From positions 17,300 to 81,299 of the forward strand of contig QHYJ01000072.1 of NCBI GenBank assembly GCA_003223255.1: a DNA stretch of 64,000 nucleotides, written 5' to 3'. Origin of the DNA: Acidobacteriota bacterium. GTDB lineage: Bacteria; Acidobacteriota; Terriglobia; Acidiferrales; UBA7541. The translations under genes were made by a program, and so were the position numbers. Under the pieces are notes generated by a model. It saw only the letters and a list, made by a program, of their open reading frames with translations, was not told the origin of the DNA and did no database searches. Below are positions 1 to 64,000 of this stretch, piece after piece. Position 1 is the stretch's first letter; each line of letters opens with the position of its first letter.

Positions 1-7794: not shown

Positions 7795-8154
7795 TCATTT
7801 AGCTGTTCCCCATGAAGGTTGCACTGATTGTCTTTCTGCGGCGGAGGCAAGCCAGTCTTCGAGAACGCGGAGCTGGTTGCCCGGAATATTCAAGAAAGAG
7901 AGGCCCATTCCTTCACGCTCAAGAGCGTAAGCGACTCTGGCATCCGTCACAAACCGGACTCCATGGTTCCTTATTTCTATGAACAGCAGCGTGTCTTGTG
8001 GAAATGATTCGCTGGTACGCACGAAACATCCACCCCTGCTCAGATTCGTTGAGGCGCCCCAAATCTCCCTTCCAGAGTTCAACTCGGTTGCTCGGAGTTC
8101 AGCAGCGAACGGTAGTCTCACGGGTCGAATCTGTTGGACACCACCATGTCCCAC
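7795..8154 (-). CDS. Single-domain PilZ protein
   Basis: This is a 119-residue protein whose core (RPVRLPFAAELRATE..., ASTNLSRGGCFVRTSESFP, FVTDARVAYALEREGMGLSF) matches the PilZ fold. The S-R-G-G turn and upstream basic residues form the usual cyclic di-GMP site, although the classical RxxxR is only partly preserved. It probably acts as a c-di-GMP effector in the cytoplasm. The gene lies divergent to the hybrid kinase, and two palindromic sites (8249-8268 and 8478-8497) lie between them. It may be coregulated with the exopolysaccharide block. Confidence 0.72.
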   Translation of the reverse strand: MGHGGVQQIRPVRLPFAAELRATELNSGREIWGASTNLSRGGCFVRTSESFPQDTLLFIEIRNHGVRFVTDARVAYALEREGMGLSFLNIPGNQLRVLEDWLASAAERQSVQPSWGTAK

Positions 8155-8248
8155 GCTTTTCTCCTCTTTCCGAAAGCGTCCCCTGACAGGTCATTGCAGC
8201 GCCCAATGATGGATCGCGTCGCACGCGCTTCGTATGCTCAATGCATTC

Positions 8249-8268
8249 TTGTTCGGGTTACCAAACAG
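8249..8268. promoter_or_regulatory. Palindromic site 3 (TTGTTCGG-GTTA-CCAAACAG)
   Basis: An inverted repeat with one mismatch relative to the consensus, 95 bases upstream of the leftward PilZ gene. Confidence 0.55.
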
Positions 8269-8477
8269 CCCTTTTACCGGGCAAAGCCCCGCACTGCCAC
8301 GAGCAGTTGGCCGCCGGAGTCCTCGGCAAATCTCCTGCCTCAGTTTCGCGTGCTACGAAATGGGCCGAAAGTGCCGTGACAGTGGCTTGGCAGGCCACAC
8401 GGGAGTCGCACCCTCTTTTAGGGAGGGGTGGATGATTGCCTGGGCTTGCAGCTAGCCATTTGGCGCGAGGCACCCGC

Positions 8478-8497
8478 TTGTTCGGAATTCCGAACAG
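8478..8497. promoter_or_regulatory. Palindromic site 4 (TTGTTCGG-AATT-CCGAACAG)
   Basis: The central 18 bases are a perfect palindrome. It lies 220 bases upstream of the hybrid kinase gene. No additional gene is supported in 8155-8716. Confidence 0.65.
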
Positions 8498-8716
8498 AAA
8501 TGAGTTTCGGCGGTTAAAGGGGCGTGTTCTGCCTAAGCTTTTGCGCAAAAACTTGGGAACCAATGAAGAATCTTGCCCGCACAAGATGCTGCATAGGATG
8601 AGAATTATAGCTGCCTGGCAATACGTTCGAAGAGGCCGAATTTGCGTGAGCGCCGTGGACGCCATGCGCGGACGCATAGAAGGAGAGTCGAGATCCGGGG
8701 CCTTCCGGAGATGAAC

Positions 8717-10963
8717 ATGGCGGATAAGATCAAGCCTGGCATCCACAGCAGTCAAACCCACAGAGAAGGACAAATCGCAACCAAGAGCCACCTGCGTCGC
8801 ATTGAACGACGAGAGTGGTGGCTTTGGACCACCGCAGTCATTATTACCTTGTTGCTGACAGCTGGAATGCTCTCCTTCCTGCCCTCGATCTTGCGTTCAG
8901 GAGAGACGGGGGCCGTATTCGATCTGCGGCGCGCCATGTGGGGACTTTTAGGAATTGTGCTCCTCTTCGACGTTTACACGGTCTACCAGCAATTGCAACT
9001 CCACCGAACTCGCAGGCGGCTGTATGAGCGAGAGGAACTCTTTCAGCTCATCACTGAAAACGTGGCCGACATGATTGCCGTTGTCGATATGGAGGGCCAC
9101 CGTTTGTACAACAGCCCCTCATATCACAGAGTGCTTGGCTACAGGACGGAAGAATTACAGAGTTCGTCCTCTTTCGAACAGATTCATCCGGATGACCGCA
9201 ATCGCGTTCGAGCGGCCGCCATGGAAGCACGGCGCACAGGTGTGGGCAAGCCTCTGGAATATCGCATGCGCCACAAAGACGGTACCTGGCGCGTATTGGA
9301 ATCCACGGCCAGTGTCATTCGATCCCGTTCGGGAGAGCCCGAAAGATTGGTCATTGTGAACCGGGACGTCACCCAACGGAAAGAGGCTGAAGAGTCCCTT
9401 CATGTGTCTGAATCTAGCTTTCGGTCCATGATCGAAGATGCCCCTTATGGCATCTACCGTGCTGGTGTTGACGGCAAACTTCTGAGAGCAAATCCCGCGC
9501 TGCAAAAGATGCTAGGGTACGAAAAGTTGGACGAGCTGCTCAATGCCAGCCTCCCTACAGATGTCTTCAGAAATCATTCTGACTTTAACGGACTCAAGGA
9601 ACTCCTGCAGAGCGCAAACGGGTTCAAGGACGTTGAGGTGGAATTGAAGCGCAGGGATGGGGCGCCCATCACCGTCCGCTGTACTGGAAGAAAAGTGAAA
9701 GAGGAACATGAGAGCGTGCCTTGTTTTGATGTGTTTGCCGAGGATGTCACAGAAAGGAGGATCCTCGAACGTCAGCTTCGGATGGCAGGAAAGATGGAGG
9801 CAGTCGGACGGCTTTCCGGCGGAATTGCTCATGACTTTAACAACATCCTTGGTGTCATTATCGGCTACGGCCAAGTCCTTAAACGAAGATTAGGTTCTCA
9901 GAATGACCTGCTTGAGTGTGCCGAAGAAATTGAGAAAGCAGGACAGCGCGCGGCGTCCTTAACGCGGCAACTTCTGGCCTTTAGCCGCCAGCAGATCCTT
10001 ACGCCGTCAATCCTAAAATTGAACGACCTTGTTTTGGACATGGCCAAAATGCTCCCCCGGCTGCTCGGGGAAGACATTGCCGTCAACACATCCCTTAGCT
10101 CGGACTTGGGAATGGTGAAGGCAGATCAAAGCCAAATCGAGCAAGTGATCATGAATCTTGCTGTCAACGCCCGGGACGCCATGCCGGAAGGCGGCACGCT
10201 AAGAATCGAGACCGCAAATGTCGAATTGGATCAGGCATATGCCTGGCAGCATCCGGGAGCCAAGCCTGGGCATTACGTCATGCTTGCCGTCATCGACGCG
10301 GGAACCGGCATCGATCCAGACACTATCACTCACATTTTCGAACCATTTTTTACAACCAAGGAGGTCGGAAAGGGTACGGGATTGGGTCTCGCGACCGTCT
10401 ATGGTGTGGTCAAACAAAGTGGCGGTTACATCTGGGTGGAGAGCGAGCCAGGGAAGGGGGCTTCGTTTCAGATCTTTTTGCCGCGAGTTGAGGAGCCTGC
10501 CACCGAGGTCACTGCAAGGACACCCGTAGTTAAAACCACACGTGGATCCGAAACGATCTTGTTGGTGGAAGACTCTGAACCGCTTCGAAAGTTGACCCAG
10601 TCGTTTCTCGAATCACATGGCTTCCGGGTGCTCGTAGCCCAGAACGGAGAGGAAGCCTTACAGGTGGAGACTCGGCACTCAGGGAAAATAGATCTTCTTC
10701 TGACGGACGTTGTGATGCCAGGCATAAATGGAAGAGTTCTCGCAGAGAGATTGCTGCCAAGACAGCCTGCCATGCGGGTCCTGTATATCTCGGGCTACAC
10801 GGACAACTTTGTTGCCCGACATGGAGTGCTGGAGCAAGGGATGATTCTTCTTCATAAACCATTCACCGAAGAAGTGCTGATAAAGAAGATGCGCGAGGTA
10901 CTGGACGGCAAGAGTGTCGGTCAAGACCACAATAACCCAGGTCAAGGGGGAGAAAAGAAATGA
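8717..10963 (+). CDS. Membrane-bound PAS-PAS hybrid sensor histidine kinase with C-terminal receiver
   Basis: This is about a 748-residue protein. Two N-terminal transmembrane helices are followed by two PAS domains: DMIAVVDMEGHRLYNSPSY with its PAC segment, then SFRSMIEDAPYGIYRAGVDG. A HisKA domain with the phospho-acceptor in LSGGIAHDFNNIL follows, then a HATPase with N-box NLAVNARDAMPEGG and G-boxes DAGTGI and KGTGLGLATVYG. A receiver with the phospho-acceptor in LLLTDVVMPG is at the end. All catalytic residues appear intact. The ATG at 8717 is preferred because GGAG lies 6 bases upstream. The stop codon overlaps the start of the broken receiver-PilZ gene (ATGA), so the two were once translationally coupled. 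Confidence 0.88.
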   Translation: MADKIKPGIHSSQTHREGQIATKSHLRRIERREWWLWTTAVIITLLLTAGMLSFLPSILRSGETGAVFDLRRAMWGLLGIVLLFDVYTVYQQLQLHRTRRRLYEREELFQLITENVADMIAVVDMEGHRLYNSPSYHRVLGYRTEELQSSSSFEQIHPDDRNRVRAAAMEARRTGVGKPLEYRMRHKDGTWRVLESTASVIRSRSGEPERLVIVNRDVTQRKEAEESLHVSESSFRSMIEDAPYGIYRAGVDGKLLRANPALQKMLGYEKLDELLNASLPTDVFRNHSDFNGLKELLQSANGFKDVEVELKRRDGAPITVRCTGRKVKEEHESVPCFDVFAEDVTERRILERQLRMAGKMEAVGRLSGGIAHDFNNILGVIIGYGQVLKRRLGSQNDLLECAEEIEKAGQRAASLTRQLLAFSRQQILTPSILKLNDLVLDMAKMLPRLLGEDIAVNTSLSSDLGMVKADQSQIEQVIMNLAVNARDAMPEGGTLRIETANVELDQAYAWQHPGAKPGHYVMLAVIDAGTGIDPDTITHIFEPFFTTKEVGKGTGLGLATVYGVVKQSGGYIWVESEPGKGASFQIFLPRVEEPATEVTARTPVVKTTRGSETILLVEDSEPLRKLTQSFLESHGFRVLVAQNGEEALQVETRHSGKIDLLLTDVVMPGINGRVLAERLLPRQPAMRVLYISGYTDNFVARHGVLEQGMILLHKPFTEEVLIKKMREVLDGKSVGQDHNNPGQGGEKK

Positions 10964-11519
10964 GCAAGCTTTTGGTGGTGGACGATGACGATGCCATGCG
11001 AAAGGTGATGCGGATGAATCTCGCGGACACCTAGGAGGTCATCGGTACGGGGGAGCCGGAACACGCGTTGGCACTGGCGCTGGAGCACAAGCCAGACGCG
11101 ATTTTGTTGGATTTGCGCATGCCGAAGTACTCTGGCTTTGAACTCTGCCAGACCTTTACATCGTTTAGCTCCGCGCAAATGATACTGCGTGGGCAACTTG
11201 CTGATTTCTTGAAGACCCGGCGAAAAGAGCGGCGCTCCGAAGTGCGGGTACGCCTGAGGGTTCCGCTCAGGATCACTGGAACAGACGACAATCGTGAGGC
11301 GTTTGAGGTTCACACGACCACGGAAAACGTAAGTCGGAGCGCGTTCTTATGTGCATGTGCAGTCGCAATGTTGGGGGATTAGTGGACGTCTATCTTGTAG
11401 GCGCACGGGACGAGTATGTCGGGAAGGCGCAAGTTATTCGTTCGGAATGGGAAGAGACTCCTTACCCTCGATATGCTTGCCGGCTTACCGAGAAGGTCGG
11501 TCATTGGGTTTTGGATTAG
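10960..11519 (+). pseudogene. Receiver-PilZ response regulator with nonsense and frameshift mutations
   Basis: Starting at the ATG that overlaps the kinase stop, the frame reads MSKLLVVDDDDAMRKVMRMNLADT and then meets TAG at 11032-11034, where a Tyr codon is expected. The same frame continues as EVIGTGEPEHALALALEHKPD and AILLDLRMPKYSGFELC, the normal receiver phosphorylation region. It then enters a PilZ start (RRKERRSEVRVRLRVPLRITG). Near 11340-11355 the frame shifts and continues as VDVYLVGARDEYVGKAQVIR to a stop at 11517-11519. This would have been a c-di-GMP-binding response regulator and the natural target of the adjacent kinase. Confidence 0.78.
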
Positions 11520-11524
11520 GAGGG

Positions 11525-12418
11525 CTACGCCGCGAGCGGATCCTTCGTCAAATCAAGATACTGAACACCGCATCGGAACATTCCTTCCTCAGGGAGTTCC
11601 TGGACACGGACGATTTGGGCCGGAACAAGAATGCATGGAGATCCCGGAGAGTAAGGGGCGGCGACCTCGATGCGTGCGGCCTCGTAGTAACGCCGGTTGC
11701 TCTTGAAGCAAAGTCCGCCTCGCGAAACATTCTCGCAATGAACGAGGCAGTCCTCAAAGCCAGGATTGCGCACGCACGCGGTGAAGTTCACTTTGATGCG
11801 CTGATGCCTGCGTCTGTTCTTGGAAGGGACAGCTGCGGGCCGCGCTTCGGAAGGAACTGCCTGACTCGATCGAACAGGCGCAGTCTCGGACAATGGAGCG
11901 GACTCCGAACCCGCGACCGAAGCCTTCTTCCACATGGTCGACTTAACACATTGTTTACAGTCGCGAAGAATTGCGCCGTGGATAGCGTAGACATCCAATT
12001 CGAGAGCCTCCGGATCGAGGACTTCGCGGCAACCACAAGTAGTGCATTGAAATGGCATGCCTCTCGCTGAGATTTCTGCCCCTGTCAAGGAAGGAAATTC
12101 GACGCCCCAGAAGTTGATGTCGGGATGGAGGAAAGCAACGCCGTAGGTGTAGGAGCCACTGGCGGAGCCAATCTGTCCGACGATGCGGATGTCCGCTTCT
12201 TTATTGGATTCCGTATGAACCAGGATCAACTCTTGCTCGATCACGAGCTTGTGCTTTGAAACGATGCCAGCGCCACAACGGCTCAGGACTACCGTCTTTG
12301 TCCTTTCTATGAATTGCTTGCCATTGGCGTCGCAGCCGGTCAAAAGAATGGCGATCTCTTTCGGAATGCGGCTGCTTCGCCGCAAGTGTTGCCCTGCGAG
12401 TTCTTCCAACGCTTGCAA
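11525..12418 (-). CDS. Double-PilZ protein with a central zinc ribbon
   Basis: This is about a 297-residue protein. An N-terminal PilZ domain (RRSSRIPKEIAILLTG onward) is followed by a four-cysteine element (CTTCGC ... CKQC, about residues 125-155). A Ser/Pro/Ala-rich linker and a second PilZ domain follow (RRRHQRIKVNFTACV, ENVSRGGLCFKS). A TTG at 12418 is preferred as start because AGGAGG lies exactly 6 bases upstream; a longer frame from 12460 lacks this. The gene is convergent with the broken receiver-PilZ gene, with a 5-base gap. It is a cytoplasmic, likely c-di-GMP-responsive adaptor. The PilZ-Zn-PilZ order is unusual. Confidence 0.75.
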   Translation of the reverse strand: MQALEELAGQHLRRSSRIPKEIAILLTGCDANGKQFIERTKTVVLSRCGAGIVSKHKLVIEQELILVHTESNKEADIRIVGQIGSASGSYTYGVAFLHPDINFWGVEFPSLTGAEISARGMPFQCTTCGCREVLDPEALELDVYAIHGAILRDCKQCVKSTMWKKASVAGSESAPLSETAPVRSSQAVPSEARPAAVPSKNRRRHQRIKVNFTACVRNPGFEDCLVHCENVSRGGLCFKSNRRYYEAARIEVAAPYSPGSPCILVPAQIVRVQELPEEGMFRCGVQYLDLTKDPLAA

Positions 12419-12460
12419 AGGGAACCTCCTGAAAATGGATGTCTTTTGCAGTTCGTCCAA

Positions 12461-12817
12461 AGCTGTGCAAGGAACGAGCCATTCGTCTGGCCAGTTTCGG
12501 CAAGCCGCTTATCTATGTCCTTTCAATGAGATACGAGCCGATTTAGCCTAAAGCTGGATTTTCCCAAAAGATCCAAAAATGTCTGGATAACAAACATCTG
12601 TCCGGGATTGAGCCAAACCTCCCATTGCAAGCGCTCGGGCAGATGCGGTCAGGCCAAGGCCGCGTTATCGAATCGCTTCAAGGTTGTGCTCTAACACGTT
12701 TGCAATCTTCTGGAACATTTCAGCCGCAACGGGCTGTTTGCACGGTGCGAGGAGCCTTACAATGAGGGATAGGGTCAACATCCGAAATTCCATCTTTTCG
12801 GTCTTCAAGGTAGCCAA
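12461..12817. other. Divergent intergenic region
   Basis: No gene is supported. It must hold promoters for the leftward double-PilZ gene and the rightward NtrC-type regulator, but I could not assign boxes with confidence. Confidence 0.35.
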
Positions 12818-14236
12818 ATGCCTGCTGGTCCCGACTCGGCGCTGCGAGTTGTCGCGATTGATGACGACGAGCAACACCTCAAATTCATAGCTAGAGTTCT
12901 GTCCCGCGAAAACGTGAAGGTTTATACCTCCACGAGTCCTCAGGAGGGCCTTGAACAGGTTTATAAAGAACGCCCGAACCTGGTTGTGGTCGATTTGGTG
13001 ATGCCGGGGATGAGCGGACTGGAGGCGCTTGCAAGGATTGTCGAGTTCGACCCTGCGATTGAAGTGGTTTTACTCACCGGACAATACAGCACGGAATCGG
13101 CCGTGGAAGCGATCCAGAAAGGCGCCGCTGATTACCTGACCAAACCGGTTAACGTGGAGAAGCTCGAGAAGAGGGTGGAAGCGCTGTTGTTGGAACTGCA
13201 TAAGGGACAGCGTTGCTTGCAGTTGGAACACGAGCTTCTCGAAAACTCCCAGTTCGCATCCATGGTGGGACATAGCGCCGCGATGCTCGAAGTGTTCCAC
13301 CGCATCCGGCGCGTTGCACCGCATTTCCGTACGGTTCTGTTAACCGGCGAGACGGGAGTAGGAAAAGAACTTGCCGCCCAAGCATTGCATAGGCTGAGCC
13401 CGGCTTGCTCCGGGCCATTTGTGACTTGCAATTGTTCGGCAGTTGTCGAGACTCTCGCAGAGAGCGAACTGTTCGGCCACGTCAAGGGAGCCTTCACCGG
13501 AGCGGTCCAGGATCGCGTCGGCGTGTTTGAAGCAGCGAACAGAGGGACTGTCCTTTTGGACGAAGTAGGTGAACTTTCTCTTTCCATGCAGGCAAAGCTG
13601 TTGCGCGTGCTACAGAACAGGGAGATTCAGAGGGTAGGCTCTCCTGTGGCCCGGCAGGTGGAAGTCAGAGTAATCGCGGCGACGCACCGGGACCTCAAGG
13701 AAATGGTCAAAAATCAACGATTTCGTGAAGACCTCTTCTACCGGCTCTCCATGGTTCAGATTAAACTGCCGCCCCTTGCACAAAGGAAAGAGGATCTGCC
13801 GCTGCTTGAGCGATATTTCATCAAGCGGTTCGCCGAGCAATACAGCAAGCCGCTGCGTGGAATCACCAGGCGCGCTGACGTCTTACTGGCTAGACACTCC
13901 TGGCCCGGAAATGTGCGAGAGCTTGAGAATGTGCTCGGGAGTGCCTGCATGATGACTGAGGGGGACATCATCGACGTCGACGACCTTCCAGAATACCTCC
14001 GCGAGAGACAGGAAGTTGATGTGTCAGTTGGAACCCAAGATGGCGACGTCCTTTCTACGCTCGAAGAGGTGGAAAGAGCCCATACGCTGCGGGCGTTGCA
14101 AAGTGTAGGTGGAAACAAAGTGCGCGCGGCAGAATTGCTTGGGGTAAGTCGGGCGAAACTCTATCGCATCTTGGGAGAATGCGACACGCCCGAGGGGACC
14201 ACCGCCTCTGGCGACCGCAGCGAGTCGTCGGACTAG
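12818..14236 (+). CDS. NtrC-family sigma-54-dependent response regulator
   Basis: This is a 472-residue protein. The receiver (residues about 8-125) has the acidic pocket IDDDE and phospho-acceptor VVVDLVMPG. The AAA+ domain (about 145-375) has Walker A GETGVGKE, the sigma-54 contact loop GAFTGA, Walker B TVLLDEVGEL and the R-finger region. The C-terminus is a Fis-type helix-turn-helix (GGNKVRAAELLGVSRAKLYRIL). It should activate sigma-54 promoters when phosphorylated, and the neighbouring hybrid kinase is a candidate partner. No convincing sigma-54 promoter was found upstream of the exopolysaccharide operon. Confidence 0.92.
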   Translation: MPAGPDSALRVVAIDDDEQHLKFIARVLSRENVKVYTSTSPQEGLEQVYKERPNLVVVDLVMPGMSGLEALARIVEFDPAIEVVLLTGQYSTESAVEAIQKGAADYLTKPVNVEKLEKRVEALLLELHKGQRCLQLEHELLENSQFASMVGHSAAMLEVFHRIRRVAPHFRTVLLTGETGVGKELAAQALHRLSPACSGPFVTCNCSAVVETLAESELFGHVKGAFTGAVQDRVGVFEAANRGTVLLDEVGELSLSMQAKLLRVLQNREIQRVGSPVARQVEVRVIAATHRDLKEMVKNQRFREDLFYRLSMVQIKLPPLAQRKEDLPLLERYFIKRFAEQYSKPLRGITRRADVLLARHSWPGNVRELENVLGSACMMTEGDIIDVDDLPEYLRERQEVDVSVGTQDGDVLSTLEEVERAHTLRALQSVGGNKVRAAELLGVSRAKLYRILGECDTPEGTTASGDRSESSD

Positions 14237-14529
14237 CGGCCCGCATGAATGCAGACGTGATTCGCTTGGATCACGCACGTTAGCAGAAAATGAAGAGTTG
14301 TAGGCCTCCTCTGCGATTGCCTCTCTTCGGAACATTGTTTGTCTTGGCTTGATTACAGACAACTGTCTGTCTTCGAGACATCTTGAGCCCCGCGAAAAAT
14401 TGAGCCCTTAACGAGGCCTTCCTGTATGTAATTGAAACAGAAGGAGATAGATGGTCGCTAAGGTTGGCCAGGCGGTTGCTGTTGTCCTTGCCGAACTCAC
14501 ACTCAAACAGGATTTGCCTGGAGGAGCAT
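14237..14529. other. Leader of the receiver-GGDEF gene
   Basis: No gene. It contains an inverted repeat CAGACA-AC-TGTCTG at 14356-14369, about 160 bases before the next start, which could be a regulator site. Confidence 0.4.
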
Positions 14530-15471
14530 ATGTCCCCGGCTGAAGAGAGATTCAAGGTACTCATCATCGACGATTCACCAGTCGCTCGAAAGCTGGTCGA
14601 GCTACCGCTGTTGGAGAAGGGATATAGGCTCCTCTTGGCGACAAGCGGCCAGAGCGGGGTTGAGCTATTCGAGAAGCACAGACCCGACGTCGTCATTACA
14701 GACTGGGTGCTGCCTGACCTATCAGGGCAGGAGGTGTGTCAGCGTATACGATCGAGTTCCCAAGACTCGTATGCCTACGTTATTGTGCTCACCGCGCAGA
14801 CTGGCAAAGAGAATCTCGTAAAAGCGCTTGCATTGGGGGCCGATGATTATCTGACCAAGCCTTTTCACCGGGGCGAGCTTCTCGCGCGGGTCGGGGTAGG
14901 CGCCCGGATCACGGGTCTGCATCGACAGGTAGAGGCGAAGAACAAACAACTGGAAGAACTCGCACTCACTGACGCTCTTACTGGATTACCCAATCGCCGC
15001 GCGATTGAGGATTGGGCAGCAAGCCAACTTAGCAACGCCGCCAGGCATGGCTTTCCCTTTTGGGTAGCTCTGGCTGACTTGGATCACTTCAAACAAGTCA
15101 ACGATACATTCGGGCATGACGCCGGGGATGCAGTCCTGAAGAGATTTTCAAAAATTCTCAAGAGTTCGTTGAGGAGGGGCGACCTTTGTGGTCGCCTTGG
15201 TGGCGAGGAGTTTCTGCTTGTTTTAACCCACACGGACAAAGAGAACGCTCTAAAGGTAATCGATCGCATCCGACTGGAGTTATCGAGCACGCCAGTCACA
15301 TTCGGCGGATGCACAGTCGGAGTGACAGCCAGTTTCGGACTGGCAGGCTTTGAAGGAAGTCAGAAGGCGTCTGCTCTCGGTCCGCTCCGGCAACTGGCGG
15401 ATGCCGCTTTGTACTCGGCCAAACGCGCTGGGCGAAATCGGATTGAATTTACGCCTGCGCCCGTTTGCTGA
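14530..15471 (+). CDS. Response-regulator diguanylate cyclase (REC-GGDEF)
   Basis: This is about a 313-residue protein from the ATG at 14530, chosen because GGAGGA lies just upstream. The receiver has DDS and the phospho-acceptor in VVITDWVLPD. The GGDEF domain starts near ALTDALTGLPNRRA and contains the active-site variant GGEEF. The product-inhibition I-site R-x-x-D (RRGD) lies five residues before it. This PleD/WspR-like protein should make cyclic di-GMP when phosphorylated. It is placed directly before the exopolysaccharide operon and among three PilZ genes, consistent with local c-di-GMP control. Confidence 0.92.
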   Translation: MSPAEERFKVLIIDDSPVARKLVELPLLEKGYRLLLATSGQSGVELFEKHRPDVVITDWVLPDLSGQEVCQRIRSSSQDSYAYVIVLTAQTGKENLVKALALGADDYLTKPFHRGELLARVGVGARITGLHRQVEAKNKQLEELALTDALTGLPNRRAIEDWAASQLSNAARHGFPFWVALADLDHFKQVNDTFGHDAGDAVLKRFSKILKSSLRRGDLCGRLGGEEFLLVLTHTDKENALKVIDRIRLELSSTPVTFGGCTVGVTASFGLAGFEGSQKASALGPLRQLADAALYSAKRAGRNRIEFTPAPVC

Positions 15472-15528
15472 AGCATGAGCTGATTCTTCGGTGCAAGAGC
15501 TGTTCGCGATCTTTACAGGAGGTTCGCC

Positions 15529-16830
15529 TTGCAGGTAGTAAAAAAACTCGGAGCACAAGGCTTCCGCCGCGGACGCGTCTTCCGAGCGGTCATTTGCAGT
15601 ATGACCATCGTGTTGCTCTTGGCTTTCTCGCCTGCGGATGGTTGGAGCCGAGTGCCTGCCTGGCAGACGCAAGTGCGCAAGTACGCCGAAGCCAGGGACT
15701 GGAACTCGGCCATGCGGCTTGTGGAGCAGGAAATCGCACGCGCGCCGCAGGATATGGACGTGCGCGCGTGGCGGGCACGCGTGTTGGCATGGTCAGGAAA
15801 ACTGCCTGAAGCCGAGAAAGAATATCTCGCCATCCTGCAAGTCTCGCGAACGGATCCAGACAACTGGATGGGGCTCGCCGATGTTTACTTGCGCCAAGGA
15901 AACATCCGCGAAGCACTGCAAGCCATCAACGTAGCCGAAGAACTGGATCCGAAGCGACCGGATATTCATGCGGCCCGTGCGCGTGCGCTGCGGGTGGCCG
16001 GCCAACGAAACGAAGCGCGCTCGGAATTCCAATCGGCGCTGCGCCTGGATCCGGAAAACACGGAAGCGCGCGATGGATTGATCTCCGTCCGACGGGGTAC
16101 ACAACAGGAATTGCGCTTCGGCCAGGATAACGACCTGCTCAGTTACTCCGCGGATTTTCACGATGAATTTGTGAGCGTGGTATCGCAATGGAGTTCGCAC
16201 TGGACCACAAGCGTCGCGGGAAACTTCTATCAGCGCGCGGGCGTGGCAGCAGGAAAGTGTACCGGCAGCATTACTCGGAGACAGCCGAAATGGGGTGCGC
16301 TTACGGCGGGCGGCGCAGTCGGGCACGACAACGCAGTGATTCCCAAGAGCGAGGCGTTCTTCGATGTCGACCGTGGCTGGAAAACGGGCGAGCTCAGTTT
16401 TGTGCGGGGTGTGGAGTTCGATTATGCGCAGCACTGGTATTGGTATCAGTCAGCGCGAATTTTGGCACTCAACGGCACGGCCGTTCTTTACTTTCCAGAA
16501 GAATGGACCTTTTCAGTTGTAGCGACCGGCGCACGAAGCGCTTTCACCGGTACGGGCGCAGAATGGAAGCCTTCCGGAATTGGGCGCTTGGGGTTTCCCC
16601 TGGCACGCTGGGGAGAAAGAAGGCTTTCGGGAAACCTGTTTTTCGCAGCCGGCACGGAAAACTTCGCGATTGTCGACCAAATCGGAAGTTTCGCTTCGCA
16701 AACTTACGGCGGCGGATTGCGGTATCAGATTGCCACTCGGCAAGACGTGACCAGTTTTGTCGGATACCAGAAGCGCACGCAAAACCGAACCGACATGGCC
16801 TTCGGACTGAGCTATGACATCTATTTTTGA
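15529..16830 (+). CDS. TPR protein with YaiO-like outer-membrane beta-barrel
   Basis: This is a 433-residue protein. A signal peptide (TIVLLLAFSPADGWS) is followed by about four TPR units (WQTQVRKYAEARDWNSAMRL through ALRLDPENTEARDGL, residues 45-190). A C-terminal region of alternating aromatic beta-strands ends in FGLSYDIYF, typical of an outer-membrane barrel. The TTG start at 15529 has an AGGAGG 6 bases upstream. TPR-plus-barrel proteins act as export conduits for exopolysaccharides, like PgaA. The next two genes overlap it and each other, forming a tight operon ending in a glycosyltransferase. Confidence 0.75.
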   Translation: MQVVKKLGAQGFRRGRVFRAVICSMTIVLLLAFSPADGWSRVPAWQTQVRKYAEARDWNSAMRLVEQEIARAPQDMDVRAWRARVLAWSGKLPEAEKEYLAILQVSRTDPDNWMGLADVYLRQGNIREALQAINVAEELDPKRPDIHAARARALRVAGQRNEARSEFQSALRLDPENTEARDGLISVRRGTQQELRFGQDNDLLSYSADFHDEFVSVVSQWSSHWTTSVAGNFYQRAGVAAGKCTGSITRRQPKWGALTAGGAVGHDNAVIPKSEAFFDVDRGWKTGELSFVRGVEFDYAQHWYWYQSARILALNGTAVLYFPEEWTFSVVATGARSAFTGTGAEWKPSGIGRLGFPLARWGERRLSGNLFFAAGTENFAIVDQIGSFASQTYGGGLRYQIATRQDVTSFVGYQKRTQNRTDMAFGLSYDIYF

Positions 16831-18031
16831 AAAACTCTGGAGGTTGAGCCCTGCGGCTCTTGTGTTCAAAGCCATCCTTGTGGCTATCGCTGCGGATGCC
16901 CTGCTCCTCGCGTTCATTTTCTTGCGCCGAACCTACCGCAGACGATTCTTCGCCAAGCGCGATGCGCGCGTTTTCGAGTTTCGGCTTCAATGGGACGCGC
17001 TGATCTCCGGAAAGATTCCCTATGAAACATGGCGAAGGAAAACATTCGACAGACGAATTGTGGAGGCCCTCGCGCTAGATGCCTTCGAAGCTGCGGGGCC
17101 GGAGGAATCCGCGCGCCTGCTGAAATTCATGCGTGCGAGCGGGCTCATCCAAAAACGCATCTTCGAGGCGCAAAACCTGAAGGGCTGGAGGCGCATGCGA
17201 GCGCTCGTGGCGCTCGGCAGAACGCGCGCCCCGGAAGGAGTTCATGCGCTGGCTGAAGCCCTGCGGGATGGTCATCTCGAAGTGAGACTTGCAGCCCTCC
17301 GCGGGTTGGGCAGGACCGCATGTCCGCAGGCGGCCGAGGAAATACTGGCGTGGGTGGGAGAAGCCGGATTGCAGGTGCCTGCGCTGCCACTGCAAAGCGC
17401 CCTCATCCAGTGTTGTACGGAGCGGCCTCAGCTGCTTCTGCCCTTCGTGAAGAGAGCCGAAGGAACGTTGCGGGAAATTTTGGGAAGAGTCCTTGGCGAG
17501 GTGGCAACGCCCGCGCTCGGCTTTGAGCTGCTGCAGTTTGTAGATGACGAACACGAAGAACTGCGAGCTGCCGCGGCGCGTGCCATGGCGCAAGCGGACT
17601 CGAGCTTGGCCTTGGACGCTCTTGCCGAACTTGCCCAAGACCGTACCTGGTTCGTGCGCTTGCGAGCCATCATCGGGCTAGGCCAGCTCGCAGACCCGCG
17701 CGCGCTTCCCACACTGCTGACGGCACTGACCGACTCAAACCGCTTGGTTCGAATCCGGGCTGCGGAAGCCCTGGTGCAATTCCGGGCGGAGATGGTTCCG
17801 ATTTTTCGGCAAGTTGTTCAACTGCGGGACCGCTACGGACTCCACGCCTATCTCACTGCCATCGAGAATGGCGACTTGCGCGGAAAGCTCGAGGCGCAAC
17901 TCCAGAACAACACAAAAATCATGGGTGAACAAAAAGGCGTTTTGCTGAAAGTGCTGCAGACGGGTGCCATGCCGTTGAAGGACAGGCTGACAACACAAGA
18001 CGTTCTTAACCCGGCAGGGCTACGGCAATGA
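16814..18031 (+). CDS. HEAT-repeat membrane-anchored protein
   Basis: This is a 405-residue protein with one N-terminal transmembrane helix (about residues 14-38). HEAT-like repeats follow across about 110-330, for example EVRLAALRGLG, ELRAAAARAMAQAD, FVRLRAIIGLGQLADPRALP and RLVRIRAAEALVQF. Such repeats are protein-binding scaffolds. It overlaps the TPR/barrel gene by 17 bases and the glycosyltransferase gene by 4 bases. It probably assembles the polysaccharide synthase at the inner membrane. Confidence 0.8.
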   Translation: MTSIFEKLWRLSPAALVFKAILVAIAADALLLAFIFLRRTYRRRFFAKRDARVFEFRLQWDALISGKIPYETWRRKTFDRRIVEALALDAFEAAGPEESARLLKFMRASGLIQKRIFEAQNLKGWRRMRALVALGRTRAPEGVHALAEALRDGHLEVRLAALRGLGRTACPQAAEEILAWVGEAGLQVPALPLQSALIQCCTERPQLLLPFVKRAEGTLREILGRVLGEVATPALGFELLQFVDDEHEELRAAAARAMAQADSSLALDALAELAQDRTWFVRLRAIIGLGQLADPRALPTLLTALTDSNRLVRIRAAEALVQFRAEMVPIFRQVVQLRDRYGLHAYLTAIENGDLRGKLEAQLQNNTKIMGEQKGVLLKVLQTGAMPLKDRLTTQDVLNPAGLRQ

Positions 18032-19440
18032 TCCGATTCCTGGAAATCTCGAATCACACCTTTTTCTGGTACTACCTGGCCAGCAATCTTGCGTACCTCC
18101 TGATGTTGATTACCGCGCTTAAAACCAGCGCCATGCATCAGCGCAGGCTCGAAAGTCACCGGCTCAATTGGTTCAAAGAAATGCCGATGACGCCGCCAAT
18201 TACCCTCATTGTACCTGCGCATAATGAGGAGGCTTCGATTCGCGTGAACATCCGTAACCTGTTGAAGCTGGATTACCCTGAGCTGGAAATCATCGTGGTT
18301 AACGACGGCTCCCGGGACCGCACGCTGGAAGAATTATGCGAGGAGTTTCGCTTACGGCGACTGCGGGCCGTGTATGTTGCCGAGACCAAGAGTGCCCCCG
18401 TGCGCGGATTGTATCGGAGCGATGTGCACTCCAATCTGATGGTGATTGACAAGGTTGCCGCGGGAAACAAAGCCGACGCCATCAATGCAGGTTTGAATGC
18501 GGCAACCTCTCCTTATGTTTGTATCGTCGATGCAGACTCCGTCCTGGAACGCGACGCTTTGCTGCGCATCATGGTGCCCATTCTGGAGGATCCCAAACGC
18601 GTGGTGGCCGTGGGCGGCATCGTCCGCGTCCTGAACGGCTCGGAACTTGTTGAAGGACAATTGCGGCGCGTGCGCATGCCCCGCAAGAGCATCGAAGCCA
18701 TCCAGGTCATCGAATATCTCCGAGCATTCCTGATTGGCCGTGAGGCTTGGGCGCAGGGCAACATGCTGACGATCATCTCCGGCGCGTTTGGCGTGTTTCG
18801 AACGGATCTCGTCCGTGCGATTGGCGGTTACCGCGCAAGCTCTATCGGAGAAGACATGGATCTGGTGGCGCGGTTGCACCGCCACATGCGGAGGAGAGGG
18901 GCCGATTATCAGGTCCGGTTTGTGCCCGATCCTATGTGCTGGACCGAGGCACCTTCTGATCTTCGCTCGCTCGCAAGGCAGCGCGCGCGCTGGCAGAAGG
19001 GCTTGCTGGACGTGCTCTGGTCCAACCGGGACATGCTCTTCCGGTCGCGCTACGGCAGAATCGGCTGCTTTGCGTTCCCCTATTTATGGCTCTTCGAGTT
19101 ATTCGCGCCGATTATGGAAACGCTCGGTATCGCAACGATTGTCCTGGCGGCGGCACTCAACATTCTCAGCAGGGAGTTTTTTCTGCAATTCCTCATCTTC
19201 GGGTACGCCTTCGCCACCGTAATTTCCATCGGTTCGGTATTACAAGAAGAAATCACCTACAAACGCTACAACGACTGGAAAGACGTCGTTCGGCTCGTGA
19301 GCTACTGCTTCTTCGAGCATTTTCCCTACCGGCAATTACACATGGTCTGGTGCTTGCAAGGACTCTGGCAGTACCTGCTCGGCGACCACCAATGGAAAAC
19401 CGTGAAACGCAAAGGCCTGGTCTCCGCTACAGCCGAATAG
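18028..19440 (+). CDS. Processive family 2 glycosyltransferase (exopolysaccharide synthase)
   Basis: This is a 470-residue membrane enzyme. It has an N-terminal transmembrane segment, the GT-A domain with VPAHNEE near residue 58, the D-A-D-S metal site in VCIVDADSVL and a GED-like SIGEDMDL acceptor region. The Q-R-A-R-W motif of processive synthases is present (RQRARWQKG), followed by C-terminal membrane helices. It resembles PgaC/BcsA/hyaluronan-type synthases; the sugar cannot be read from the sequence. It is the last gene of the operon, and group II intron domain V-VI begins 18 bases after its stop. Confidence 0.88.
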   Translation: MIRFLEISNHTFFWYYLASNLAYLLMLITALKTSAMHQRRLESHRLNWFKEMPMTPPITLIVPAHNEEASIRVNIRNLLKLDYPELEIIVVNDGSRDRTLEELCEEFRLRRLRAVYVAETKSAPVRGLYRSDVHSNLMVIDKVAAGNKADAINAGLNAATSPYVCIVDADSVLERDALLRIMVPILEDPKRVVAVGGIVRVLNGSELVEGQLRRVRMPRKSIEAIQVIEYLRAFLIGREAWAQGNMLTIISGAFGVFRTDLVRAIGGYRASSIGEDMDLVARLHRHMRRRGADYQVRFVPDPMCWTEAPSDLRSLARQRARWQKGLLDVLWSNRDMLFRSRYGRIGCFAFPYLWLFELFAPIMETLGIATIVLAAALNILSREFFLQFLIFGYAFATVISIGSVLQEEITYKRYNDWKDVVRLVSYCFFEHFPYRQLHMVWCLQGLWQYLLGDHQWKTVKRKGLVSATAE

Positions 19441-19457
19441 CCTCTAGGACCCTTGGT

Positions 19458-19533
19458 GAGTCGTATGAGCTGAGAGGCTCACGTCTGGTTCTGAGAGGGC
19501 GCGGGGGGTGAAACTCCGCCGCGCTACTCGCCC
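19458..19533 (+). mobile_element. Group II intron 3' end (domains V and VI)
   Basis: Positions 19458-19491 read as the domain V hairpin, beginning GAGTCGTATGAG and closing with GGTTC. A domain VI stem (about 19492-19530) follows, with a CTACTCG end that contains the usual branch-point A region. It matches the bacterial group II pattern of domains V and VI. No reverse transcriptase precedes it; the glycosyltransferase gene does. It may now serve as the 3' end or terminator of the exopolysaccharide transcript. Confidence 0.75.
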
Positions 19534-19902
19534 AGGCAAGCTGGATCACCTCCGAATTGGCTAAGGATCAGGCGATAGTGCTAAGGTGGTTTTCCATTGA
19601 ACACAGGGCACAAGTGTGAGCAAACGGCTAGAATCGAAGCATGCCGTTTCAAAAACGCATCCTATTTAGTCTGATGCTCTTTTGATAATGGCGGAAAACT
19701 CATCGGCTCAGGAGGTCACACGCCGGGCATTCCTGTTTGGGACTCCACAGCGTCTTCGCGGATAAACAAGGGAATTTTACGATTGTATATTGATTTGGTC
19801 CGTCCGTCTTGCCCAATGAGAGCGAAATCTCAGGTGAGGCTAGGGCGTTCGGAGAGGGCAGGCAGGAATGCCTGTTCTTACCGACGGAGAGCGGGCTTTT
19901 CT
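19534..19902. other. Intergenic region after the intron end
   Basis: No gene is supported. At 19540-19553 the sequence GCTGGATCACCTCC is identical to the conserved 3' end of bacterial 16S rRNA. A 10-bp inverted repeat GGCATTCCTG / CAGGAATGCC occurs at 19726-19735 and 19863-19872. The region lies between the convergent exopolysaccharide operon and the catabolic island and is a plausible recombination boundary. Confidence 0.4.
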
Positions 19903-20757
19903 TTACGGTTTCGCAGACAGCCGCAGAAGTTCGCCAAGACGGCGCAATACGCGGTGTGGCCGCCTGCTGAGGGGCTGGGCCTTCCAATCCCGCGCACTGG
20001 TAATGCCGGTGGTGACTGCGAAGCCGATGGCACGCCCGCGGCGAGCCATGATCATTTCCACGAGCGGATCATCCCCCACCACGCCTATTCTGCGCATGGG
20101 AATGCGGAGTTTTCGGGCGACAAACCGCAGCGCGTGAAGAGAAGGCTTGCCGGTGAGAATCATTGGCGATCGTGTCATCTTGCGCACGGCAGTGGCAATG
20201 GCGTGGGAATAGCCCATGGTCTTGCCGCCAGCCGTGGCGAAGAACGGAACGTCCGAAGCGACGTAGAGTTCGGCCCCGTTCCAAATGGCCCTGATGGCCG
20301 CCTCGATGTCTTTCATGCAGCAGTTCGGATGCCAGCCAATGTAGACCGCTTCTGCTTCCTCGGCACCGTCCTGGCCGGTGACGAGGGTTTGGATTCCGGC
20401 CTCCACCAGGACACGAGCGACGCCAGGGGTACCAAGAACCAGGGCCCGCTTTACCCCTCGGCGGAGCATCAGATCCGCCGCCACACTGGACGGAGTGAGC
20501 AATGCCTCGTCAGCGATGGGCAGGCCAAGAGCGCGCAGCTTGGGCGCTTGCTCGGCTGCAGGATAGGCGGTCCCGTTTGTGAACACCACGAACGGAATAC
20601 TGCGGGCCTTCAGGTCGGTCAGCACCTCGATGGCGCCGGGGAGCAACTGGTAGCCGTCCAGGGATCTGTCGGTTAAGACGAGCGTGCCATCAAGATCAAA
20701 CAGGAAGCCCGCAACATGTCCCAAAGACTTTTTCGAGCTGTTCCGTGAACCGCTCAT
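19903..20757 (-). CDS. HAD-superfamily (IIA) phosphatase, acetovanillone-type cluster
   Basis: This is a 284-residue HAD hydrolase with motif I FLFDLDGTLV (nucleophile and acid Asp), motif II VFTNGT, a lysine in LTGKPS, and motif IV GVVGDDPLVEM. The long cap between them marks the NagD/IIA subfamily. In the described acetovanillone and 4-hydroxyacetophenone pathways a HAD phosphatase removes the phosphate from the phosphorylated aryl ketone after carboxylation. The gene overlaps the carboxyltransferase gene by 4 bases and is last in the same leftward operon, which supports that role here. Substrate is inferred from context. Confidence 0.82.
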   Translation of the reverse strand: MSGSRNSSKKSLGHVAGFLFDLDGTLVLTDRSLDGYQLLPGAIEVLTDLKARSIPFVVFTNGTAYPAAEQAPKLRALGLPIADEALLTPSSVAADLMLRRGVKRALVLGTPGVARVLVEAGIQTLVTGQDGAEEAEAVYIGWHPNCCMKDIEAAIRAIWNGAELYVASDVPFFATAGGKTMGYSHAIATAVRKMTRSPMILTGKPSLHALRFVARKLRIPMRRIGVVGDDPLVEMIMARRGRAIGFAVTTGITSARDWKAQPLSRRPHRVLRRLGELLRLSAKP

Positions 20758-22247
20758 CGTCGTACGGTGGCCCCCAGCGAAGTTGACCGGCTGGTCATTT
20801 CCAGCCGGAAGCCTGGCTTGACCGCGGAGATGTGTGAGATGTCACGGCGGGAGCAAAGATACCGGATCAGCTTCTTTACGGGAACCACGTCGGGATCGTA
20901 GGTCTGCGGCGCAGGACCTGCAGCCTTCATTGCATCCACCTGCTCGGCTGGCATGGTGACGCGAAGGAGGAGCTCCTCATCGGAGAGGAGGGATCCGATG
21001 CGACGACGCAGTTCGGCCAGAGACGGCATCCCAGGCTCCTGGCGAAGTTCGCGTGTGCGCGGCAAGGAATCGATGCGGTCCATCACCTCCCGCGCGATGG
21101 GGATGTTCGGTTTTCCGAACCTGCCCAAGGCATAACGGATGACCTCGTCGGGCACGGTGCCATAGCGCTCCGCGGCGGTGACATTGATGACCGCTTGGGC
21201 CAAAAGCAATTGAGAGAACGGCGTCATCACGATAGGCCAGCCCAACTCTTTGCGCACGCGGCCCAGCTCTTCGATCACAGCGGGCTCGAGGTGCGAAAGC
21301 CTGACCTCCGCAATGTGTCGTCGCATGGTGCCCACCATTCCCCCTGGCAACTGATGATGGAAATAGCCTGCGTCAAAAGCTTGTGGTTGACCCGCCGGTA
21401 ATCCTTCGGCTTCTGCCAAGCGAGTAAAGTAGCGCCCCACTTCGGCGAGAGCTTGGTCGTCCACATCCACTTGATGACCGAACTCGCGTAGGTTGGCTAG
21501 CACTCGCCCGGAAGGCGGGTTGGAAATTCCATCGCTGGCCGCACCTGAGGCACATTGCACAGCGCTCACTCCCCATTCCGGCGCGTTCATATACACCAAT
21601 TCACCCAAGCCAATCGTGCAGTGGGAATGAAGCTCGAGAGGCTTATCGCCAATCACTGCCTTGATCGCCGGAATGAGCGTGGAGGCACGCAGCGGCGTCA
21701 GAAGGCCGCCGGGATCCTTAAGATAGAGAGCGTCTACGTGCGGGCTGGCGGCAAGCTGGCGAGCGCAAGCAACGTAGTGAGCATCATCGTGAATGGGGCT
21801 CACTGTAAACACCAAAGCAGTGACGACGTATTGGCCGCCGGCCTCCTTGATCATGCGGGCACAGGCGAGGTTGGAATCGGCATTGTTCATAGGGTCGGCC
21901 AGCGCGAAGCGGCGAATTCCGTGACGCACGAGGGTTCGGAATGCCAGGGCCATGAACTCGGGATTTGCCGTCTCCCAGGAGATAAAGCGGAAGCCAGTGG
22001 AAAGGAACTGCAGAGGCGTGTTTGGCATTGCCTTGGCGGTCAGGCGGATGCGCTCCCAGGGGTCTTCGCGCTTGTAGCGAACGGCAACGGCCATATGAGT
22101 GGACGTGGTGAAGTCAATGGCTTTGAAACCTACCCGATTCATGATTGGCGCGACGCCTAGAGTCTTGGCGGTGTCGATCCCTAACGCTGCCCAGAGGCTC
22201 TGGTTGCCATCACGCAGCGAGGTTTCAACGAGCTGGATGTTAGCCAT
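20754..22247 (-). CDS. Biotin-dependent carboxylase, carboxyltransferase subunit (PycB/OadA-like)
   Basis: This is a 497-residue TIM-barrel carboxyltransferase. It has ETSLRDGNQSLWA (metal Asp and substrate loop), LYLKDPGGLL (the lysine that is carbamylated in relatives) and LELHSHCTIGLGE (H-x-H metal ligands). The fold is that of oxaloacetate decarboxylase alpha and pyruvate carboxylase B, but there is no C-terminal biotinyl domain. That domain is supplied by the separate gene at 23612-24079. The context with a PEP-synthase-like kinase pair points to carboxylation of a phosphorylated hydroxyacetophenone rather than pyruvate. An ordinary pyruvate carboxylase is the main alternative. Confidence 0.85.
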   Translation of the reverse strand: MANIQLVETSLRDGNQSLWAALGIDTAKTLGVAPIMNRVGFKAIDFTTSTHMAVAVRYKREDPWERIRLTAKAMPNTPLQFLSTGFRFISWETANPEFMALAFRTLVRHGIRRFALADPMNNADSNLACARMIKEAGGQYVVTALVFTVSPIHDDAHYVACARQLAASPHVDALYLKDPGGLLTPLRASTLIPAIKAVIGDKPLELHSHCTIGLGELVYMNAPEWGVSAVQCASGAASDGISNPPSGRVLANLREFGHQVDVDDQALAEVGRYFTRLAEAEGLPAGQPQAFDAGYFHHQLPGGMVGTMRRHIAEVRLSHLEPAVIEELGRVRKELGWPIVMTPFSQLLLAQAVINVTAAERYGTVPDEVIRYALGRFGKPNIPIAREVMDRIDSLPRTRELRQEPGMPSLAELRRRIGSLLSDEELLLRVTMPAEQVDAMKAAGPAPQTYDPDVVPVKKLIRYLCSRRDISHISAVKPGFRLEMTSRSTSLGATVRR

Positions 22248-22250
22248 CGG

Positions 22251-23615
22251 TCAGGCCTCCGGCAGGACGCGGCGCCGCTCCAGAAATCGGGGCAAGTAGG
22301 ACGTGTCAACACCGCCTTTTTCAAACTCAGGATCGGCCAATATCTCGGCGTGGAAAGGAAGATTCGTGGCGACGCCATCGATGCGCGTTTGGGCGATTGC
22401 CAGGCGGAGGCGCTCGAGGGTTGAGGCACGGTCGGCGGCATGGACGATTATTTTGGCTATCAGTGAGTCATAAAAGGGCGGGATGCATGCGCCAGGGCCA
22501 ATATGCGTATCGACCCTGATTCCTTCACCAGAAGGCCAAACGACTGAGCGAATGGTGCCCGGGCTGGGACGGAAGTTATGGGCGGGGTCTTCGGCGTTGA
22601 GTCTGCACTCGATGGCGCATCCTTCCGGCCGGATATTTTCTTGCTGCAGAAGCAGGCCTTGGCCATTCGCGACGGCAATTTGCTCGGCCACAAGGTCAAA
22701 GCCGGTCACGGCCTCGGTGACCGGGTGCTCGACTTGGATTCGGGCGTTCATTTCAAGGAAGTAAAAGGCGTCTCGTTCCAGATCGACTAGGAATTCGACC
22801 GTTCCGGCGCTGCGGTAGGCCAAGCGTTCGGCGAACTGCACCGCGGCGGCACGGATGCGAGAAAGAAAGTCTTCGGAGAGAGCCGGAGCCGGCGTTTCTT
22901 CAATCAGCTTCTGATATCGGCGCTGGACCGAACAGTCGCGTTCCCCGAGATGTACCACGTTGCCTTGGCCATCTCCTAAGATTTGGACCTCCACATGACG
23001 AGCACGGGTGATGAACCGTTCCAAGTAGAGCCGTGTGTCGCCAAAGGCTGAGCCTGCCTCGGCGGCGGCGAGCTCCATGGCTTCGGGCAGATCCTCCAGG
23101 CGGTCGACCTTCTTCATGCCGCGACCGCCACCCCCGCCAGCAGCCTTAATCAAGAAAGGGGGGCCGATTTCGCGACCGAGCGCCAGGGCCTCACCGGTTG
23201 TTTCCACCGGGTCACCAGGGACGGTCGGTACGCCAGCGGCTTCTGCTTCGCTTCGCGCGCGGAGCTTATCACCTGCGGCTTCGATCTGGCCTGATGTCGG
23301 ACCGATGAAGATCAGGCCCTGCTCTTCGCAGAGTCTAGCCAGGGCAGTATGTTCCGACAGGAACCCGTAACCTGGATGGATGGCGTCGGCCCGCACGCCC
23401 AGCGCAGCTTGCACGATAGTGTCGGCTTTGAGATAGCTTTCGGAGGGGTGGGCCGGCCCGATGCATAAGGCACGGTGCGCAAGCTTCGCCGGCGGGGAGT
23501 CCAAGTCGGCCTCCGAGGCCGCTAACACGGTTTCGATGCCGAGCGCCCGGCAGGTGCGGATCACTCGCACGGCGATCTCGCCACGGTTCGCGATGAGGAT
23601 GCGGCGGATGGTCAT
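22251..23615 (-). CDS. Biotin carboxylase subunit (AccC/PycA-like)
   Basis: This is a 454-residue ATP-grasp enzyme. It starts RRILIANRGEIAVRVIRTCR and has the ATP loop AAGGGGGRGMKKV. It also has the catalytic segment EMNARIQVEHPVTE and the C-terminal domain with RLNAEDPAHNFRPSPG. It carboxylates the biotin on the adjacent carrier with bicarbonate and ATP. It overlaps the carrier gene by 4 bases and is followed by the carboxyltransferase after 3 bases, so the three form one enzyme complex. Confidence 0.92.
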   Translation of the reverse strand: MTIRRILIANRGEIAVRVIRTCRALGIETVLAASEADLDSPPAKLAHRALCIGPAHPSESYLKADTIVQAALGVRADAIHPGYGFLSEHTALARLCEEQGLIFIGPTSGQIEAAGDKLRARSEAEAAGVPTVPGDPVETTGEALALGREIGPPFLIKAAGGGGGRGMKKVDRLEDLPEAMELAAAEAGSAFGDTRLYLERFITRARHVEVQILGDGQGNVVHLGERDCSVQRRYQKLIEETPAPALSEDFLSRIRAAAVQFAERLAYRSAGTVEFLVDLERDAFYFLEMNARIQVEHPVTEAVTGFDLVAEQIAVANGQGLLLQQENIRPEGCAIECRLNAEDPAHNFRPSPGTIRSVVWPSGEGIRVDTHIGPGACIPPFYDSLIAKIIVHAADRASTLERLRLAIAQTRIDGVATNLPFHAEILADPEFEKGGVDTSYLPRFLERRRVLPEA

Positions 23616-24079
23616 GGCGAAGGCTCGGGGCGCACACGCAACAGAACCTCTCCATATTCGACCAGCGAGCCATTCTCGGGCAGGATTTCGACGACCTCGC
23701 CCTTCACACCGGCGGGGACGGAGTTCATCAGTTTCATCACCTCAATGATGCCGATCACCGTGCCTTCTTCTACTTTGGAGCCCACCTCTATGAAAGGCGG
23801 CTGCCCTGGCTTTGGAGTACGGTAAAAGATACCGAGAAAGGGAGAGGTGACATCCAAGAGGCCCGGTTTTGAGGGTGGCCTGGCCTTTGAGGTCGGCTGC
23901 GGCGGAGGGACGCCTGTCGCTGTTTGCGCCGCCGCATTATTGTGGGTCTGCGACACGGGCACCGTGCAGCTGCGTTGCAGGTTGAGCTTCATGCCGTCCA
24001 TTTCGAGCGACAAGCTGTCGAAACGCGATTGCTCAAGCAGCTTTATAATCTCGGCTACATCCTTGGCCGTGAGAGTCAA
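23612..24079 (-). CDS. Biotin carboxyl carrier protein
   Basis: This is a 155-residue protein with an N-terminal helical domain, an Ala/Pro/Gln linker, and a C-terminal biotinyl domain. The biotinylation site is EVMKLMNSV, with the lysine near residue 117. It resembles AccB. It is coupled by 4-base overlaps to the kinase-like gene upstream and to the biotin carboxylase downstream, so all were probably selected to be made together. Confidence 0.92.
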   Translation of the reverse strand: MTLTAKDVAEIIKLLEQSRFDSLSLEMDGMKLNLQRSCTVPVSQTHNNAAAQTATGVPPPQPTSKARPPSKPGLLDVTSPFLGIFYRTPKPGQPPFIEVGSKVEEGTVIGIIEVMKLMNSVPAGVKGEVVEILPENGSLVEYGEVLLRVRPEPSP

Positions 24080-25221
24080 CGGCGGCCTCCAAAAATGTTC
24101 ATGACGTGCAGGAGGGGGTTCTCTGTGGGTTTGGCGACAGGGGTCTGGTCCCTGGCCGCCCAGACTGTCTCGGGGCGGCTTTGCAACACTAGAATTTCGC
24201 CGGAGCGGTCAATGGCCCATTCGATGTCCTGTGGCTGGCCGTAATGTCGCTCGACTTTGCGGGCGATGTCCTTCAGAGCGGCTAGTTCCTGATCACTGAC
24301 GGAGGACTCGCGGCGAAGATTTTCTGGCGTGTCCACTTCACGCGTGCCGCCGCCAGCGCCGGGCACATGCTGAATGTGCTTGTCCGAGATGTGGCGCACG
24401 GAGATTTCGCCGGTTATCTTGGAAATGACAAAGCGATCCGGCGTGACCTCGCCGCTGACCAGCGCTGAGCCCAAGCCCCAAGTCGCCTCGAGGGTGACCA
24501 CCGAGCGGTCCCCGGTGAGCGGACTGCGCGTGAACATCACTCCCGCAGAGCGCGCGTCGACCATGCGCTGCACAACGACAGCCATCGCCACTGTGTTTTC
24601 CGGTATTCGGTGCTTGCGGCGATAGGCGATGGACGGGACGGAATAAAGGCTAGCCCAGCAGGAGCGTACGCGATTCAAAACTGCCTGGGCCCCCATAACC
24701 CACAAAAAGGTGTCCTGCAGGCCAGCGAAACTGCGGCCTTCGGCATCCTCGGTGGTTGCGGAGGAGCGCACCGCTAGAGGCCAGTTGTTCTCGCCGCAGA
24801 AGTCAGTATGTGCCCCGACGATCTCCATGTGCACACTATCTGGCAATGGCGCTTGTTCCAACCGCGCGCGCAGATTTTCGGAAAGAGCGGTGATCCCATT
24901 CAGATCGTGACCCTCCAATTCTGCCACTCCCGCCCGGATTGGGCCGTCTTCTTCCAGCGCGGCGATAAAGCGTTCGAAAGCGGTCGTGCGGATTACAAAG
25001 CCAGGGGGAACCGCTATTCCGGCGTGCGCCAGCTCGCCCAACGAGCCGCCCTTGCCGCCAACTGCTGGGCGATCACTGAGGGTGATATCGGCAAACCAGC
25101 TGATGCTTTCGGATGAGCGCATGGCAAGCCTGTTCAGACGGTCGCTATCGGGGCCGGCGTTTTCCTGTAAAGCATGGGATGCTTTTTCCTTATTCGGTGA
25201 ACTCCCCGACTGCGGTCCCAC
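24076..25221 (-). CDS. PEP-synthase N-domain-like ATP-binding subunit (phenylphosphate-synthase / HpeHI-AcvAB type)
   Basis: This protein (348-381 residues depending on start) matches the PPDK/PEP-synthase N-terminal nucleotide domain. It has SVGGKGGSLGEL-like VGGKGGSLGELAHAG, the ATP motif LAVRSSATTEDAEGRSFAGLQ, and GVMFTRSPLTGDRSVV. It lacks the phosphohistidine and PEP domains. Such split proteins are known from phenylphosphate synthase of Thauera and from the acetovanillone kinases. Homology begins at the Met encoded at 25122 (SISWFADI); a GTG at 25221, one base after the upstream stop, gives the longer form. The true start is unresolved. Confidence 0.82.
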   Translation of the reverse strand: MGPQSGSSPNKEKASHALQENAGPDSDRLNRLAMRSSESISWFADITLSDRPAVGGKGGSLGELAHAGIAVPPGFVIRTTAFERFIAALEEDGPIRAGVAELEGHDLNGITALSENLRARLEQAPLPDSVHMEIVGAHTDFCGENNWPLAVRSSATTEDAEGRSFAGLQDTFLWVMGAQAVLNRVRSCWASLYSVPSIAYRRKHRIPENTVAMAVVVQRMVDARSAGVMFTRSPLTGDRSVVTLEATWGLGSALVSGEVTPDRFVISKITGEISVRHISDKHIQHVPGAGGGTREVDTPENLRRESSVSDQELAALKDIARKVERHYGQPQDIEWAIDRSGEILVLQSRPETVWAARDQTPVAKPTENPLLHVMNIFGGRR

Positions 25222-25222
25222 G

Positions 25223-27046
25223 TCATTGCAGGATGGTCACCACGCCACGGCCTCCATCGACGCGAATGCGCTGGCCGTCTTTGATCTTTTGCGTGGCCGT
25301 GCCCGTGCCGACCACCGCGGGCAGCCCGTATTCGCGCGCAACAATGGCAGCGTGGCTCATCGAGCCGCCGATGTCCGACACCGCCGCAGCAATCTTCTGA
25401 AAGATTGGCGCCCACGTTGGATTGGTGACCCTGCAAACCAGAATGTCGCCGTGGCGCAAACGGTCTATCTGTTCCACCGATTTCACCACGCGGGCCACGC
25501 CCTCAGCCACGCCACTTGAGGCCGCGAACCCCCTGATTTCGCTGGCATCCGCTTGACCGCCGGCAGCCAGCCACGCATCGAGGCGCTCGCGGGTGATGCC
25601 CCAAAGCAACACAATGGCGGGATCGTCGATCACTTCGGGGACAGGCCCGAGCGCGGGCGGAGTTTCGTGCTCGGCCCATTCCTTAATTGCCGCCTTGCGC
25701 TCCTGCACTATGGCGGGCCAGCGCGCGGGGCCACGAGGGGGCGAGCCGTTGGACCACGCGGTCATCAGGTCGATGATCGCTGCCTCAATCTCGTAGTGTG
25801 TCAGTTGAAAAACGTCCTCAGTGTCCTGAAAGAAACCATGCTCTGCCAGGAGCGCGCCAAACTCTCTAATCTTGTTGAAGAACAAGTTGGTATACCAATG
25901 TTCGCAATAGAATTTGTGGCCCTCGACATAAGGAAACACGCGGTGCGCCAGCGCGATCATCTGGTCATAGGCAGCGCGTTCCTCATCAATGTTTAGGAGC
26001 TCGCGATAATCCTCGATGAGCTGCTTGCGCTCGGCCATCAGTTTCTCGATGGGCCGCTCGATGCACTCACCGGCCTTGGCATTGGCGATGTAGCCGGGCA
26101 GGGCGCTGAAGGGAAGGGAGAGGTCGTCGTTCCACGAGCGGTGGTAATGGTAGAAGCCGTCGCCGACATTGATGTTGAACCACGGGTCGCGGGAGACCGC
26201 CAATTCCTGGAGCCAGGTTCTGCCAGGTTCGCCGAGTTGCTCGAGCGCCTTGATGATGTCGTCCGGCGATGCGCCCTCCCGAAGAACGCCATCGACACCC
26301 AGTTCAATGGCCCGCTTGGCGAGTTTTCTAAGTTCGTCGTCGGGACGAAAGATCTCGGCCTGCATGCCAGAAACCATGCGCGCCACGGTCTGCTCGCTGA
26401 TCTCCGGGAAGGCCTTTTTGCAGAAGTCGAAGAAGGTCATATAGGCGCCGTAACCGAGCAGCAGAAACTCGAAATGGTAGTGCCACATCCGGAAGTAGCC
26501 TTCCAAGGTTTTTTGGTAGACATCGAGGAGATAGTGGTTTGAGGCAATGCCGCGGCCGGCGTGGACATGCTCCAAGGGCTCGAACTCGGGGAGCGCAAGT
26601 TTGCGCAAGGTCTGGGCCTCGCGAATCAACGCCATCATCTTGTCTTTCCATTGCGCGATCAAGCGCTCCCAGTTGGCGTAGTAATAGAAGGCGCGCTGCT
26701 GAAACTCCTTTGTGCGACGCGCAATCTCGGCCGCATCGGTTACGGCGTTGCCGCCAATATAGATGCGTCCGTTGATGATCCGGTAGTCGATGCCTAGTGT
26801 CGTTGGCAGGCAGTGCACGCGCGTGTTCGCTGCGCCCAAAGCGCAGTAGGCGGCCTCCGCGGTGGTAACGTCGAAAGGGCTCATCGGTTCGGGGAAATGC
26901 ATGGAGTTGTAGAACCAGAATCGCTCGTCATCTTCCTTAGTGAACTGCATGTAATAGGGGTAGGCGGCCTGAGCGCGTTCGGTTCCCGGTACGACTTGGA
27001 GCGAACTCGGAAGGGGAAAGCCCGTAGGTTTGACGCTCGCGCTCAT
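25223..27046 (-). CDS. PEP-synthase central-domain-like phosphohistidine subunit (phenylphosphate-synthase / HpeHI-AcvAB type)
   Basis: This is a 607-residue protein. The C-terminal 100 residues carry the swivelling phosphohistidine domain with GGSMSHAAIVAREYGLPAVV (catalytic His). The long N-terminal part resembles the large subunit of phenylphosphate synthase. That enzyme and the Hpe/Acv aryl-ketone kinases move a phosphate from ATP to a phenol through this histidine. The partner ATP subunit follows immediately. Together with the carboxylase and HAD genes downstream, this predicts phosphorylation of a 4-hydroxyphenyl ketone. Confidence 0.83.
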   Translation of the reverse strand: MSASVKPTGFPLPSSLQVVPGTERAQAAYPYYMQFTKEDDERFWFYNSMHFPEPMSPFDVTTAEAAYCALGAANTRVHCLPTTLGIDYRIINGRIYIGGNAVTDAAEIARRTKEFQQRAFYYYANWERLIAQWKDKMMALIREAQTLRKLALPEFEPLEHVHAGRGIASNHYLLDVYQKTLEGYFRMWHYHFEFLLLGYGAYMTFFDFCKKAFPEISEQTVARMVSGMQAEIFRPDDELRKLAKRAIELGVDGVLREGASPDDIIKALEQLGEPGRTWLQELAVSRDPWFNINVGDGFYHYHRSWNDDLSLPFSALPGYIANAKAGECIERPIEKLMAERKQLIEDYRELLNIDEERAAYDQMIALAHRVFPYVEGHKFYCEHWYTNLFFNKIREFGALLAEHGFFQDTEDVFQLTHYEIEAAIIDLMTAWSNGSPPRGPARWPAIVQERKAAIKEWAEHETPPALGPVPEVIDDPAIVLLWGITRERLDAWLAAGGQADASEIRGFAASSGVAEGVARVVKSVEQIDRLRHGDILVCRVTNPTWAPIFQKIAAAVSDIGGSMSHAAIVAREYGLPAVVGTGTATQKIKDGQRIRVDGGRGVVTILQ

Positions 27047-27088
27047 CGCTACACCCCAATAGGTCAGCTCGGGTTATGTCCAGGGATG

Positions 27089-29005
27089 CTAACTCTCCAA
27101 GTTTTGGGAATCAATCCGCAATACCCTTTCGTCCCTGTCTCCGAACAGGATGCCCAGCAGTTCGGGGCGGTTGCGCTGAAGGGCGCGACTATTGACCGTG
27201 CCTTTCTCCGTCAACTCGCCTGCTGCGCTAGACGGGGGGACCTCGACAAGCAACGCCGCGACGATGCGGTTCGAACTGCCTGCTCCAGCGGCAGCAAGTT
27301 GGGCCAAACGTTCCTGGAAGATCGCCCGGAGCGCCTTGTCGGCAGCTAACTCGGCCGGTTTAACCGTATGATTCAGGCCCACCGTTGCGGCGCATACCTC
27401 CCAGTCGGGAAAGACAAGGATGCGGACGTCTTTGCGGTCAGCTCCCACAACCACAACTTCATGCGCGAGTGGTCGCAGAGCATCGAGCGCGTCAAGCCGC
27501 AGCTTTCCGGCGCTGACTTTGGTGCCAGAGCTTAACTTGAAGTCTTCATGAATCCGGCCATCGAAACGGAGACCAGCTTTGGGACGTTGCATATCAATGA
27601 AACTGACCAAGTCACCCGAGCGCAAAAAGCCTTCCTCATCAAAGGCCGTCTTTGTGGCTGCGGGATCTCGCCAATACCCCGAAGTGACATTGGGTCCTCG
27701 GTAGCGGATCTCAAAGCTATGCTCGTGCGGTATCAACTTCAGCTCTACACCGGGGACAGGTATGCCGACCACTCCAGGTCCGCTTGCGTGCACGTTGCCG
27801 AAGAGTGCGATGGGACTCGTTTCGGTCATGCCGAGGCCGGCGACCGTTAGGATTCGGTGTCCCACCGTTTCGACTGCCAGGCGCTCAAGCGCAAACCAGG
27901 TCGCCGGTTGCATCGAAGCCGCGGCATACCAGAGAAACTTGAGACGCCGGAAAAAATGTTCGCGCAGTGCGCGATCGACTTCGAGCTGGGGAATCAATAG
28001 TTCATAGCCCCTGGGCACGTTGAAATAAAGGGTTGGCGATACTCGCTTCAACAGCTCGAGGCTCAGACCAAACAATGCAGGAGTCGGTTTTCCGGGATCG
28101 ATATAGAGCGTGCCACCATTGTGGAGAATGATGCTGAGGTTGCTGTTGCCACCCGCGGTATGGTTCCAGGGAGCCCAGTCCACCATTATTGGCGGCTCGT
28201 CAGCCAGGAAGGGCGCAACTTGCCGCTTCATCTGGGAATTGGAGCAGATCATTCCGTGGGTGTTAATCACCGCCTTGGGCATTCCGGTTGAACCGGAGGT
28301 GAAGAGGTACTTGGCAATAGTTTCCCGGCCAACCCGGGCGGCGGCTGCTCGCACGGCGTCCCGCCGGCTGCCGTCGCCCCGCAGCCCTGCAACAGTGCGC
28401 ATTTTCGGTGACGGATTCCGCAGCGCGATGGTGGGGATATCTGGCTCCAGCGATTGTTCCATTGCGTGGCGATAGAGCGCGCCGTCTTCAATTACCAAGA
28501 GCCCCGGAGTCAGGAGCCGAAAACTGTGAGACAGCTTTTTGTAGTCGGTGCTTTGCAGCGCATAGGCAGGTGCGATCGGTGCGATGGGAATGCCAATGTA
28601 AAGTGCAGCCAGCATGACCAGCGCGTGATCGATGCTGTTTGTGCCGAGTATCGCAAGCGGCCGGTCCGGACTAAGTTCGTACCTGAGAAGGCCTTCGGCA
28701 AGAGCCAGCGCTTCCTCGTGAGCTTCGCTGTAGGAGATTGTTCGCTCGCCGCTGTTTGTCTGTTCAACGAGAAAGGTACGGTCTGGAGCTTTCTGCGCCC
28801 AGCGGTCCAGCCAGTCCCCGATCCGGTTGTCGTAGTCCGCGAGCGGCTCGAGCGATCGCATAAGATAGGCGCCATCGGCCCGGCGGGTCAGCGCAACGTC
28901 GGGCGAGAAGAAGCGCACCGGCCGCAAGGGCGCGCTCTGGAAAGCGCGTTGCTCGTTGAGTGTACTCAATGCCCGAAGCTTAATCGATGAAGTTTGCTGC
29001 GGCAA
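27089..29005 (-). CDS. Feruloyl-CoA-synthase-like aryl CoA ligase
   Basis: This is a 638-residue adenylate-forming enzyme with YLFTSGSTGMPKAV (P-loop), GLGMTETSP, and the RSGDLVSF hinge region. RPVRFFSPDVALTRRADG near residue 28 and the overall length match feruloyl-CoA synthases rather than shorter 4-coumarate ligases. In this cluster it could activate ferulate or the aroyl-acetate made by the carboxylase. The start is uncertain: TTG at 29005 has no good ribosome site, and a TTG at 28969 lies within a palindrome that may be the MarR operator. It is divergent from and overlaps the 5' end of the MarR gene region. Confidence 0.85.
   Translation of the reverse strand: MPQQTSSIKLRALSTLNEQRAFQSAPLRPVRFFSPDVALTRRADGAYLMRSLEPLADYDNRIGDWLDRWAQKAPDRTFLVEQTNSGERTISYSEAHEEALALAEGLLRYELSPDRPLAILGTNSIDHALVMLAALYIGIPIAPIAPAYALQSTDYKKLSHSFRLLTPGLLVIEDGALYRHAMEQSLEPDIPTIALRNPSPKMRTVAGLRGDGSRRDAVRAAAARVGRETIAKYLFTSGSTGMPKAVINTHGMICSNSQMKRQVAPFLADEPPIMVDWAPWNHTAGGNSNLSIILHNGGTLYIDPGKPTPALFGLSLELLKRVSPTLYFNVPRGYELLIPQLEVDRALREHFFRRLKFLWYAAASMQPATWFALERLAVETVGHRILTVAGLGMTETSPIALFGNVHASGPGVVGIPVPGVELKLIPHEHSFEIRYRGPNVTSGYWRDPAATKTAFDEEGFLRSGDLVSFIDMQRPKAGLRFDGRIHEDFKLSSGTKVSAGKLRLDALDALRPLAHEVVVVGADRKDVRILVFPDWEVCAATVGLNHTVKPAELAADKALRAIFQERLAQLAAAGAGSSNRIVAALLVEVPPSSAAGELTEKGTVNSRALQRNRPELLGILFGDRDERVLRIDSQNLES
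28956..28969. promoter_or_regulatory. Candidate MarR operator TTGAGT-GT-ACTCAA
   Basis: A perfect 6-bp inverted repeat with a 2-base centre, at the 5' end of the aryl-CoA ligase gene and 78 bases before the MarR start. Its position between divergent genes fits autoregulation. Confidence 0.45.
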
Positions 29006-29046
29006 GGGCTATGCTAAGCTCATGCTCGGAGTCAGAGGAGAACTTC

Positions 29047-29646
29047 TTGAGTGAAAGAAATCTCGCCGGAGTACGAAACAGGGATCGTCGCCTGATAGCG
29101 TCATCAAGCAGCACCGGCCAACGCGAGGATGAATTATCGACCGATGTTTACGACCAGGCTGGTCACTTAATTCGCCGCGCCCAGCAGATCGCCGTGGCGA
29201 TGTTTTATTCGACCATGGGCTACGAAGTGACACCCGTTCAGTATGCTGTACTGCGAATTCTCCAGGACCACCCGGGAATTGACCAGGTCACGCTGGCGCG
29301 GTTTTGCGCTCTAGATACTTCCACGGCGGCAGACCTGGCGGTGCGGCTAGAAGAGCGTGGACTCGTCAGGCGGATGATGCCGGTGAAAAGCAGACGCTTT
29401 CGTTTGCTGCAACTCACGCCGGAGGGAACCGTGCTTCTGAAAAAGCTCGTACCATTAGGCCATGTGCTGGACCGGCGCCTGCTGCAGCCACTCAACAAAG
29501 AAGAACAAAGAATTTTTCTGAGTCTCTTGAAAAAATTCGTGCACTTAAACAACAAGGAAAGCCGCGCCCCGCTCGACCGCGGATTCGATAGATCGTGCAA
29601 CAACAACACCGATGCGGGCGATAAATGGAAGAGCGCTAATGCGTGA
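29047..29646 (+). CDS. MarR-family regulator
   Basis: This is about a 199-residue winged-helix protein. The DNA-binding part is YEVTPVQYAVLRILQDHPG, then TLARFCALDTSTAADLAVRLEERGLVRR with the basic wing KSRRFRLLQLTPEG. The TTG at 29047 is favoured because GGAG lies 7 bases upstream; an ATG at 28987 would overlap the divergent ligase gene. MarR proteins such as CouR and FerC/FerR sense aryl-CoA thioesters and repress ferulate/coumarate genes. Position next to the aryl-CoA ligase suggests the same kind of effector. Confidence 0.85.
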   Translation: MSERNLAGVRNRDRRLIASSSSTGQREDELSTDVYDQAGHLIRRAQQIAVAMFYSTMGYEVTPVQYAVLRILQDHPGIDQVTLARFCALDTSTAADLAVRLEERGLVRRMMPVKSRRFRLLQLTPEGTVLLKKLVPLGHVLDRRLLQPLNKEEQRIFLSLLKKFVHLNNKESRAPLDRGFDRSCNNNTDAGDKWKSANA

Positions 29647-29808
29647 ATCATTTGCGCCGGCTTTCGCCTCAAGATCTTGAGCATTCGTTGGGCCGCAACC
29701 CGGGGCTAGACAAATTGCGAAGCCCTATCGAAAAACCCGCGGGTTGATGAGATGAGCTGTCTGCGCAGTCTGTCCAGCCTGGGTTTCAAGAACTGTTTGG
29801 AGAATGGT

Positions 29809-30678
29809 ATGACCTCGCCGCCACAAATCGATGTTGGCTCCATCCGCGCTATTGACGTGCACGTGCATCTCGAACCGGATGGCGACGCTACGGCCGCGGA
29901 CGCGGCGGCCAGAAAGTATTTCGGCGAGAGCGGCGCGCCGCGCGACCCGCGCGCTTTGGCGGATTATTATCGTTCCCGAAAAATCGCCTTTGTGGTTTTT
30001 GCCGTCGATGAGCGGCTCACCGGCCGGCGGCAGGTCACGAACGAAGAGGTTGTGAAGTTTGCTGCGGACAACGCAGACATCGCCATTCCTTTTGCCAGCA
30101 TTGATCCACATCGCAGGCAGGAAGGAGTTGAGGAGGCAAAGCGGCTGGTGTCCGCTGGAGCCGTCCGCGGATTGAAGCTCCATCCGCCGGTGCAGCAGTT
30201 CTCTCCGGACGACACCCTGGCGTACCCGCTGTACGAAGTTTTCGCTGCTGCGGGCTTGCCGGTGGTCTTTCATACCGGACACAGCGGCATCGGCACAGCC
30301 ATGCCCGGGGGCGGGGGCGTGCGGCTAAAGTACGGAAATCCGATGCCGATCGACGATGTGGCCGTGGACTTTCCTGGAATGCCCATCATTATGGCCCATC
30401 CTTCGTTTCCCTGGCAGGACGAGGCGATTTCCATTAGTTTGCATAAACCGAATGTCTATATCGACCTCTCCGGCTGGTCGCCGAAATATTTTTCGCCCAC
30501 GCTGGTTCAGTATGCGAACTCCCGTCTCAAGCACAAAGTCCTGTTTGGGTCGGATTATCCCTTCATCACGCCGGACCGCTGGCTCGCCGATTTCGAAACG
30601 ATTTCCATCCGGGACGATGTGCGGCCGCTCATTCTGAAGGGCAATGCGGTGAAGCTCCTCGGTTTGTCTACGGCCTGA
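29809..30678 (+). CDS. Amidohydrolase-2 family hydrolase (aryl-beta-ketoacyl-CoA hydrolase-like)
   Basis: This is about a 289-residue TIM-barrel metal enzyme. It has the H-x-H metal motif in AIDVHVHLEPDGD, GLKLHPPVQQF, VVFHTGHSG, PIIMAHPSFPW and the terminal metal Asp in VLFGSDYPF. It belongs to the amidohydrolase-2 group that includes gamma-resorcylate decarboxylase and the 4-hydroxyphenyl-beta-ketoacyl-CoA hydrolase of Rhodopseudomonas. The latter would release vanillate or 4-hydroxybenzoate plus acetyl-CoA and so complete the aryl-ketone route upstream. The ATG at 29809 has GGAG 6 bases upstream. Confidence 0.75.
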   Translation: MTSPPQIDVGSIRAIDVHVHLEPDGDATAADAAARKYFGESGAPRDPRALADYYRSRKIAFVVFAVDERLTGRRQVTNEEVVKFAADNADIAIPFASIDPHRRQEGVEEAKRLVSAGAVRGLKLHPPVQQFSPDDTLAYPLYEVFAAAGLPVVFHTGHSGIGTAMPGGGGVRLKYGNPMPIDDVAVDFPGMPIIMAHPSFPWQDEAISISLHKPNVYIDLSGWSPKYFSPTLVQYANSRLKHKVLFGSDYPFITPDRWLADFETISIRDDVRPLILKGNAVKLLGLSTA

Positions 30679-30750
30679 GGTTGCTCCTGGCGTTTCCCCG
30701 AGGTCTATTGGACTTCATTTCCGAAAAGTGTGCGAACGAAGTCATTCTGA

Positions 30751-32232
<1,482 letters not shown>

Positions 32233-32326
32233 GCGGAGTCTCCAGTCACTGGGTTTGCCGCGTCTTAATCTGGTCGACCGTTTTAAGGGGCCGCCTCCGG
32301 AAGGAACTCTCCCACAGAGGTGTCGC

Positions 32327-33295
32327 ATGCAGAACGAACCGCTCATGGACGTGGCCCATTTAGGTCATTTGGAATTGTTGACGCCAAAACCGGAAGAGAG
32401 CTTGCGATTTTTTGTCGACGTGATGGGCATGACGGAAACTGGCCGGGAAGGCGACTCCGTTTATTTGCATGCCTATGACGACTATGAGCGCCACTCCTTG
32501 AAGCTCACGGCGTCAAGGCTGCCAGGCTTGGGCCACGTGGCTTATCGTACCCGCAGCCCGCAAGCCCTCGAACGCCGCGTAGCCGCTTTAAAAGGATCGG
32601 GCTTCGACATCGGCTGGACGAACGGTGACCTGGCGCACGGCCCGGCATTCCTCTGCGAGGACCCGGACGGGCATAAGATCGAGCTCTATTACGAAACACA
32701 GTGGTATCAACCGCCACCCGAGTTGCGTCCAGCGCTGAAAAACCAGGCGCAGCGGTTCCCGGCGCGCGGCACCAACGTGCGCCGCCTGGATCATTGGAAC
32801 GGTCTCGCCGTGGACATCGCGGCGAATCGCGAGTTTTTCGAGAAATACCTCGGCTTTCGCTTGACCGAGCAAATCGTGATGGATGACGGCTCGGAAGCGG
32901 CTATCTGGATGACTTGCACGAACAAGAGCTACGACTTTGCCTACACGCGCGACCATACAGGCACCAAGGGGCGGCTGCATCACATCACCTACGCGGTCAA
33001 CAGCCGGGAAGAGGTGCTCTTAGCAGCAGACATCTGTCTGGAGAATGGGGTGTTTATCGAGACCGGTCCGCACAAGCATGCCATCCAGCAGACGTTCTTC
33101 TTATATGTCTACGAGCCCGGCGGCAATCGCGTGGAAATCGCCAATGCCGGCGCGCGGCTGATTCTTGCCCCGGACTGGAAGCCGATTCGCTGGAGCGAGG
33201 CGGAACGCAAGAAAGGTCAGGCATGGGGTCTCCAGACGATTGAATCGTTTCACACCTATGGCACGCCTCCCGTGGAAGTGGTCACCAAGGTATGA
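32327..33295 (+). CDS. Type I extradiol dioxygenase (VOC superfamily, catechol 2,3-dioxygenase-like)
   Basis: This is a 322-residue, two-module vicinal-oxygen-chelate protein. The first module begins DVAHLGHLELLTPKPEES. The second holds the likely Fe(II) triad: His in RLDHWNGLAVD, His in RLHHITYAVNS and Glu in NRVEIANAG. An AGAGG site precedes the ATG at 32327. Catechol 2,3-dioxygenases cleave next to the hydroxyls. In this operon it lies between the O-demethylase and the gallate lower-pathway genes, where a gallate or 3-O-methylgallate dioxygenase would be expected. Known gallate dioxygenases are of the unrelated LigAB type, so its substrate deserves testing. Confidence 0.85.
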   Translation: MQNEPLMDVAHLGHLELLTPKPEESLRFFVDVMGMTETGREGDSVYLHAYDDYERHSLKLTASRLPGLGHVAYRTRSPQALERRVAALKGSGFDIGWTNGDLAHGPAFLCEDPDGHKIELYYETQWYQPPPELRPALKNQAQRFPARGTNVRRLDHWNGLAVDIAANREFFEKYLGFRLTEQIVMDDGSEAAIWMTCTNKSYDFAYTRDHTGTKGRLHHITYAVNSREEVLLAADICLENGVFIETGPHKHAIQQTFFLYVYEPGGNRVEIANAGARLILAPDWKPIRWSEAERKKGQAWGLQTIESFHTYGTPPVEVVTKV

Positions 33296-33406
33296 AGATC
33301 GCGGGCGACTCTGGCGTGGGACAGATGCGCTACGGCGTTACGTCGCGACCTTGCTGGCGCACTCGCACGAGCCTTTCTAATACCTACAGCGAAGAGGCGC
33401 AGAATC

Positions 33407-34126
33407 ATGTCTGACAAGAAGACGGCCCTGGTCGTAAGCGCGCACTCCGCCGATTTTGTCTGGCGAGCCGGAGGGGCAATCGCGCTATACGCGGAGCGCG
33501 GCTGGGAGGTCACCGTGGTTTGTCTCTCTTTCGGGGAACGAGGCGAATCGGCGAAACTCTGGCGGCAGCCGGGGATGACGATGGAAAAGGTTAAGGCCGA
33601 CCGAAAACAAGAAGCTACACGCGCGGCGGAAGTACTCGGCGCGAAGACGATTTTCTTCGACGTGGGCGACTACCCTATGAGAGCACAAGACAGCGTTCTT
33701 TATGAACTGGCGGCGCTTTACAGGAAAATTCGACCCGAATTCATTCTCACGCACTCGCTGAAAGATCCCTACAATTTCGACCATCCGCTTGCTTCCCATG
33801 TGGCGCAGGAAGCTCGTATCGTGGCCCAGGCTCACGGACACGAACCGGGCACGCCTGTAATCGGCGCGCCACCCGTTTTTCTGTTCGAGCCGCATCAACC
33901 CGAGCAGTGCGAATGGAAGCCGCAAGTGCTGCTCGATATCACTCCTGTGTGGCCCAAGAAATACGCCGCATTTCAGGAAATGAACGCTCAGGAACATCTC
34001 TGGCACTACTACGAGCGCGTGGCCTTACAGCGCGGCGCACAGGCCGCGCGCAACTCGCATAAGAACATCAAGTACGGAGAAGCATACCAGCGTGTGTTTC
34101 CGCAGGTTACGGAGGAGCTGCGATGA
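33407..34126 (+). CDS. galB: PIG-L-family 4-oxalomesaconate hydratase (GalB-like)
   Basis: This is a 239-residue PIG-L/LmbE-fold protein with the metal motif in VVSAHSADFVWRAGG (the usual A-H-P-D-D is A-H-S-A-D here) and the second site near THSLKDPYNFDHPLASH. GalB of Pseudomonas putida, a zinc-dependent 4-oxalomesaconate hydratase, belongs to this family. The following two genes encode a LigK-like aldolase and a GalD-like tautomerase, so this assignment fits well. Deacetylation is the general activity of the family and the main alternative. Confidence 0.8.
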   Translation: MSDKKTALVVSAHSADFVWRAGGAIALYAERGWEVTVVCLSFGERGESAKLWRQPGMTMEKVKADRKQEATRAAEVLGAKTIFFDVGDYPMRAQDSVLYELAALYRKIRPEFILTHSLKDPYNFDHPLASHVAQEARIVAQAHGHEPGTPVIGAPPVFLFEPHQPEQCEWKPQVLLDITPVWPKKYAAFQEMNAQEHLWHYYERVALQRGAQAARNSHKNIKYGEAYQRVFPQVTEELR

Positions 34127-34800
34127 ACAAACCCGTGGTCGTCCGGAACGTGGAGCAGCCTCCCTCAGATGCGGTAGCGGCGCTCGAAAAGTATGGCGTT
34201 TCGACGGTTCACGAAGCGCAGGGGCGTTGCGGATTGCTTGCGCCTTATCTGCGTCCCATTTTTCCCGGGGCGGCAATTGCCGGGCCAGCAGTCACTGTGT
34301 CGCTGCCGCCGGGGGACAATCTGATGATCCACGTTGCGGTTGAAGTCTGCCGCCCGGGAAATATCCTTGTGGTCGCACCGACGTCCCCGTGCACAGACGG
34401 CTATTTTGGCGAGTTGCTCGCTACTTCTCTGCGGGCGCACGGCGTGAAGGGGCTTATCATCGAGGCGGGATGTCGTGATATTCGGTTGCTGACAGAAATG
34501 AAGTTTCCCGTCTGGAGCCGCGCCGTGAGCTCGCAAGGAACAGTCAAGGCTACGCTGGGGTCCGTGAACGTGGGCGTGGTGTGCGCGGGCGCCTTCATCG
34601 AGGCCGGCGATGTGATCGTCGCTGACGATGACGGAGCCGTGGTGGTGAAGCGGGCCGTCGCGCGCGAAGTAGCTGACGCGTCAGAGGCGAGGGTTCGCAA
34701 AGAAGAAGCGACTCGTGAGCGCCTTGCGCGCGGGGAACTCGGCCTGGACATTTACGGCCTGCGTTCAAAGGTTAAGGAACTTGGCCTGGAGTACGCGTGA
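34123..34800 (+). CDS. ligK: 4-carboxy-4-hydroxy-2-oxoadipate aldolase (LigK/GalC, RraA fold)
   Basis: This is a 225-residue RraA-like protein with YGVSTVHEAQGRCGLL, GDNLMIHVAV and GLIIEAGCRDIRLL, the conserved substrate and metal region containing the G-x-x-R-D motif. The C-terminal extension DDGAVVVKRAVAREVADASEARVRKEEATRERL is typical of the aldolase subgroup. It splits 4-carboxy-4-hydroxy-2-oxoadipate into pyruvate and oxaloacetate, the last step of the gallate and protocatechuate 4,5-cleavage pathways. It overlaps galB by 4 bases. Confidence 0.85.
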   Translation: MNKPVVVRNVEQPPSDAVAALEKYGVSTVHEAQGRCGLLAPYLRPIFPGAAIAGPAVTVSLPPGDNLMIHVAVEVCRPGNILVVAPTSPCTDGYFGELLATSLRAHGVKGLIIEAGCRDIRLLTEMKFPVWSRAVSSQGTVKATLGSVNVGVVCAGAFIEAGDVIVADDDGAVVVKRAVAREVADASEARVRKEEATRERLARGELGLDIYGLRSKVKELGLEYA

Positions 34801-34814
34801 AGGGAGGTGACCCC

Positions 34815-35933
34815 ATGGGTCGGGTATCGCAAACTTCCATTCCCTGTACGCTAATGCGGGGCGGGACTTCCAAGGGACCATTTTTCGTTGCAAGCGACCT
34901 CCCGAGCGAGGAGGAGTTGCGAGACCACGTGTTGCTCGCGGTAATGGGTTCTCCCGATGTGCGGCAGATCGATGGCATTGGCGGCGCCGATCCTCTCACC
35001 AGCAAAGTGGCCATCGTATCTCGTTCTGCGCGGCCGGGAATCGATGTGGATTATCTCTTTGCGCAGGTTTCCATCGACCGGCCGCTTGTTGATGTGACTC
35101 CGACCTGCGGGAATATGCTCGCTGGGGTTGGCCCCTTTGCGATCGAGCGAGGTCTCGTCGTGCCGCGCGATCCGGTCACCCCTGTCAGAATCTACATGGT
35201 GAACACGGCAAACGTCGCCATCGCGCACGTGCCGACCCCTAGCGGCGTTGCGACCTACGAAGGCGAAGCTACCATTGCAGGCGTGCCTGGCACCTCGGCC
35301 GCAATCCGTATCGACTTTCTTGATACCGCCGGTGCGGTGTGCGGCGCGCTCTTGCCAACAGGCCGCTCGCTTGATGAGCTTGACGGGATGGAGGCAACAC
35401 TAATCGACAACGGCATGCCTGTGGCCGTCTTGCGTGCCGAGTATTTTGGGAAATCCGGGTATGAGACTCCCGCCGAACTCGATGCCGATAAGAAGTTCAA
35501 GGCGCGTCTCGAAGAAATTCGCATTATTGTGGGCGAACGCATGGGGTTGGGCGACGTGCGCACAAAGGTTGTTCCAAAGATGACTTTGATCGCGCCACCG
35601 CAGAGCGGCGGGCACGTCGCCACGCGCACCTTCATCCCGCACAAATGCCACGCGGCCATAGGAGTTTTAGGTGCTGTGACGGTCGGAACCGCCTGTGTGC
35701 TACCCGGTTCGGTCGCCCGGGGCATGGTGTCCATTCCTGAGGGGCCCGTGAAGCGGCTCTCGGTCGAGCACCCCACCGGCGAGTTTTCGCTTGAAATTGA
35801 GGTGGAGGAAGGAAGCGGCGGTTTGAAGGTAGTCCGCTCAAGCCTCATTCGCACAGCTCGCGCGCTATTCCGCGGCAAAGTACTCGTTCCGGCGAATATT
35901 TGGGATGGTGTCGCGCGCGACTCTCCGCTGTGA
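34815..35933 (+). CDS. galD: 4-oxalomesaconate tautomerase (GalD, PrpF family)
   Basis: This is a 372-residue PrpF-family protein: IPCTLMRGGTSKGPFF at the N-terminus, DGIGGADPLTSKVAIV, and DVTPTCGNMLAGVGPFAIE with the catalytic cysteine. A strong Shine-Dalgarno (GGGAGGTGA) 4 bases before the ATG at 34815 sets the start. GalD interconverts 4-oxalomesaconate tautomers in gallate degradation; PrpF (methylaconitate isomerase) is the alternative but does not fit the neighbours. It completes a galB-ligK-galD set. Confidence 0.87.
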   Translation: MGRVSQTSIPCTLMRGGTSKGPFFVASDLPSEEELRDHVLLAVMGSPDVRQIDGIGGADPLTSKVAIVSRSARPGIDVDYLFAQVSIDRPLVDVTPTCGNMLAGVGPFAIERGLVVPRDPVTPVRIYMVNTANVAIAHVPTPSGVATYEGEATIAGVPGTSAAIRIDFLDTAGAVCGALLPTGRSLDELDGMEATLIDNGMPVAVLRAEYFGKSGYETPAELDADKKFKARLEEIRIIVGERMGLGDVRTKVVPKMTLIAPPQSGGHVATRTFIPHKCHAAIGVLGAVTVGTACVLPGSVARGMVSIPEGPVKRLSVEHPTGEFSLEIEVEEGSGGLKVVRSSLIRTARALFRGKVLVPANIWDGVARDSPL

Positions 35934-36006
35934 GTCCTCGAACGATGGAACATGGATAGGGTTTCGGACCAAGTTCCACGGGACATAGCTCTGCAATCCG
36001 CCGGCC

Positions 36007-37505
36007 TTAGATGTTGTGCTCTTTCATCTCGCGCACGATGTACTCTGCTTGGCGCAGCGCCAGAGCCACAATGGTCAGCGTGGGATTCGCCGCGCCGGCG
36101 GTGCTCAAGACGCTGCCGTCGGAAATGAACAGATTCTTGATGTCGTGCGTCTGGCCCCATGCATTCGTTACGCCGTCGCGCGGATTTGCGCTCATGCGCG
36201 CCGTGCACATGTTGTGCGTTGCCGGTGGAGTAGGACCGAGCACAATGCGCTTAGCACCAATCGCCTCGTACATCCTGGACATTTGTGCTTGTGCATGCTT
36301 GCGGAGCGCTTGATCGTTAGGGTGATCGTCCACGTGGATGTGGGCGACGGGCAAACCAAATGCATCTTTTACGACAGGGTCCAGGGTGATGCGATTGTCG
36401 GACCGCGGCAGGTCCTCGCCATTGATGAACATGCCAGCCATGTTCCGGTAGTTTTCGACAATGGAAGTAAAGTCCCGGCCCCAACCGTAGGGAAGGCCAA
36501 CGAGAGGAAAGGTCGGCAGATCAAGCGTGACCAGCTCCATGCGATAACCGCCGGCGAAGCCGCGTTTCGGTTCGTTGATGAGTTCGTCCTCGACGACGCC
36601 CGCGATGGTCGCGCCGCGCCAGGAGTAAACCGGCTGTTCAAAAAATCCCCAAACGAATCCGGTGATGTGGTGACAGTAGTTCCTGCCGACTTGTCCGGAA
36701 GAGTTAGCGAGACCCTGCGGAAATTTTGAGGAGGAAGAAAACAGCAGGAGCCGAGGGGTCTCGATGGCGTTGCCGGCGACGCAAACAGCGCGGGCCTTTT
36801 GCCGCTGTTCGCGGCCCTGGCCATCGCGATAGACCACGGCGTTTACTCGCCCGGTGTCTCCGTGTTCGATTCGAATGGCAGTAGATTCGACGCGCAGGTC
36901 GAGATTGCCGGTGGCTTCGGCGCGGGGAATTTCCGTGTAGAGCGCGCTCCACTTCGCGCCGATTTTGCAGCCCTGCACGCAAAAGCCTTGCTGAATGCAA
37001 AAACTGCGCCCGTCGAATGCGCGCGAATTGATCGCCAGATGGCCCGTGTGAACTTGCTGGTAGCCGAGCTTCTTCGCACCTGCATACATGACCTTGAAAT
37101 TATTCGAAGCGGGGAGGCCCGGAACGCCATTCCGGCGAGTGACACCAAGCCGGCGTTCCGCGATCTCGTAATATGTCCTAAGTTCTTTGTAAGTGATCGG
37201 CCAGTCAATCAGCGAAGTGCCAGCGATGTCGTGCCCCCGACGGTTTTGCAGTGCCACACCGGCAGGTTGGGAAAGTCGCGTGCTACGCCCCAAGTGCCAC
37301 TTTGCGTTCGAGCGTCGAGCCAGGTGAGTTGACCGAAGGCTTCGCTGGGGACTTGGGAAAACGCTTCGAGCGATTGCCGCTTGCCCGCTTCGAGCAGAAC
37401 GACTTTGATTCCGCGGCGAGTCAATTCGTGGGCGAGCGTGCCGCCGCCCGCGCCGGAGCCGATAATAACCACAGGGGTGCGGTCAAGAAGATCAATGCTC
37501 GCCAT
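36007..37505 (-). pseudogene. GMC oxidoreductase with internal deletion and frameshift
   Basis: The N-terminal frame (37505 leftward) encodes the FAD-binding start VVIIGSGAGGGTLAHELTRRG and runs to LPVWHCKTVGGTT before leaving frame. The rest continues in another frame from about 37240 as GTSLIDWPITYKELRTYYEIAERRLG to the C-terminal AANPTLTIVALALRQAEY. In GMC enzymes about 20-25 residues (the HWAG...RF region next to the flavin) normally lie between these pieces. That segment is missing and the join is out of frame. The partner small subunit is upstream. The lesion should inactivate the enzyme unless it is an assembly error. Confidence 0.75.
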
Positions 37506-38076
37506 CTCTAATTTCCTCGCGAGTCACGCCAACCGGCATGGGACCGCTGTCTTCTAGCGGCACTTCCGGCAGCCAGCGCAAATCATTGAAGCCGCGAAGC
37601 AGATAGCCGCCCTTTGAAAATGCTTCGCCTTCGTAGCCAAAGTAGGCGTAGGCCAAAGGAGAGGAATAGAGGATCTGGACGGTTCTCAGGCGCATTGTCT
37701 GGAAAAAGGGCGAAGATTCGAATTTCTTTAGCACCTCAATGCGTGTGCTCTCTGAGTTCTTTGCAAAGTCCGGACCGAGATTGGCAATGCCTTCGCGGAG
37801 AGTCTTAAGAAGTTTCTCGTCTTTGCTTGCGTCGGCGTCAATGGCCGGAATCACGAGAGCATAGGCAGCGTCGTCGAGCTCGTCATGGGGCATCAGGGTT
37901 CGAGCCACGGCCAAAAGCGTCGCGCCCTCTGAGCTAGTAAGCGAGGTCAGGTCGACGGCCCAGGCGGGGCCGCGAGCGATCCTGGCCAATGGACTTCCCG
38001 GGATGACCAGGCCAGCGAGGAAGCCAGTCGTAGTCTTGAGGAGTTTGCGGCGATTGAGGTGAACAAGCTCGTCCAT
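37492..38076 (-). CDS. Gluconate-2-dehydrogenase subunit-3-like protein with Tat signal
   Basis: This is about a 194-residue protein. A twin-arginine-type leader (NRRKLLKTTTGFLAGLV) is followed by the subunit-3 domain: EGATLLAVARTLMPHDELDD, IDADASKDEKLLKTLREG, and FYGYEGEAF-like AYFGYEGEAFSKGGYLLRGFNDLRW. These small subunits help export GMC dehydrogenases to the periplasm and transfer electrons. It overlaps the start of the GMC gene by 14 bases. The ATG at 38076 is chosen because it places the RR motif properly; no strong ribosome site is visible. Confidence 0.8.
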   Translation of the reverse strand: MDELVHLNRRKLLKTTTGFLAGLVIPGSPLARIARGPAWAVDLTSLTSSEGATLLAVARTLMPHDELDDAAYALVIPAIDADASKDEKLLKTLREGIANLGPDFAKNSESTRIEVLKKFESSPFFQTMRLRTVQILYSSPLAYAYFGYEGEAFSKGGYLLRGFNDLRWLPEVPLEDSGPMPVGVTREEIRDGEH

Positions 38077-38328
38077 ACAGAAAGAAAAAAGACGCGCGAA
38101 TACCGGTTCGCAGCGATGTTCTCGCTGACAGAGAGCGGCTCTGTCGCATTCCGGCAAGGGCGATGTTAGGAAGAGGCGTCTGTACTGTCAAGCGAGTTTT
38201 CGCTACCCTCTTTACCGCGAATTGGCAAATAGCGGCGACCGGCCTGAAGGTACGCCGCTACGTTCCGGATCTTTTGGCCGAAACTCGGAAATGCTTCTGT
38301 TCCACTGCCGGGAGCGTACACTCATCGC

Positions 38329-39687
38329 ATGAATCTGCTTGATTCTCTCTTCCGGTCGGCGGCGGTTGACGCGGTATTCTCGGATGCAGCGACGCTGCAA
38401 GGGATGCTCGATTTTGAGGCCGCGCTGGCGCGGGCGGAATCGCGCGCTGGCGTAATGCCGGCCGAGGCAGCAGCGGCAATTGCGGCTCACTGTAAAGCGG
38501 AGCTGTTCGATCACGCCGCTTTGGCGCAAGGCGCGGCGCGCGCCGGAAATCTCGCGATTCCGCTGGTGAAGCAACTAACCACGTTGGTTGCCGCGAAAAA
38601 CAAGGAAGCGGCGCGCTTTGTGCATTGGGGCGCCACCAGCCAGGATGCCGTCGACACGGGCCGGGTCCTGCAGTTGCGGAAAGCGCTCAAATTGCTCGAG
38701 GGCGATTTAAACGGGCTGGTCGAATCGCTTGCCACATTAGCCGAGCAGCATCGTGCCACTCTCATCGCCGGGCGCACATGGATGCAGCATGCATTGCCCA
38801 CTACGCTGGGAGCGAAGATTGCGGCGTGGCTCGACGCTTTGCTCCGGCATCGCCAGCGGCTGGAGGAAACGGGAAATCGCTGTCTGGTGCTGCAATTTGG
38901 GGGAGCGGTTGGTACGCTCGCCGCTCTGGGGAGCCGCGGACTGGAGGTCGCGAAGGCACTCGCTGCGGAACTGAAACTTGGGTTGCCGCGGCTGGCGTGG
39001 CACAGCAATCGCGATCGCATAACGGAAATTGGCGCAACCTTAGGAATACTCGCGGGAACTGTGGGAAAAATCGCGCGCGACCTTGCGCTGCACATGCAAA
39101 CGGAAGTGGCGGAAATTTTCGAACCTGCGGAAGAAGGGCGGGGCGGGTCTTCGACGATGCCGCACAAGCGCAATCCCGTGAGCTGTGCGGTGATGCTCGG
39201 AGCGGCGCTTCGAGTGCCGGCCCTGGTTGCCGGCTTGCTTGCTTCGATGATGCAAGAGGAGGAGCGCGGCTTGGGCGGTTGGCATGCGGAATGGGAGCCG
39301 CTGCCGGAAATTGTGCAGCTGACTGCTGGCGCGCTTCACCACCTGGCCACCATCGCGCCAAAACTGGAAATTGACGTGGAGCGCATGAAGAAGAATCTCG
39401 ACCTGACGGACGGCTTGATTTATGCAGAAGCGGTAAGCATGGCGCTCGCCGAGAAAATGGCCAGAGCAGAGGCGCACGAAATCGTGCAATCGGCGTGCGT
39501 CCGGGCGGTGCGCGAAAGGCGAAATTTGCGGGACGCTTTGAGCGCCGATCCGAAGATCGCGGGGCTGCTTTCGGCGGCCGAGTTGGACCGCTTGTTTGAC
39601 CCACGAAAATATCTGGGGATGGCAGAAGAATATGTCCGACGAGTGGTTGCTGCGAGCCGGAGCGCACTTTCCGAGAGAAGAAAATAG
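38329..39687 (+). CDS. pcaB: 3-carboxy-cis,cis-muconate cycloisomerase
   Basis: This is a 452-residue member of the fumarase/aspartase superfamily. It starts LLDSLFRSAAVDAVFSDAA and carries the signature GSSTMPHKRNP, with HWGATSQDAVDTG and QFGGAVGTLAALG in the right order. It converts 3-carboxymuconate, the product of protocatechuate 3,4-dioxygenase, to 4-carboxymuconolactone. It is followed after 5 bases by the pcaD remnant and then pcaC. Confidence 0.93.
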   Translation: MNLLDSLFRSAAVDAVFSDAATLQGMLDFEAALARAESRAGVMPAEAAAAIAAHCKAELFDHAALAQGAARAGNLAIPLVKQLTTLVAAKNKEAARFVHWGATSQDAVDTGRVLQLRKALKLLEGDLNGLVESLATLAEQHRATLIAGRTWMQHALPTTLGAKIAAWLDALLRHRQRLEETGNRCLVLQFGGAVGTLAALGSRGLEVAKALAAELKLGLPRLAWHSNRDRITEIGATLGILAGTVGKIARDLALHMQTEVAEIFEPAEEGRGGSSTMPHKRNPVSCAVMLGAALRVPALVAGLLASMMQEEERGLGGWHAEWEPLPEIVQLTAGALHHLATIAPKLEIDVERMKKNLDLTDGLIYAEAVSMALAEKMARAEAHEIVQSACVRAVRERRNLRDALSADPKIAGLLSAAELDRLFDPRKYLGMAEEYVRRVVAASRSALSERRK

Positions 39688-39692
39688 ACGCT

Positions 39693-39964
39693 ATGCCCTT
39701 TGCTGAACTTGGGGACGCGCGAATCCATTACCGTCTGGAAGGTCCGGAAGCCGCGCCAGTGGTGGTGTTTTCCAATTCGCTGGGCGCAGACTATTCGATG
39801 TGGAATCCGTAAGCGACTTCATGGGCGAATAAGTTTCGAATCCTGCGCTACGACACGCGCGGACACGGACAAAGCTCGGTGACGCGGGGGGCCGTATTCG
39901 ATTGATCAGCTCGCCAAAGATGCAGTCAACTTGCTGGCAAGTTAACGCATTTCTCGAAGCGTGA
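39693..39964 (+). pseudogene. pcaD: 3-oxoadipate enol-lactonase gene reduced to its two ends
   Basis: The frame begins MPFAELGDARIHYRLEG and reads VVVFSNSLGADYSMWNP before a TAA at 39810-39812, where Gln is usual. It continues RILRYDTRGHGQSS and shifts frame at a run of six G's near 39888. It then goes on PYSIDQLAKDAVNLLAS and jumps out of frame to VNAFLEA and a stop at 39962-39964. A normal enzyme is about 260 residues, so roughly 170 internal residues including the catalytic serine elbow are gone. The remaining ends fit the canonical termini closely. The activity must come from elsewhere. Confidence 0.85.
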
Positions 39965-39973
39965 GGAGGGCCG

Positions 39974-40351
39974 ATGGACGAACGCCAGCGCTATGAAGAG
40001 GGGATGAAAGTGCGGCGCGCGGTGCTCGGCGATTCCCACGTGGATGCGGCGCTCAAGAACCGCAACGAATTCAACGAGGCGTTCCAGGAATTGATCACGC
40101 GGTACGCATGGGGAGAAATCTGGACGCGGCCGGGCCTGCCAAGAGAGACGCGCAGCATGCTTACGGTGGCGATGATGGTGGCGCTGAACCGCGAAGAAGA
40201 ACTTCGCATGCACCTGCGGGCGGCGGTGAACAACGGTGTGACGCGCGAGCAGATTCGGGAAGTCCTGCTGCAAACGGCGATCTATTGCGGCGTACCTGCG
40301 GCGAATACTGCATTTCGTATCGCGGAAGAAGTATTCTACGGGCAGAAATAG
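39974..40351 (+). CDS. pcaC: 4-carboxymuconolactone decarboxylase
   Basis: This is a 125-residue protein of the AhpD-like fold with RYEEGMKVRRAVLGDSHVDAAL, TRYAWGEIWTRPGLPRETRS and EQIREVLLQTAIYCGVPAAN, all typical of PcaC. GAGGAGG lies 5 bases before the ATG. It decarboxylates 4-carboxymuconolactone to 3-oxoadipate enol-lactone, whose hydrolysis would need the lost pcaD. Confidence 0.93.
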   Translation: MDERQRYEEGMKVRRAVLGDSHVDAALKNRNEFNEAFQELITRYAWGEIWTRPGLPRETRSMLTVAMMVALNREEELRMHLRAAVNNGVTREQIREVLLQTAIYCGVPAANTAFRIAEEVFYGQK

Positions 40352-40539
40352 CCATTCAAAACGCATCGCGTGCGGGATTTAAGTACAGACTGACTGCCGA
40401 GGTGGGAAAGGAGCGTCCCTTCGACCGCACTCAGGGCTAAAGTGTACTGCCCTGCGGTAAGCAAGATGGCGGGATAAACCCGCCGGTACAAGGACCGCGC
40501 GAAACACGCTGGGCGCATCGCAGGTGGTCTGGAGAGAGC

Positions 40540-42684
40540 ATGAGTCGAAGAGAATTTTCGGTTGTTATGATTGGCCTTACGCTGTTGAGCGTTGCGGGCT
40601 GCCATTCGAAATTAGGAGCTGGCGATTCGCGAGGAGCGGCGAAATCTCCGGCCAGTGTAGACAGCGAACGAATCCTGCATGCGGACAAAGAGCCGGGGAA
40701 CTGGATGAGCCATGGGCGGACATACAGTGAGCAGCGCTTTAGTCCACTGAAGCAGATCGATGATCAAAACGTGGGGCGGCTCGGACTGGCGTGGTACGTG
40801 GACCTCGACGTGCGGCGTGGTCAGGAATCGACGCCCATCGTCGTCGACGGCGTGATGTACTTCACGACGGCTTGGAGCAAGGTTTTTGCGGTGAAAGCAG
40901 CAACCGGGGAGAAGCTTTGGTCTTACGATCCCAAGGTTCCGCCGGAGTGGGCGGTGAATGCGTGCTGCGACGTCGTGAATCGCGGCGTGGCGGTTTGGCA
41001 GGGAAAAGTTTTTGTCGGCAGTTTGGACGGACGTCTTGTGGCGCTGGACGCCGCGACGGGAAAGGTGGTGTGGGAAACACTGACGATTGACCGAGAATTT
41101 CGGTACACGATCACGGGCGCGCCGCGCGTTGTGAAAGGCAAAGTGCTGATCGGAAACGGCGGAGCGGAAATGGGAGTGCGGGGTTACATTTCTGCGTACG
41201 ATGCGGAAACCGGGAAATTGGCGTGGCGCTTCTACACCGTGCCGGGCGATCCGGCGGAGCCGTTCGAAGCGCCAATCCTCGAAAAGGCTGTGAAGACTTG
41301 GACGGGAACCTGGTGGAAGCTCGGTGGCGGAGGAACGGTTTGGGAATCGATGGCCCACGATCCGGACCTGGATTTGCTGTATTTCGGCACTGGCAACGGA
41401 ACTTTCTGGGACCAGAGCGCGCGAAGCCCGAAGGGCGGGGACAACCTTTTCACTTCTTCGGTGGTGGCGGTCAAACCAGACACAGGCGAATACGCCTGGC
41501 ATTATCAGGAAACGCCAGGCGATACTTGGGACTTCGATTCGGCGGAGCAGATCGTTCTCGCGGATCTCTCGATTGGCGGCGCTGCGCGAAAAGTGTTGCT
41601 GCATGCGCCAAAAAACGGATTCTTCTACGTGCTGGATCGCGCGACGGGCGAAGTGATTTCCGCGAGGCCGTACACGGAGGTCAAGTGGGCAGACGGAATC
41701 GATTTGAAGACAGGGCGCCCCATCGAGCGCGCGGGTGCGCGGTATAAGAAGGGAGACAAGGGAGTCGCAATGGCGCCAGGTCCGCTGGGCGGGCATAGCT
41801 GGCACTCGATGTCGTACAGTCCGATGACAGGATTGGTCTACTTTCCTGTGCAGGACGCAGGTTTCTTCTACAAGTCCGATGAGCATTTCCAAGAAAAGGA
41901 ATTGGCGATTAATACGGCGACTGATTTTGTCGCAGCCGGCTTGCCGCAGCAGCCGGAGGTCAAGAGGAACATCCTCAACAGCATCAAGGGTCACCTCTCG
42001 GCGTGGGATCCCGTGCAGCAGAAAGAAGTTTGGCGCGTGGAACGGACGAGTCCTGTGAACGGCGGAGTTCTTTCGACAGCAGGGAGTCTTGTTTTTGAAG
42101 GCACGGCGCAAGGAAATCTCGAAGCGTATCGCGCCACGACCGGTGAGAAGCTCTGGTCGACTGACGCGCAGAGCGGAGTCGTAGCCGCGCCCGTCACGTA
42201 TACCGTTGGCGGAGAACAGTTCGTTGCTGTGGTCGTTGGCTGGGGAGGCGTATTTCCTTTAGCGGGCGGAGAAATTGCGCTGAAATCCGGAAGAGCACAG
42301 AACGTCAGCCGCGTGCTGGCTTTTAAATTGGATGGCGAGCAGAGCCTGCCGCCGCTGCCACAGGCTGCGCAACCGCAATTAAAGCCGCCGCGCCCGACAG
42401 CGAGCACAGCGGTCGTGCGAAAAGGCGAGGAACTTTACCAGCGTTACTGCTCCGGTTGTCACGGCGATGTGGGCGTAAGCGGTGGTGTGCTGCCCGATCT
42501 GCGCTATTCCGGGGCGCTGAAGAACGCCCGGTGGGAGGAGGTGATCCTTGGCGGCTCGCTGAAATCTTTCGGCATGGTTTCGTTCTCCAAAGAGCTTTCG
42601 AAGCCAGACGCCGAAGCGATTCGCGCGTACGTGATTTTTCGCGCAAATCAATCCGCGGCGGAGATAAACGCGGAGAACCGCTAG
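40540..42684 (+). CDS. PQQ-dependent quinohaemoprotein alcohol dehydrogenase (lipoprotein, lanthanide-type site)
   Basis: This is a 714-residue protein. The lipobox VAGC ends at Cys21. The eight-bladed quinoprotein domain has the vicinal disulfide Cys142-Cys143 and metal ligands Glu210 and Asn286. The catalytic Asp331 lies in DTWDFD, and Asp333, two residues on, is the extra ligand that marks lanthanide-dependent members. A C-terminal cytochrome c has the C-S-G-C-H motif. It should oxidise alcohols (possibly vanillyl-type) in the periplasm and pass electrons to its own haem. It lies downstream of the pca genes, with 188 bases between. Confidence 0.88.
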   Translation: MSRREFSVVMIGLTLLSVAGCHSKLGAGDSRGAAKSPASVDSERILHADKEPGNWMSHGRTYSEQRFSPLKQIDDQNVGRLGLAWYVDLDVRRGQESTPIVVDGVMYFTTAWSKVFAVKAATGEKLWSYDPKVPPEWAVNACCDVVNRGVAVWQGKVFVGSLDGRLVALDAATGKVVWETLTIDREFRYTITGAPRVVKGKVLIGNGGAEMGVRGYISAYDAETGKLAWRFYTVPGDPAEPFEAPILEKAVKTWTGTWWKLGGGGTVWESMAHDPDLDLLYFGTGNGTFWDQSARSPKGGDNLFTSSVVAVKPDTGEYAWHYQETPGDTWDFDSAEQIVLADLSIGGAARKVLLHAPKNGFFYVLDRATGEVISARPYTEVKWADGIDLKTGRPIERAGARYKKGDKGVAMAPGPLGGHSWHSMSYSPMTGLVYFPVQDAGFFYKSDEHFQEKELAINTATDFVAAGLPQQPEVKRNILNSIKGHLSAWDPVQQKEVWRVERTSPVNGGVLSTAGSLVFEGTAQGNLEAYRATTGEKLWSTDAQSGVVAAPVTYTVGGEQFVAVVVGWGGVFPLAGGEIALKSGRAQNVSRVLAFKLDGEQSLPPLPQAAQPQLKPPRPTASTAVVRKGEELYQRYCSGCHGDVGVSGGVLPDLRYSGALKNARWEEVILGGSLKSFGMVSFSKELSKPDAEAIRAYVIFRANQSAAEINAENR

Positions 42685-42710
42685 AGGTTGGCGAGACGGA
42701 GGGAGTTGGT

Positions 42711-43562
42711 CTAGCTGCGGAATTGAGCGATGGTGGTTTGGAAGGCTCTCGTGACGATTTCTTCCAAAGATTTTTGACGAAGTTCCTGCGAGAGAACTTC
42801 GATTCCAAACGGACCTGTGTAACCCGCTTTCTGCACGGCATTGATAAAGCCCTTCACGTCGAATTCGCCTTCGCCGCAAAACCGCCGGTGATTGATCGTG
42901 TCTTCGTGCAGGTTCCAAGGCGCTTCGAACGTGCCGTCGTTAAGTTCCACGCTGACAAGAGATGTCGCAGGGATGCGGGATAGCTCTTCGTAAGAGACGC
43001 GCATTTTCGCAATGTGCCAGAGGTCGAGAATGATGCCGCCGTTTCTTGCGCCCGCCCCTTCAATCATGGTGAGGGAGTCTTTGAGCGTATCGATCATGGC
43101 GAAAGGCATGACTTCGAAGCCGATAGTGATTCCTTGCTCCGCGGCGTCCGCACACAAGGCGGCGAAAGATTCAATCAGACGCGGCATGGGGGTGATTTTG
43201 CGCTCGAAATCGCCGACCTTGAGGTGGTGGGCGTTGAGAACACGGGCGGCTTCGAAAAGTTTTTTCTTCTCGAGATCGGATTGTTTCTTTTCTTCGCCGT
43301 CACGAAACCAATCGCGCAGAAACTCGAGCTCGATATGTTTCATGCCGTTATCGTCGAGGATTTGCTTCATCTCCTCGAGGCTTCTGCTTTCCAATGTGTG
43401 ATACAAATCGGCATGCCAGATGCCAAAGCCTTTGAAACCCGCTCTCGCGGCGGCTTCCACGCGATCGCGGAATTCGAAAGCGCTATATTCGCGGTCAGAG
43501 TGAGGCTCAGCTTCGCCGGCAAGGGTCCAATAGGATGCAAGTAGCTCGATCTCTTGTTTCAT
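42711..43562 (-). CDS. TIM-barrel isomerase/epimerase or dehydratase family protein
   Basis: This is about a 283-residue protein of the xylose-isomerase-like TIM-barrel family. It has FKGFGIWHADLYH, HIELEFLRDWF, ITIGFEVMPFAM, GIILDLWHIAK and PFGIEVLSQELRQ, where Glu, Asp, His and Glu residues could bind a metal. The same fold includes 3-dehydroshikimate dehydratases that make protocatechuate, which would suit this island, but sugar epimerases are equally possible. A GGGAG lies 9 bases before the ATG at 43562. It overlaps no other gene and follows the MFS gene in the same direction. Confidence 0.7.
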   Translation of the reverse strand: MKQEIELLASYWTLAGEAEPHSDREYSAFEFRDRVEAAARAGFKGFGIWHADLYHTLESRSLEEMKQILDDNGMKHIELEFLRDWFRDGEEKKQSDLEKKKLFEAARVLNAHHLKVGDFERKITPMPRLIESFAALCADAAEQGITIGFEVMPFAMIDTLKDSLTMIEGAGARNGGIILDLWHIAKMRVSYEELSRIPATSLVSVELNDGTFEAPWNLHEDTINHRRFCGEGEFDVKGFINAVQKAGYTGPFGIEVLSQELRQKSLEEIVTRAFQTTIAQFRS

Positions 43563-43594
43563 GCGTAGCAACTCCCGGTTTCGGGAAGGCTCCC

Positions 43595-44896
43595 TCAACT
43601 CGCAGGTGCAACTTCGGCGTCAGGGATTTTTGCGGCGCGTTCCGGGGGAGATGGCATGGTGGCGAAGAGCAGCGCAACGATTCCTCCACCAGCAAGGATC
43701 ATATTGATTTCGAAGGCCGCCGTGTAGCTTGCGTAAAGGTCGAACAGCTTTCCACCGATGAAGCCTGCGGGTGAGCAGAAAACCGCCGTGAGGAGGATTG
43801 CCGTGCCATTCAGCGTGGGGAAAGCCGCGGGGCCGTAAAAGTGCGCTGTGGAAGTGTTCAAGCAGATGAAGGTCCAGCCGAATGCCGTGCCGTAAAAAAT
43901 GGCTGCCAGGAAAGCGATCCACAGCGCGTTTGGACTAACATGGAGCGCCAGGGCGGAGCCAATCAGGTAGCAGCCTAGCCCTAACGCAAAAGCCAAGCGC
44001 GCAGTGAAGCGGTCCATCAGCCATCCGCCGATCAAACGGCCGCCTACGGCGGCAATGCTAAGTAAACCCATTGCCCAGGCGGCATCGCCGGATGAAATGC
44101 CCGCCCCTTTGAGGTGCAAGAGCCCGTGGGCGACGAAAAAAAAGAATGGGAACTGCGAAGCGATGCCGCCGATGACGATCATCCAATAAGCGGGGGTGCC
44201 GTACGCCTGGCGCGTGGTCCACGGGAATGTCGTAACCAGCGAAGAAGCAGCTATGGGGCTGACGGACCTGTTCGGGATAATGCGGCCGTCGGCAACTTGG
44301 CCCAAGTCTTCCGGGCGTTCCTTCACGAAGAGCAAGGCCAGGATGCCAGACAGAATGGTGACCCCGGACACAACGAGCCAAGCGAGGCGCCAGTTTCCCC
44401 CGGTGGCGGCCAAGATGTGGTTGATGAGAGGCGCCCCGAAGAAGCCCGCGAATCCCGAGGCGCTCAGCGTTACCGCCATGGCCCTGCCGCGGTAGCGCAC
44501 GAACCAGCGGGTGACGGCAGTGGCCGCGGGAACGATGGTGCCAAAGCTGATTCCCGTTCCGGCGAGCACTCCAAAGCCCAAAAGGTAATGCCACGGCCGC
44601 GTCGCGACCAAAGAGAGCCACAGAGCTCCAGCGAGAATTAGAGAAGAACCAAGCGCAAAGGTCCAGCGGATGCCGCAACGAAGAATCGCGGCTGCAACCA
44701 ACAAGGAAGGAAGGCCCACAAAGAGATTCAGCAGCGTGAATCCGAGTCCGTACATACTGCGGCTCATGACGATGTCATTTCGCATGTACGTGTTGACGAC
44801 GGTTCCCCCGTAGTAGGGGAATCCCATGTTGAGAAAATCAAGAAACCAGAGGATGCCGACCAGTTTCCAGCCATAGAAAGATTTGGTTTCGGTCAT
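43595..44896 (-). CDS. MFS transporter (OFA/monocarboxylate-like)
   Basis: This is a 433-residue membrane protein with 12 predicted helices. It has RWFVRYRGRAMAVTLSASGFAG (the conserved loop between helices 4 and 5) and GGRLIGGWLMDRF (loop 8-9). It resembles MCT/OFA-type permeases for organic acids. With its position among aromatic catabolic genes it is a candidate importer for an aromatic or dicarboxylic acid. It is likely cotranscribed with the TIM-barrel gene. Confidence 0.82.
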   Translation of the reverse strand: MTETKSFYGWKLVGILWFLDFLNMGFPYYGGTVVNTYMRNDIVMSRSMYGLGFTLLNLFVGLPSLLVAAAILRCGIRWTFALGSSLILAGALWLSLVATRPWHYLLGFGVLAGTGISFGTIVPAATAVTRWFVRYRGRAMAVTLSASGFAGFFGAPLINHILAATGGNWRLAWLVVSGVTILSGILALLFVKERPEDLGQVADGRIIPNRSVSPIAASSLVTTFPWTTRQAYGTPAYWMIVIGGIASQFPFFFFVAHGLLHLKGAGISSGDAAWAMGLLSIAAVGGRLIGGWLMDRFTARLAFALGLGCYLIGSALALHVSPNALWIAFLAAIFYGTAFGWTFICLNTSTAHFYGPAAFPTLNGTAILLTAVFCSPAGFIGGKLFDLYASYTAAFEINMILAGGGIVALLFATMPSPPERAAKIPDAEVAPAS

Positions 44897-45322
44897 ACTG
44901 GGCCCATCAACCTCGGGCTCTTCGCCGACACTCCTCGTTGTTCAATTGCTGTCGCAATGACACGCTTGTCGCTGGCAGGAGCTTGCGCCGAGCAAAAGGA
45001 AACCACAACGAGCCCAGCCATTCGTCAGAACCTCCAGCACGGAGCGGTGGGAGTCGCGCGCCGGATTTTCTTCCGGCCTGGGACATGCTTACTCTCCTTG
45101 TATCTCGGTGTCAATCGAGCCCAGCAGTGGGCTCAACAGAAATCTCAACTACCAGTAAGGGTACCAACCATGAATAAGCCATTCAAATGCTGGCTTTGTT
45201 CCTTGACCGCAAGCCCAGGAAAGCGGGTTACGCAAGGGTTCCCTTTGATTCTTGCCTGTTTGACTGGGTGAAACGGAGATCGATATTTTGTATGATGCGC
45301 TTTCGCAGGAGGTGAGGGAAAA
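44897..45322 (+). promoter_or_regulatory. Intergenic region with a likely promoter for the MetE-like gene
   Basis: No gene is supported. TTGACT (45260-45265) and TATTTT (45284-45289), 18 bases apart, form a plausible promoter ending about 35 bases before the MetE-like start. A 7-bp hairpin (GAGCCCA-GCAG-TGGGCTC, 45117-45134) lies further upstream. Confidence 0.4.
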
Positions 45323-46444
45323 ATGTCAGCCCAATTTCGCGCCGATCACGTGGGAAGCTTTTTGCGGCCCGCGGAACTGCTCGAAGCCCGGAACAATACG
45401 CCACTAGATGCAGAGCAGTTGCGCAGCCTTGAGGATATGCACATACAGCGCGTCCTCGACAAACAGAAAGAGCTAGGCTTTGCGCTTGCCACGGATGGCG
45501 AACTGCGCCGGCGCAATTTTATGAGTGATTTTACCGACGCTGTGGAAGGCTTCGATATGAGCGATGCGGTGCCAAGAGAGTGGAAAGCTGGGGAAAAGGA
45601 AGCCGCTCCGGTCGCGAGCGTGACAGGCATTGTAACCAGGAAGCTGCGCCAAACCCGGCCGCTCACCGGACATGAGCTGCCTTTCCTGAAAAAGAACTGC
45701 ACGGCAGCCATCAAGATGACTCTTCCGAGCGCGACGCAATTCCCGGCCATCTCGTTCAAATCCGGCGTCACCGACAAAGTCTACAAAAATCATTCCGAGC
45801 TGCTCTGGGACATCGTGGAAATCATGAAGAACGATCTTTCCAAGCTGTCTTCAGAAGGCGTGAGCTACATTCAGATTGATGCGCCGCGCTACAGCTATTA
45901 CATGGATCCCAAATGGCGCGAGTGGATTCGCACGGAACTAAAGATGAACCCGGAAGCGGCTCTCGACGAAGCGATCAAAGCCGATAACGCCTGCTTCAAG
46001 GCCGCGCGGCGTCCAGGCGTAATGCTCGCTATTCATCTCTGCCGTGGCAACAATCGCAGCCATTGGTACGCGGAAGGCGGCTACGATGCAATTGCGGAGA
46101 AAATGTTTGGAACGCTCGAGGTCGACCGTTTCCTGCTCGAGTATGATGATGAACGTTCTGGCACTTTTGCGCCGCTGCGGTTCATCCCCAAAGGAAAGAC
46201 GGTTGTACTGGGGTTGGTGAGCTCAAAGGTTCCACAAATGGAAGATCCCAACGTGCTGGAAAAGCGCATCCAGGAAGCCGCGCAGCATGTTCCGCTGGAG
46301 AATTTGGCGCTGAGCCCGCAGTGCGGCTTTGCTTCCACGGCGGAAGGAAACTTGATCAGCGAAGATCGCCAATGGGCGAAGTTGAAGTTGGTTGTGAACA
46401 CGGCACGCCGCGTTTGGGGCGGAGCAGCCGTCGTAAGCGCCTGA
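45323..46444 (+). CDS. Short (core) MetE-like cobalamin-independent methyltransferase 1
   Basis: This is a 373-residue protein corresponding to the C-terminal catalytic barrel of MetE. It has VGSFLRPAELLEAR and ATDGELRRRNFMSDF, and the zinc ligands His and Cys in IHLCRGNN and Cys in LSPQCGFAS. The N-terminal domain of full-length MetE is absent. A GGAGGTGA precedes the ATG. In this island it could accept methyl groups from methyl-folate or a methyl-carrier made during O-demethylation, or make methionine. The true acceptor and donor are unknown. Confidence 0.8.
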   Translation: MSAQFRADHVGSFLRPAELLEARNNTPLDAEQLRSLEDMHIQRVLDKQKELGFALATDGELRRRNFMSDFTDAVEGFDMSDAVPREWKAGEKEAAPVASVTGIVTRKLRQTRPLTGHELPFLKKNCTAAIKMTLPSATQFPAISFKSGVTDKVYKNHSELLWDIVEIMKNDLSKLSSEGVSYIQIDAPRYSYYMDPKWREWIRTELKMNPEAALDEAIKADNACFKAARRPGVMLAIHLCRGNNRSHWYAEGGYDAIAEKMFGTLEVDRFLLEYDDERSGTFAPLRFIPKGKTVVLGLVSSKVPQMEDPNVLEKRIQEAAQHVPLENLALSPQCGFASTAEGNLISEDRQWAKLKLVVNTARRVWGGAAVVSA

Positions 46445-46493
46445 CTTATCCAGGCTCTGTCATGAAATCTGCCTTGCGCGGCGCGGACACGCT

Positions 46494-47069
46494 TCAGAGG
46501 CCGATGTCAAAAAAGACGGTTTCGTCAGGTCCTTGCAGAATGACGTTCCATTCAAGCGTGCCGATCTGATTTACGTTTTTTTTTGCGATCAGCGTCGCGC
46601 GTCGCTCCCGCTCAACGAGATTCAAGACAAATTCGCCCGCGTTGGCGGGCTCGTCGGGAAAATAAATGCGCGTCACCAAACGGCGCAACAGTCCGCGCAT
46701 AAATACGGAAACTGCAATGTGCGGAGCTTGCGGATTTCCGTTCGGTCCCGGAACGGCACCGGGTTTAATCGTGGTAAAAGAAAATTTCCCGCGCTCATCA
46801 ACGGGAATTCTTCCGAAGCCCTGGAAGCCAGGCTCCAGCGGCTTCTTTTGGTCGTCCTCGGGGTGCGCATATTTTCCGTGACTGTTCGCTTGCCAGATCT
46901 CGATCATGGCGTCTGACACCGGTTTGCGGTCGCCATCGAGCACACGACCAGCGATGGTAATCCGCTCTCCGGAAACTCCCGGCCCCACAAGATCCACTTT
47001 TTTCAGCCGTGTGAGGCCGATGGAGAAATAAGGTCCCACAGTTTGCGATGTGGTGGCTTGCACGCTCAC
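46494..47069 (-). CDS. pcaG: Protocatechuate 3,4-dioxygenase alpha subunit
   Basis: This is a 191-residue protein of the intradiol dioxygenase family: TVGPYFSIGL, GERITIAGRVLDGDRKPV and IEIWQANSHGKYAHP, then NGNPQAPHIAVSVFMRGL. As in other alpha subunits, the full set of iron ligands is not kept. It follows pcaH by 1 base. The alpha-beta unit cleaves protocatechuate to 3-carboxy-cis,cis-muconate, the PcaB substrate. Confidence 0.92.
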   Translation of the reverse strand: MSVQATTSQTVGPYFSIGLTRLKKVDLVGPGVSGERITIAGRVLDGDRKPVSDAMIEIWQANSHGKYAHPEDDQKKPLEPGFQGFGRIPVDERGKFSFTTIKPGAVPGPNGNPQAPHIAVSVFMRGLLRRLVTRIYFPDEPANAGEFVLNLVERERRATLIAKKNVNQIGTLEWNVILQGPDETVFFDIGL

Positions 47070-47070
47070 G

Positions 47071-47775
47071 TTATTCCTCCCAGGGCGTGGCTTCCCGGCC
47101 GCTGAGAATAATGTCGAAACGATAGCCCAGGGCCCACTCCGGAATGGTGGTTTCCCAGTCGAACACGGAGATCAGCCGGTTGCGGGCTTTCTCGTCCGCT
47201 GTGCAGTTGAAAATGGGATCGTACGGAAGCAAGGGATCGCCGGGGAAAAACATTTGTGTGACCAAGCGCGCGGCGAAAGCCGGCCCGAAGACAGAAAAGT
47301 GAATGTGCGCGGGTCGCCAAGCGTTGTAGTGATTGCGCCACGGATACTCGCCTGGCCGAATCGTGACGAAGCGATAGCGCCCTTCCGAGTCGGTAAGAAC
47401 GTGGCCACAGCCGGTGAAGTTCGGATCCAGCGGAGCATCATGCTGATCGACTTTATGCAAATAGCGGCCCGCAGCATTGGCTTGCCAAATTTCTATAAGC
47501 GTTTGCGGGACGGGCCGCGCATTTTCATCGAGCACACGCCCGCTCACCACAATTCGTTCGCCGAGCGGTTCGCCCGCATGCTGCCGGGTTAAGTCACAAT
47601 CCTTAGGATCAACCGATTCGCTTCCAAATTGCGGGCCGGTTATTTCCGTGAGCGTGTGTGGGATGCGCACCAAAGGCCGAAGCGGAGCGCGTTTAATGGA
47701 CGAGACGTACGGGGGATGCAAGTGATTCGGTTGCGTTCCAGGGTAAGGCCGGCGATATCCCGCAATGTGCGTCAT
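47071..47775 (-). CDS. pcaH: Protocatechuate 3,4-dioxygenase beta subunit
   Basis: This is a 234-residue protein. The Fe(III) ligands Tyr105, Tyr144, His157 and His159 have the spacing of characterised PcaH proteins (39 and 13 residues, then H-x-H). They lie in NAAGRYLHK and GEYPWRNHYNAWRPAHIHF. The N-terminal region PYVSSIKRAPLRPL is typical. It is the catalytic subunit and the first gene of the leftward pair. Confidence 0.94.
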   Translation of the reverse strand: MTHIAGYRRPYPGTQPNHLHPPYVSSIKRAPLRPLVRIPHTLTEITGPQFGSESVDPKDCDLTRQHAGEPLGERIVVSGRVLDENARPVPQTLIEIWQANAAGRYLHKVDQHDAPLDPNFTGCGHVLTDSEGRYRFVTIRPGEYPWRNHYNAWRPAHIHFSVFGPAFAARLVTQMFFPGDPLLPYDPIFNCTADEKARNRLISVFDWETTIPEWALGYRFDIILSGREATPWEE

Positions 47776-48007
47776 TCGCTGCTCCGCAGGGCTGAATTCG
47801 GATTGCGATGGGTTCGTCTAGCTGCACCGTGCCAGCTCGCGCAACCTTCCGCCCCGCGACGCGCAATCTAACCCTCACATAAATTCCTGTCAAGGCGACG
47901 TATGCATTCGTTATGTCCATCAAAGGGGCGATTCCCTCAATGATACCTTCGCTGTAAACGATTCCACTGAGCGTCAAAAGAAATGGGCGCTCTCTTGTAG
48001 GGAAACG

Positions 48008-48343
48008 TCAAGGGCGCTGATTCCCATTGGCGCAGTAACGCGCGCGATGTTTTTTGCCCCACGCGGACATGAGGCGAAGGATGGGGCGAAGGCTTTGGCC
48101 ATGTTTGGTGAGGGAATACTCGACGCGGGGCGGCACTTCGGCGTAGACCTTGCGGCGGACGATGTCGTCGCGCTCGAGCTCACGAAGCTGCTGGGTCAAC
48201 ATTTTCTTCGTGGGCCCGGCGAGAAACCGCTGCAGCTCGCTGAAACGGCAGACGCGCCGCTCCAGGTAGAACAAGATGGAGGGTTTCCATTTGCCCCCAA
48301 TGACGTGCGTGGTGAGAGTTACGGGGCAATTCTTGGAATCCAT
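48008..48343 (-). CDS. HxlR-family regulator
   Basis: This is a 111-residue winged helix of the HxlR type. Cys6 lies in NCPV. GGKWKPSILFYLERRVCRFSELQR follows, then KKMLTQQLRELERDDIVRRKVYAEVPPRVEYSLTKHG. A cysteine near the N-terminus is used as a redox or electrophile sensor in some relatives. It is divergent to the reductase gene at 48473 and shares the intergenic region with the operator at 48365-48412, so autoregulation is likely. The 232 bases between pcaH and this gene hold nothing I could assign. Confidence 0.88.
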   Translation of the reverse strand: MDSKNCPVTLTTHVIGGKWKPSILFYLERRVCRFSELQRFLAGPTKKMLTQQLRELERDDIVRRKVYAEVPPRVEYSLTKHGQSLRPILRLMSAWGKKHRARYCANGNQRP

Positions 48344-48364
48344 ATCGTGCCACTCCTGTACCTT

Positions 48365-48412
48365 GGTACCGATAAGGTGCCTACTGGCAAAAAAGAGACT
48401 TTAGCCTAAAAT
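48365..48412 (+). promoter_or_regulatory. Promoter and operator, copy 1 (HxlR-type candidate)
   Basis: GGTACC at 48365-48370 is followed 12 bases after its start by GTGCCTACTGGCAAAAAA (from 48377), which contains TGCC-TACT-GGCA. CTGGCA (48384-48389) and TAAAAT (48407-48412) are 17 bases apart and look like -35 and -10 boxes. The same layout is repeated at 57600-57647. Confidence 0.68.
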
Positions 48413-48472
48413 CGCCTGGCTATCCAGGGTGTCATGAACCGTCAAGGAGATCCGTGCGAGGAAACGGCGCAA

Positions 48473-49582
48473 ATGTGTAAAAGACCCGTGGTTGTTTGTG
48501 GCGCGAGCGGTTTTTCCGGCCGGCTGATTGCGGAGTTCCTTCGGGAGTACAACGTGCCCTTTATTGCCGCGGGCCGGAATCAGAAAAAAGTTCAAGAAGT
48601 GTTGAGCCGCGTGCCCGGGATCGAGACGGCAGACTACGAAGTCGCGGAAGTTCAGGGAACGGTCGAGGAACTGACAAAACTTTTCAGCGGGTCGAAGGTG
48701 GTATGCAACACCGTCGGCCCGCTCATTTACTATGGACTACCGGTAATTGAGGCCAGCTTGCGAGCCGGGTGCCATTACCTGGACATTAGCGGGGAACAAA
48801 CGTGGGTCCGGCAGGTAGCGGAGAATTGGGGCGCGAAGTTCGCCGAGAAGGGGCTGGTTGCTGCGCCGGCGACTGCGTATATGTCTTCGGCGAGCGATAT
48901 CGCGGTGCGTCTTTGCCTGGAGGTAGGAGGCATCGACACACTGGAAATTCTGTCGATGTTCAAGGGCATACCGACATCTGGCTCGACGCAGACGATTTTC
49001 GCGGGTATTTCCACGGAAGCGTATTATTTGGAGCAAAATCAGTACAAGCCGTGGCCGCGAGCAAAAGCCTATGAGGTGGTTGCGCCGAGCTGCATCCAGA
49101 CGCAACTTGCGCTTCCATGGGGTGGTTTCCCGCATCCCGTCTGGTTCAAGAATGATCCCCAGGTGGCAAATGTAAGAACGCTTGGAGGGCTGCTGGACCG
49201 GCAGATCATGGAAACGGTGGCGGCGACGGAAAAACATTTTGAAGAGAATATCCGGCCTTTGCCCAAACAGGAGCAAGAAAGACGCCTCTCGGAAATGGCC
49301 AGCTCCGTGCAGCCGGGCACGCCGCCCCGCGAAAACACCAAGTTGCACCGTACGATCGACGTGGTTTTGGGGCGCGGGAGCATGAAGTTCACACAGTGCA
49401 CCATGTTTGGAACCTGCGCCTACCGGCAAACGGGATTAGTGCAGGCGTTTGCGGCGCACCATCTGGCTTACGCCCCGCCGCGCAAGATTGGATTTGCTTC
49501 GCCGTGCGAAGCCTTCGGCCATCGAGAGCTTCTTCAAGCGCTCGAGAATCATGGCCTCTCGCGCGCACAGTTCAGTTCATAG
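48473..49582 (+). CDS. Saccharopine-dehydrogenase-like NAD(P) reductase
   Basis: This is about a 369-residue protein. It has a Rossmann start RPVVVCGASGFSGRLIAEFL, then NTVGPLIYYGLPVIEASLRAGCHYLDISGE, which identifies the saccharopine dehydrogenase / trans-acting enoyl reductase superfamily. The start is uncertain: ATG at 48473 matches the domain start, and ATG at 48434 adds 13 residues. As first gene of the HxlR-linked operon it may reduce an aromatic or side-chain intermediate. No specific substrate can be read. Confidence 0.78.
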   Translation: MCKRPVVVCGASGFSGRLIAEFLREYNVPFIAAGRNQKKVQEVLSRVPGIETADYEVAEVQGTVEELTKLFSGSKVVCNTVGPLIYYGLPVIEASLRAGCHYLDISGEQTWVRQVAENWGAKFAEKGLVAAPATAYMSSASDIAVRLCLEVGGIDTLEILSMFKGIPTSGSTQTIFAGISTEAYYLEQNQYKPWPRAKAYEVVAPSCIQTQLALPWGGFPHPVWFKNDPQVANVRTLGGLLDRQIMETVAATEKHFEENIRPLPKQEQERRLSEMASSVQPGTPPRENTKLHRTIDVVLGRGSMKFTQCTMFGTCAYRQTGLVQAFAAHHLAYAPPRKIGFASPCEAFGHRELLQALENHGLSRAQFSS

Positions 49583-49595
49583 AAGGCGGGAATCG

Positions 49596-51164
49596 ATGCG
49601 CGCCATCGATTATTTCGACAAGGGTGCGGAAGCATTTCCCGACCGCGTGGCCATCATCGATCGCGCTACGCAATACACCTACCGCCAAATGCGAGAGGCC
49701 AGTCATAAGATCGCGCGCGCGATGTGGGCCCGCGGACTACGCGGCGAGGGGCGTGCTGCGATCTTTTCCGCGAACGACGCAAGGATCCTGCTTTGCATGG
49801 TGGGCATTATGCGGGCCGGTGGCGTGTGGGTGCCCATCAACTTCCGGAACGCGCTAGACGCGAATGTGCAGTTTCTGAACTATTCGAGCACATCCTGGCT
49901 TTTCTACCACAGCGCGTTTCGCGAGCAAGTGCGGGAGATGAAGGCGCAAGTGCCTTCCCTGCGACATTTTGTTTGTTTGGACGCGGACATCGACGGCGAC
50001 ACGTCCCTCGATTCCTTCATGCAGCAAGGCCTGGAGGGCGAAGAGATCGAGTGGGGCGACGCGCACGGAAATCTGGAACGTTTTGTGGGACTCGTGCCCA
50101 CGGGAGGGACTACTGGACCTGCGAAAGGTGTGATGGTTACAAGTCTCTCCTGGGGCACGATGGTCGAGACCGCCAACCTGTGTTTGCGTTGCGAGGACGT
50201 TCTGCCGGTTTGCCTCAGCACTGCGCCGCTTTCACACGCCGCCGGAGTCGTGGCCTTTGCGATGTTTCCGTTGGGAGCAACCAATGTGGTCATGCCCGGC
50301 TTTGACGCCCTGGAAGTTTTGCAGAATATCGAGCGCTATCGCGTGACGCACATTTTTTTGCCTCCCACGGCGCTCTACATGATGCTCGAACATCCGCAAG
50401 CGAGCGAATTCGACTATTCCAGCCTGAGAAGGATGCTGCTCGCAGCCGCGCCCGTGTCGCCAGACAAATTGAAGAAAGCTGTGGAAGTTTTTGGCCCGTG
50501 CGTCTGCCAGTCGTATGGGCAAACGGAAGCGCCCATGTACCTGACGTACCTGGACACCAAGACGGTAGCCGCCGCCGCAGCCGGAGACCATCCCGAGCGC
50601 TTGCGGAGCTGCGGCAAGGCCACTCCGGCGGTGCGGCTGGCGATTATGGATGACCATGGCAAGCTCCTGCCGCCGCACCAGACCGGTGAAATTGTGGCGC
50701 GCGGACCTCTGGTGTCCGGTGGCTACTACAATTTGCCGGAAGCGACGGCAGAAATTCGCGCGTTTGGCTGGCATCACACCGGTGACGTGGGCTATCGTGA
50801 CGAGGACGGATTTTTCTACATCGTTGACCGTAAAAAGGACATGATCATTACCGGCGGCTTCAATGTGTATTGCGCGGAAGTGGAAGCTTGCGTGATGGAA
50901 CTGCCGCAAGTGCGTGAATGCGCCGTGATCGGCGTGCCCGATGAAAAATGGGGCGAAGCGGTGAAGGCCATAGTTGTGCTTCGGGATCAAGAGGCGGCGG
51001 GGAAAGACGCCATCATCGCGCACTGCAAAGTGCGGCTGGGTAGCGTGAAGGTGCCAAAGTCGGTAGAATTTTGGCGCGAGATTCCCAAGACGCCTGCGGG
51101 CAAGACCGACAAGAAGGCCATTCGAAAGCCATACTGGGCGAAGGCGGATCGTGCGGTTCATTGA
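49596..51164 (+). CDS. Acyl/aryl-CoA ligase
   Basis: This is about a 522-residue adenylate-forming enzyme: LVPTGGTTGPAKGVMVT (P-loop), SYGQTEAPMYL, HHTGDVGYRDEDGFFYIVDRKKDMIITGG, and the C-terminal lysine region KTPAGKTDKKAIRK. The start at 49596 is set by the domain (AIDYFDKGAEAFPDR). Substrate is unknown. Its neighbours encode a lipoyl carrier and E1 proteins, so it may supply or use a CoA ester in an oxidative step. Confidence 0.88.
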   Translation: MRAIDYFDKGAEAFPDRVAIIDRATQYTYRQMREASHKIARAMWARGLRGEGRAAIFSANDARILLCMVGIMRAGGVWVPINFRNALDANVQFLNYSSTSWLFYHSAFREQVREMKAQVPSLRHFVCLDADIDGDTSLDSFMQQGLEGEEIEWGDAHGNLERFVGLVPTGGTTGPAKGVMVTSLSWGTMVETANLCLRCEDVLPVCLSTAPLSHAAGVVAFAMFPLGATNVVMPGFDALEVLQNIERYRVTHIFLPPTALYMMLEHPQASEFDYSSLRRMLLAAAPVSPDKLKKAVEVFGPCVCQSYGQTEAPMYLTYLDTKTVAAAAAGDHPERLRSCGKATPAVRLAIMDDHGKLLPPHQTGEIVARGPLVSGGYYNLPEATAEIRAFGWHHTGDVGYRDEDGFFYIVDRKKDMIITGGFNVYCAEVEACVMELPQVRECAVIGVPDEKWGEAVKAIVVLRDQEAAGKDAIIAHCKVRLGSVKVPKSVEFWREIPKTPAGKTDKKAIRKPYWAKADRAVH

Positions 51165-51463
51165 CGAAATGCAACGGAGCTTTCGAGGAGAGCACTGACA
51201 TCGTAACCATCCTGCGAGTACCGAAATCCGGCGGCATCCCAACCACCAAAGCGCGCGTGGTGCGCTGGTTCAAGAAAGAGGGCAGTAAGGTGAGACAGGG
51301 CGAACCAATTGTGGAGCTAGAGACGGACAAAGTGAATTACGAGCTGAATTCCCCGGTGGCCGGGGTAATCTTGAAAATTATCGCGCGTGCGGACGCCGAA
51401 GTTCCCGTCGGCGATCCGCTAGCTTGCATCGGGGAACGAGGAGAAACATTGTCTGAACTTTGA
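51161..51463 (+). CDS. Stand-alone lipoyl-domain protein
   Basis: This is at most 100 residues, almost all lipoyl domain: ILRVPKSGGIPTTKARVVRWF, then VELETDKVNYEL with the lipoylated lysine in D-K-V. There is no subunit-binding or acyltransferase domain, so it is not a complete E2. A TTG at 51161 overlaps the CoA ligase stop (TTGA). An alternative start at ATC (about 51200), just before the domain, would follow GAGGAG by 9 bases. It precedes the E1 alpha gene by 17 bases and should carry acyl or C1 units for that enzyme. Confidence 0.82.
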   Translation: MTKCNGAFEESTDIVTILRVPKSGGIPTTKARVVRWFKKEGSKVRQGEPIVELETDKVNYELNSPVAGVILKIIARADAEVPVGDPLACIGERGETLSEL

Positions 51464-51480
51464 GGCAAGGGGAGTTCGCG

Positions 51481-52512
51481 ATGGCAAAGAAAAAGGGGCT
51501 GACGGCGGACCGCTTGATCTGGATGTACACACAGATGGTGCGGATTCGAGAGTTCGAGAGCCGCGTCAAGCGAACGTTCGTCGAGCATCCCGGCGTGATC
51601 CGCGGTCACACGCATCTTGGCGATGGCGCGGAGGCCACGATTGTCGGCGCACTGGCCACTCGACAAGACGACGATTTGGCGATGCCCAGCTATCGTTGTC
51701 ACGGGTATCCGCTGGTGCTTGGCACCCCGCCCCGAAAAATGATGGCGGAAATTTACGGACGGAAAGACGGGCTGTGCGGAGGTTTTGGCGGGTCGATGCA
51801 TCTGGCCGACCCCGAGCATCACTTCCCCGGCACGTCAGGAATCATCGGTCAGGCCATCACTCACGCGACCGGCGCGGCGCTCACGGCGCAAGTAAAAGAC
51901 ACGGGCCAGGTAATCTACTGCTTTTTTGGAGACGGCGCCACGAAGCAGGGCGCGTTCTTCGAATCGCTGAATCTTGGCGCAGTGTGGAAGCTGCCGATCG
52001 TCTACATTTTGGAAAACAACTATTACCAGGCCTATACGCACGTCAGCCTGGAGGACGCCAATTACATCGCGGGCGATCCGCTGTCGAAGAAAGCGCAGGC
52101 CTTCAGTATCCCCGGAGTAACAGTAGACGGTACCGATCCACTGAAAGTGTATGCGACTGTCCAGAAGGCCGTGGAACGGGCAAGAAGCGAAAAGGGGCCG
52201 AGTCTGATTGAGGCGAAATTCCATCGCTTGAGCGCACATGGCAACGCCATTACCGTGCCGCCTGTGCCCACGCAATTCCCGGAACATGAAGCCGTGGAAG
52301 TGTACGGGAAGAAGGCGGAGTTCGCGGCCGCAATAAAAAATGACCCGATTCCAAAATTTCGCGCGTCGTTGCTGCGGAAGAGAATTCTTACTAAAGAAGA
52401 CGCGCAACGCATCGAGGAAAAAGCGCGGGCAGAAATGGAAGATGCGGTGCAATTTGCCTTAGCAAGCCCGCTTCCCGCCGAAGCGGAAGCGGTCAAGCAC
52501 GTCTACGCGTAG
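51481..52512 (+). CDS. Thiamine-diphosphate dehydrogenase E1 alpha subunit
   Basis: This is a 343-residue protein with RGHTHLGDGAEATIVGAL and the ThDP/Mg motif GDGATKQGAFFESLNLGAVWKLPIVYILENN. It belongs to the pyruvate/acetoin/branched-chain E1 alpha group. GGGGAG lies 6 bases before the ATG at 51481. It pairs with the E1 beta gene 10 bases downstream. The 2-oxo acid is not known. Confidence 0.9.
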   Translation: MAKKKGLTADRLIWMYTQMVRIREFESRVKRTFVEHPGVIRGHTHLGDGAEATIVGALATRQDDDLAMPSYRCHGYPLVLGTPPRKMMAEIYGRKDGLCGGFGGSMHLADPEHHFPGTSGIIGQAITHATGAALTAQVKDTGQVIYCFFGDGATKQGAFFESLNLGAVWKLPIVYILENNYYQAYTHVSLEDANYIAGDPLSKKAQAFSIPGVTVDGTDPLKVYATVQKAVERARSEKGPSLIEAKFHRLSAHGNAITVPPVPTQFPEHEAVEVYGKKAEFAAAIKNDPIPKFRASLLRKRILTKEDAQRIEEKARAEMEDAVQFALASPLPAEAEAVKHVYA

Positions 52513-52522
52513 GAGGGTGTTC

Positions 52523-53503
52523 ATGGCGCGCGAAATGATGTACGGCGAAGCGATTGCGGCGGCCATTGCCGAGGAAATGGAGCGTGATTCCAACGTGGTG
52601 TTTTACGGGCAAAACCTGGCGATGACCGAACGCGACCCTTTTTTGAGAAGGTTCGGCAAGAAGCGCGTTCGAATCGCGCCCATTTCGGAGACCGCGGAGA
52701 TGGGTGTAGCCGTGGGCGCGGCCATCACCGGGCTGCGCCCAATCGTCGAGTTGTGGATGAGTGAATTCATGCTTGTGGCCTTCGACGAGCTAATCAACGA
52801 GGCGCCGCGGCTTCGCTATATGTCCGGCGGGCAGGTGAAGGTGCCCCTAGTGTTCAAGGCAGGCTACGGGTTCGCGGCAGGCTGGGCGGGGCAACATTCG
52901 AACTGCGTGTACCACGCGATGATGGGGATTCCCGGATTGAAGATTGCGCTGCCTTCCACGGCGGCGGATGCAAAAGGATTGATGGCTGCAGCGATTCGCG
53001 ACGACAATCCCGTCGTGTATCTCCACCATTACATGCTCACGCTGGACAAGGGGCCGGTTCCGGAAGGCGAGCACCTCGTGCCATTCGGCGTGGCCGACGT
53101 GAAGCGCGAGGGCTCGGATGTCACCATCGTGGCGACCGGCTGGATGGTGAAGAAGTCCCTCGCGGCCGCAGAATTGCTCGCCAAAGAGGGCATCAGCGCC
53201 GAAGTCGTGGACCCACGCACACTTACGCCCTTGGATGTCGGGACAATCTTAAAATCGGTCAAGAAAACGGGGCGGCTGGTGCTGGTGGATCAGGGTACGC
53301 GGCATGCTTCAGCCGCAGCCATCATTGCAGCGGAAATAGCCGAGCACCGCGGAAATGCCTTGAAGGCGCCCGTGAAGATGGTCACTGCGCTCGACACGTC
53401 GATTCCGTTCAGCGAGCCCCTTGAGAATTATGTGCTGCCCAATGAAGAGAAAATTGTGGCCGCGGTGAAATCCGTGCTCGCGCAGCAGCTGGCAGCGGTA
53501 TAG
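52523..53503 (+). CDS. Thiamine-diphosphate dehydrogenase E1 beta subunit
   Basis: This is a 326-residue transketolase-like protein: MYGEAIAAAIAEEMERDSNVVFYGQ, PISETAEMGVAVGAAITGLRPIVELWMSEF and AGWAGQHSNCVYHAMMGIPGLKI. AGGAGG precedes the ATG at 52523. With E1 alpha it forms the decarboxylating heterotetramer. No catalytic E2 or dihydrolipoyl dehydrogenase gene is present in the window. Confidence 0.9.
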   Translation: MAREMMYGEAIAAAIAEEMERDSNVVFYGQNLAMTERDPFLRRFGKKRVRIAPISETAEMGVAVGAAITGLRPIVELWMSEFMLVAFDELINEAPRLRYMSGGQVKVPLVFKAGYGFAAGWAGQHSNCVYHAMMGIPGLKIALPSTAADAKGLMAAAIRDDNPVVYLHHYMLTLDKGPVPEGEHLVPFGVADVKREGSDVTIVATGWMVKKSLAAAELLAKEGISAEVVDPRTLTPLDVGTILKSVKKTGRLVLVDQGTRHASAAAIIAAEIAEHRGNALKAPVKMVTALDTSIPFSEPLENYVLPNEEKIVAAVKSVLAQQLAAV

Positions 53504-53546
53504 CGGAGGCGTTCCCGCGGCCGGGAGGTGAAAGCGTGCGCGCGGC

Positions 53547-55004
53547 TTGTCGGACATGATTCTGCAACTGAACTATCTGCAACGAAAGCCTGCCGCCAGC
53601 ACTATGCAGGAAGTGATTGACACGCTGTACAGTTTGCTGGAAGAAGGCCGTCTCGAACAGGAACAATTTGCGCGCATGCGAGTGCATCTAGACTGGATCC
53701 AGTACCACAAAAATTTCCGGGAATGCGTCATGACGCCGAAGGTCAAGAGGGATCCTTACGGGCAACCTTCTCCCATCGACATGTACATTGACCTGCGGCA
53801 GGTGACGCCGGGCGCGCTGCGGGCTGAGATTCTGCGGGCGATGACGGGCGAAGATTCGCCCGCGCCAGACGATGGCCGCGTGTTCCTGGAAGACTTGCGG
53901 TCCTTTCGCGAAAGCATTACGTGGAAATTCAACAACCTTTATTGGCATCGCTTGGCGGATTGGGAGGAGTTCACGGGGCGGGGATATGAGCAGGCATTGC
54001 CCGGCGGAAAGTCGGATGCGAATCATCCTGCGGCCGTGGCCGATTGTGTTGCGGATTTTTGGACCCTGCTCCGGGATCTGGAGAGCCGCAAACAATTGCC
54101 GGAAGAAATCTTCGTCCTGGAAATCGGGGTGGGCATGGGGAAGCGCGCGGGCCTTTGGATGGACCGCTTCCGCGCGCTCGATGAAGAGCGTGGAACCAAA
54201 TATTACCTGCGGCTGAAATTTCTCTTGGGCGATTATTCGTTAGCCACTCTGGAGCGCTCGCGGCCGGCGGTCAAGAATCATCTCAACGTTTGCAGCTTCA
54301 TCGTTCTGGATGCCCTCAATCCCATGAAAAGTCTCGCATTTCTGCGGCACAAGATTCTTCATATTCATTTGACCAACGTATACGACAACCTTCCCGACGA
54401 AGAGTTCGCCCGCAGAGACGGCAGGCTCTATTCGATTCAGGTCCGTGCCTATCTCCCGGCGCCACAGGCGCATCGGATCAGCGAGCAATTTCAAATCCCC
54501 GCAGCCGACATCCCGAAGACCGTGGATCGCTTGCTCGAAGGCGGTCCGGACTATCTCGTCGACCGGAAACGCGGCGTAGCCTTTTGGCAGGAAATCTGGA
54601 AAGCCTTGCGCCTCGAGGAACGCCTGGTGCATCTGGAAGACTTGCCTGATATAGTCCTGCCCCTCGGTTTGCATCAGGAGCAGTTAGAAGAAGTTCTCGA
54701 GGAAGCGCCCAGCGACGTGCGATTTCATCTGAGCTCGGGCGCGCTCGAGAGTTTTCAAAACACGGTTCCCTTGCTTCATCCGCGCGGTTTCTTGCAGGTG
54801 CAGGATATTTTTGTCACAAATTTCAATGAGTACCGGATAGGATTTCATGGGCCGGGAAAGCTGGACGGCTCGATCGTGAACTGGGTAAATGGCGCGTTGC
54901 TGCGCGAAGTGGGAGAACGCGCAGGATACGATCTACATTTTGCGCCATTTCACTACCGCCAAGGCTCGCGAACCTCCGTTTTGTATAGTACCCAGCGGGA
55001 GTAA
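53547..55004 (+). CDS. MidA-like class I SAM-methyltransferase-fold protein
   Basis: This is a 485-residue soluble protein. The nucleotide-binding motif VLEIGVGMGKRAGLWMDRF and LRLKFLLGDYSLATLERSRP recall the MidA/NDUFAF7 methyltransferase group. The C-terminal half (RFHLSSGALESFQNTVPLLHPRGFLQVQDIF) is less familiar. Its function is unknown. It lies between the E1 genes and the second MetE-like gene, 5 bases before the latter, which suggests a methyl-transfer role. TTG 53547 is used because the preceding GGGAGGTGA is the only ribosome site, although it is distant. Confidence 0.6.
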   Translation: MSDMILQLNYLQRKPAASTMQEVIDTLYSLLEEGRLEQEQFARMRVHLDWIQYHKNFRECVMTPKVKRDPYGQPSPIDMYIDLRQVTPGALRAEILRAMTGEDSPAPDDGRVFLEDLRSFRESITWKFNNLYWHRLADWEEFTGRGYEQALPGGKSDANHPAAVADCVADFWTLLRDLESRKQLPEEIFVLEIGVGMGKRAGLWMDRFRALDEERGTKYYLRLKFLLGDYSLATLERSRPAVKNHLNVCSFIVLDALNPMKSLAFLRHKILHIHLTNVYDNLPDEEFARRDGRLYSIQVRAYLPAPQAHRISEQFQIPAADIPKTVDRLLEGGPDYLVDRKRGVAFWQEIWKALRLEERLVHLEDLPDIVLPLGLHQEQLEEVLEEAPSDVRFHLSSGALESFQNTVPLLHPRGFLQVQDIFVTNFNEYRIGFHGPGKLDGSIVNWVNGALLREVGERAGYDLHFAPFHYRQGSRTSVLYSTQRE

Positions 55005-55009
55005 CGTTG

Positions 55010-56011
55010 ATGGCGCTTCCCCTTCTTCCGACAACGGTGGTTGGCAGTTACTCGATGCCGGGCTGGCTCGAGCGGCTCAAAACCGAATTCTACGCCCGGC
55101 GCATCAGCCGCCGCGACTTGGAAGAAATTCACGACACCGCAGTAAAAGCCGCGATCAAGGACCAGGAACTGGCTGGCGTCGATGTCATCTCCGATGGCGA
55201 GTTGCGCCGTGACAACATGATTGATTACTTCGCGGAACGCCTTCCCGGCGTACAAATCGATCATACCTCCAAGAAGTTTCACTACGATTTCTACGACAGC
55301 AAAGTGCTGGGAAAGCTTCCGATGGGGCCGCTGGGACTTGTGGACGACGTCAAGTTTCTGCGCGCAAACACCGATCGCGAAACAAGATTCTGCGTCACTG
55401 GACCACATTCTCTGGCGAAGCGCATCCGCAATGAATACTACCCGAGCGAACAGGACTTCGCTCTGGACCTCGCCCGCGTGATGAATCCCGAGCTCCGGGC
55501 CATCGCCAAAGCGGGCGCCGACATCATTCAAATTGACGAGCCGAACTATTCCGGGTTTCCCGATGATTTGCCCTGGGCTGTCAAGGCCCTGAATACGCTC
55601 ATCGAAGGCGTCGACGCGAAAATCGCCGTGCACATTTGCTATGGCAACCGCTATGGCAAGCCTTCCTGGGAAGGAAGCTATCGCTATTTGCTCCCGGGGA
55701 TTCTCGAGGCAAAAGTTCAGCAGCTCACTCTGGAATTTGCGCGTCGCGGCGGCGAGGATCTGGAAATTTTTCGCGAACTTCCGCCGCGATTCGAAGTTGG
55801 CATCGGCGTCATCGACGTGAAGACGCAAGCCGTGGAAACGCCGGATCAGGTTGCCGAGCGCATTCGCAAGGCCCTCGAAGTGATCCCGGCGGAGCGCCTG
55901 TTCATTTTGCCCGATTGTGGACTGCTCCACCTTTCGCGGGACGTTGCCTTTGCAAAGCTCACCGCGATGGTGGAAGGAACGCGTGTGGTACGCAAGGAAT
56001 TGAAGCGCTGA
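55010..56011 (+). CDS. Short (core) MetE-like cobalamin-independent methyltransferase 2
   Basis: This is a 333-residue catalytic barrel: TTVVGSYSMPGWLERLK and VDVISDGELRRDNMIDYF, with the zinc ligands His and Cys in VHICYGNRYG and Cys in FILPDCGLLHL. It is only distantly similar to copy 1 at 45323-46444. It lies immediately before the methylenetetrahydrofolate reductase gene, 1 base apart, so the pair probably handles folate-bound methyl groups from O-demethylation. Confidence 0.82.
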   Translation: MALPLLPTTVVGSYSMPGWLERLKTEFYARRISRRDLEEIHDTAVKAAIKDQELAGVDVISDGELRRDNMIDYFAERLPGVQIDHTSKKFHYDFYDSKVLGKLPMGPLGLVDDVKFLRANTDRETRFCVTGPHSLAKRIRNEYYPSEQDFALDLARVMNPELRAIAKAGADIIQIDEPNYSGFPDDLPWAVKALNTLIEGVDAKIAVHICYGNRYGKPSWEGSYRYLLPGILEAKVQQLTLEFARRGGEDLEIFRELPPRFEVGIGVIDVKTQAVETPDQVAERIRKALEVIPAERLFILPDCGLLHLSRDVAFAKLTAMVEGTRVVRKELKR

Positions 56012-56012
56012 A

Positions 56013-57516
56013 GTGAATGTGGTAAACCCACTCCGCGAATCCCTGAGCGCCGGGCGATTCTGCTACGTCGTGGAACTGGTCGCCAGCCGCTTGACGCGCG
56101 AAGCGCGCCTCCTGGAAGTCGCTTCGAAGCTGGCGCAAGTGCCGGGTGTTGTCGCCGGAAGTCGCCCGTGGGCTCACACCCAACATTCATTTGACCTGCG
56201 TCGGCCGCGACGGCACTGCCGCTTGGAGGACCCTCGAAGACCTGCATGCCCTGGGAATCGAAAATGTTCTCGCGTTGACAGGTGATTACCCCAAGGCGGC
56301 GGGGCTGCAGCCCCCGGAAGCGCTGTTCGATCTGGACTCCGTCCAGCTCGTGCGCCTCATTGATGAAGCACGCCAGCGCGGGATGCCGTTCTGGATTTCT
56401 GTTGCGGTTTCTCCCTTCAAGTACACGGAAGCGGATTGCGCCTACCAGTATCTGAAGGTGCAGAAGAAAATCGCGGCGGGTGCCGATTGCGTCATCACGC
56501 AACTCGGCTACGACATGCGAAAATTCCGCGAACTCAAGAGATACATGGACGAAAAGGCCATCCACCGCCCAGTCTTGGGGAACGTTTATGTGCTGAGCGG
56601 GAAAGCAGCGGAGAAGATGTCGAAGGGGGAGCCGCCGGGATGTTGGGTCTCTCCCGAACTGCTGGAAAAGATTCGCACAGAGATAAAGGAATCGGACAAC
56701 GGCAGAGCTGCCCGCCTCGAACGTGCCGCGCGAATGGTGGCGGTCTTGCGCGGTCTCGGTTACGCCGGAGCTTATTTGGGCGGAGATCACCAAGCTGACC
56801 ATGTTCGATGGATCATCCGCCGCTCCGAAGCTCTGGATCCTCGATGGCAGGAGTTGGAGGAAGAGTTCAATTACGCGCCCAAGAATGGCTTCTACTTCTT
56901 TCAGGGCAATTTTGCTCCGGCGAAAAAACGCGGACCGCTCCCACGCTTACTCGACCAGATGGCCAAGCTCTTTCCAGTCAACCAGGAAGGACTGCTGCGA
57001 AACTTTCTCGTTCGCCTGTTTCGAATCGTTGATAAGAGGCCGTGGCTTTCGCACGCCGTGGAGCGATTCGAATTTGCCGTCAAATCGCCCCTTTTTGGCT
57101 GCCAGGCCTGCGGCAATTGCGTGCTCAGCTACATGGAATATGTTTGTCCGCAAACCTGTCCCAAGAATTTGCGTAACGGGCCCTGCGGCGGAACGAACAA
57201 CGGTCAGTGCGAAGTTGTCGACAAGCCTTGCGTCTGGGTTGCGGTTTACGAACGCGCAAAATCCGCAGGCCGCATCGCAGACCTCCAGACTTATGTCCCG
57301 CCGCCGCGCCGCGATTTGAAGCGAACCAGTTCGTGGGTCAATTATTTTCTCGGCCGCGATAGCCGCCCCGGAAATATTCTGTCAACGATAGTTCCACTCG
57401 CAGCGTTGTTGCCGCACGAAGACCTAAGTAGGGGGGCTTCCGGCTACGCACCAAAGCCCCTGTCTGAAGCGAACTCTAAGGTGCCAGCTGTCAAAATCAA
57501 CGCCAACCGCGAATAG
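56013..57516 (+). pseudogene. Methylenetetrahydrofolate reductase with C-terminal zinc domain; internal deletion and frameshift
   Basis: The first frame from GTG 56013 reads FCYVVELVASRLTREARLLEVASKLAQVPGVVAGS and then goes out of frame. The second frame continues ARGLTPNIHLTCVGRDG, ENVLALTGDYP and on to a cysteine-rich end (CQACGNCVLSYMEYVCPQTC, CGGTNNGQC) of the MTHFR C-terminal domain. Around the join, about 20 residues expected in this family (the TSYAGG-x-HDP-like loop) are missing. The join shows the short repeat GTCGCC near 56149-56163. A downstream TTG at 56146 could give a shorter product of 456 codons lacking the first strand. The reaction would be oxidation or reduction of methyl-folate. 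Confidence 0.72.
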
Positions 57517-57599
57517 GAAGCCGCAATTCCATGTGGGAAATGCGCCCCAATTGCCACGGGATGCGAGGATGACGGGCTTAGAGTCATTTCTTGGTTCCA

Positions 57600-57647
57600 G
57601 GTACCAAAAATGTGCCTACTGGCAAAAAAAGAACTTTTGACTAGTAT
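57600..57647 (+). promoter_or_regulatory. Promoter and operator, copy 2 (same as 48365-48412)
   Basis: GGTACC at 57600-57605 is followed 12 bases after its start by GTGCCTACTGGCAAAAAA (from 57612). CTGGCA (57619-57624) and TAGTAT (57642-57647) are 17 bases apart. It lies 150 bases before the TonB receptor. The remainder of 57517-57796 holds no gene. Confidence 0.68.
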
Positions 57648-57796
57648 GCCGGGAGATAGCCAGGAGTAGATTGTGCCGGTGGGCAGGCTTTCGATGGCAT
57701 GCCTGCTTCCCATTTTCCTTGGGGAAGCTGCCATGCGGGGTAGCATCTTCGGCCGGCGCAGTTTCGGGTTCAATTCGTTCTTAGAAGGGGTGGGTC

Positions 57797-60700
57797 ATGG
57801 CACTGCGTTTGTGGCTTTTGGCAGTTCTTGCGATCATGATTCTTGGAACCTGGGGGCAGCCCTCGCACGCGCAAGTGGGTGCAGCGGTCGCCGAGCTCAA
57901 TGGCACTGTGCGTGACGCCAGCGGTGGTTCGGTGGCCAAGGCGTCGGTCACGCTGCGGAACACGGAAACCAATCGGATCTATACCAGTGTTTCGAATGAA
58001 AACGGGCTGTACGTGCTCGCCAGCGTGCCGCCGGGGTCTTACGAGCTCACCACGGAAGCCACAGGGTTCGCCAAGTCCACGCAGACCGGCATCGTCTTGA
58101 CCGTAGGCCAGACTGCCACAATCGACGTAACACTGAAGGTGGCCTCGGGCGTGGAGAAAGTCGTGGTGACCACGGAGACCCCCGTAATTGAGCCGACTAA
58201 GACGGAAATAAGCCACGTTGTGCAAACGCAGCAAATTGAATCGCTGCCAATCAGCGGGCGCTTGTTTACGGATTTCGCGCTGCTCACCCCTGGCGTCGCG
58301 ACAAGCCGCACCAGCCTCGGTACCACCTTCACCGACTTTGAGACGTCACAAATCTCCTTCGGCGGCATGCGCTCGTTCAGCAACACGGTCACCGTGGACG
58401 GCGCCGATTTTGTCAGCACAATCTCCGGCGTGCAGCGTTCCACGCCGCCCCAGGAATCGGTGCAGGAATTCAGGGTGGTGAACAATAGTTTCGGCGCGGA
58501 ATATGGGCGCGCCGCGGGCGGCATCGTTAATATCGTCTCCAAGTCAGGCACCAACGACCTGCACGGCTCGCTATACGAGTATTTTCAGAACGACGCCACG
58601 GACGCGCGCTTCATGTTACAGCCGGCGCCGCTCCCGCACCAGTTGCGGCAAGACCAGTTTGGCGGCACGCTGAGCGGCCCTTTGAAGAAAGATAAAACGT
58701 TCTTTTTTATGAATTACGAGGGGAAGCGGCGCGCGGAGTCTCCAGTATATCCTCCGGATCTGATCACCAATCTAGACCTGATCAACCACACCAAGGCGGT
58801 GCTGGGTCTGGCGCCAGAAGGCTGTTTTTTGGGCTTGAGCAGTTGCGGCGCGACCTCAGCAGCGTACCGGGGTTACCTTAACAGCTTCCTGAAGACGGGT
58901 GATGATGATTGGGGGTTCGCGCGGTTGGATCACCAGATTAGCGCCAACAACCACCTGGGAATCCGCTACAACATTGAGGACACGCGGTCGCTGGGCACAC
59001 TGGTTGGGCAGACACTGGACGGCGGGGGCATCGGCGTGCCGAGCGGCGGGCGCAACCTCTATATCCGCGACCAGTCGCTCTTCGGCACGCTCGACACTTC
59101 GATCCGGCCCAGTCTGATCAACAGCGTGTTGGTCCAATGGGCCCGACGGCACTACAACTACCCGGGGATGACCGGCCAGCCCGACTTCAGCCTATTGAAC
59201 GACTTGGAGCTTGGCCACAACTTTGGCACCGACGACCGCAAATACGAGAGCCGCATCCAATTCTCGGATTCCATCTCCTGGGTGAAGGGCAGTCACGTCT
59301 GGAAGTTCGGTTTCGACGGCAACCACGTTCTGAGCCTGGACAATTTCCCCGGCTTCACTCCCGTTCGGCTTCTCATCCCGCCCGTTGGAGCTGGGCCGAT
59401 AGACTGCATGGCGAATTTCGCTGCGTTTTATAACTCCACGGTAGGTGGTCCAACACTCCCGCCGGACGTGGCGGCAGCGGCACCGGGTTGCGCGTTGCCG
59501 GCGGCCCTCCATGGCGTTGTGGTCGTGTATGCGGGCGTGCCACTGCCGACGGATCCCAACACATGCTCAACCGGCTGCGCCCCGCTCGTCACGAAAGCTA
59601 GCGGGGATACCCTGGACACTTCAACCTGGGCCAATGCGTATCAGCCATCGCTCTTTTCGCATTACAGCAAGGAGATTGATCACGGCTACTGGGCTGGATT
59701 CTTTCAAGATCAATGGAAGATCACGCGCAGGCTGACCATGAATTATGGTCTGCGGTGGGAGTACGAGTCTGGACTTTCAAACTACGTCAATATGGACTAC
59801 AAGGGATGGCAGCCCCGCGTTGGCTTGGCCTATTCCCCGGACAGCAAGACCGTTCTTCGGGCGGGTTTCGGGATGTTCGATGACCGCTACAATCTGACCT
59901 TCTTCTTTGTTCCCAACACGCAGAAAGTGGTGGCAGGCTATCTGTGCGGAAATCACGCGCCAGCGTCGGTCACGGCCGCCTGCCAGGGTGCGGGGATACA
60001 AGCCCAAGTGCTGCCCAATATTCAGTCCAATCTCGGGCAGGCCACTCAAGGCTATCAACTCTTTGCGACGCCGAACGGCGCGGCGAACATCGCAGCAAGC
60101 ATCATCTCCACCGGCGGGTACGATGCGTTCACCCTGCCAAATGGAAACGTGGTCATGGCTGGTACGTGTTTCACCACCGGCGCCTGCGGCGTTGGCAACG
60201 GAGGGATGGACCACAATGCCCGGATTCCTTATGCACAGCAGGCCAGCGCGGAAATTGACCGACACATCGGAAAAGGTTTTTCCATGAGTTTGAGCTACCT
60301 CTTTGTCGGAGCGCGCAAGCTGGTGCGCGGGAACAATCTGAACATCCCGTGCCCGGTGGGTACGACAAAATCGGCGGCACCAACAGACCCGTTACCCGAA
60401 TGGACGCCGGGGCTCCTGGATGCCGCCGGCGGGCTCTCGGCATGTGCAGGCACCCCCACGCTGGGCACCGGCGCACTTGCCGGGCTAGGGCCCTGGTTCG
60501 GCGGCGCTCTGGGCAGTGGTCTGCAGACGATTAGCGCTGGCTTAATTGATTACAACAACAACATCGCCAACGCCACTTACCATGGCCTGACGGTCTCGGG
60601 GCTGCAGAGAATCGGACGCGTATTCAACCTGAACGCCAACTACACCTATTCGCACACCGTTGACAACGGCAACTTCACCACGTTCGTGAATTTGCCGGTG

Positions 60701-61384
60701 AACCAGTTCGATTACCAGATGGAACGCAGCAACTCCAACCAGGACCTGCGCCACCGTTTCGTAACCAACTTTACGGTGGACGCTCCAACGACCGGATGGT
60801 ACCGGAATTTCCAGCTTAGCAGCATCATCACCCTTCAGACTGGGCGGCCCTTCACCATTTTCGCCGGAGCCAGCACCTTCAACGACCTGGCCGGCGGCGC
60901 GACCGACCGCGTGGGAGGTGCGCCGTTTTTCTCTGGTGCCACCGGTTCTGGCGCCTGTGCTTCGGTCGACCGCTGCCAAACGGTGATCCCGAGAAACACT
61001 TATTTTGGCGATCCGCTGCGCACCTGGGATCTGCGGCTAGGACGTTCCTTCTATCTGAAAGAGGGCAAGAAGCTGGATTTGATGATGGATGCGTTCAACC
61101 TCTTGAACAGGCCGAACGTGGACCAAGTAACTCCGGTGTACGGCTCGCCGGTCTTTTGCGGCGGGGTCATACCCAAGCACTACAAGGACGCCGCAACGAA
61201 CGCCATCCTCGGAGGGACGGCTGCCTGCCCTGCCGGTCCCATTCTGATTCCCGGTGGGAGTCTTGCTCCCAACCCGATAGGGGGTCTTACATTCATCCCG
61301 GCTTCTCCGAATCCTAGTTTCGGTCAACCCAGAACCATGTTGAACCCGCGGCAGATCCAGTTCGCGGCCAAGCTTACATTCTAA
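57797..61384 (+). CDS. Oar-type TonB-dependent receptor with carboxypeptidase-regulatory domain
   Basis: This is a 1195-residue outer-membrane protein. Its parts are a signal peptide (residues 1-25), a CarboxypepD-regulatory beta-sandwich (ELNGTVRDASGGSVAKASVTLRN, about 30-115), a plug with QIESLPISGRLFTDFALLTPGV and GGMRSFSNTVTVDG, and a long barrel ending RQIQFAAKLTF. The family is greatly expanded in Acidobacteriota and imports large or poorly soluble molecules. It shares its promoter/operator with the catabolic operon upstream, so it probably imports the substrate of that operon. Confidence 0.9.
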   Translation: MALRLWLLAVLAIMILGTWGQPSHAQVGAAVAELNGTVRDASGGSVAKASVTLRNTETNRIYTSVSNENGLYVLASVPPGSYELTTEATGFAKSTQTGIVLTVGQTATIDVTLKVASGVEKVVVTTETPVIEPTKTEISHVVQTQQIESLPISGRLFTDFALLTPGVATSRTSLGTTFTDFETSQISFGGMRSFSNTVTVDGADFVSTISGVQRSTPPQESVQEFRVVNNSFGAEYGRAAGGIVNIVSKSGTNDLHGSLYEYFQNDATDARFMLQPAPLPHQLRQDQFGGTLSGPLKKDKTFFFMNYEGKRRAESPVYPPDLITNLDLINHTKAVLGLAPEGCFLGLSSCGATSAAYRGYLNSFLKTGDDDWGFARLDHQISANNHLGIRYNIEDTRSLGTLVGQTLDGGGIGVPSGGRNLYIRDQSLFGTLDTSIRPSLINSVLVQWARRHYNYPGMTGQPDFSLLNDLELGHNFGTDDRKYESRIQFSDSISWVKGSHVWKFGFDGNHVLSLDNFPGFTPVRLLIPPVGAGPIDCMANFAAFYNSTVGGPTLPPDVAAAAPGCALPAALHGVVVVYAGVPLPTDPNTCSTGCAPLVTKASGDTLDTSTWANAYQPSLFSHYSKEIDHGYWAGFFQDQWKITRRLTMNYGLRWEYESGLSNYVNMDYKGWQPRVGLAYSPDSKTVLRAGFGMFDDRYNLTFFFVPNTQKVVAGYLCGNHAPASVTAACQGAGIQAQVLPNIQSNLGQATQGYQLFATPNGAANIAASIISTGGYDAFTLPNGNVVMAGTCFTTGACGVGNGGMDHNARIPYAQQASAEIDRHIGKGFSMSLSYLFVGARKLVRGNNLNIPCPVGTTKSAAPTDPLPEWTPGLLDAAGGLSACAGTPTLGTGALAGLGPWFGGALGSGLQTISAGLIDYNNNIANATYHGLTVSGLQRIGRVFNLNANYTYSHTVDNGNFTTFVNLPVNQFDYQMERSNSNQDLRHRFVTNFTVDAPTTGWYRNFQLSSIITLQTGRPFTIFAGASTFNDLAGGATDRVGGAPFFSGATGSGACASVDRCQTVIPRNTYFGDPLRTWDLRLGRSFYLKEGKKLDLMMDAFNLLNRPNVDQVTPVYGSPVFCGGVIPKHYKDAATNAILGGTAACPAGPILIPGGSLAPNPIGGLTFIPASPNPSFGQPRTMLNPRQIQFAAKLTF

Positions 61385-61441
61385 GCTGTTCAAACAAAGA
61401 GGATTACAGGCGCAAGAAGTGCGGTTTCGTTTGAAGCAGAT

Positions 61442-63082
61442 TCAGCCATAAACAGATCTCCAACCATAGTTTGGCGGATGGACCGACTGATCCATGCCCA
61501 TGCAAGTTTGTCCGCCCTTGGCGGCGTTGACGCTAATCAGATGCGGGGCAGGCGATGCAAACGCTTCTCTAAGAACTGGCTCTAGGTCGTCCGGCCGGTC
61601 GACCTCCTGTGCCGCCATTCCATAACCCTGCGCGATCTTCACTACGTCAATTCCCGGCAGCTCCATCCCGGGAACATTCCGGCCCACATGCGTGAAATCG
61701 CAGAATGATTTCAGCGCAGAGTAATCGCCGTTGCGAAGAACGATGAAAATCACGGCGGCGTTGTATTGCACCGCGGTCCACAGCGCCTGGATAGAATATT
61801 GAATTGAGCCATCGCCCACGGGACAAACCACTCTCCTGTCGGAGTGGGCGAGTTGCAGCCCGACGGCGGCTGGCAAGCCAAAACCCAAGATGCCATTTGG
61901 CACCGAGTAAAACGATCCGGGCTGATCCAGCAAGAGATAGCGATCGAGATCTCCTTTCGATGATGGGCATTCTTCGGAGACGACGGCATTGCGCGGCATG
62001 ACCTTATTAAGGACGCTGAACAAGTAAGCGGGTGTGATCGGGTATTCGGGTTTGGGCTCCGGCGGGTCTTTTCGCGCGCAGTGGAGATTGCGCTTTCTTG
62101 CTTCCGTGTGCTCGCGAAGATAGCGGGCGGCGGCGGCGGCGTTGCCCACGATGCTGGTTCCTGCTAACGCGGACGCAGCTTCACTGGGCGAATTGGTGAT
62201 CTGAAAAAGTTGGGTCCCCGGCGCGATTGCGTCGCCTGGAACGTAAGCGTAATAAAGGAAGACTGGGGCGCCTAATACCACAACGAGGTCATGGGCCGCG
62301 AGCTGATTTGCAAGCGGCTGCTGAGCGGGGAGCAAGCCGCCCCGAAAGAGCGGATGCGTCCGCGGAAAAGTCCAGCGCGAAGCAAGCGGCTGCTGATAGA
62401 CGTCCGCACTGAGGTGTTCCGCAAGAGCGATGACTTCGTGCCAGCCTCCGTCTTCTTCAATCTGGGAGCCGGCGACGAGGGCGGTATTCTGACTGGAGTT
62501 CAGGACGCGCACTACGACATCGAGTGCGGCGTGATCCGGCAGTGTCGTCTGGTGCACTTCTCGAACATGAAGAGGCTGGCATTCGTGCGTCCAGTCGTCC
62601 ATGGGAATGGAAATGAAGACCGGCCCCATGGGCGGCTGCATCGCCAAGTGAAAGCCACGCGCGATGGCTGCTGGCACGTCCTCCGCGCGCAACGGCTCGT
62701 AAGCCCACTTTACGTAAGGTTTGACTACCTCGACGGCGCGGCTCGTCAGAAAAGGTTCTGCAAGGATGTGACGGCGGTCCTGTTGCCCCGTGGTCACGAC
62801 CAAAGGTGCGTGGCAATAGTGGGCATCGACGAGGCCCGCAAGCCCGTTTCCCACGCTGGCAATCGAGTGCAGATTTACAAAGCCGGCCCTTCCGCGGGCC
62901 ATTGCGTATCCCAGCCCCATGCCTACGGCTGTGCGTTCGTGTAGCGCAAGAACGTAGCTGAAATCGGAGGGCAGGTTGCGCAGAAAAGGCAATTCGGTTG
63001 AACCGGGATTGCCAAAAATCTTTGTCATCCCCAGGTCGCGCAAGACTTGGTAAGCGGCTTCTCGCACCGTGGTCAAGGACAT
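61442..63082 (-). CDS. mdlC: Benzoylformate decarboxylase (ThDP enzyme)
   Basis: This is a 546-residue ThDP-dependent decarboxylase. Residues matching the benzoylformate decarboxylase active site are present: Ser28 (GNPGSTELPFL), Glu49 (ALHERTAVGMG) and His72 (NLHSIASVGNG). The ThDP motif GDGSIQYSIQALWTAVQYNAAVIFIVLRN follows. It would convert an arylglyoxylate to an aldehyde. In this setting the substrate may be a hydroxy/methoxy-benzoylformate derived from lignin side chains. It is transcribed toward the TonB receptor gene, with 57 bases between. Confidence 0.85.
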   Translation of the reverse strand: MSLTTVREAAYQVLRDLGMTKIFGNPGSTELPFLRNLPSDFSYVLALHERTAVGMGLGYAMARGRAGFVNLHSIASVGNGLAGLVDAHYCHAPLVVTTGQQDRRHILAEPFLTSRAVEVVKPYVKWAYEPLRAEDVPAAIARGFHLAMQPPMGPVFISIPMDDWTHECQPLHVREVHQTTLPDHAALDVVVRVLNSSQNTALVAGSQIEEDGGWHEVIALAEHLSADVYQQPLASRWTFPRTHPLFRGGLLPAQQPLANQLAAHDLVVVLGAPVFLYYAYVPGDAIAPGTQLFQITNSPSEAASALAGTSIVGNAAAAARYLREHTEARKRNLHCARKDPPEPKPEYPITPAYLFSVLNKVMPRNAVVSEECPSSKGDLDRYLLLDQPGSFYSVPNGILGFGLPAAVGLQLAHSDRRVVCPVGDGSIQYSIQALWTAVQYNAAVIFIVLRNGDYSALKSFCDFTHVGRNVPGMELPGIDVVKIAQGYGMAAQEVDRPDDLEPVLREAFASPAPHLISVNAAKGGQTCMGMDQSVHPPNYGWRSVYG

Positions 63083-63426
63083 GCTCCCGGTTTAGGAATT
63101 TCGGCGTTTGCAATGGAGAAGTTACAGCATTTTTGCGCAAGTTGCGAGTCAGCAATGGACACAGATTCTGCGGGGCTTCTTAGGCGCAGAATGGTCGTTG
63201 TGCGACGGCTGGTTATCTCTAACCGCGATTTCTTGGTCTCGCTTTTGCTCCCGCTTCCGCTGCTAACTCCACTGACCGCATCCGCGAGTTCTCTGTTGGT
63301 GAGCATTGAATACGTAGCTGTCGGGCAGCAAGCGATCTGTGCCAGTATAATAAGAGCTCGCTCGACGCTGAGACTTGACCGTGAGGATCATCGCGAGGAA
63401 GACCCTAAAGCAGTTCATTGAGCGGC
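63083..63426. other. Non-coding or unassigned stretch
   Basis: No gene is supported. Open frames on both strands lack ribosome sites and protein-like composition. A 32-codon frame on the minus strand (about 63420-63515, ending in LEPLNELL) overlaps the next gene and might be a displaced C-terminus. Confidence 0.35.
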
Positions 63427-63846
63427 TCAAGGGCAGCAAGGACCGCCGTCCCTTCCTCTGCACTCCATCCCGTTAAAAAATACAGATGCCCACCTGCAGT
63501 CAACTAAACATAACCACCTGATCGGAATCCGCAGGAACGCTGAACAATCGATGGTCGAACCGAGAATTTCGAGCGTGACCCGATGGATCCTGGCTGGCAT
63601 CGATCCCGATAGCCCAGTCAGAGTGATCAACCTACCACGCATTAAATCGAGCCCGATCGACTTCGCGCGGTTCCCATTGAACAACAAATATGTTGCGCCC
63701 GTATCGACGATGGCTAGTAGATCTTCGGCGCCTTGAGGACCAATAACGCCCACTGGCAGCGCCGGAAACAGAACACTCGGATCAAGGCCCGGAACAGACC
63801 TATATTGGAATTCGCTGTCAAAGGAAACCGTAAACGGTGAGCTCAT
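63427..63846 (-). CDS. Retropepsin-like aspartic protease domain protein, possibly with shifted C-terminus
   Basis: This is a 139-residue protein with the aspartic protease strand DLLAIVDTGATYLLFNGNRAKSIGLDL (catalytic D-T-G), followed by LSGSMPARIHRVTLEILG. Single-domain retropepsins of this kind act as dimers. The last 30 residues are cysteine- and proline-rich and do not look like the family. A frameshift near 63500-63530 is possible. Its start ATG overlaps the stop of the upstream gene (ATGA). Confidence 0.6.
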   Translation of the reverse strand: MSSPFTVSFDSEFQYRSVPGLDPSVLFPALPVGVIGPQGAEDLLAIVDTGATYLLFNGNRAKSIGLDLMRGRLITLTGLSGSMPARIHRVTLEILGSTIDCSAFLRIPIRWLCLVDCRWASVFFNGMECRGRDGGPCCP

Positions 63847-64000
63847 ATACCCATGAAGGCTGTTTCATTTGATTCCGGGACAAAAACGATGAAGGGCCGT
63901 ACGATCCCTGCTCGATTCGCTTTGTCTCTTGCACTTTCGTAGCTGGAATCATTGGCGATAAGCTCATTTCCCTCGACCACGATCCACTTCCCCGCAAACT
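63843..64000 (-). CDS. DUF5678-like small protein (partial, N-terminus off the window)
   Basis: The frame enters from the right edge and reads FAGKWIVVEGNELIAND, SYESARDKANRAGI and RPFIVFVPE to a stop at 63843-63845. It matches the DUF5678 pattern 'Y-x-G-K-W-V ... I-A ... S ... A ... P'. Such genes often precede aspartic-protease genes as pairs of unknown function. It overlaps the retropepsin start by 4 bases. Confidence 0.65.
   Translation of the reverse strand, partial: FAGKWIVVEGNELIANDSSYESARDKANRAGIVRPFIVFVPESNETAFMGI

Follow-up and report, generated by a model that had tools for sequence, protein, structure and literature searches.

A predicted Acv-type gene cluster for lignin-derived hydroxyphenylethanones, joined to demethylation and ring-cleavage genes, in Acidobacteriota

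Introduction

Acidobacteriota are common in soil and poorly cultured. We asked whether a locus from one of them encodes an Acv-type pathway for acetovanillone-type ketones derived from lignin, and how far the locus extends beyond the core of such a pathway. The DNA analysed (the window, 64,000 nt) spans positions 17,300-81,299 of contig QHYJ01000072.1 in assembly GCA_003223255.1 of an Acidobacteriota bacterium. According to an excerpt of PMC13101465, only four strains or mutants of them have been reported to grow on hydroxyphenylethanones, and loci with clustered kinase and carboxylase genes are reportedly uncommon (52 of 836). The part of the open-access literature covered held no report of such a pathway for acetovanillone, or of ligM, in Acidobacteriota.

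Gene content and layout of the locus

Seven adjacent genes lie on the minus strand between 19903 and 29005. They encode a CoA ligase resembling feruloyl-CoA synthases (27089-29005; AMP-binding Pfam; PRK12582 at 659.1 bits, short of its cut-off of 777), the large kinase subunit KA, of HpeH type with a swivelling His domain (25223-27046; PEP-utilizers Pfam; NF006153 at 788 bits, cut-off 578), the ATP-grasp kinase subunit KB, of HpeI type (24076-25221; PPDK_N, 327 bits), a BCCP of AcvC/HpeC type (23612-24079; Biotin_lipoyl; TIGR00531 at 117.1, cut-off 115.2), a biotin carboxylase subunit (22251-23615), a carboxyltransferase subunit (20754-22247; HMGL-like and PYC_OADA) and a HAD-IIA phosphatase of AcvF/HpeD type (19903-20757; Hydrolase_6). 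Divergent from the ligase is a gene for a MarR-family regulator (28987-29646, plus strand), whose matches to NCBIfam MarR-type profiles stay below cut-off and whose true start probably lies further downstream than 28987; it is 65-78% conserved adjoining kinase genes in seven Acidobacteriota loci. An amidohydrolase gene, also divergent from the seven-gene run, follows on the plus strand (29752-30678; Amidohydro_2), its product resembling HpeF/CouO-type beta-ketoacyl-CoA hydrolases.

All the genes named in an earlier note on this DNA were recovered where it had placed them. Its description of the minus-strand genes as mostly coupled by 4-base overlaps held for three of the six junctions (KB/BCCP, BCCP/biotin carboxylase and carboxyltransferase/HAD phosphatase); the other three are gaps of 1, 3 and 42 bases, the longest between ligase and kinase. 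The 1-base gap between KA and KB hinges on a far-upstream KB start, and comparison with relatives suggests that the true start is probably about 33 codons downstream of the ORF start. From the spacing, we infer that the acv core genes, including the HAD phosphatase gene, form one operon.

The gene island does not end with the amidohydrolase, as the limits of 19903-30678 given in the earlier note would have it, although these do enclose the core genes; it runs on through O-demethylation and ring-cleavage genes to 35933. These plus-strand genes encode a LigM-type tetrahydrofolate-dependent vanillate/3-O-methylgallate O-demethylase (30757-32232; NF047885 at 752.8, cut-off 580; LigM structure 5tl4, 651 bits), a VOC-fold (type I) extradiol dioxygenase (32201-33295, with the true start probably at 32327), a GalB-type 4-oxalomesaconate hydratase (33407-34126; solved hydratase 5cgz, 365.8 bits, E 8.3e-109), a LigK/GalC-type 4-carboxy-4-hydroxy-2-oxoadipate aldolase (34123-34800; TIGR02798 at 327.6, cut-off 304.5) and a GalD-type 4-oxalomesaconate tautomerase (34797-35933; NF033377 at 524.6, cut-off 440). 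Further along the window are genes of the protocatechuate branch, encoding a PcaB-type 3-carboxymuconate cycloisomerase (38329-39687, plus strand; TIGR02426 at 434.7, cut-off 355.75) and the protocatechuate 3,4-dioxygenase subunits PcaH (beta; 47071-47775, minus strand; TIGR02422 at 351.8, cut-off 296.4) and PcaG (alpha; 46503-47111, minus strand; tblastn with PcaG of locus L085, 51% identity over 203 aa).

The core genes and the SYK-6 cluster

The six genes from kinase to phosphatase have the same order as a cluster that we found in the genome of Sphingobium SYK-6, and their products are 74% (KA), 63% (KB), 56% (BCCP), 68% (biotin carboxylase), 70% (carboxyltransferase) and 57% (HAD phosphatase) identical to those of that cluster. 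This genome was identified by a 100% match to 12 kb of plasmid pSLPG; it has one kinase match, and we call its cluster acvABCDEF from that single match and the reported synteny, without locus tags. A search of 298 Sphingomonadaceae-family genomes gave 27 matches to the kinase at E up to 1e-60, all of them 71-75% identical to that of the window. In quick trees with long outgroup branches and unsure deep branches, the window and SYK-6 kinases formed one clade for each subunit (SH-aLRT 100 for KA, 98 for KB), and one Hpe-type, one phenylphosphate-synthase and two Cre-type kinases fell outside it. An excerpt of PMC9618137, referring to Higuchi et al., reports that SYK-6 requires its acv genes to grow on acetovanillone. 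The assignment of these genes to the Hpe/Acv pathways in the earlier note is thus borne out, and its interpretation as a whole is supported: neither of the outcomes that it named as refuting, kinase subunits grouping with unrelated PEP-utilising enzymes or a carboxyltransferase grouping with true pyruvate carboxylases, was observed. We put the probability that the window locus encodes the core of an Acv-type hydroxyphenylethanone pathway at roughly 0.8.

The six core proteins look functional, judging from their conserved residues. Of 384 near-invariant columns (at least 98% one letter among 48-86 relatives per protein) the window keeps 382, departing by A163R in KB and L312I in the carboxyltransferase. 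The motifs GGSMSH with the swivel His (KA), EVMKLM for biotin (BCCP), RDGNQS and HSHC (carboxyltransferase), DLDGT (HAD phosphatase) and TSGSTGMPK (ligase) are present; three of four patterns tried for the biotin carboxylase, two of three for the HAD phosphatase and two of four for KB had no match.

The carboxyltransferase was compared with true pyruvate carboxylases as well. It shares only 24-28% identity with pyruvate-carboxylase-like frames found in the genus, against 70% with SYK-6, and all PycB/OadA profiles stay below cut-off; the genome has a separate gene for pyruvate carboxylase, whose product is 27% identical to it. We therefore rejected its identification as a pyruvate carboxylase or oxaloacetate decarboxylase and assign it to a three-component biotin carboxylase complex that is separate from pyruvate carboxylase. 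The next-best biotin carboxylase copies in the genome are 48-49% identical to the one in the cluster. Among 36 genomes of the genus, just 2 have a carboxyltransferase of at least 54% identity, whereas the same gene order is found in SYK-6 and in dozens of further loci, some of which lack the biotin carboxylase; this repeated order argues that the cluster is more than chance.

The proposed route and its alternatives

Gene content, order, homology, conserved residues and recurrence suggest the following reactions in this organism. The two-subunit kinase would phosphorylate a 4-hydroxyacetophenone, such as acetovanillone, at its phenol group, the enzyme made of BCCP, biotin carboxylase and carboxyltransferase would carboxylate the acetyl methyl group, and the HAD enzyme would take off the phosphate to give a 4-hydroxybenzoyl-acetate. 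The ligase would then form a CoA ester, to be cleaved by the amidohydrolase to acetyl-CoA and vanillate (or 4-hydroxybenzoate or syringate). LigM would demethylate vanillate, giving protocatechuate, or 3-O-methylgallate, giving gallate; protocatechuate would exit via PcaHG and PcaB, and gallate would be carried by the VOC dioxygenase and the GalD-, GalB- and LigK-type enzymes to pyruvate and oxaloacetate. The route that the earlier note called complete is so in gene content, and the word reaches no further. The likely substrate is acetovanillone, perhaps acetosyringone or 4-hydroxyacetophenone; DesA was not detected over cut-off in the window's genome, so an acetosyringone route would end at syringate there. 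The ligase assignment and the substrate of the VOC enzyme are the weakest steps.

A kinase of another kind at the head of this route, a phenylphosphate synthase or Cre-type cresol kinase, is extremely improbable. These too are two-subunit PEP-synthase-like phenol kinases of the same superfamily (42-45% identity), but the kinase trees exclude them, and their partner genes differ: phenylphosphate carboxylase genes lie near the kinase in the Azoarcus reference and a P450 gene near those of Rhodococcus, which we take to be Cre-type because their neighbours resemble those of the cre cluster. Among 30 window proteins scanned with Pfam there was no phenylphosphate carboxylase, CBS subunit or P450. 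For an Acv-type kinase, the clade leaves the substrate unfixed, since AcvAB of SYK-6 is most active on 4-hydroxyacetophenone, with acetovanillone at 10% and acetosyringone at 17% of that activity (PMC13101465, excerpt). Characterised kinases and the GD02 carboxylase also accept, and often prefer, 4-hydroxyacetophenone. That this H-type ketone, and not the methoxylated ones, is the native substrate is nevertheless unlikely: LigM is a neighbour of the cluster here and likewise in related islands, which have DesA and MetF-like genes too, and this fits methoxylated substrates. As finishing pair of the route we consider the ligase and amidohydrolase fairly likely. The ligase adjoins acv genes in close Acidobacteriota loci, and the amidohydrolase is 51% identical to its counterpart in the cluster of Rhodococcus sp. 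JS3073 that has the Hpe order and 55-56% to three others in Hpe-type clusters (Rhizobium, Pseudomonas and genome G031). For the ligase we propose beta-keto acids of the vanilloylacetate type, ferulate or both as substrates. It may be primarily a feruloyl-CoA synthetase, and the pair could belong to a CoA-dependent, Cou-like beta-oxidation of ferulate, with the last two Acv steps left to other enzymes or shared in part; we regard this as somewhat doubtful. The ligase is nearest to PRK12582, a family that presumably includes feruloyl-CoA synthases, and HpeE of GD02 belongs to another ligase type. A gene for a FadJ-like ECH/3HCDH protein adjoins the ligase gene in three loci (L129, L130 and L132), and a FadJ-like hydratase/dehydrogenase gene between ligase and LigM in three of the five related islands having both together points to ferulate. 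Yet in the window the ligase gene precedes the kinase gene by 42 bases, in the same orientation, and a homologue of the island FadJ was not found there, the best in the genome being 45% identical; two loci (L134 and L135) have the ligase next to LigM without FadJ, and an HpeE-type ligase was seen in none of 13 Acidobacteriota loci of the closer group, several with short flanks. Ferulate and vanilloylacetate would share one beta-keto-CoA intermediate, and the two uses are therefore compatible.

The VOC dioxygenase is a candidate gallate dioxygenase on the strength of its neighbours, possibly a new kind of ring-opening enzyme and the most novel part of the locus. Its type I membership follows from the C23O family profile (TIGR03211 at 344.4, cut-off 320.2) and the residues H198, H261 and E312 of the ORF (H153, H216 and E267 of alignment A2), which are invariant in six sequences and which we take to be the 2-His-1-Glu metal triad; similarity to solved VOC enzymes (9wgj, 392 bits) settles the fold. 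Gallate and methylgallate dioxygenases are placed in the LigB superfamily (AromaDeg, PMC4250580, excerpt), and we found no report of a VOC-type gallate dioxygenase in the part of the open-access literature covered. A profile search for LigB-type (PF02900) dioxygenases gave no match over cut-off in eight island-bearing genomes, with one sub-threshold match (G308) and none in the window's genome, which is 97% complete in 428 contigs, and the profile rings in 4 of 14 control genomes; this makes the VOC enzyme a candidate for a gallate dioxygenase outside the LigB type. In the window, genes for the tautomerase, the hydratase and the CHA aldolase all lie together, and gallate cleavage yields 4-oxalomesaconate directly (PMC6888825, excerpt). 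We give about even odds to the wider proposal, that the enzyme represents a type I family of gallate dioxygenases, new to description, that feeds 4-oxalomesaconate to GalB, LigK and GalD in LigB-less organisms, and that the acidobacterial island, where it is most complete, mineralises lignin ketones of both the guaiacyl and the syringyl type. Alternatively, the enzyme could be a protocatechuate 4,5-dioxygenase followed by the DUF1932 oxidoreductase of related islands, which seems rather unlikely. DUF1932-type genes accompany the VOC gene in Roseomonas, Methylobacterium, Thermus and six acidobacterial islands, and in the Thermus locus a 4-hydroxybenzoate 3-monooxygenase is annotated as well, while within 6 kb there is no tautomerase. 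However, a DUF1932 homologue was not found in the window, both the window and the islands already have pcaHG and pcaB for protocatechuate, DesA and LigM of the islands would make gallate, and 4-oxalomesaconate is the product of gallate cleavage.

Relation to known systems and recurrence

The locus differs from the described pathways in its feruloyl-CoA-synthase-like ligase and in its continuation with ligM, the VOC dioxygenase gene and galB-, ligK- and galD-type genes. Unlike the window, which belongs to another phylum and adds the adjoining ligase and amidohydrolase to the core, SYK-6 is reported to use VceA/VceB for the last steps, with no homologous ligase and hydrolase (PMC9618137, excerpt). 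Functionally, HpeHICBADEF of Rhodococcus rhodochrous GD02 comprises the same set of enzymes, and its ligase and amidohydrolase genes are part of the cluster. Its stand-in here, the JS3073 cluster, called Hpe by gene order, is only 34-51% identical in five core proteins (BCCP left out). Where Hpe has an acetoacetyl-CoA-synthetase-like HpeE ligase, the window has another ligase subfamily, barely alignable to a Rhizobium HpeE-type ligase (best stretch 183 aa at 27%). The MarK route of Novosphingobium aromaticivorans, likened by its description in an excerpt of PMC13101465, is very similar after the kinase step, but MarK is a single-component kinase and that of the window has two subunits. The LigM/DesA/DesB syringate-gallate pathway of SYK-6 (PMC6888825, excerpt) likewise has a LigM-type demethylase feeding gallate and 4-oxalomesaconate, and DesA and MetF-like genes occur in related islands; the ring-cleavage gene here is of VOC fold instead. 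The GalBCD lower pathway is of the Pseudomonas putida type. Its three enzyme types are adjacent in the window, next to a dioxygenase outside the gallate dioxygenases' LigB superfamily.

If these readings are true, Acidobacteriota would be candidate consumers of lignin ketones, the CoA-activation step would have a second enzyme solution, and the VOC enzyme would be a testable non-LigB gallate dioxygenase candidate.

Two further assignments were rejected. The amidohydrolase was considered as the PDC hydrolase LigI; two solved relatives were found, neither of them a PDC hydrolase, a class for which solved structures presumably exist. A PQQ dehydrogenase gene at 40540, with a relative adjoining the G031 cluster (75%), was considered as linked to the cluster. 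Six genus members (G007, G009, G010, G013, G020 and G028) also have it at 65-75%, with no acv-type carboxyltransferase found in them, and the link was therefore dropped. Much of the island itself recurs in related Acidobacteriota, with desA, MetF-like genes alongside it, and pca genes, and Ca. Sulfotelmatobacter-type MAGs carry it with the two arms flanking the MarR gene.

A kinase-carboxylase cluster of probable Acv type

The eight genes that the earlier note had read as a hydroxyphenylethanone route (ligase, kinase pair, BCCP, biotin carboxylase, carboxyltransferase, HAD phosphatase and amidohydrolase) were all confirmed in place. On the minus strand the ligase (29005-27089) is first in transcription order and is followed, down to position 19903, by the large (KA) and ATP-grasp (KB) kinase subunits, BCCP, biotin carboxylase (BC), carboxyltransferase (CT) and HAD phosphatase. 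Coupling by 4-base overlaps, ascribed to most of these genes, was seen at three of the six junctions and not at the other three, so that "mostly" overstates it. Aligned with their relatives, the six core proteins have 384 near-invariant columns, and the window differs at 2 of these. The calculated masses of KA, KB, BCCP, BC, CT and HAD (68.6, 41.3, 16.6, 49.0, 54.5 and 30.6 kDa) are close to those published for HpeH, I, C, B, A and D of Rhodococcus rhodochrous GD02 in PMC9618137. Table 1 of that paper labels hpeB a carboxyltransferase and hpeA a biotin carboxylase, with masses of 49.3 and 57.4 kDa; compared with the window only (BC 49.0, CT 54.5 kDa), these masses and the gene order fit swapped labels. 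The GD02 hpe operon has also been introduced into Rhodococcus RHA1 (PMC13101465).

A scan of named genomes kept at least 80 loci from at least 577 candidates, in Acidobacteriota, Gammaproteobacteria, Sphingomonadales and others. Among the matches listed, a closer group shows CT identities of 64-81% and, where the locus has KA, KA identities of 70-91%. KA was matched in 27 of 298 genomes from the family of a Novosphingobium locus, every time at 71-75%, and the best of these lay in G461, identified as Sphingobium SYK-6 by a second contig that matches 12 kb of plasmid pSLPG at 100%. Its cluster has the same gene order as the window, with identities of 74% (KA), 63% (KB), 56% (BCCP), 68% (BC), 70% (CT) and 57% (HAD). 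As it holds the sole kinase match in that genome, and given the synteny stated in PMC9618137, we infer that it is acvABCDEF.

In trees of KA (52 rows) and KB (60 rows), from which rows below 75% coverage and one duplicate (L081, the same locus as L026) were left out, the window and SYK-6 share a clade with SH-aLRT values of 100 and 98, respectively. Outside it fall Rhodococcus JS3073, the Azoarcus phenylphosphate synthase and two Rhodococcus kinases (L111, L112); we call JS3073 Hpe and L111 and L112 Cre, going by gene order and surrounding genes. Both trees were built quickly and contain several long outgroup branches, for which even a starred branch can be false, and we claim no deeper order. 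Both kinase subunits thus group with SYK-6, apart from the phenylphosphate synthase and Cre-type references, and the CT is 70% identical to that of SYK-6 versus 24-28% for the matches in the genus outside G031, mostly within long pyruvate-carboxylase-like frames. Together these results support the earlier claim as one of pathway membership; the substrate and last steps we infer. The pathway is already known, and the window holds a variant of it by phylum, by a ligase swap and by a lower pathway linked to a VOC-fold dioxygenase.

Ligase and amidohydrolase

The window's amidohydrolase is 51-56% identical to those of Hpe-type clusters. The ligase matches the HpeE type at 27% over 183 residues and, judged by sequence, is not of that kind. 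Among the matches listed, many with short flanks, the closer group includes 13 Acidobacteriota loci: none of them showed an HpeE-type ligase, five showed an FCS-like one, and contigs of two more genomes (L129, L134) also carry the latter. HpeE-type ligases occur in at least six proteobacterial loci of the closer group and, at 51%, in L081 of G031, an Acidobacteriota genome whose cluster is of another lineage. In three of the five related acidobacterial loci ("islands") that have both genes, a FadJ-like gene separates ligase and LigM, so the ligase may act on ferulate too: ferulate, by beta-oxidation, and vanilloylacetate would converge on a common beta-keto-CoA that would then be cleaved by the amidohydrolase. 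A complete Hpe-like cluster (kinase, carboxylase, phosphatase, HpeE-type ligase and amidohydrolase) stands in one row on the Rhizobium leguminosarum plasmid pRlBT01c (L020), typed as mobilizable.

A linked lower pathway and its candidate dioxygenase

Past the amidohydrolase, the plus strand encodes LigM (752.8 bits against a cut-off of 580, and 651 bits to the solved LigM), a VOC-fold extradiol dioxygenase (32201-33295), a GalB-type hydratase (365.8 bits to 5cgz), a LigK-type aldolase and a GalD-type tautomerase, with PcaB, PcaH and PcaG farther along the window. The island L130/L131 reads HAD-CT-BCCP-KB-cupin-KA-MarR, then ligase-FadJ-LigM-MetF-VOC-GalB-LigK-GalD-DUF1932, then GntR-DesA and, farther on, amidohydrolase-PcaDC-PcaB. 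Its FadJ, MetF, DUF1932 and DesA genes were not found in the window, which is thus a rearranged or reduced version. DesA scored 800.5 in L131 and 797.3 in L129, where the cut-off is 800; the window's genome has none over the cut-off, its best match being the LigM gene, below it, and gallate would therefore derive there from 3-O-methylgallate or from outside.

The VOC gene was found at 87-91% identity in nine of the 13 Acidobacteriota genomes reached through CT; these nine are kin and do not count as nine independent events. It was not found in the fourteenth genome, a Novosphingobium, and across the phylum it was present in 3 of 247 genomes, the window's own included. Hydratase and aldolase adjoin it in seven of the nine; neither was seen nearby in G311 (20 kb examined) or G315 (8.9 kb). 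All three genes for 4-oxalomesaconate (hydratase, aldolase and tautomerase) adjoin a 58% homologue in the phylum member G170, and none stands beside the 48% homologue of G206. VOC matches turned up in 325 plasmid records; of five picked by hand, three have such neighbours: hydratase and aldolase in Thermus oshimai, aldolase and tautomerase in Agrobacterium, all three in R. etli. The R. etli copy looks broken, with stop codons in the VOC stretch (L167:6001-6963) and an adjacent aldolase that matches in two pieces. The Roseomonas and Methylobacterium loci have a DUF1932 gene and an amidohydrolase nearby, without 4-oxalomesaconate genes within 6 kb, and a class III extradiol dioxygenase is also annotated in the Roseomonas locus.

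NCBIfam names the protein catechol 2,3-dioxygenase. Gallate and methylgallate dioxygenases are assigned to the LigB superfamily in PMC4250580, and none of the eight genomes with VOC and 4-oxalomesaconate genes has a LigB-type dioxygenase over the cut-off (one match, weak, lay below it). Given this and its neighbours, the best candidate for the enzyme that yields 4-oxalomesaconate, most simply from gallate, is the VOC protein; it may instead carry out protocatechuate 4,5-cleavage or plain catechol cleavage.

Elsewhere in the window, PcaDC-like pieces at 39693-40330 match residues 1-66 and 262-380 in different frames, which suggests a fused enol-lactonase/decarboxylase gene that has decayed or suffered an internal deletion. 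A TonB-dependent receptor-like outer membrane protein (57794-61381), 62% identical to one adjoining the L085 island, is a candidate uptake partner. A PQQ alcohol dehydrogenase (40540-42684) and an MFS transporter (43595-44896) are 75 and 69% identical to counterparts at the G031 cluster; the dehydrogenase is widespread among genus members, which speaks against its link to the cluster.

Distribution and variant operons

A CT at 54% or more was found in 2 of 36 genomes of the genus, the window's own and G031. One contig of G031 shares a stretch of 17,840 identical bases with the Acidobacteria MAG sequence JABCYZ010000039.1, which bears out the phylum. In the kinase trees the G031 cluster falls outside the window's clade, beside Burkholderiaceae and Streptomyces with moderate support, so that one genus holds two different lineages. 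Of the 247 genomes searched across the phylum, just the window's own showed a kinase match of at least 70%.

Of 85 rows, which stand for 84 loci because L026 and L081 coincide, 17 have BCCP and CT matches within 200 bases and no BC match in the locus (L029, L030, L031, L033, L034, L039, L050, L054, L056, L057, L064, L066, L072, L077, L085, L088, L097); L024 is an eighteenth, with a different gene order. Since the best BC copies in six genomes with such operons are just 47-49% identical, a shared housekeeping subunit may serve them. A ChrR-cupin-like gene separates KB and KA in three BC-less Acidobacteriota operons (L130:6492-7118, L132, L135), and other BC-less operons have a similar-sized gap there. 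Among the matches listed, 21 clusters have a Tm-1-like ATP-binding protein and no two-subunit kinase was seen in them (L021, L022, L067, L068, L070, L071, L073-L076, L078-L080, L089, L090, L093, L095, L100, L101, L105, L106); they are possibly of a single-component kinase type. Some belong to species named for bisphenol degradation.
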